This document shows, in pieces, positions 1 to 22,373 of a DNA stretch of 22,373 nucleotides (its first letter is position 1; each line of letters starts with the position of its first letter). The DNA is from a virus: the IMG/VR virus record IMGVR_UViG_3300031774_001351, positions 1 through 22,373 of that record, one strand, 5' to 3'. The translations under genes and the position numbers were made by a program. Below the pieces are notes generated by a model. It was not told the DNA's origin and did not search any database. It saw only the letters and a program-made list of their open reading frames with translations.

Positions 1-75
1 TTTCTAATGGCAATAGTTGTAAATCATAATTACAAAGTATGGCATAAAGCAGAACAAAGATGTATCAAAAGATAA
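1..75 (+). CDS. C-terminal end of an upstream gene (partial)
   Basis: Frame 1 is open from the first base and ends at TAA 73-75, giving about 24 residues with a basic end (KAEQRCIKR). An ATG at 7 lies in the same frame, so a 22-residue mini-ORF is the alternative to a truncated longer gene. The stop lies 16 bases inside the cyclase gene that starts at 60, an overlap of the kind seen elsewhere in this window, which hints at translational coupling. Too little is present to name a family. Confidence 0.35.
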   Translation, partial: FLMAIVVNHNYKVWHKAEQRCIKR

Positions 76-1844
76 TCACAATAGTACTATTTATGGGATT
101 GCTTATCTGGAATCCATACCCTTTTCAAGTTTTAGAACTAAAAACCTTTGATTGGTTTATAATGAATACTGAGCCTGTACAAAATGACAATATTGTAATA
201 GTAGACTTAGACGAAGAATTTATAAAAGATTACAAAGGTTGGCCACTACCTAGAACAGCTTTCGCAGACTTAATAGCAACAACAAGAGCTGTATCAGGAA
301 TAACAGTGCTTATGCCTAATCCCGATATTCGTAATACTGGAAATGACGAAGTATTGGCACTAAGAATGAATTATACACCAACAGTCCTTGCTAGTGCAGC
401 ATCGACACAAGTAACTGGCACTAACCCTCATGTAGGTACTGCCCAGTTAGGAGAGGACCCATTACCATGGCTATATCAATACCCAGGAATTTTACCTACA
501 GAATCTATGCTGGCGTCAAAGGCAAAGGGACTAGGAGTAGTAACCGCTACACCGGAAATAGACGGGGTTACTCGTCGTATTCCCCTAGTCGTAAACGTAG
601 GGTCAAAATTATACCCAAGCTTCGGACTAGAACTCTTAAGAGTAGGAACAGGCGATATAAGTTACCAAATAAAAACAGAAGAACAGGGTTTAGCTTGGGT
701 TAGAGTCCCAACTTATCCTGTAATGAATACAGATGCAAATGGACGTATCTGGTTAAACTGGAACACAAAATTTTACAAACAAACAGCGAAGGAATATCTT
801 AGTAATCCAATTCAAGCTCCCTTCGTTATATTCGGCACGACTGCAGAGGGTGTAACAAACCCTGTGCCGACCCCTGCGGGGGCTAAGTATCCTCATGAGA
901 TACAAGCAAACATTTTACACAACCTTATTCAAGGTACAGCACCTAGTTCACCTACTTGGGCTTCTGCAGCTGAGTATGGAATCGGACTACTTGCCCTCAT
1001 CATTTTAGCACTAGCTACAAGGTCAGTTTGGTTATCGGTACCGAGTTTAGTACTTGTTGTCGGTGGTTCTTCTTATGGAGCCTGGTATGCCTATCAATCT
1101 TCGTATCTCATAGACGCTAGTGGAATCGTAATTATCTGCGTTTTGTTTTGGGCATATCATTCGTTTCTGAGTTTCATATCCGAGTATCGTCAGAAACTTC
1201 GAATCAAACAACAATTCGGCACGTACGTTAGTCCCGACTTGGTTAAAAAACTCCAGGAAGACCCATCATTGCTGAGATTGGGTGGGTCAACAGAACAACT
1301 AACTTTTCTTTTCTCGGATATACGAGGATTTACCCCGATTTCTGAAAAATACCAAAAGAATCCGCAAGGACTTACTGTTCTGATTAATAGATTTTTAGAC
1401 AATCAAACTAAGATAATTCTCAAACATGGGGGAACAATAGACAAATATATGGGAGACTGCATCATGGCATTTTGGGGTGCTCCTCTTCCAGACGAAAACC
1501 ATAAGCAAAATGCAACAGCTGCCTTGATAGAAATGAAAAAGGCATTGGAGGAATTAAATGAAAGATTCAGAGAAGAAGGCCTGGATACGATTAATACGGG
1601 CGCGGGCATCAACACCGGCCTCTGTGTCGTCGGAAACTTTGGAAGTAGCAGTAGGTTTGATTACAGTGTTCTTGGTGATAGCGTCAATCTGGCTGCTAGG
1701 TTAGAATCAAGTTGTAAGAATTACGATGTGGATAATGTCATTTCTGAGCACAGCTTGGTTGATGGCTACGAGTACGACTTTCTTGACGAAGTAACTGTCA
1801 AAGGTAAGTCCGAACCTGTTAAAATCTACACCATACGAAAATAG
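60..1844 (+). CDS. CHASE2-domain class III adenylate cyclase (membrane)
   Basis: Probable membrane adenylate cyclase, ATP to cAMP. An N-terminal TM segment (about 5-20) leads into an extracytoplasmic CHASE2 sensor (about 22-290; LELKTFDWF, IVIVDLDEE, WPLPR). Three TM segments follow (about 304-322, 323-345, 350-372), then a linker and the cyclase domain (about 410-594). This is the standard order for CHASE2 cyclases and the length is normal. Catalytic positions look intact: metal aspartates D420 (FSDIRGFT) and D466 (DKYMGD), base-recognition K462 with S536 at the Thr/Asp position, and transition-state N543 and R547 (VNLAARLES). The Ser leaves ATP versus GTP choice slightly open; ATP is likelier. 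The ATG at 60 has a weak RBS (ACAAAG) and the start overlaps the preceding ORF. Such cyclases are normally bacterial chromosomal genes, so here it is probable acquired host-signalling cargo. A promoter starts just beyond its stop. Confidence 0.93.
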   Translation: MYQKIITIVLFMGLLIWNPYPFQVLELKTFDWFIMNTEPVQNDNIVIVDLDEEFIKDYKGWPLPRTAFADLIATTRAVSGITVLMPNPDIRNTGNDEVLALRMNYTPTVLASAASTQVTGTNPHVGTAQLGEDPLPWLYQYPGILPTESMLASKAKGLGVVTATPEIDGVTRRIPLVVNVGSKLYPSFGLELLRVGTGDISYQIKTEEQGLAWVRVPTYPVMNTDANGRIWLNWNTKFYKQTAKEYLSNPIQAPFVIFGTTAEGVTNPVPTPAGAKYPHEIQANILHNLIQGTAPSSPTWASAAEYGIGLLALIILALATRSVWLSVPSLVLVVGGSSYGAWYAYQSSYLIDASGIVIICVLFWAYHSFLSFISEYRQKLRIKQQFGTYVSPDLVKKLQEDPSLLRLGGSTEQLTFLFSDIRGFTPISEKYQKNPQGLTVLINRFLDNQTKIILKHGGTIDKYMGDCIMAFWGAPLPDENHKQNATAALIEMKKALEELNERFREEGLDTINTGAGINTGLCVVGNFGSSSRFDYSVLGDSVNLAARLESSCKNYDVDNVISEHSLVDGYEYDFLDEVTVKGKSEPVKIYTIRK

Positions 1845-1876
1845 TACTTGACATGAGGTACTAATTTTGATATAAT
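1842..1876 (+). promoter_or_regulatory. Consensus sigma70-type promoter
   Basis: TTGACA (1848-1853), a 17-base spacer and TATAAT (1871-1876) match the bacterial housekeeping consensus perfectly. The predicted start of transcription is near 1883, about 19 bases before the ATG at 1902. The -35 box is flanked by the inverted repeat TAGTAC (1842-1847) and GTACTA (1858-1863), a possible operator. A near copy of the upstream half lies before the HNH gene at 7451-7474. Confidence 0.85.
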
Positions 1877-1901
1877 TATCATGTAGTTAATACAAAAGTT
1901 T

Positions 1902-2138
1902 ATGGAGAAAGCATTGGACTCAGATATACAGAAGAACGCAACAGGCATCATTGACCTAGATAAAAGACTGTCTAGCCACGAGACTATGTGCGAAGAAAGA
2001 TGGAAAACATGCTTCAATCGTTTTGATGACATGGATAAATCTATAGGTAGAATCGAAACTATACTAATAGGAGCATCAGGAAGCTTAATAGCAGGCGGTG
2101 CCATATTAATATTGGCCATGTACAACATACACGTTTAG
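1902..2138 (+). CDS. Small coiled-coil plus one-TM protein (XhlA-like layout)
   Basis: 78 residues. The first 55 are hydrophilic and helical with heptad spacing (DIQKNATGIIDLDKRLSSHE, then FDDMDKSIGRIETI). The end is a single TM helix (about 57-75, GASGSLIAGGAILILAMYNI). This matches the layout of XhlA-type phage lysis accessory proteins, and many phages carry such a protein near holins, but the family match is by layout only. It is the first gene after the 1848-1876 promoter. There is no clear Shine-Dalgarno site and the predicted leader is only about 19 bases, so it may be translated from a nearly leaderless message. Confidence 0.7.
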   Translation: MEKALDSDIQKNATGIIDLDKRLSSHETMCEERWKTCFNRFDDMDKSIGRIETILIGASGSLIAGGAILILAMYNIHV

Positions 2139-2147
2139 GAGAAAACA

Positions 2148-2318
2148 ATGGAATTAGATTATAATAAAAAAGATATATCAAAATCCCCGAAAGCAAAAGC
2201 AGTAGAATACGATATGAGCGTACTGTATTGCAAAAGAGGAATTTGGTACGCTGTTAAAAATGAACAGAAAATGAAGTTCAACAGCAAAGAAGAGGCAATC
2301 AAATGGCTGGAGAAATAA
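2148..2318 (+). CDS. Small hypothetical protein
   Basis: 56 residues from ATG 2148, with a good Shine-Dalgarno site (AGGAG, 2137-2141) just after the previous stop. The middle (SVLYCKRGIWYAV) could form a beta hairpin and the end (FNSKEEAIKWLEK) looks helical, as in small phage proteins that carry a KxFxSxxEAxxWL tail. I do not recognise a family. The next gene begins 16 bases before this stop in another frame. Confidence 0.65.
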   Translation: MELDYNKKDISKSPKAKAVEYDMSVLYCKRGIWYAVKNEQKMKFNSKEEAIKWLEK

Positions 2319-2452
2319 AGAAAGCTTTAGAAGAAGCTGTCGAAAAAGACAATGAAGCACCAGAACTTAATGCTAGAGTCAGAAAACTACTAGCTCGCAA
2401 GAAAAGATTGCAAAGAAAAAACAGACAAAAAATACCACCTTCATTAAAGTGA
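2303..2452 (+). CDS. Small basic hypothetical protein
   Basis: 49 residues from ATG 2303. The first half is acidic to neutral (IKKALEEAVEKDNEAPELN) and the second strongly basic (VRKLLARKKRLQRKNRQK), so the C-terminal half may contact nucleic acid. The start lies within the preceding gene, with GGCTGGAG-rich sequence but no ideal RBS. Its TGA overlaps the GTG start of the next gene (GTGA, 2449-2452), supporting both as real members of a coupled gene string. Function unknown. Confidence 0.55.
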   Translation: MAGEIKKALEEAVEKDNEAPELNARVRKLLARKKRLQRKNRQKIPPSLK

Positions 2453-2610
2453 AGAAGAAACTCAAACATCAAGACAGATTAAAAATATGTCAAGAGTGTC
2501 CAAACTATAGTAAGTTTTGGAAAACTTGTAAAATCTGTATGTGTTTTATGCCCCTCAAGACTAAATTACGATGGGCGGAGTGTCCGGACGAGCCACCTCG
2601 TTGGACTTAG
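2449..2610 (+). CDS. Cys-rich mini-protein (zinc-ribbon-like)
   Basis: 53 residues from GTG 2449, overlapping the previous stop by four bases. Six cysteines fall in the order CxxC (14, 17), CxxCxC (27, 30, 32) and one more at 45, with the motif CKICMCFMPLKTKLRWAECP. I recognise this pattern (CxxCxCFMxxKTxxxxxxCP) from small proteins common in T4-like cyanophages and other marine phages. Their role is unknown; zinc binding is the obvious inference. The GTG start is inferred from the overlap; no other start keeps the whole domain. Confidence 0.75.
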   Translation: MKKKLKHQDRLKICQECPNYSKFWKTCKICMCFMPLKTKLRWAECPDEPPRWT

Positions 2611-2619
2611 GAGATACTT

Positions 2620-2682
2620 ATGCCTTATCATTATGGTAAGAAAAAGAAGAAGAAAAAGTCAAAGGGCAGGAAGAAGAAGTAG
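2620..2682 (+). CDS. 20-residue poly-lysine peptide
   Basis: A tiny gene: ATG 2620 to TAG 2682, MPYHYG followed by seven lysines, SKGR and three lysines. AGGAG (2609-2613) sits six bases before the ATG and overlaps the previous stop, so it is well placed for translation. The sequence is nearly all positive charge after residue 6, suggesting it binds DNA, RNA or another polyanion. I recall similar short MPY..GKKKKK peptides in marine phages, function unknown. Confidence 0.65.
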   Translation: MPYHYGKKKKKKKSKGRKKK

Positions 2683-2806
2683 CACTCAGGAGGTGACAAC
2701 AATCTAGGAGTAGATGACCTTATACTAAAGCGAAAACGCATGAAGTAACAATTCATGACACGGAATAAAAAATGAGGGGTCTCTACTCCGCCTTTTAGGA
2801 GAAAAA
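2683..2806 (+). other. Gap with three small hairpins
   Basis: 124 bases without a convincing gene. It opens with a full Shine-Dalgarno string AGGAGGT (2688-2694) that has no start codon at usable spacing. Three hairpins follow: GCG-AAAA-CGC (2730-2739), CATGAA/TTCATG with a 7-base loop (2739-2757) and GGGGT-CTCT-ACTCC (2776-2789, one G-T pair). Micro-ORFs of 4, 6 and 8 codons occur (ATG at 2714, 2755, 2772), the last ending in the RBS of the next gene. It may be a structured leader or small RNA; no family is recognised. Confidence 0.35.
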
Positions 2807-2938
2807 ATGAAATACTTAAAAATGATATGGAATATCATAACAGGTAAAGATAAGAACTGGGATGGAACAGTTGACATCAAAGACAAGATGATGGCAGCTA
2901 AAGAAAAAACAGAGATTAGTCAATTTAAACCAAAATGA
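2807..2938 (+). CDS. 43-residue protein with an EF-hand-type calcium loop
   Basis: ATG 2807 follows TAGGAG at normal spacing. Residues 15-26, DKNWDGTVDIKD, fit the 12-position EF-hand loop: D1, N3, D5, G6, V8, D9 and acidic D12. The flanks (KMIWNIITGK before, KMMAAKEKTE after) could be the two short helices. A single dockerin/EF-hand-like calcium-binding unit in so short a phage protein is unusual. Its TGA overlaps the next ATG (ATGA, 2935-2938). Role unknown. Confidence 0.7.
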   Translation: MKYLKMIWNIITGKDKNWDGTVDIKDKMMAAKEKTEISQFKPK

Positions 2939-3417
2939 TTAGAACAATAAATCAAGCGTACCGAATGTATAAAAATGTTAGTAGCAGTGGACAGAATGTC
3001 AAAGCTATTAGCTATGAAACTGCATCGGCAAAGCGTAATTTTAATGTTAGTCAAAAGTCGTATGTGATGTACTTTCACAATCATACAGTCACACCTAATT
3101 TTACTACTGAAAAAATAGAAAGTGTAGGAGAAGGTAGCTGGTTCGAAAAAATAAAACATAATTATTGGTGGGGAGCAGATTCTCCACTTCTAACTATTAC
3201 TGTAAGAAATAAACAAGAAGCAACTAAGTTCGAGAATACTCAAAGCAAGTTCGCGGGTTTAACAATTATTACAGTCGACACTATGATGGTGTTTAGACTT
3301 CAACCAGATGATGACGGAAATGTACGATTAGTACGACTTATGAAGAGCCCAGGCTTGCCTTGGTTACGCGGAGATTTAGACTTACTCAAATTAGGTGCAG
3401 TTTGCAATTACACTTAA
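2935..3417 (+). CDS. Hypothetical protein, 160 residues
   Basis: 160 residues, soluble, no TM segment or signal peptide. Polar N-terminal half (MIRTINQAYRMYKNVSSSGQ) followed by beta-rich sequence (SYVMYFHNHTVTPNF, LLTITVRNKQEAT, LTIITVDTMMVFRLQPDDDG) and a hydrophobic end (PGLPWLRGDLDLLKLGAV). I do not recognise a family. It is coupled to the preceding EF-hand-like gene by ATGA and followed by a structured 72-base gap. Placement among small accessory genes rather than head/tail genes gives no clear role. Confidence 0.65.
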   Translation: MIRTINQAYRMYKNVSSSGQNVKAISYETASAKRNFNVSQKSYVMYFHNHTVTPNFTTEKIESVGEGSWFEKIKHNYWWGADSPLLTITVRNKQEATKFENTQSKFAGLTIITVDTMMVFRLQPDDDGNVRLVRLMKSPGLPWLRGDLDLLKLGAVCNYT

Positions 3418-3489
3418 AGTAAGATAAAACGCGCAAGACCTTAAGGTTTTTCGCAAAAGAGTACTTTTTAGTACGCAGGGGAGAAAATT
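3418..3489 (+). other. Intergenic tandem hairpins
   Basis: Two hairpins in a 72-base gap. The first, 3431-3454, pairs GCGCAAGACC with GGTTTTTCGC around a TTAA loop (nine of ten pairs, one G-T). The second, 3461-3474, pairs GTACT with AGTAC around TTTT. Neither is followed by a T-run, so a terminator is not well supported; an RNA processing or stability element is possible. GGGGAG (3478-3483) before the next ATG is the RBS of the following gene. Confidence 0.4.
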
Positions 3490-3666
3490 ATGTTAGAATT
3501 TCTTACATGGTTAGTAGCATGGATTCAATTGATTCCATGGATTGTAGCAGCAGCATCATTGATTGCAGCTCTTACACCTACTCCAGTTGACGATGGACTA
3601 GTCAAGAAAGCATATCATGTGCTTGATTGGTTTGCATTGAATGTTGGTAAAGCAAAAGATAAATAA
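3490..3666 (+). CDS. Small membrane protein, holin-like
   Basis: 58 residues with a hydrophobic first half: an amphipathic/TM stretch with several Trp (about 3-30, WLVAWIQLIPWIVAAASLIA), a TPTPVDDG turn, and an amphipathic second half (KAYHVLDWFALNVGKAK) with a charged end. The TPTPxDDG...ALNxGKAK pattern is one I recall from short membrane proteins of cyanophages and marine phages. A holin-like or membrane-associated role is inferred from topology only. RBS GGGGAG precedes the ATG. Its TAA overlaps the next ATG (TAATG). Confidence 0.72.
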   Translation: MLEFLTWLVAWIQLIPWIVAAASLIAALTPTPVDDGLVKKAYHVLDWFALNVGKAKDK

Positions 3667-3818
3667 TGCCTGTAATTAAGGTTAAACGCGGATACAAATG
3701 GGGTAAATCTGGAAAGGTTTACCCAACCCGCAAACAAGCAGAAAGGCAAGGCAGAGCAGTTTATGCTTCTGGATATAAGAAACGAAATGGCAAAAAGAAG
3801 AAAAAGAAAAGCCGCTAA
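3666..3818 (+). CDS. Small basic phage protein (KWGKSGKVYPTRKQA type)
   Basis: 50 residues, start fixed by the TAATG overlap with the previous gene. The sequence runs KRGYKWGKSGKVYPTRKQAE then QGRAVYASGYKK and a Lys/Arg tail. This is a known small phage motif (GGYKWGKxGKVYPTRxQAxxQGRAIYASGYK) found widely in phage genomes without an assigned function. The net charge is strongly positive, in line with the following genes. Nucleic-acid or capsid-interior binding is inference. It overlaps the start of the next gene by 32 bases. Confidence 0.72.
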   Translation: MPVIKVKRGYKWGKSGKVYPTRKQAERQGRAVYASGYKKRNGKKKKKKSR

Positions 3819-3987
3819 AAAGAGACCTGTACCAACAAATCCAAGTCTCTACGCTAGGATAAAAGCCCAAGCAAAGAGAAAATTTAAGGTATATCCATCA
3901 GCTTATGCTAATGGGTGGCTAGTAAGGACTTACAAAGCCAAAGGTGGTCGGTATCGAATGGGTACTGGTCGTAAGAGGAGAAAGTAA
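3787..3987 (+). CDS. Small basic protein with KVYPSAYANGW module
   Basis: 66 residues if begun at ATG 3787 (MAKRRKRKAAKKR); an in-frame ATG at 3763 would add eight residues, but the later start gives the typical poly-basic N-terminus. Contains PTNPSLYARIKAQAKRKFKV followed by YPSAYANGWLVRTYKAKGG, a module common in marine phages and some large algal viruses, of unknown function, and ends GRKRRK. The 3' end holds GAGGAG six bases before the next start, so these codons also serve as its RBS. Highly basic; nucleic-acid binding likely. Confidence 0.75.
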   Translation: MAKRRKRKAAKKRPVPTNPSLYARIKAQAKRKFKVYPSAYANGWLVRTYKAKGGRYRMGTGRKRRK

Positions 3988-4145
3988 TGCCACGAGGTAA
4001 AGGAACATATGGTAAAAAGAAAGGCCGTCCAATGAAAAAGAAAGCTGGAAGAAAAGGAATGAAACCTTGTTTAACAGCAAAGCAAAAGAAGTTACCAAAA
4101 GCACTTCAAGCTGGTATTCGTAAGAAGAACAGACCTTGTAGATAA
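3987..4145 (+). CDS. Small basic hypothetical protein
   Basis: 52 residues, about 40 percent Lys plus Arg, beginning MPRGKGTYGKKKGRPMKKK and ending KKNRPCR. Two cysteines (28 in MKPCLT and 51 near the end) could pair or bind metal. RBS GAGGAG lies in the end of the previous gene with a 6-base spacer, and both ends are joined to neighbours by TAATG. No family recognised with certainty; MPRGKGTYGKK-type starts recur in small marine-phage proteins. Likely polyanion-binding by charge. Confidence 0.65.
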   Translation: MPRGKGTYGKKKGRPMKKKAGRKGMKPCLTAKQKKLPKALQAGIRKKNRPCR

Positions 4146-4429
4146 TGGCGAAACCAAAAGGCGGACTGACTAAATGGTTCAAAGAAGGATGGGTTGACAT
4201 CTCTCGTAAGAGAAAAGGCGGAGGCTATATGCCTTGTGGTCGTAAGTCAGCAAGAAAAAGTAAAAGAGGATATCCTAAATGTGTTCCTGCTAGCAAAGCC
4301 GCTAGAATGACTAAGTCTCAGATAAGGTCAGCAGTTACAAGAAAAAGAAAAGCAGGTAATCCAGGTGGAAAACCTCGTAATGTTTCCACTTTTGTAAAAA
4401 GAGGTAGAAAGAAAAAAAGGAGTAGATAA
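4145..4429 (+). CDS. Basic protein resembling the DUF5872 family
   Basis: 94 residues. The body GGLTKWFKEGWVDISRKRKG, GYMPCGRKSARKS, GYPKCVPASKAARMT and AGNPGGKPRNVSTFVKRG matches, from memory, a conserved family of unknown function shared by marine phages and large algal viruses (I believe DUF5872; not checked). Two cysteines (about 32 and 47, PCGR and PKCVP) are conserved in that pattern. Strongly basic, ending KKKRSR. The last codons carry AGGAG six bases before the next ATG. The biochemical role is unknown. Confidence 0.8.
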   Translation: MAKPKGGLTKWFKEGWVDISRKRKGGGYMPCGRKSARKSKRGYPKCVPASKAARMTKSQIRSAVTRKRKAGNPGGKPRNVSTFVKRGRKKKRSR

Positions 4430-4626
4430 TGATAAGAAGCCAACTCAAAGAAAAATTCGAAGTTTCGAATGAGCTGAGTGGGATTGAAAGAAAGTTAGCA
4501 GTAAGAATATACGAGCAACGAAAATATCTACAAAAATTAAGTAAATTGAAAGACTACGCAACAATGCGTAAGTGTAACTTTCAGAGGAAACAACTAGAGT
4601 TGTTAAAAGGAGAACTAAATGGCTAA
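4429..4626 (+). CDS. Small helical hypothetical protein
   Basis: 65 residues, mostly helix-forming, charged and probably coiled coil (IERKLAVRIYEQRKYLQKLS, then FQRKQLELLKGEL). Less extreme in charge than its neighbours. AGGAG at 4418-4422 gives a strong RBS with a 6-base spacer inside the previous gene, and TAATG joins the two. Its own end (AAAGGAG) is the RBS for the next gene, whose start overlaps it by eight bases. No family recognised. Confidence 0.62.
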   Translation: MIRSQLKEKFEVSNELSGIERKLAVRIYEQRKYLQKLSKLKDYATMRKCNFQRKQLELLKGELNG

Positions 4627-4882
4627 GTTTTTAAGCGGACCAACTGGTATTCATAATACACAGAAGATTCGAAAACATGTACTCAAAAGGGGTATAACAA
4701 GAGATATGAACTCTGCAGCTGGAACTGTTGTAAACAGTAAAAATGCAGGTAGCTATGAAGCTTTCAGATATGCAGCAGCACCTAAAGCAGTCGGACCAAG
4801 ATATGGCAAGACTCTTAGACCAAAAGCAGCTAGATTCGGAAAGAAAACTTCAGGAAGAATATTACCAAGAAGAGGTAGATAA
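4619..4882 (+). CDS. Small basic hypothetical protein
   Basis: 87 residues starting MAKFLSGPTGIHNTQKIRKH, with a Ala/Gly/Lys/Arg-rich second half (KAVGPRYGKTLRPKAARFGK) and basic end PRRGR. No TM segment. RBS AAGGAG is six bases before the ATG, within the previous gene. The composition looks like a flexible nucleic-acid-binding protein or a minor virion component; I do not recognise the family. Two bases separate it from the oxygenase gene. Confidence 0.65.
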   Translation: MAKFLSGPTGIHNTQKIRKHVLKRGITRDMNSAAGTVVNSKNAGSYEAFRYAAAPKAVGPRYGKTLRPKAARFGKKTSGRILPRRGR

Positions 4883-4884
4883 TA

Positions 4885-5430
4885 ATGATTAGGGTCACAG
4901 ATAATTTTTTGACAAAAGAACAATGTCAAAATATAATAAATAGTTTTCATACTTGGGAAAGAGATAAAATAATTAATGATACCTCTAGACCAGAGAAAAC
5001 TTTCAGTAAAGAACAGTTAGATGCTAATACTGAGATTGACCCTGAAGGTTATAAAATTAGACAAGTATCTCAGTCAGGTACTGATTATATTACAGAATGG
5101 GATGGACTTCCTGTTTACAGATGTAAAGTTATGAAGTATGACGAAGGAGACTTCGTTGAAGAACATAGAGATAGTCTATGGATGTGCCAAAGTAATTATT
5201 GGAAACCAAATACTAATCAAAGAGCAAAAGACTTGATGGTAATACCACTAAATGATGATTATGAAGGTGGAGAGTTTACAGTAAATGGAACAGAAATAAA
5301 ACAAAAGATAGGGTCAGTAATTCAAATGCCACAATCTGGTATTCCAGGATTTAGACCCAGACCTAAGCATGGAGTTAAAGAAGTAACAAAAGGTACTAGA
5401 TACTCTATGGTATTTTGGAACTTTGAATGA
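4885..5430 (+). CDS. 2OG-Fe(II) oxygenase (prolyl 4-hydroxylase type)
   Basis: 181 residues, the usual length for compact phage 2OG-Fe(II) dioxygenases. The double-stranded beta-helix core shows the iron ligands H94 and D96 (EEHRDS) and H162 (PKHGV), and R172 (TRYSMVFW), which would bind 2-oxoglutarate. KVMKYDEGDFVEEHRD and GGEFTVNG are typical of the P4H-like group. It would couple oxidative decarboxylation of 2-oxoglutarate to hydroxylation of a substrate; in phages the substrate is usually unknown (protein or nucleic acid). It lies inside the basic-protein cluster, so those proteins are candidate substrates, as inference. A perfect promoter consensus falls within its first 55 bases, and its TGA overlaps the next ATG. 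Confidence 0.9.
   Translation: MIRVTDNFLTKEQCQNIINSFHTWERDKIINDTSRPEKTFSKEQLDANTEIDPEGYKIRQVSQSGTDYITEWDGLPVYRCKVMKYDEGDFVEEHRDSLWMCQSNYWKPNTNQRAKDLMVIPLNDDYEGGEFTVNGTEIKQKIGSVIQMPQSGIPGFRPRPKHGVKEVTKGTRYSMVFWNFE
4909..4937 (+). promoter_or_regulatory. Possible internal promoter in oxygenase gene
   Basis: TTGACA (4909-4914), a 17-base spacer and TATAAT (4932-4937) match the sigma70 consensus in all 12 positions. It lies in coding sequence for residues 9-18 of the oxygenase, so selection on protein could explain part of it. If active it would transcribe the downstream basic genes and terL but not a full oxygenase. Confidence 0.45.
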
Positions 5431-5576
5431 AAAAAGTAAAAGCGCCTAAAGGATTTCATTGGATGAAGACCAAATCGGGAGTTCGTTTAATGAAACATAA
5501 GGGCAAGTATAAAAAGCATCAAGGGTCTTCGCTGTATCATCAGTTTAAGACTGTAAAAATGCACTCACCACTATAA
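5427..5576 (+). CDS. Small basic protein (PKGFHWM-type)
   Basis: 49 residues, start at the ATGA overlap with the oxygenase stop. The core APKGFHWMKTKSGVRLMKHK followed by KYKKHQG resembles the PKGYHWM..G..LMKG..  mini-proteins I recall from marine phages; function unknown. It is rich in Lys and His (net positive), has no TM segment, and joins the following gene by TAATG. It may be part of the same set of polyanion-binding proteins. Confidence 0.68.
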   Translation: MKKVKAPKGFHWMKTKSGVRLMKHKGKYKKHQGSSLYHQFKTVKMHSPL

Positions 5577-5917
5577 TGGCACTAAGTAAAGCAGAAAAAG
5601 CAAGATTAAAACGGGTTGGACTCTCAGGTTTGAACAAACCAAAAAGAACACCCAAACACAAAACCAAGAAAGCTGTAGTAGCTGTAAGGGTTGGTGGTAG
5701 AATAAAGATAATTAGATTCGGAGCGCAAGGCATGGGTCATAATTATAGCGCAGCAGCAAGGAAGAGTTTTAAAGCTAGACACGGTAGAAATATTCGTAAA
5801 GGTAAATCTTCTGCAGCTTACTGGGCAAATAAAGTCTTCTGGGCAGGAAAGGGCGGTTCTAGTAAAAGACCACCTAGGTCTCAGAAGCATGTTAAAGGTA
5901 TAAAAAGGAGAAGATAA
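5576..5917 (+). CDS. Basic phage protein (IRFGAQG / SFKARH type)
   Basis: 113 residues, strongly basic. After a Lys-rich start it has KAVVAVRVGGRIKIIRFGAQ, then RKSFKARHGRNIRKGKSSAA and YWANKVFWAG, and ends GIKRRR. This FGAxG...RKSFKARHxxNIxKGxxSAAYWANKxxW pattern is widespread in marine phages and algal viruses as a protein of unknown function, which I recognise from memory without accession. The end of the gene contains AAGGAG, placed six bases before the next start. Possible virion or nucleoid protein. Confidence 0.8.
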   Translation: MALSKAEKARLKRVGLSGLNKPKRTPKHKTKKAVVAVRVGGRIKIIRFGAQGMGHNYSAAARKSFKARHGRNIRKGKSSAAYWANKVFWAGKGGSSKRPPRSQKHVKGIKRRR

Positions 5918-6141
5918 TGCAAGAAGTAAGTGGACAAAAGTTATGGCTAGATGAAGCTATGACTCACTCAGAGGGCTTCCTAACAACATTAGTTAACAGG
6001 GAAGGAGAAAGAGATTTATCAACAGCTGAGAAAAATATGAAGCACATCGTTGCGTCTTACTGCTATCTATACCACAAGGCACAAGAACTCGGGTTTCTTG
6101 ATGAGGATTCAGATTTATTTTTTAACGAGAAAATACATTGA
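5917..6141 (+). CDS. Small protein in the small-terminase position
   Basis: 74 residues, mildly acidic, probably all helical (LWLDEAMTHSEGFLTTLVNR, then EKNMKHIVASYCYLYHKAQE). It stands directly before terL and overlaps it by four bases (TTGA), where many phages carry the small terminase. The length is short for TerS and I see no clear HTH DNA-binding motif, so a small-terminase role is inferred from position only. RBS AAGGAG with a 6-base spacer. Confidence 0.55.
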   Translation: MQEVSGQKLWLDEAMTHSEGFLTTLVNREGERDLSTAEKNMKHIVASYCYLYHKAQELGFLDEDSDLFFNEKIH

Positions 6142-7439
6142 TAGAAGTTAGTAGAAAAGATGTAATCTCCGATAGCCTGATGTCTTATCAAGAACAAGCC
6201 AGGTTTATAAAGTTACCTATGGAAGGGTATCTTGACTTATTAGGTATCACACCTAATAGTTCTCAAAATGCAATAATCAATGCAATTAATAATCCTAAAT
6301 ATCGTTTTATATGCGCCGCTGTCTCTCGTAGACAGGGTAAAACTTATATTGCAAATATTATAGGTCAGTTAGTCACTTTAGTACCCAATTGTAATGTACT
6401 TTTAATGTCGCCTAACTACTCATTATCACAAATATCTTTTGACTTACAAAGACAACTAATAAAACATTTTGACTTAGAAGTATTGAGAGATAATGCAAAA
6501 GATAAAGTTATTGAATTAAGTAATCATTCTACTATTCGTATGGGTTCAATCAATCAGGTTGATTCAGTAGTTGGTAGAAGTTATGATTTAATTATCTTTG
6601 ACGAGGCAGCACTTGTGGATGGCAGAGATGCGTTCAATGTAGCACTAAGACCTACACTAGATAAAGAAAACTCAAAAGCACTATTTATATCTACTCCAAG
6701 GGGTAGAAATAATTGGTTTGCTGAGTTCTGGAACAGAGGCTTTTCAGGAGAGTATCCAGAATGGTGTTCAGTTAGAGCAACCTATCATGAAAATCCTCGT
6801 ATATCTGATACTGATATTGAAGAAGCTAAAAAGACTATGTCTGAAGCTGAGTTCAATCAAGAATACATGGCTGACTTTAATGTCTTCGAAGGACAAGTCT
6901 GGGCATTTAATCATCAAGAGTGTGTAGCAGATTTATCAGAAATAGATACAAAAAGAATGGATATATTCGCAGGAATGGACGTAGGTTACAAGGACCCTAC
7001 TGCTTTCTGTGTCATGGCATACGATTGGAACGATGACAAGTTTTATTTACTAGACGAATATTTAAACAGTGAAAGAACAACAGAACAACACGCAGTAGAA
7101 ATAAGAAAACTAATCCATAAATGGAATATTGATTACATTTATATAGATTCTGCAGCTCAACAAACAAGATTTGACTTTGCACAAAACTATGACATTACTA
7201 CTATTAATGCTAAGAAATCAGTACTAGATGGTATAGGTTATGTAGCCGGTATTGTAGATAATGATAAGTTAACTGTACATCAATCTTGCACTGAGTCATT
7301 GTTAAGTTTAGACCAATATCAGTGGGACCCAAATCCTAATTTGATGAAAGAAAAACCTAAACATAGCTATGCCTCTCACATGGCTGATGCGATTCGATAT
7401 GCACTCTACTCGTTTGAGACACATGCCACTACCTTTTAA
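6138..7439 (+). CDS. terL: Large terminase subunit
   Basis: 433 residues. The packaging ATPase has an adaptive Walker A SRRQGKT (63-69), Walker B LIIFDEAA (151-158, catalytic E156) and coupling motif STPRG (185-189). The RNaseH-fold nuclease follows with acidic residues D281 (AGMDVGYKDPTA), D337 (YIYIDSAA) and D417 (HMADAIRYAL). It cuts concatemeric DNA and drives it through the portal. It starts at TTG 6138, overlapping the previous stop by TTGA; the next in-frame ATG (6180) lacks a good RBS, so TTG is favoured. Length is in the normal range. Confidence 0.95.
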   Translation: MIEVSRKDVISDSLMSYQEQARFIKLPMEGYLDLLGITPNSSQNAIINAINNPKYRFICAAVSRRQGKTYIANIIGQLVTLVPNCNVLLMSPNYSLSQISFDLQRQLIKHFDLEVLRDNAKDKVIELSNHSTIRMGSINQVDSVVGRSYDLIIFDEAALVDGRDAFNVALRPTLDKENSKALFISTPRGRNNWFAEFWNRGFSGEYPEWCSVRATYHENPRISDTDIEEAKKTMSEAEFNQEYMADFNVFEGQVWAFNHQECVADLSEIDTKRMDIFAGMDVGYKDPTAFCVMAYDWNDDKFYLLDEYLNSERTTEQHAVEIRKLIHKWNIDYIYIDSAAQQTRFDFAQNYDITTINAKKSVLDGIGYVAGIVDNDKLTVHQSCTESLLSLDQYQWDPNPNLMKEKPKHSYASHMADAIRYALYSFETHATTF

Positions 7440-7450
7440 TAACTCCTTGA

Positions 7451-7490
7451 AAAAATAGTTCTTGACATGAGCTATAAAATTTGTTAAAAT
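7451..7490 (+). promoter_or_regulatory. Promoter before the HNH-portal-capsid genes
   Basis: TTGACA (7462-7467), 17-base spacer, TAAAAT (7485-7490; one change from consensus). The 24 bases 7451-7474 match 1837-1860 at 21 positions, including CTTGACATGAG, well beyond what a shared -35 box requires. Predicted transcription starts near 7497, giving a leader of about 14 bases to ATG 7511. Confidence 0.8.
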
Positions 7491-7510
7491 TCTAATATAC
7501 AAGTAGGTTT

Positions 7511-7885
7511 ATGACTTTAAAAAGAGATTTAGTTAAGTATGTTCGTGACAAAGCCAAGTCGAAATATAAGAAAGAGGCGGAATGTTACATCTGTGGAAGT
7601 ACGGAGAATCTGGACTTTCATCATTTTTATGGATTAACTGAGTTACTAGAATCGTGGATGAAAAATAAAGACATCACGGTTGAAACCGAAGAAGAGATAC
7701 TAGAACTTCGTGAAGTATTTATAAAAGAAAACGAAGATAAAGTTTATAAACAAGCTGTTACATTATGTCATATGCATCACCTAAGATTGCATAACATATA
7801 CGGAAAAAGACCTAAGCTAATAACAGCAAAGAAACAACAACGCTGGGTCGAGATACAAAGGAATAAATATGGCATGGTACGATAG
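7511..7885 (+). CDS. HNH endonuclease family protein
   Basis: 124 residues. Zinc/HNH signature: C25xxC28 (ECYICGS), H37-H38 (LDFHHFYG), then C86xxHH89-90 (TLCHMHHLRLH) and H94. The central SWMKNKDITVETEEEILELR and the end KQQRWVEIQRNKYG match a HNH group I know from marine podo- and siphoviruses. In HK97-like phages a HNH nuclease next to terL assists terminase cutting at cos sites, so a packaging role is likely here, though not shown. It begins a transcription unit just after the 7462-7490 promoter and overlaps the portal gene by 17 bases. Confidence 0.88.
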   Translation: MTLKRDLVKYVRDKAKSKYKKEAECYICGSTENLDFHHFYGLTELLESWMKNKDITVETEEEILELREVFIKENEDKVYKQAVTLCHMHHLRLHNIYGKRPKLITAKKQQRWVEIQRNKYGMVR

Positions 7886-9080
7886 ATTTTTGGGTAGGAC
7901 AGAAGAAAAACAAAATCCTGCTCAATACGTAATATCAAGGGACGAGGGTCTCACGATTGATAGTAGAGAGAATGTTCTCAACTATCGAAATGCCTACGAA
8001 ACATTAGAAATAGTAAACAGGGCAGTCAACATGATAGTGGATGACGCTGCTGAGATACCATTCGATGTGGGAGAAAAGATTCAGGGTATAACACCTATTA
8101 AGAAAGATCTACGAAGAACACGAGTAGACTTATTAATGAACAAAGAACCGAATCCATTTCAAGACATAAGCACATTTAAAAGAAATCTTTTAGTAGACTT
8201 TATGATTGATGGTAACATCTTTGTTTATTTCGATGGTGCACATCTGTACCATCTTCCAGCAGACCATGTTACAATCTATAGTGATGATAAACAATATGTT
8301 GAAAAATATACATATGACCACTCAATAGATTACAGTCCATCAGAAATTATACATATAAAAGAAAACAGTTTTAACTCTATTTATAGAGGAGTTCCTAGAT
8401 TAAAACCTGCTTTAAGAACTATGCAGTTACTTTCAAGCATGAGAAAATTCCAGGATAACTTCTTTAAAAATGGGGCAATACCAGGATTGGTATTAAAATC
8501 ACCTAACACTCTTTCTGAAAAAATCAAAGAAAGAATGTTACAGGCTTGGGTTGCTAGATACAATCCCCAGTCTGGAGGTAGAAGGCCATTGTTTTTAGAC
8601 GGTGGTTTAGAGGTTGAAGACTTAACGGAAATTAACTTTAAGGAATTAGACTTTCAAGAAGGAATAGCTTCAAATGAAAAGATAATTCTTAAAGCTATAG
8701 GTGTTCCACCAATATTGATGGATAGTGGTAATAATGCAAATTTAAGACCTAACCATCGATTATATTATTTAGAAACCATACTACCAATTATTAATAAAAT
8801 TGCGTATGCTTTCGAGAGATACTTCGGTTTCAAACTTGACGAAGATGTAACAGGTATTCCTGCTTTACAGCCCGAGTTAAGAGACCAAGCAGCTTATTAT
8901 GCTACTCTTGTTAACACAGGAATTATGACACCGAACGAAGCAAGGGAGGCATTAAGGCTTGAGCAAATTGAAGGGTTTGATACACCAAGAATTCCTGCGA
9001 ATATCGCAGGTTCAGCCTCAAATCCAGAGGAAGGCGGTAGACCCCAAGAAGGTCCGCCAAGCGAGGAAGAAGAATTATGA
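7869..9080 (+). CDS. Portal protein (HK97 family)
   Basis: 403 residues. HK97-type portal features: an N-terminal stretch with AYETLEIVNRAVNMIVDDAA, RVDLLMNKEPNPFQDISTFK, a YHLPADHVTIY beta section, stem region GVPRLKPALRTMQLLSSMR and FFKNGAIPGLVLKSP, then the FQEGIASNEKIILKAIGVPP clip/core signature. The C-terminus is Pro/Glu-rich and acidic (EEGGRPQEGPPSEEEEL). Forms the dodecameric DNA gate at one capsid vertex. Start ATG 7869 lies 17 bases inside the HNH gene; the stop overlaps the next ATG (ATGA). Confidence 0.93.
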   Translation: MAWYDRFLGRTEEKQNPAQYVISRDEGLTIDSRENVLNYRNAYETLEIVNRAVNMIVDDAAEIPFDVGEKIQGITPIKKDLRRTRVDLLMNKEPNPFQDISTFKRNLLVDFMIDGNIFVYFDGAHLYHLPADHVTIYSDDKQYVEKYTYDHSIDYSPSEIIHIKENSFNSIYRGVPRLKPALRTMQLLSSMRKFQDNFFKNGAIPGLVLKSPNTLSEKIKERMLQAWVARYNPQSGGRRPLFLDGGLEVEDLTEINFKELDFQEGIASNEKIILKAIGVPPILMDSGNNANLRPNHRLYYLETILPIINKIAYAFERYFGFKLDEDVTGIPALQPELRDQAAYYATLVNTGIMTPNEAREALRLEQIEGFDTPRIPANIAGSASNPEEGGRPQEGPPSEEEEL

Positions 9081-9343
9081 CAAAAGATATGATGATAAAG
9101 GGTTTATCCGAGTTCATAGCCAGCAAAGGCGTTGACACTATGGATTTAAAAACCTATAAAAGTTTTGGCAACGATGTACCTGTGAAGGACTATCTTTTAA
9201 AAAGATATTTTGGTTCATGGAACAGAGTATTATCAGTTGTTAAGAAAAGATATCCTATCTCGGTAGCACCTGTTGAAGTAAAGGTTGAAAAACCTGCACC
9301 TAAACCAAAAGCTAAAAAAGAGGTAAAAGATGTCAAAAAGTAA
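9077..9343 (+). CDS. Small protein with HNH-associated-repeat-like domain
   Basis: 88 residues. Residues about 5-59 (SEFIASKGVDTMDLKTYKSF, VKDYLLKRYFGSWNRVLSVV) resemble the short helical repeat that accompanies homing/HNH nucleases, with its FGSWNxxL signature; I see only one repeat. The C-terminus is Pro/Lys-rich (VEKPAPKPKAKKEVKDVKK), probably disordered. No nuclease motif is present. Between portal and capsid genes, it may be a DNA-binding accessory, head decoration or packaging factor; position and the repeat are all that support this. It overlaps the capsid gene by 14 bases. Confidence 0.65.
   Translation: MTKDMMIKGLSEFIASKGVDTMDLKTYKSFGNDVPVKDYLLKRYFGSWNRVLSVVKKRYPISVAPVEVKVEKPAPKPKAKKEVKDVKK
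9132..9160 (+). promoter_or_regulatory. Possible internal promoter before the capsid gene
   Basis: TTGACA (9132-9137), 17-base spacer, TATAAA (9155-9160), one change from consensus, inside the small gene that precedes the capsid fusion. Location about 170 bases ahead of the capsid gene would fit a need for high capsid expression, but coding constraint and AT-rich sequence make chance plausible. Confidence 0.35.
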
Positions 9344-11387
9344 CGAAAAGATATATCAATGGACTAGCACTTTTAAATCATTAGGTGAAACTGATGATGG
9401 AGGAGTTAATATCAAAGGGTCTGCAAGTACAAACGGACTAGATAGAGCTGGAGATATTATTGAATCAGAAGCATGGATGAAAGGTGGATTGGATAACTAT
9501 AAAGGTAACCCAATTATTCTTTTTAATCATGACTACAATAAACCAATTGGCAGAGCAAGTGGTTTAGAAGTAACCGATAAAGGCTTAGAGATAACTGCAA
9601 AGATATCTAAAGCTGCCGGCGATGTAACTCAATTAGTTAAAGACGGAGTCCTTGGAGCATTTTCTGTTGGTTTCAGATGCAAGGATTCAGAATATATGAC
9701 TGAAACTGACGGATATAAAATAAAGGACGCGGAACTTTTTGAAGTTTCTGTAGTATCAGTGCCTTGCAACCAGGGGGCAACCTTTGGCTTAGCAAAGTCA
9801 TTTGATAGTATGGCGGATTACAGAAAGTACCAAAGTGAATTTTTACAGGCTAACTCAAACGCGACAGCAGACGCTGTTAAAATTGAGCAGCCAAGCGAGG
9901 AGAAATCCTCATCAACGGAGACTGATATGTCAGAAGATAAAAAATCTCCTGAAGTAGCTTTTGACCTTGAATCATTTGCGAAAGATGTAGCAGAAAAAAC
10001 TGCAACAACTATTGCTATGAAACAAGCGGAGCAAAAAGCAGCCGACCAAAAAGCAGAAGCCGAGCATGCTGAAAAGCAAGCAGAAGTAGAAGCTAACGAA
10101 AAGGTTGCTCAAGAAGCAAAACAGGAAGAGCAAAAAACAGTTATCGAAGCTGGATTATCAGGCGCTGAGAGACTCATGAACGACGTAGAGAAACGAGTTT
10201 CTGAAAAGCATGAAGACTTAAAAACAGTTGTAGACTCATTAGAGCAACAACTAGCTGAGAAATCAGAAGAAATCATGTCAATCAGAGAATCAAAAAGAAT
10301 CTTTGCGGACAGAAATGGTCAAGGCGACTGGAAAAAAGCTTTCGAAAACGACATCATTGATGCAAAATTTGCTGGTTTAGCGACTGGTAAAGGATGGAAC
10401 AATGATTATGCGAAAAACGTTATGGAAAAAGCTAACGCCATGAGTGGTGTTGGAGTTTCTTCAGACGATTTTGAGCAGATTGTTTCAACAAACATCGAAA
10501 GAGATATTCAGAACGAATTAGTATTAGCCCCTCTATTTAGAGAAATACCAATGACTTCTGCTAACATGATTATCCCAATATTACCAGATAGTGGTTATGC
10601 CGAATTTACAGGCAACCAAGCTGCTACAGGTTCAAGCCCACACGGTAACTTAGCCCAAACAGGCGATACTTACGGCTCACCATACGGTGGTATTGATTTA
10701 ACAGAAAGAACTCTTTCAACCAAAAAACTCATTTCACAATCATACTTAGGTAATGAAACTGAAGAAGATGCAATTATGCCAATCTTACCTCTCATCAGAG
10801 AATCAATGGTAAGGTCTCATGCAAGAGCTATTGAAAATAGTATCCTAGCAGGTGACGACGCTGACGGCGCATTTGGTACTGGTGGAGCTTCATTCGAAGG
10901 TCTACTACACTTAGCTAGAAATGACAGTGACTTTACACAGTCAGGAACAGCTTTCGCAACAGACACAGTTACAGCAGCTGAGTTACTTTCAATGAGAAAG
11001 AATATGGGCAAATACGGTGTTAACCCTTCAGAAGTGGTTTATATCGTATCTCAAAGAACTTACTTTGAATTGCTAGAAGACGCTGAGTTCCAAGATGCTA
11101 ACCTAGTTGGCGACATGGCTACTAAGCTAAACGGTGAAATTGGTCAAGTATTCGGTTCAAGAGTACTATTATGTGACGAATTTGCTACACCAGCAGTTAG
11201 TAAGTTTGCAGCAATCGCTGTATACCCAAGAAACTATGTAATACCAAGATTAAGAGGTGTTACTATTGAGTCAGACTACGAAGTAGCTAATCAAAGAAGA
11301 GTCCTAGTGGCTTCTCAAAGAATTGGCTTCACCGACCTAATCGACGGTGCAACTTCTAAGTGGGGACACATGTACAAAGCTTCTTAA
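9330..11387 (+). CDS. Fused prohead protease-scaffold-major capsid protein (HK97 fold)
   Basis: 685 residues in three parts. Residues about 1-160 form an HK97-type (U35/S78) prohead protease: H67 (LFNHDYNKPIG), S112 (GAFSVGF) and acidic E138 before VSVVSVPCN are the likely catalytic residues. About 200-330 is a Lys/Glu/Ala coiled coil that would act as the scaffold delta domain. About 340-685 is the HK97 major capsid protein (APLFREIPMTSANMIIPILP, DLTERTLSTKKLISQSYLG, VYPRNYVIPRLRG). Most HK97-like phages encode protease and capsid separately. An internal ATG with its own RBS at codon 200 sits at the junction. RBS GAGGT is before the start; a hairpin terminator follows the stop. Confidence 0.93.
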   Translation: MSKSNEKIYQWTSTFKSLGETDDGGVNIKGSASTNGLDRAGDIIESEAWMKGGLDNYKGNPIILFNHDYNKPIGRASGLEVTDKGLEITAKISKAAGDVTQLVKDGVLGAFSVGFRCKDSEYMTETDGYKIKDAELFEVSVVSVPCNQGATFGLAKSFDSMADYRKYQSEFLQANSNATADAVKIEQPSEEKSSSTETDMSEDKKSPEVAFDLESFAKDVAEKTATTIAMKQAEQKAADQKAEAEHAEKQAEVEANEKVAQEAKQEEQKTVIEAGLSGAERLMNDVEKRVSEKHEDLKTVVDSLEQQLAEKSEEIMSIRESKRIFADRNGQGDWKKAFENDIIDAKFAGLATGKGWNNDYAKNVMEKANAMSGVGVSSDDFEQIVSTNIERDIQNELVLAPLFREIPMTSANMIIPILPDSGYAEFTGNQAATGSSPHGNLAQTGDTYGSPYGGIDLTERTLSTKKLISQSYLGNETEEDAIMPILPLIRESMVRSHARAIENSILAGDDADGAFGTGGASFEGLLHLARNDSDFTQSGTAFATDTVTAAELLSMRKNMGKYGVNPSEVVYIVSQRTYFELLEDAEFQDANLVGDMATKLNGEIGQVFGSRVLLCDEFATPAVSKFAAIAVYPRNYVIPRLRGVTIESDYEVANQRRVLVASQRIGFTDLIDGATSKWGHMYKAS
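9897..9910 (+). promoter_or_regulatory. GNRA-loop hairpin upstream of internal start
   Basis: GAGGA-GAAA-TCCTC is a perfect 5-base-pair stem closed by a GAAA tetraloop, ending 16 bases before the internal ATG at 9927. It would hide the GAGGAG string at 9897-9902 and leave GGAG (9917-9920) as the exposed RBS. Confidence 0.5.
9917..11387 (+). promoter_or_regulatory. Internal RBS and start giving a capsid-only product
   Basis: GGAG (9917-9920), six bases, then ATG 9927 in frame with the long gene. Translation here would yield a 486-residue scaffold-capsid protein starting MSEDKKSPEV, without the protease. The position exactly at the linker between protease and scaffold, with ideal RBS spacing, supports use. 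It would let the phage make many capsid subunits per protease. Not proven; an in-frame Met after GGAG could be chance. Confidence 0.55.
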
Positions 11388-11403
11388 TAGCTTTACAGGT
11401 TTT

Positions 11404-11432
11404 TGGTGGTTTACCTATAAATCACCACTTTT
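11404..11432 (+). terminator. Hairpin terminator after capsid gene
   Basis: TGGTGGTTTA (11404-11413) pairs with TAAATCACCA (11418-11427) around CCTA, ten pairs including one G-T, followed by CTTTT (11428-11432). It lies between the capsid stop and the next ATG at 11439. Likely partial, since no promoter is seen for the next genes. Confidence 0.7.
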
Positions 11433-11438
11433 AATATT

Positions 11439-12035
11439 ATGGCAGATTTAATAACAGTAAATGAATACAAGGATGCGGAAGGTCTTCGAGGCGAGAAGGA
11501 TGATGACCGTCTAAATGTTATTGTACCACAAATTTCAGACTTAGTAAAGAAATATTGCGGTATATCATTTGTTGACTACTATAGTACAAATAAAGTTGAA
11601 ACTTTCTCAATAGATGATACGTACACATCAACGATAATAGTCAGCGAGAGTCCGTTAGTCGAAGTGAGTAAAGTAGAAGAAAGAACAAGTTATTCTGGAG
11701 CTTATACAGAATTAACTACAGGAAACTATGAATACTATGTAGACTTAGAAGCCGATGCAATTATAAGAACAAATGCAGAGGGCAAGCCACTACCATTTAA
11801 ACAAGGAGTTGGAGCAGTAAAAGTAACATACAAAGCAGGATATAGTACTACGCCAAAAGATTTACAACTTGCATTATTTGATTTAGTTAATTACTATATG
11901 AAAGATGAGCATAAAGAAAGAAGAACACTTGGCGGAGCAACTTTACAAAATCAAGGTACTGCAGGAATTAGAACTTCCACAGACTTTCCAGACCACATCA
12001 AAAGGGTACTGGATTTGTATAGAGTTGTGATTTAA
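11439..12035 (+). CDS. Head-tail connector (gp6-like)
   Basis: 198 residues. Helical N-terminus (VNEYKDAEGLRGEKDDDRLN, VIVPQISDLVKKYCGI), a beta section in the middle (VETFSIDDTYTSTIIVSESP, VSKVEERTS), and a helical end (PKDLQLALFDLVNYYMKDE, HIKRVLDLYRVV). This is the pattern of HK97 gp6-like head-tail connectors (QLALFDLVxYYxKDE is typical), which sit on the portal and begin the neck. The ATG comes only seven bases after the terminator T-run and has no Shine-Dalgarno site, so its translation may be weak or leader-dependent. TAATG overlap joins it to the next gene. Confidence 0.8.
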   Translation: MADLITVNEYKDAEGLRGEKDDDRLNVIVPQISDLVKKYCGISFVDYYSTNKVETFSIDDTYTSTIIVSESPLVEVSKVEERTSYSGAYTELTTGNYEYYVDLEADAIIRTNAEGKPLPFKQGVGAVKVTYKAGYSTTPKDLQLALFDLVNYYMKDEHKERRTLGGATLQNQGTAGIRTSTDFPDHIKRVLDLYRVVI

Positions 12036-13522
12036 TGGCAATAAAACAATTAAAAAAAGAAATAATAAAAATATGTACTGACGCTAATAATAAAACAAGA
12101 GCAGAATTAAGTAAACACAAAATTGAAGCTTATGTATACAATAGAAAGTACATTAAAGAGTGGGCTAGATATAGCTGTGAGTATTTAGGACTAGAAAAGA
12201 AAGGCAATTACATAAATGGTATGGTAAAAGCATTTTTAGACTCAACTGAACAAAGTTTTAAAACAAGTAATGAGCCTTTTCATGTTAGTAGATTTAAAAA
12301 AGAATTAACAGTAGTAAAAGTAGATAGAACAACTGCAAGTAGAGAATCAGGCTCTAGTAGTAGAGAAAAGAAAGCTACTGGTGCAGGAAAAGAAGCAGCT
12401 TTAAAATCTCTAGAACAGGCAGCTGGTGTTTCTATTTTAAGTGGACATAGAACAAGGCTAAAAACAGGTATGCACGGACACCATGGTGGACCTCTAACAT
12501 CTGACCCTAAAACTACTTTAGGTATGGAATCAGTTAGAGATAATATGCCACGAAGTGATTCAGGTTTAGGAGATTTGATTGATAGTTTAAATCAAAGAAC
12601 TCCTGCAGACACTTTAAGAGATGTTGTAGTAGGTTTATTTAGTGATGTTATTGATGCTGAAATGCAATTACATAACTTACCAAATCAAGTAATGGCAACT
12701 AGGAATATAAGAACTCCTAACCCTGTAACAAAAAAGTATGTATTAACTAGAGCAATCCAAGTAAAATTTGCACTAGGCTCAGGTAGTACTGCAAAAGGAC
12801 AAGCCTATACCAAGGCTATGAAAGAATGGGACGAAGGAAGAGGAGGCAAACTAGCTAAGAAAATTGAAAGTATTTTGGCAGATGTTGAAAATAAAATAAA
12901 TAGTTTTATAATTAAACACATGGCATCAAACTCTTATAATCAATTAATGATAGGAGCTAGTCCAGGTATAATAGATAATGTACTAGTAGAAACTCCTAAG
13001 TTGTTAGTAAAAAGTATTTTTCCTCATAAAAGTAACCCTGATATGAGATTAAAAGTTAATAAAGCTTTATTTAAGAAAATGGCAACACCTAAAAAAGCTA
13101 GTAGTGGATTTCAAAAACCTAAAAAGAAGAAAGGTGGAAGAGTAAAACTTATTAGAAGAAATGGATTACCACCAATAGGAGGCAATATTAGAACAGATGC
13201 ATTAGGAACAAATCCTATAGCATTAAGAAATTTGTTAAATGATATTTTACCTCAGGCAATAGCCCAAAATATGACATCTCCAGCACTTAGATTTAGAACA
13301 GGGAGATTTGCAAACTCAGTAAGAGTTTCAAATGTAACACAAGGACCAAGAGGAGGGAATACAATGATAGAAACAACTTATCGACAAGACCCTTATGAAA
13401 CTTTTGCTCCAGGGGGTAAAAAATATACTTACCAAAGAGACCCCGAAAGACTAATAAAGAAAACGGTAAGACAAGTAGCAACAGGTATGATTGGTACTAG
13501 ATTCGGTGTAGGAGTCAACTAA
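12035..13522 (+). CDS. Large neck-region structural protein
   Basis: 495 residues. The N-terminal 90 residues are helical and basic; 100-175 are Ser/Gly/His-rich (SGHRTRLKTGMHGHHGGPLT); 180-345 are mainly helical; 350-378 form a Lys-rich linker (KKASSGFQKPKKKKGGRVK). The last 95 residues (LNDILPQAIAQNMTSPALRF, RTGRFANSVRVS, ending TRFGVGVN) resemble the HK97 gp10-like head-tail joining/tail-completion fold (RTGxLxxSVxV). Position between connector and tail terminator supports a neck role. It is much longer than a usual gp10 family member (about 100-150), so a fusion or N-terminal extension is likely. No enzyme motif is seen. Confidence 0.62.
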   Translation: MAIKQLKKEIIKICTDANNKTRAELSKHKIEAYVYNRKYIKEWARYSCEYLGLEKKGNYINGMVKAFLDSTEQSFKTSNEPFHVSRFKKELTVVKVDRTTASRESGSSSREKKATGAGKEAALKSLEQAAGVSILSGHRTRLKTGMHGHHGGPLTSDPKTTLGMESVRDNMPRSDSGLGDLIDSLNQRTPADTLRDVVVGLFSDVIDAEMQLHNLPNQVMATRNIRTPNPVTKKYVLTRAIQVKFALGSGSTAKGQAYTKAMKEWDEGRGGKLAKKIESILADVENKINSFIIKHMASNSYNQLMIGASPGIIDNVLVETPKLLVKSIFPHKSNPDMRLKVNKALFKKMATPKKASSGFQKPKKKKGGRVKLIRRNGLPPIGGNIRTDALGTNPIALRNLLNDILPQAIAQNMTSPALRFRTGRFANSVRVSNVTQGPRGGNTMIETTYRQDPYETFAPGGKKYTYQRDPERLIKKTVRQVATGMIGTRFGVGVN

Positions 13523-13983
13523 TGGATACGGCAACAGCAAGAAGATATTCAACGCGTCGTCGAGCTATAGTTGAAGCACTATGCACACAACTTGAACAAA
13601 TAAATGGTAGTGCACCATTTAGAACTTCAGTCTCTAATGTAGAAAGAAGACTAAAGTTTTGGGACGAAGTGAACGAATTTCCTACTATACATGTAGGAGC
13701 AGGAGCAGAAACTCGTGAATATGAAGGAGCGGGTTTCAGATTTAGATTTTTAAGAATAACAGTTCGATGTTATGTTAGTGACGACAACGATGTCATTCTA
13801 GCACTCGAAGAATTGTTAGAAGATGTTGAAAGTGTACTGGAGGATAATGATCCACTGGTTTATACAGATTCAACAGGAACATCTCAGTCTACAGTTCAAA
13901 CAACAATTGCAACAGTAGACACAGATGAAGGAGTTCTCGAACCTCTAGGCGTAGGTGAAATCGTCTGTGAGATTCGATATTAA
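13522..13983 (+). CDS. Tail terminator / tail completion protein (lambda U-like)
   Basis: 153 residues. Helical N-terminus (RRYSTRRRAIVEALCTQLEQ), a beta core (FPTIHVGAGAET, FRFLRITVRCYV), a helix (VILALEELLEDVESVLED) and a C-terminal strand (LEPLGVGEIVCEIRY). This is the alternating layout of the tail terminator family that caps the tail tube and meets the neck. Gene order (after the neck protein, before the tube gene) agrees. GGAG in the preceding gene serves as RBS, with TAATG overlap. Confidence 0.75.
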   Translation: MDTATARRYSTRRRAIVEALCTQLEQINGSAPFRTSVSNVERRLKFWDEVNEFPTIHVGAGAETREYEGAGFRFRFLRITVRCYVSDDNDVILALEELLEDVESVLEDNDPLVYTDSTGTSQSTVQTTIATVDTDEGVLEPLGVGEIVCEIRY

Positions 13984-13996
13984 TTAGGAGAATAAA

Positions 13997-15265
13997 ATGG
14001 CATTTTTCTTTAGTAGAGATACCAAAGTGTTTATGAAATGGGCATATGATTCCAATAATACAGCGCTATATGAGCTGCCCGTATTAGATGGATTTTCATT
14101 TTCTCAATCTACAAACACATCCGAGGTGACTTTAAGTGAGGCTGCAAACTCATCAGGCTATAGTAAAAGAGGTAGAGCAATGTTTACTGACTCTTTTGCA
14201 CCAGCTGAATGGAGTTTTAGTACTTATGTAAGACCAACAACATCTGATACAGGTGCCGCAGCGGCGTCTAATCAACATGCTGGTAATGCAAAAGCATTTG
14301 CAGTTGAAGGTCCTTTATGGGCGGCTATGTCAGCAAACACTTATGACAATGCTATCGCTGGTTCAGGCGACGGTAAAGTCTTTGATAGTGCAAAAGCTAC
14401 ATACGGACCGAACGTATTTGATTTTCAAAACTCAAACCAAGTTGCACTTGGAGTCTTTGATTTATTCTTTGTGTTAGGAGCAGCAAAAGATTCAACTTCA
14501 GGTTTATATGAAACAGGACAAGACGGAGTAACCGTCTACAAACTAGCAAATTGCTCAGTTGGTTCTGCATCAGTAGACTTCGATATTGAAGGTATTGCTC
14601 AAGTAGCATGGAGTGGTCAAGGACAATCAATAGAAGAGGCAGCATCAGTTAACACTGGTACTTCAGCAACTAATGATTCAAACTCTCAATCAGTAGCAGC
14701 GGAAACAAGCGACGGATTGATTAACGAAGGAATTAGTTCAACCTCTAACTATGTTAGAAACAAATTAACAGACTTAACAATGGTTTATGACCATGCTAAT
14801 ACTTCTGGAACAAAAGGTTTATTAGGTTCAAGTAACACTACTTATAGTATGACACTAACAGGTGGAAATGTTACTATTGAAAATAACCTAACTTATCTAA
14901 CACCAGAAACATTAGGTTCAGTTAACCTCCCATTAGGACATGTAATGGGAACAAGGTCAGTATCAGGTAACTTTACCTGCTATTTAAATGATACAAGTGA
15001 AGGTTCACTACAATTATTTGAAGACCTACAAGAATCAAGAGGTGTGATTACAAACGCATTTGACTTAAAATTCGCAGTTGGTGGACAAAACAGTACGCCA
15101 AGAATGAATCTTGAGATGGCCAAATGTCACCTTGAGTTACCTAGTCACAGTATTGAAGATGTGATATCCGTGGACGTTAATTTCCACGCGTTACCAACAG
15201 ATTTATCTTCAGGTACAAAAGCTAGTGCAACAAACGAACTGAAAGTAACTTATGCCGCAGGCTAA
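13997..15265 (+). CDS. Major tail tube protein
   Basis: 422 residues, Ser/Thr/Gly/Asn-rich and beta-dominated, beginning AFFFSRDTKVFMKW, with SFSQSTNTSEVTLSE, FAPAEWSFSTYVRP and, near the end, LGHVMGTRSVSGNFTCYL. The strand pattern and position just before the frameshifted chaperone pair mark it as the tube protein. It is larger than lambda gpV (246 residues) and probably carries extra beta domain(s). Strong RBS (TTAGGAG). Followed by a strong terminator, as expected for a high-copy protein. Confidence 0.8.
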   Translation: MAFFFSRDTKVFMKWAYDSNNTALYELPVLDGFSFSQSTNTSEVTLSEAANSSGYSKRGRAMFTDSFAPAEWSFSTYVRPTTSDTGAAAASNQHAGNAKAFAVEGPLWAAMSANTYDNAIAGSGDGKVFDSAKATYGPNVFDFQNSNQVALGVFDLFFVLGAAKDSTSGLYETGQDGVTVYKLANCSVGSASVDFDIEGIAQVAWSGQGQSIEEAASVNTGTSATNDSNSQSVAAETSDGLINEGISSTSNYVRNKLTDLTMVYDHANTSGTKGLLGSSNTTYSMTLTGGNVTIENNLTYLTPETLGSVNLPLGHVMGTRSVSGNFTCYLNDTSEGSLQLFEDLQESRGVITNAFDLKFAVGGQNSTPRMNLEMAKCHLELPSHSIEDVISVDVNFHALPTDLSSGTKASATNELKVTYAAG

Positions 15266-15277
15266 GTGAACTAACCC

Positions 15278-15306
15278 GAGAGGGTGGAGACACCCTCTCA
15301 TTTTAT
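15278..15306 (+). terminator. Strong hairpin terminator after tail tube gene
   Basis: GAGAGGGTG (15278-15286), GAGA tetraloop, CACCCTCTC (15291-15299), nine perfect pairs followed by ATTTTAT. A GNRA loop makes the hairpin very stable. It separates tube and chaperone genes and would reduce expression of the downstream low-copy tail genes by partial termination. Confidence 0.88.
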
Positions 15307-15316
15307 AGGAAAAGAA

Positions 15317-15751
15317 ATGACAGAACAAGTAAAACAACAACCAGTATCGCTTAAGAGTCTAATGACTCCAAGCAAAACAGTATCAATAGATTATCCTGGG
15401 TATGACGGCTTTTGTGTGGAACTAACCTATTTAGCTAGAGAAGAATTAGTTAAATTAAGAAATAGATGTGTCAAACAAGTTTTAAATAAAAAGACTCGTG
15501 CTTTTGAAGAAAAACTTGATGAAGATTTATTTATGCAGGAATATGTTTCATCAATAATCAAGGGGTGGACAGGCTTAAAATTCAAATACTTAGAAGAGTT
15601 TCTATTGGTAGATATAAGTGGACAAGACCCTGAGAAAGAATTAGATTTCAACGCTGAAAATGCGGAGTTACTAATGAAAAACTCAAGCGACTTTGATCAA
15701 TGGGTAACCGATACTGTAGGTGACCTGGAAAATTTTACGCAGAGCAAGTAA
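15317..15751 (+). CDS. Tail assembly chaperone (G-like)
   Basis: 144 residues from ATG 15317, which follows TAGGAAA; an upstream in-frame ATG (15284) lies within the terminator hairpin and is not used as start. The body is helical and charged (YLAREELVKLRNRCVKQVLN, FEEKLDEDLFMQEYVSSIIK, GWTGLKF). This resembles the lambda gpG role: keeping the tape measure protein folded during tail assembly. The stop TAA 15749 lies in a hairpin, and a slippery heptamer 12 bases before it gives the longer GT form. Confidence 0.85.
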   Translation: MTEQVKQQPVSLKSLMTPSKTVSIDYPGYDGFCVELTYLAREELVKLRNRCVKQVLNKKTRAFEEKLDEDLFMQEYVSSIIKGWTGLKFKYLEEFLLVDISGQDPEKELDFNAENAELLMKNSSDFDQWVTDTVGDLENFTQSK

Positions 15752-16128
15752 AAAGAGTACTTGCACTTATTGAACAAAATTTTAAAGATACAAGTATAGA
15801 TATTGACAAATATTTAGCAATTTGTGAACAACTAGGAGAAGAACCTGACCCTGCAAAGATGCCTCTTGAAAGAGGTAATCTCCCTGTAGAGGTACAGGAA
15901 GCATACCATTTACATGATATGCTCTCCGACCGTTGGGATGGAATGAATGGCTATTATCTCGGCAAGGATTATACTGCTTTAGACACTTATATAAAAGTAT
16001 TAAAAATAGAAGATGTAAAAACAACTCTATATTTTTTAAAACATATAGAATATTATAATTCAGATACACTGAATAAGAAAATCAAGCAGAAAAGAGATGC
16101 AGAGGAGCGAAAGCAGAAAAGTAGATAA
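15317..16128 (+). CDS. Tail assembly chaperone, frameshift product (GT-like)
   Basis: A -1 shift at 15730-15736 joins 140 codons of the G-like gene to 130 codons in the -1 frame (first new codon TAC, 15736-15738) ending at TAA 16128: about 270 residues in all. The -1 frame is open from 15724 and contains no good start codon until ATG 15859, which would truncate it, supporting expression by frameshift. The T part is helical (RVLALIEQNFKDTSIDIDKY, YLAICEQLGEE, YIKVLKIEDVKTTLYFLKHI) and ends basic. It would recruit tube subunits to the tape measure. Its stop overlaps the tape-measure ATG (TAATG). Confidence 0.88.
15717..15764 (+). promoter_or_regulatory. Programmed -1 ribosomal frameshift signal
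   Basis: Slippery heptamer A-AAT-TTT (15730-15736) in the 0 frame. An SD-like TAGGTGA (15717-15723) lies six bases upstream. Seven bases downstream starts a hairpin, GCAAGTA (15744-15750), AAAAGAG, TACTTGC (15758-15764), seven perfect pairs that include the 0-frame TAA. All three parts are in the arrangement known from bacterial -1 frameshift sites. Confidence 0.88.
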
Positions 16129-19100
16129 TGGCAGGTAAAAAAGTACAAGGCGGCACCATCACCTTCAAAATCAATGATGATGGTAGTCTATCCTTATTTG
16201 AAAAGAAAGCGAAAAAAGCTGGACAAGCTGTAAAGAAAGTAGGTAAATCTGCAGGGGATACTCGTAGAAATCTACAGTCTATGTCAGGTCGTGTCGAATC
16301 AGGCACTAAAGGTTTTTCTCGTATGCAACAAGGCACAGGTGGTCTTGTACAATCTTACGCTATTCTAGCATCTACTCTATTCGCAGTTGGAGCAGCTTTC
16401 CGAGCAATGGAAAATGCTGCCAACATAGAAAACCAAATGAAAGGTTTTCGTTCCTTAGCACAAATAACAGGTACTTCTATGTTAGCTATCACTTCTAGTG
16501 TTAGAGCGGCTACTGGAGGTATGCTCGATTTTCAAACCGCAGCACAACAAACTGCTATAGCAACCGCAGCAGGATTCACAAAAAACCAAATCGTAGAACT
16601 TTCAGAAGGAGCTAAATTAGCTTCTGTTACTCTTGGTCGTGATTTAACAGATTCCTTTAACAGATTAATAAGAGGTGTGACGAAAGCAGAACCCGAACTA
16701 TTAGATGAATTAGGTATCATATTAAGACTAGATATTGCAACAAGAAGTTTTGCAGCAGCAAATGGATTAGTAGCAGAAAAGTTAACAATCGGTGAAAGAA
16801 GATTAGCGGTGTTCGAAGAAGTACAAAGACAGTTAATAAATAACTTTGGAGCAATGCAAGATGAAGCAAATGAATTTTTAAATCCATTTTCAAAATTAAG
16901 TGTAGCCGTTCAAGATTTAGTTATAGAACTACAAAAATTACCTTTAGGAGCCTTCTCTTCTTTAGTTGAATTTCTAACTAGAAATATAGGAGCTTTGATG
17001 GTTGTTATGACAATGTTTGCAAGTTCTATAATATCCCAAATCGTCCCTTCTCTCGGTAATATGAAACAATCCTTCTTAGATGTATCAGTAGCAGCAACTA
17101 ATCAGCAGAAGAGTTTAAAAGCAAATGTTAATGTACAAAAAGCAAAAATTAAAGAAATAGAATCTAAATTTATTGCTTCAGAAGCTAAGAAGAATATAAT
17201 GTTCAAAAAAGAGTTAAAAAGAAGAGGAATCACTCAAAAATCTTTCAATGCTATGACAATAGCAGACCAGAAAAAACTTATTCAAAAAATGATAATGGAA
17301 GACAAAAAAGGTGTGTCTGCAACAGGAAGAGCAAACAAACAAAGACAAGCTTCTTATCAAGCTATGTTTAAGAAAATAGAATTGGCATCAGCAAAATCAG
17401 CAAAAACATTAGGTGCACACGCAAGAATAATGGGAGCCAATCTAATGATGATGGTAAGGCAACCAGCTATTTTAACATCAAGAGCAATAGGAGCAATAGG
17501 TACAGCTGCTGTAGCAGCAGCTCCTAAATTAGCCCTATTAGGTTCAATATTTAATGCAACTCTAGGAATAGCGATGGCATTTTTTACTTTAAAATTTGTT
17601 GTAGATTTCTTACCAGGAATACAAAAGATAAATGAAGCTCTTGATAAGATGAAAGAAAAATTAAAAGCATCACAAGTAGTTTTAACAGAAATGGCTTTTT
17701 CTTTTGATGAAAGACTATTAAATAGTAAATTAGAAAGTATAAAAGAATCTTTCTTTAAATCAGATGGTAGTGTAGACTCCATAGCTGGAGCTCTTAGAGC
17801 AGCGAACGCAGAATTAGAGTACTTTGGAAAATTAACAGGTAATCTTGAATTAGGAATGAATGAAAAAGCATTTAAAAAGTACATTGATAAAATTACAATG
17901 GAGACCATACGAGATATGGGAGACTCTGGTTTAGTAAGTGCTTTTGGTGGTACTATGAATGCTCTGTCAGCGTCTGGTGGTGCTGTACAAACTGTACCAC
18001 AAATGTTAGACCCAAACTATAAAATGGTAACACAAGACTCAGCAGCTTTACAAGCCGCATCAGAACTGATGGCTTCAAGACTATTAGAAAATGTTGCTTT
18101 AGCTATGAGAACAGGAGATACAGTAAAAGCAAGAGACTTACTTGCAACAGCTTTTGGAGATACAATTGCTGACTCTGCTATGGAAGGCTTTGCAGAGGCA
18201 AAGGGCAGTAGTAGAGCAATGGCAGGTCTTATGGAAGACTTACAACAGGAGTTAGGAGATAATCCTCTTAAAATATTTGAATTTGACTTTGTAAATAATG
18301 AAATAACAGGATTACGTGAAAATTTTATACTAGCTTTAAGAAAAGCGAATGATTTAGTAGCAGCAATTAATAGAGTGCCAGGTATTTTATCAGGAACAAG
18401 AGAAGCTTCCAAATCTTTAGCAGAAGCATTTGGTCAACAAATACCTAAACCTAGTACTATTGAAAAAAATGCAAATCAAATTGAAACTATATTAAATGAG
18501 TTTGTAGATAAAAAAGGTAATATAAAAGATTTAAACTCAGAAGAATTAAAATTAACTGCTAGTATTGTTTCAGTACTAGAAGATGAACTCGCAATAAAAG
18601 CACTAACTGCAGAACAAGCCAAAGACATATTAGAAGCAGAAAAAGAGAGATTAAGATTAGTAGACTTTAGATTAGATACTTTTAAAACTTTAATGGCTCT
18701 TTCAAAAGCTGAAATGAATAATCTAAAATTTGTTAATACTAGAACTTCAAAAAGATATCAAACAGAACAAAAAATATTTGATTTAAGAATGCAAATGCAG
18801 AATAATATCGATAAAGAAGAACAAAAATTTTCTAAACTTGTTAAATATGGAACTGACCAACAAAACAATATTGATAGACAAGCAGACGGAGTCAGGGCTG
18901 TAAATAGAGAATTAGAAGTTCAAGTAGAATTATTAGAAGCAAGCTTACATAGAACAGAAATGTTAATGAAAGGTTTATTAGAAACTTTTGATTCATCTGC
19001 CGCTAAAAATTTAGCAACTTTAATTGATACTGCAAATTTAGGAGAGTTTGGAGGTAAAGAGTTTATGAAAAACTTAGCCGAAGACTTGAAGAAAACTGCA

Positions 19101-20099
19101 GCAAAATCATTGGCAGAAGGTATGGTAGATTCAGTAACAGACAAATTAACTCCTGCAAGATTCAAACTTAATAAAAAATTAGACCCAGCACAAAAGATAA
19201 TGGCAGCACACAAATACCATATAGACTCTTTAGCAGATATATTAAATCAACATGCCAAAGCTATAGGAAGTTCTTTAGGAGTAAGTTCAAGTGGACTAGA
19301 CCCAACAGACCCAAATCAAATGACATATGGAGGATTATTTGGTGGCGATAAAACAAACTTAGAAGGTGGTTTTGTAGATACAATAAAAGGTAAATTATCA
19401 GGAATGAAAGATTTCATATTTGGTAAAAAAGGACAAGTATATAGCGGCTTTGACCATGCTGCCGTTCTTGACCCTACAAGAAAACATGCACCAGGCATGA
19501 AAGCTTTACCAGAAGGATTAACAGACGAGCAAAAAGCAACACTTGTTGGAGGCGGTGAAGTTGATACTTCTCTACCTAATATATTTGAAAGAGTATTTGG
19601 AGCAGATGGAATGTTTGCAAAAGTAGGTAAAAAAATCTTTGGAGAGGGCGGAATGTTCTCAAAAATAGGTGCAAGTTTATTTGGAGAAGGTGGAATGTTA
19701 TCAGGTTTATTTGGAGGCGGAGATGGTAGTGGACTCTCAGGATTCTTAGGAAAAATATTTGGAGGCGCTACTGGAGTAGCTACTGGAGGAGTCATAGGAT
19801 TAGCAAACGGGGGTGTAGCTAAATACTCTGCAGGAGGTATTGCAAGACAACCAACTTACTTAGTAGGAGAAGGAAAACAGCATGAAGCAGTAGTTCCTTT
19901 ACCTAACAACAGAAGTATTCCTGTAGACTTAGGAAATGGCTCAGGAGCAACAAACAATACAAGTATAACAGTCAATATGGCTGACGGAAGTTCACAGACA
20001 ACTAGTGATGGTGCTGCAGGTCTTGCACAAGCAATTGATGCAGCAGTACAAAGCACTATAGAAAAAGAACTTAGACCTGGGGGAATATTAGCAGGATAA
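16128..20099 (+). CDS. Tape measure protein
   Basis: 1323 residues. N-terminal basic region (FEKKAKKAGQAVKKVGK), helical body, hydrophobic segments near 74-92, 281-305 and 460-497, coiled coil near 880-960, and a Gly-rich C-terminus. Residues about 1155-1195 hold a roughly 14-residue tandem repeat (FGADGMF, FGEGGMF, FGEGGML), followed by YLVGEGKQHEAVVPLP, the classic end motif of lambda H-type tape measures. It sets tail length: at about 1.5 angstrom per residue, a tail near 200 nm would be expected (inference). Longest gene in the window. Its TAA overlaps the next ATG. Confidence 0.93.
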   Translation: MAGKKVQGGTITFKINDDGSLSLFEKKAKKAGQAVKKVGKSAGDTRRNLQSMSGRVESGTKGFSRMQQGTGGLVQSYAILASTLFAVGAAFRAMENAANIENQMKGFRSLAQITGTSMLAITSSVRAATGGMLDFQTAAQQTAIATAAGFTKNQIVELSEGAKLASVTLGRDLTDSFNRLIRGVTKAEPELLDELGIILRLDIATRSFAAANGLVAEKLTIGERRLAVFEEVQRQLINNFGAMQDEANEFLNPFSKLSVAVQDLVIELQKLPLGAFSSLVEFLTRNIGALMVVMTMFASSIISQIVPSLGNMKQSFLDVSVAATNQQKSLKANVNVQKAKIKEIESKFIASEAKKNIMFKKELKRRGITQKSFNAMTIADQKKLIQKMIMEDKKGVSATGRANKQRQASYQAMFKKIELASAKSAKTLGAHARIMGANLMMMVRQPAILTSRAIGAIGTAAVAAAPKLALLGSIFNATLGIAMAFFTLKFVVDFLPGIQKINEALDKMKEKLKASQVVLTEMAFSFDERLLNSKLESIKESFFKSDGSVDSIAGALRAANAELEYFGKLTGNLELGMNEKAFKKYIDKITMETIRDMGDSGLVSAFGGTMNALSASGGAVQTVPQMLDPNYKMVTQDSAALQAASELMASRLLENVALAMRTGDTVKARDLLATAFGDTIADSAMEGFAEAKGSSRAMAGLMEDLQQELGDNPLKIFEFDFVNNEITGLRENFILALRKANDLVAAINRVPGILSGTREASKSLAEAFGQQIPKPSTIEKNANQIETILNEFVDKKGNIKDLNSEELKLTASIVSVLEDELAIKALTAEQAKDILEAEKERLRLVDFRLDTFKTLMALSKAEMNNLKFVNTRTSKRYQTEQKIFDLRMQMQNNIDKEEQKFSKLVKYGTDQQNNIDRQADGVRAVNRELEVQVELLEASLHRTEMLMKGLLETFDSSAAKNLATLIDTANLGEFGGKEFMKNLAEDLKKTAAKSLAEGMVDSVTDKLTPARFKLNKKLDPAQKIMAAHKYHIDSLADILNQHAKAIGSSLGVSSSGLDPTDPNQMTYGGLFGGDKTNLEGGFVDTIKGKLSGMKDFIFGKKGQVYSGFDHAAVLDPTRKHAPGMKALPEGLTDEQKATLVGGGEVDTSLPNIFERVFGADGMFAKVGKKIFGEGGMFSKIGASLFGEGGMLSGLFGGGDGSGLSGFLGKIFGGATGVATGGVIGLANGGVAKYSAGGIARQPTYLVGEGKQHEAVVPLPNNRSIPVDLGNGSGATNNTSITVNMADGSSQTTSDGAAGLAQAIDAAVQSTIEKELRPGGILAG

Positions 20100-20482
20100 T
20101 GGCATTAGGATTTAGCACAGGAGGGTCTTTCGGAAATAGAACAATAGTACCAGATAGAGGTATGTCTAAAAGAAATGAACCAGCAGTTTTTATTGCTGAG
20201 TTTGGAGATGGCTACGAACAAAGAATAGCAAATGGAATAAATAATCTAAAACAAGAGTTTAATGTTAGTTTTGCAACTAGAGAAAAAGCAGAAATAGATG
20301 ATATAGTTGGATTTTTTGAAAGTACAAATGGTGTAACAGCATTTAATTTTACATTTGCAGATACAAATGCAAGTGGTAACGAAGAAACTGTAAAAGTGTA
20401 TGTAAAAGAGTTTAGTCAGAACTGGGATTATGATGACTATTATACTTTAAGTGCAACATTTAAAAGGGTATATGAAGCATAA
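20099..20482 (+). CDS. Minor tail protein M-like
   Basis: 127 residues. Motifs EPAVFIAEFGDGYEQRIANG and ATREKAEIDDIVGFFESTNG, with a strand-rich end (KVYVKEFSQNWDYDDYYTLS), match the lambda gpM family of tail-tip proteins (FGDGYEQR is the family mark). It acts in tail-tip assembly between tape measure and L-like protein. Joined to both neighbours by TAATG overlaps. Confidence 0.88.
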   Translation: MALGFSTGGSFGNRTIVPDRGMSKRNEPAVFIAEFGDGYEQRIANGINNLKQEFNVSFATREKAEIDDIVGFFESTNGVTAFNFTFADTNASGNEETVKVYVKEFSQNWDYDDYYTLSATFKRVYEA

Positions 20483-21708
20483 TGGCAGAGAATATTGCAG
20501 TAAAAGATTTACAGAAGCTTGACCCAGGGTCAGAGCTTGTCTGTCTATATGAGCTAGAATACGCAAAAGGAAGTTTTATTTACTTCATGTCTGGACTTGA
20601 TACTGATTTAACTACAGTTCAAATGAGAGACTATAATACAAACTCTCAAATTAATACTTATATTGCTATACCAGCAAAAGTGCAAGGATTAGAATATAAA
20701 AATGACGGAGCTATAGCCAGACCTTCAGTAACCATAGCAAATGCAAGTAACGCTTTTTCAAATGCAATCGGTACTATAGATTACGATACTTTTCTTGGAT
20801 TAAAATTTATAAAAAGAACAACATTGAAAAAGTACTTACATGGGGAAGGTTCAGCAACTAATCCACCAACTGAGTTTCCAAGAGACATTTATCTCATGGA
20901 TAGAATTAAAGGAAAAACTAAAACTACTGTACAGATAGAATGTGTTGCTCCCTTTGACTTACAGGGAGTAAAAATTCCAGCAAGAAATGTACTTCCTGAT
21001 AGATGTCCTTTTATTTATCAAGGAGCAGGAGAACATTTAGATAATTATAAAAAAGCACAAAGTGGTTGTACTTGGCATGTAGAAGGTAAGTATAAATCTC
21101 ATGTAGCCGCGTACGCAGACGGAACAGAATATACTCTCTATGTAAATACAGATGACGAATATATCATTCCTAGTAGTACAAGTTTTTCTACATATACAAG
21201 TGGAGCTGTTACAGCAGATAGTTATTATAAAACAACAAAGACAATAACAAGATACAATGCTGATGGTACAACTTCTAGCGTAACTCTAAATAACTACTGG
21301 CAAGCCGTTGCAGCTAACAATGCTCCAGGGACTCCAGCAGATGATAATACTGCATATAAAAGAGTTAGAGTTTATGCCGCATACTCACATGGAACTGAAT
21401 ATTTTACTTATAGTGATGATAGAGATAATGATTATGTAGTTTTTACAGACAATACAGCAAGCTCTTCTACAAATGGCAAAGTCTTATTATGGAAAGCAAA
21501 GAAAGCAAATCAAAGTACACACCCAATTCCAGGAGCAGGAGTTTGGGAAAGAGGAGATGGATGTAGTAAACGAACTGAAGGATGTAAAATGAGATTTGGT
21601 TTTGCTCCTAAATCAGTAGGAACAGCAAGTTCTACTGGTAAAGCTAGTACTAATACGGATGCAAACTTACCTTTTGGCGGTTATCCAGCATCTAAGGCGT
21701 TCACATGA
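20482..21708 (+). CDS. Minor tail protein L-like with large insertion
   Basis: 408 residues; lambda gpL is 232. Residues 1-172 form the usual L-type N-terminal domain (LDPGSELVCLYELEYAKG, VQIECVAPFDLQG). Four cysteines match the [4Fe-4S] ligands of lambda gpL: C175 (DRCPFIYQG), C196 (SGCTW), C361 and C368 (GDGCSKRTEGCKMRFG), with the same seven-residue step for the last two. Between C196 and C361 lie 164 residues where lambda has about 22. This insertion contains two related stretches (about 209-241 and 299-333, AAY..GTEY..Y..DDxDY). It may be an added tip or receptor-contact domain. The final residues are Ser/Thr/Gly-rich. Overlaps the next gene by four bases. Confidence 0.87.
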   Translation: MAENIAVKDLQKLDPGSELVCLYELEYAKGSFIYFMSGLDTDLTTVQMRDYNTNSQINTYIAIPAKVQGLEYKNDGAIARPSVTIANASNAFSNAIGTIDYDTFLGLKFIKRTTLKKYLHGEGSATNPPTEFPRDIYLMDRIKGKTKTTVQIECVAPFDLQGVKIPARNVLPDRCPFIYQGAGEHLDNYKKAQSGCTWHVEGKYKSHVAAYADGTEYTLYVNTDDEYIIPSSTSFSTYTSGAVTADSYYKTTKTITRYNADGTTSSVTLNNYWQAVAANNAPGTPADDNTAYKRVRVYAAYSHGTEYFTYSDDRDNDYVVFTDNTASSSTNGKVLLWKAKKANQSTHPIPGAGVWERGDGCSKRTEGCKMRFGFAPKSVGTASSTGKASTNTDANLPFGGYPASKAFT

Positions 21709-22016
21709 TGGAAGAAATTTATACACACGCTAGTAAAGAAGCACCAAGGGAGTGCTGTGGGCTTGTTATACAAGAGGGTATTAATGAAAAATATATTCCT
21801 ATGGAAAATATTTCCCCACAAAAAAATACATTTGAAATGGACTCAAAAACTTTCGCACAATATCAATTAAATTCGAAAATAAAATATGTAGTCCATAGTC
21901 ACTATGACCAAAAATCAACGCCAAGCGAAGTTGACAAGATACAATGTCGAGAGATTGGAATACCTTATTTAATCGTTTCTTATCCCGACAAAGAATACAC
22001 AATTATACAACCATGA
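21705..22016 (+). CDS. JAMM/MPN metallopeptidase, tail protein K-like (N-terminal half only)
   Basis: 103 residues. The JAMM motif is complete: an upstream Glu in APRECCGLVIQ, then HSHYDQKSTPSEVDKIQ, which fits H-x-H-x7-S-x2-D (zinc ligands His, His, Asp). In lambda gpK this domain is followed by an NlpC/P60 domain that cuts peptidoglycan; here the protein stops after the JAMM fold, so the NlpC/P60 part is missing or encoded elsewhere. Gene order L-K-I confirms the role in tail-tip assembly. ATGATG gives two possible starts; 21705 overlaps the previous stop. Confidence 0.88.
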   Translation: MMEEIYTHASKEAPRECCGLVIQEGINEKYIPMENISPQKNTFEMDSKTFAQYQLNSKIKYVVHSHYDQKSTPSEVDKIQCREIGIPYLIVSYPDKEYTIIQP

Positions 22017-22373
22017 CTAGAAATATTTATTTAAAAGGAAGAATGGGTAAACTATTCGGAGAGCATCATAGACTGAATGTGAAGACAGTTCAGGAAGCTA
22101 TGCATGCAATAGATACTATGAAAGGCGGTCTTCGTCAATATCTTATAGACTGTACAGAAAATAATGTAAAATTTTCAGTACAAAAAGGAGAGGATTTCTT
22201 ATCAAATCAAACTGCAGGAATAGAGTTAGGAAAAGATGATATAATTATTACTCCAGTTCCTAGAGGTTCTGCAAAAGATGGTCTTACAGAACTTATTATT
22301 GGAGTAATATTAATTATTGTTGGTTTTAGTATGGGTGACCCAGACACAGTAAGTAGAGGAGCACAACTTTTAA
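22013..22373 (+). CDS. Tail assembly protein I-like (partial, runs off window)
   Basis: About 120 codons from ATG 22013 (ATGA overlap with the K-like gene), no stop before the window ends. NIYLKGRMGKLFGEHHRLNV, KTVQEAMHAIDTMKGGLRQY and IIITPVPRGSAKDGLTELII, GVILIIVGF match the lambda gpI family: a ubiquitin-like N-terminal fold and a hydrophobic C-terminal helix. In the order seen here the central tip/fibre protein J should follow beyond the window. Confidence 0.85.
   Translation, partial: MTRNIYLKGRMGKLFGEHHRLNVKTVQEAMHAIDTMKGGLRQYLIDCTENNVKFSVQKGEDFLSNQTAGIELGKDDIIITPVPRGSAKDGLTELIIGVILIIVGFSMGDPDTVSRGAQLL

Follow-up and report, generated by a model that had tools for sequence, protein, structure and literature searches.

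A CHASE2-class III cyclase gene in an uncultured T5-like phage lineage and its coupling to curli secretion genes in related viruses

The stretch of DNA analysed here, from an uncultured marine phage (the window, a linear IMG/VR record of 22,373 bases, probably a fragment) carries close to its left end a gene for a CHASE2 receptor cyclase. Since in its relatives the cyclase ends, wherever the flank is long enough, a set of genes for surface-fibre export, it is a genuine phage gene, and within the samples drawn its coupling to this cassette in phages is near-obligate. Our preferred but tentative reading, to which we give close to an even chance, is that the cyclase would be the signalling part of a phage-borne secretion cassette, a FecR/CHASE2 sensor raising cAMP in the infected cell, where the host would read it. 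In place of a stray phage sensor there is now a unit that can be tested, in which the phage cyclase goes together with FecR and an export machine. The features at the left end of the window are:

1..75, + strand: C-terminal end of an upstream open reading frame (FLMAIVVNHNYKVWHKAEQRCIKR, then the stop), overlapping the cyclase start
60..1844, + strand: CHASE2-class III cyclase gene, 594 amino acids, ATG start according to the open reading frame list, family phrog_35576
81..1001, + strand: CHASE2 extracytoplasmic sensor domain, amino acids 8-314 (Pfam PF05226, E 3.4e-34)
954..1184, + strand: transmembrane helices after CHASE2, amino acids ~299-375 (hydropathy and AlphaFold2 model)
1287..1835, + strand: class III cyclase catalytic domain, amino acids 410-592 (Pfam Guanylate_cyc, E 3.6e-19)
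1317-1319, 1443-1445 and 1455-1457, + strand: codons of D420, K462 and D466
1665-1667, 1686-1688 and 1698-1700, + strand: codons of S536, N543 and R547
1902..2138, + strand: 78 amino acid coiled-coil protein with one C-terminal transmembrane segment, holin-like in shape only

The first-pass annotation had described the open reading frame 60-1844 as a full-length CHASE2 and class III cyclase protein, and both its coordinates and its two Pfam domains are as claimed. In a profile search the phage family phrog_35576 matches the protein over its full length (E 1.4e-161), while a search of NCBIfam returned no informative family. According to hydropathy and an AlphaFold2 model (mean pLDDT 89.2), an N-terminal helix is followed by a large extracytoplasmic domain, then by more membrane helices and the cyclase in the cytosol. 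The CHASE2 domain thus lies N-terminal to transmembrane helices and an output domain, the arrangement of a CHASE2 receptor cyclase.

The residue set of class III adenylate cyclases, composed of two metal-binding aspartates, the base-binding lysine and the transition-state asparagine and arginine, is complete. The catalytic residues, reported as intact at first pass, hold up across the aligned full-length viral homologues: D420, K462, D466 and R547 occur unchanged in 71/71, N543 and S536 in 70/71. The sequence with both of the latter changed in the displayed alignment is that of the phage Melnitz (L083, 7971-9794). Unlike the other displayed phages it carries Asp in place of S536 and Ser in place of N543, so that in at least this phage the enzyme may be weak or altered. 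The dN/dS of the cyclase, at 0.07-0.19, is far from neutral; the gene is under purifying selection, and its catalytic residues are essentially invariant. Judged by these residues, the cyclase of the window is very probably catalytic. ATP is its likely substrate and cAMP its likely product, as had been suggested earlier, in view of K462, a position held by Lys in adenylyl cyclases versus Glu in the guanylyl cyclase Cya2.

The best solved homologue by sequence is the catalytic domain of Pseudomonas aeruginosa CyaB (3r5g, E 1.9e-38), which also matches the cyclase model in fold (TMt 0.86-0.87). The match is limited to the catalytic domain, and at the base position CyaB has Thr where the window has Ser (S536). 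Among the best 50 matches of the fold search there was no CHASE2 entry, and the matches displayed were cyclase structures. The catalytic domain also matches the PADLOC PycC models, with a best E of 4.1e-29, as would be expected if the enzyme made another cyclic nucleotide (cGMP, cCMP or cUMP) for Pycsar-like defence or counter-defence. The best of these matches, however, spans only the shared class III domain (amino acids 412-550), K462 is as in adenylyl cyclases, and no Pycsar effector adjoins the cyclase in the window or the relatives inspected, where the neighbours are phage or curli genes; we consider such a role highly improbable.

The phage genes elsewhere in the window encode a terminase, a portal, a protease-capsid fusion, a tail terminator, a major tail protein and a tape measure. 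Three of them have the following coordinates:

6138..7439, + strand: terminase large subunit, which ties the cyclase gene to a T5-like phage
7869..9080, + strand: portal protein
9330..11387, + strand: head protease-major capsid fusion

Identity to T5-like phages is about 49% for the terminase, 40% for the portal and 31% for the major tail protein. As these three proteins are nearest to those of T5-like phages, the window is assigned to an uncultured T5-like siphophage lineage, on its genes alone and with morphology not seen. A scan of viral contigs for the cyclase gave at least 599 encoding stretches, of which the best 80 were kept as IMG/VR relatives. Within these 80 the terminase lies downstream of the cyclase in 43/43 relatives long enough and on the cyclase strand in all 76 showing a terminase; the portal (31/31) and the capsid (27/27) are likewise downstream wherever there is enough sequence. 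A chimeric contig or a host flank at the left end, two circumstances named at first pass as fatal to a phage-carried cyclase, are ruled out by this synteny. Cyclase distances furthermore track terminase distances (r 0.69, 0/999 permutations, n=46), which argues for long co-inheritance. A gene for a 2OG-Fe(II) oxygenase (E 9.1e-8) is present at 4885-5430 of the window.

The window begins 59 bases ahead of the cyclase start, and the cassette itself would lie outside it. The gene order in the relatives is a holin-like protein, CsgF, CsgG, curlin, FecR, often a second curlin or small protein, and the cyclase. We infer from these relatives that the phage of the window would carry the CsgF-CsgG-curlin-FecR cassette, the window starting just after it, and the open reading frame ending at 1..75 is taken as the gene found between FecR and cyclase in L002, L003 and L034. 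Upstream of the cyclase in those of the best 80 relatives with enough flank are FecR (46/46), curlin (35/35), CsgG (29/29) and CsgF (27/27). The T5-like, T4-like and unclassified viral loci together, among the matches listed, give 99/99 for FecR, 80/80 for CsgG and 77/77 for CsgF. De-duplication left at least 234 distinct viral cyclase genes; again among the matches listed, FecR was upstream in 104/104 testable cases, CsgG in 88/89 and CsgF in 86/87, with gene order and strand identical in 114/114. The reverse test, starting from CsgG, found the cyclase in 19/19 of the listed viral csgG loci with room downstream. Because these samples were picked by similarity to the cyclase or to CsgG, they may overlook rare uncoupled forms, and the numbers hold for this clade rather than for phage cyclases at large. 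FecR sequences from the phage cassette end in a curlin-like tail, [IVLM]x[IVLM]xQ, in 134/138 cases. CsgG distances correlate weakly with those of the cyclase (r 0.28) and of the terminase (r 0.21) in L003, L034 and other T5-like loci, which suggests more frequent exchange of the upstream part than of the cyclase.

The cyclase is not an isolated accessory sensor, as initially described, since in the relatives it is the last gene of the CsgF-CsgG-curlin-FecR-cyclase cassette. These data also bear on its interpretation as a stand-alone auxiliary metabolic gene, by which host cAMP would be raised so as to direct carbon use via CRP-type regulation, independently of the secretion genes. An intact active site would fit such host-directed cAMP, as would the search for cNMP-binding proteins (PF00027), which found none in 40 phage records (29 and 11; many fragments, and the complete HTVC008M and Melnitz). 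Against it, the cyclase is linked strictly, and in both directions of testing, to FecR and an export machine across several groups of phages, it was never found alone among the matches listed, and for host carbon use in particular nothing was found in its favour, the genomic company pointing to secretion-linked signalling. We regard the stand-alone function as improbable.

In a tree of 59 rows the cyclases of the phage cassette, with that of the window among them, group in a single clade, separate from the 27 bacterial cyclases sampled (support 100). The T5-like cyclases are one side of a branch with support 99, which drops to 50 in a second tree adding L364, L371 and the long-branched L355. 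CHASE2 cyclases are common on chromosomes, and the phage gene might be a recent host-derived passenger without function in the phage. This possibility is scarcely credible: the depth of the phage clade and the selection on the gene already contradict it, and the tracking of terminase distances likewise speaks against it. The chromosomal CHASE2 cyclases (Alphaproteobacteria, SAR86) share the domain architecture and are 31-41% identical to the cyclase of the window; they differ in that no adjoining curli genes were found beside them except in L084. This Caulobacteraceae MAG contig carries csgF-csgG-curlin-curlin-FecR-cyclase at 5965-12022 between bacterial-looking flanking genes, and its cyclase falls inside the phage clade. 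L084 was first read as a bacterial donor operon; the tree nests its cyclase with the T4-like phage sequences L268 and L269, so that transfer may have run in either direction. csgF was rare among the Alphaproteobacteria sampled (7/385 at E <= 0.001), at the other alphaproteobacterial csgF loci, L183-L187, neither a cyclase nor a FecR match adjoined csgG, and among 249 genomes of the order of L084 a full-length match to the curli-type FecR was found only in that of L084.

For podo- and myo-pelagiphages, a curli (T8SS) cluster has been described in which a histidine kinase is found along with FecR and an adenylate cyclase (PMC9599517, 2022). The clusters of HTVC008M and Melnitz have the same CsgF-CsgG-curlin-FecR-(curlin)-cyclase order as the relatives of the window, and their cyclases are 36-38% identical to that of the window over 98-99% of its length. 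In view of these homologues and that report, CHASE2 cyclases as such were already known from phages. The pelagiphage clusters differ from the present case in their carrier, which is here a lineage of T5-like siphophages for which the collection searched gave no close cultured relative, and in that the cassette is known here from the relatives of the window, where IscU/IscA-like genes often precede it. What is new is the uncultured T5-like lineage, which joins the myo- and podo-pelagiphages already published as carriers, the type I secretion version of the system in phages, and the near-obligate coupling. The words "holin" and "type I secretion" are absent from the main text of PMC9599517, and a search on CHASE2 with type I secretion found no paper in the literature collection used.

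The type I variant is found in L364, a 172 kb viral contig without csgF and csgG, which is the sole CsgG exception among the matches listed. Its region 86-9794 encodes a 1471 amino acid FecR-cadherin-RTX exoprotein, a TolC-like OEP, HlyD and then a CHASE2 cyclase. A second contig, L371, begins in an HlyD-like gene followed by the cyclase, and in the second tree these two cyclases form their own clade (support 96). On chromosomes, FecR proteins, mostly long exoproteins, are near 21/79 CHASE2-cyclase loci, and HlyD-like genes near 33/79, mostly at two tight distances of about -260 bp and about -3 kb. In Campylobacterota, genes for FecR, a phosphodiesterase and TPR proteins lie clustered with those of CHASE2 cyclases (PMC9239204); the CHASE2 cyclase beside a FecR-domain gene is the likeness to the phage cassette, while this cluster is chromosomal and curli genes are unmentioned in the passage concerned. 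Taken together, L364, L371 and the chromosomal neighbours point to a shared element in which an exported FecR protein and a CHASE2 cyclase accompany an export machine. That chromosomal CHASE2 cyclases are also tied to secretion leads to a concrete hypothesis on the signal sensed by CHASE2 domains. A wider generalisation, by which marine phages of several kinds would use an exported FecR protein and a CHASE2 cyclase on a T8SS or type I machine as a general secretion-state sensor, with cAMP timing the end of infection, is speculative and in our opinion doubtful.

For the preferred reading of the cyclase as the signalling part of the cassette, the following sequence of events may be envisaged. 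The CHASE2 domain would face the periplasm and sense there which state FecR is in, and hence fibre export through CsgG; contact between FecR and CHASE2 is suggested by gene neighbourhood only. Sensing by CHASE2 would gate the cytosolic adenylate cyclase. That CHASE2 can gate activity follows from Sinorhizobium meliloti CyaD1, which makes cAMP constitutively without its CHASE2 domain (PMC5498481). Since no cNMP receptor was recognisable in the 40 phage records, cAMP would act through a host receptor, and the signal may time or tune events late in infection such as export, changes of envelope state or lysis. We count L364 in favour of the secretion-linked reading, as it keeps the sensor logic with another export machine.

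For Melnitz a pinholin or secretin role of CsgGF has been proposed (PMC9004378). Another paper has put forward sibling capture (PMC7029224). The pinholin or secretin proposal can be extended to a lysis-timing module, in which a holin-like protein, the CsgG/F pore and the cyclase set the moment of lysis. In line with this, a small transmembrane or coiled-coil protein is found just 5' of csgF in 110/131 viral loci, and the 78 amino acid protein encoded at 1902-2138 of the window is matched 3' of the cyclase in 74 of the best 80 T5-like relatives. In L355, a further phage type with a very divergent cyclase on a very long branch, the curli-cyclase cassette (8204-14842) is followed immediately by genes for an Rz-like spanin and an endolysin. 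The assignment as a holin is weak, however, being based for the upstream protein on a profile match to phrog_4898 at E 6.8e-4, no endolysin was seen beside the cassette in T5-like or T4-like loci, and the conserved curlin and FecR are unneeded for lysis. We therefore hold a lysis-timing module to be unlikely, though still worth considering.

Just 5' of the curli cassette, IscU-like and IscA-like iron-sulphur genes are present in 16-17/22 loci with room for them, as at 4504-5530 of L034 and in its relatives.
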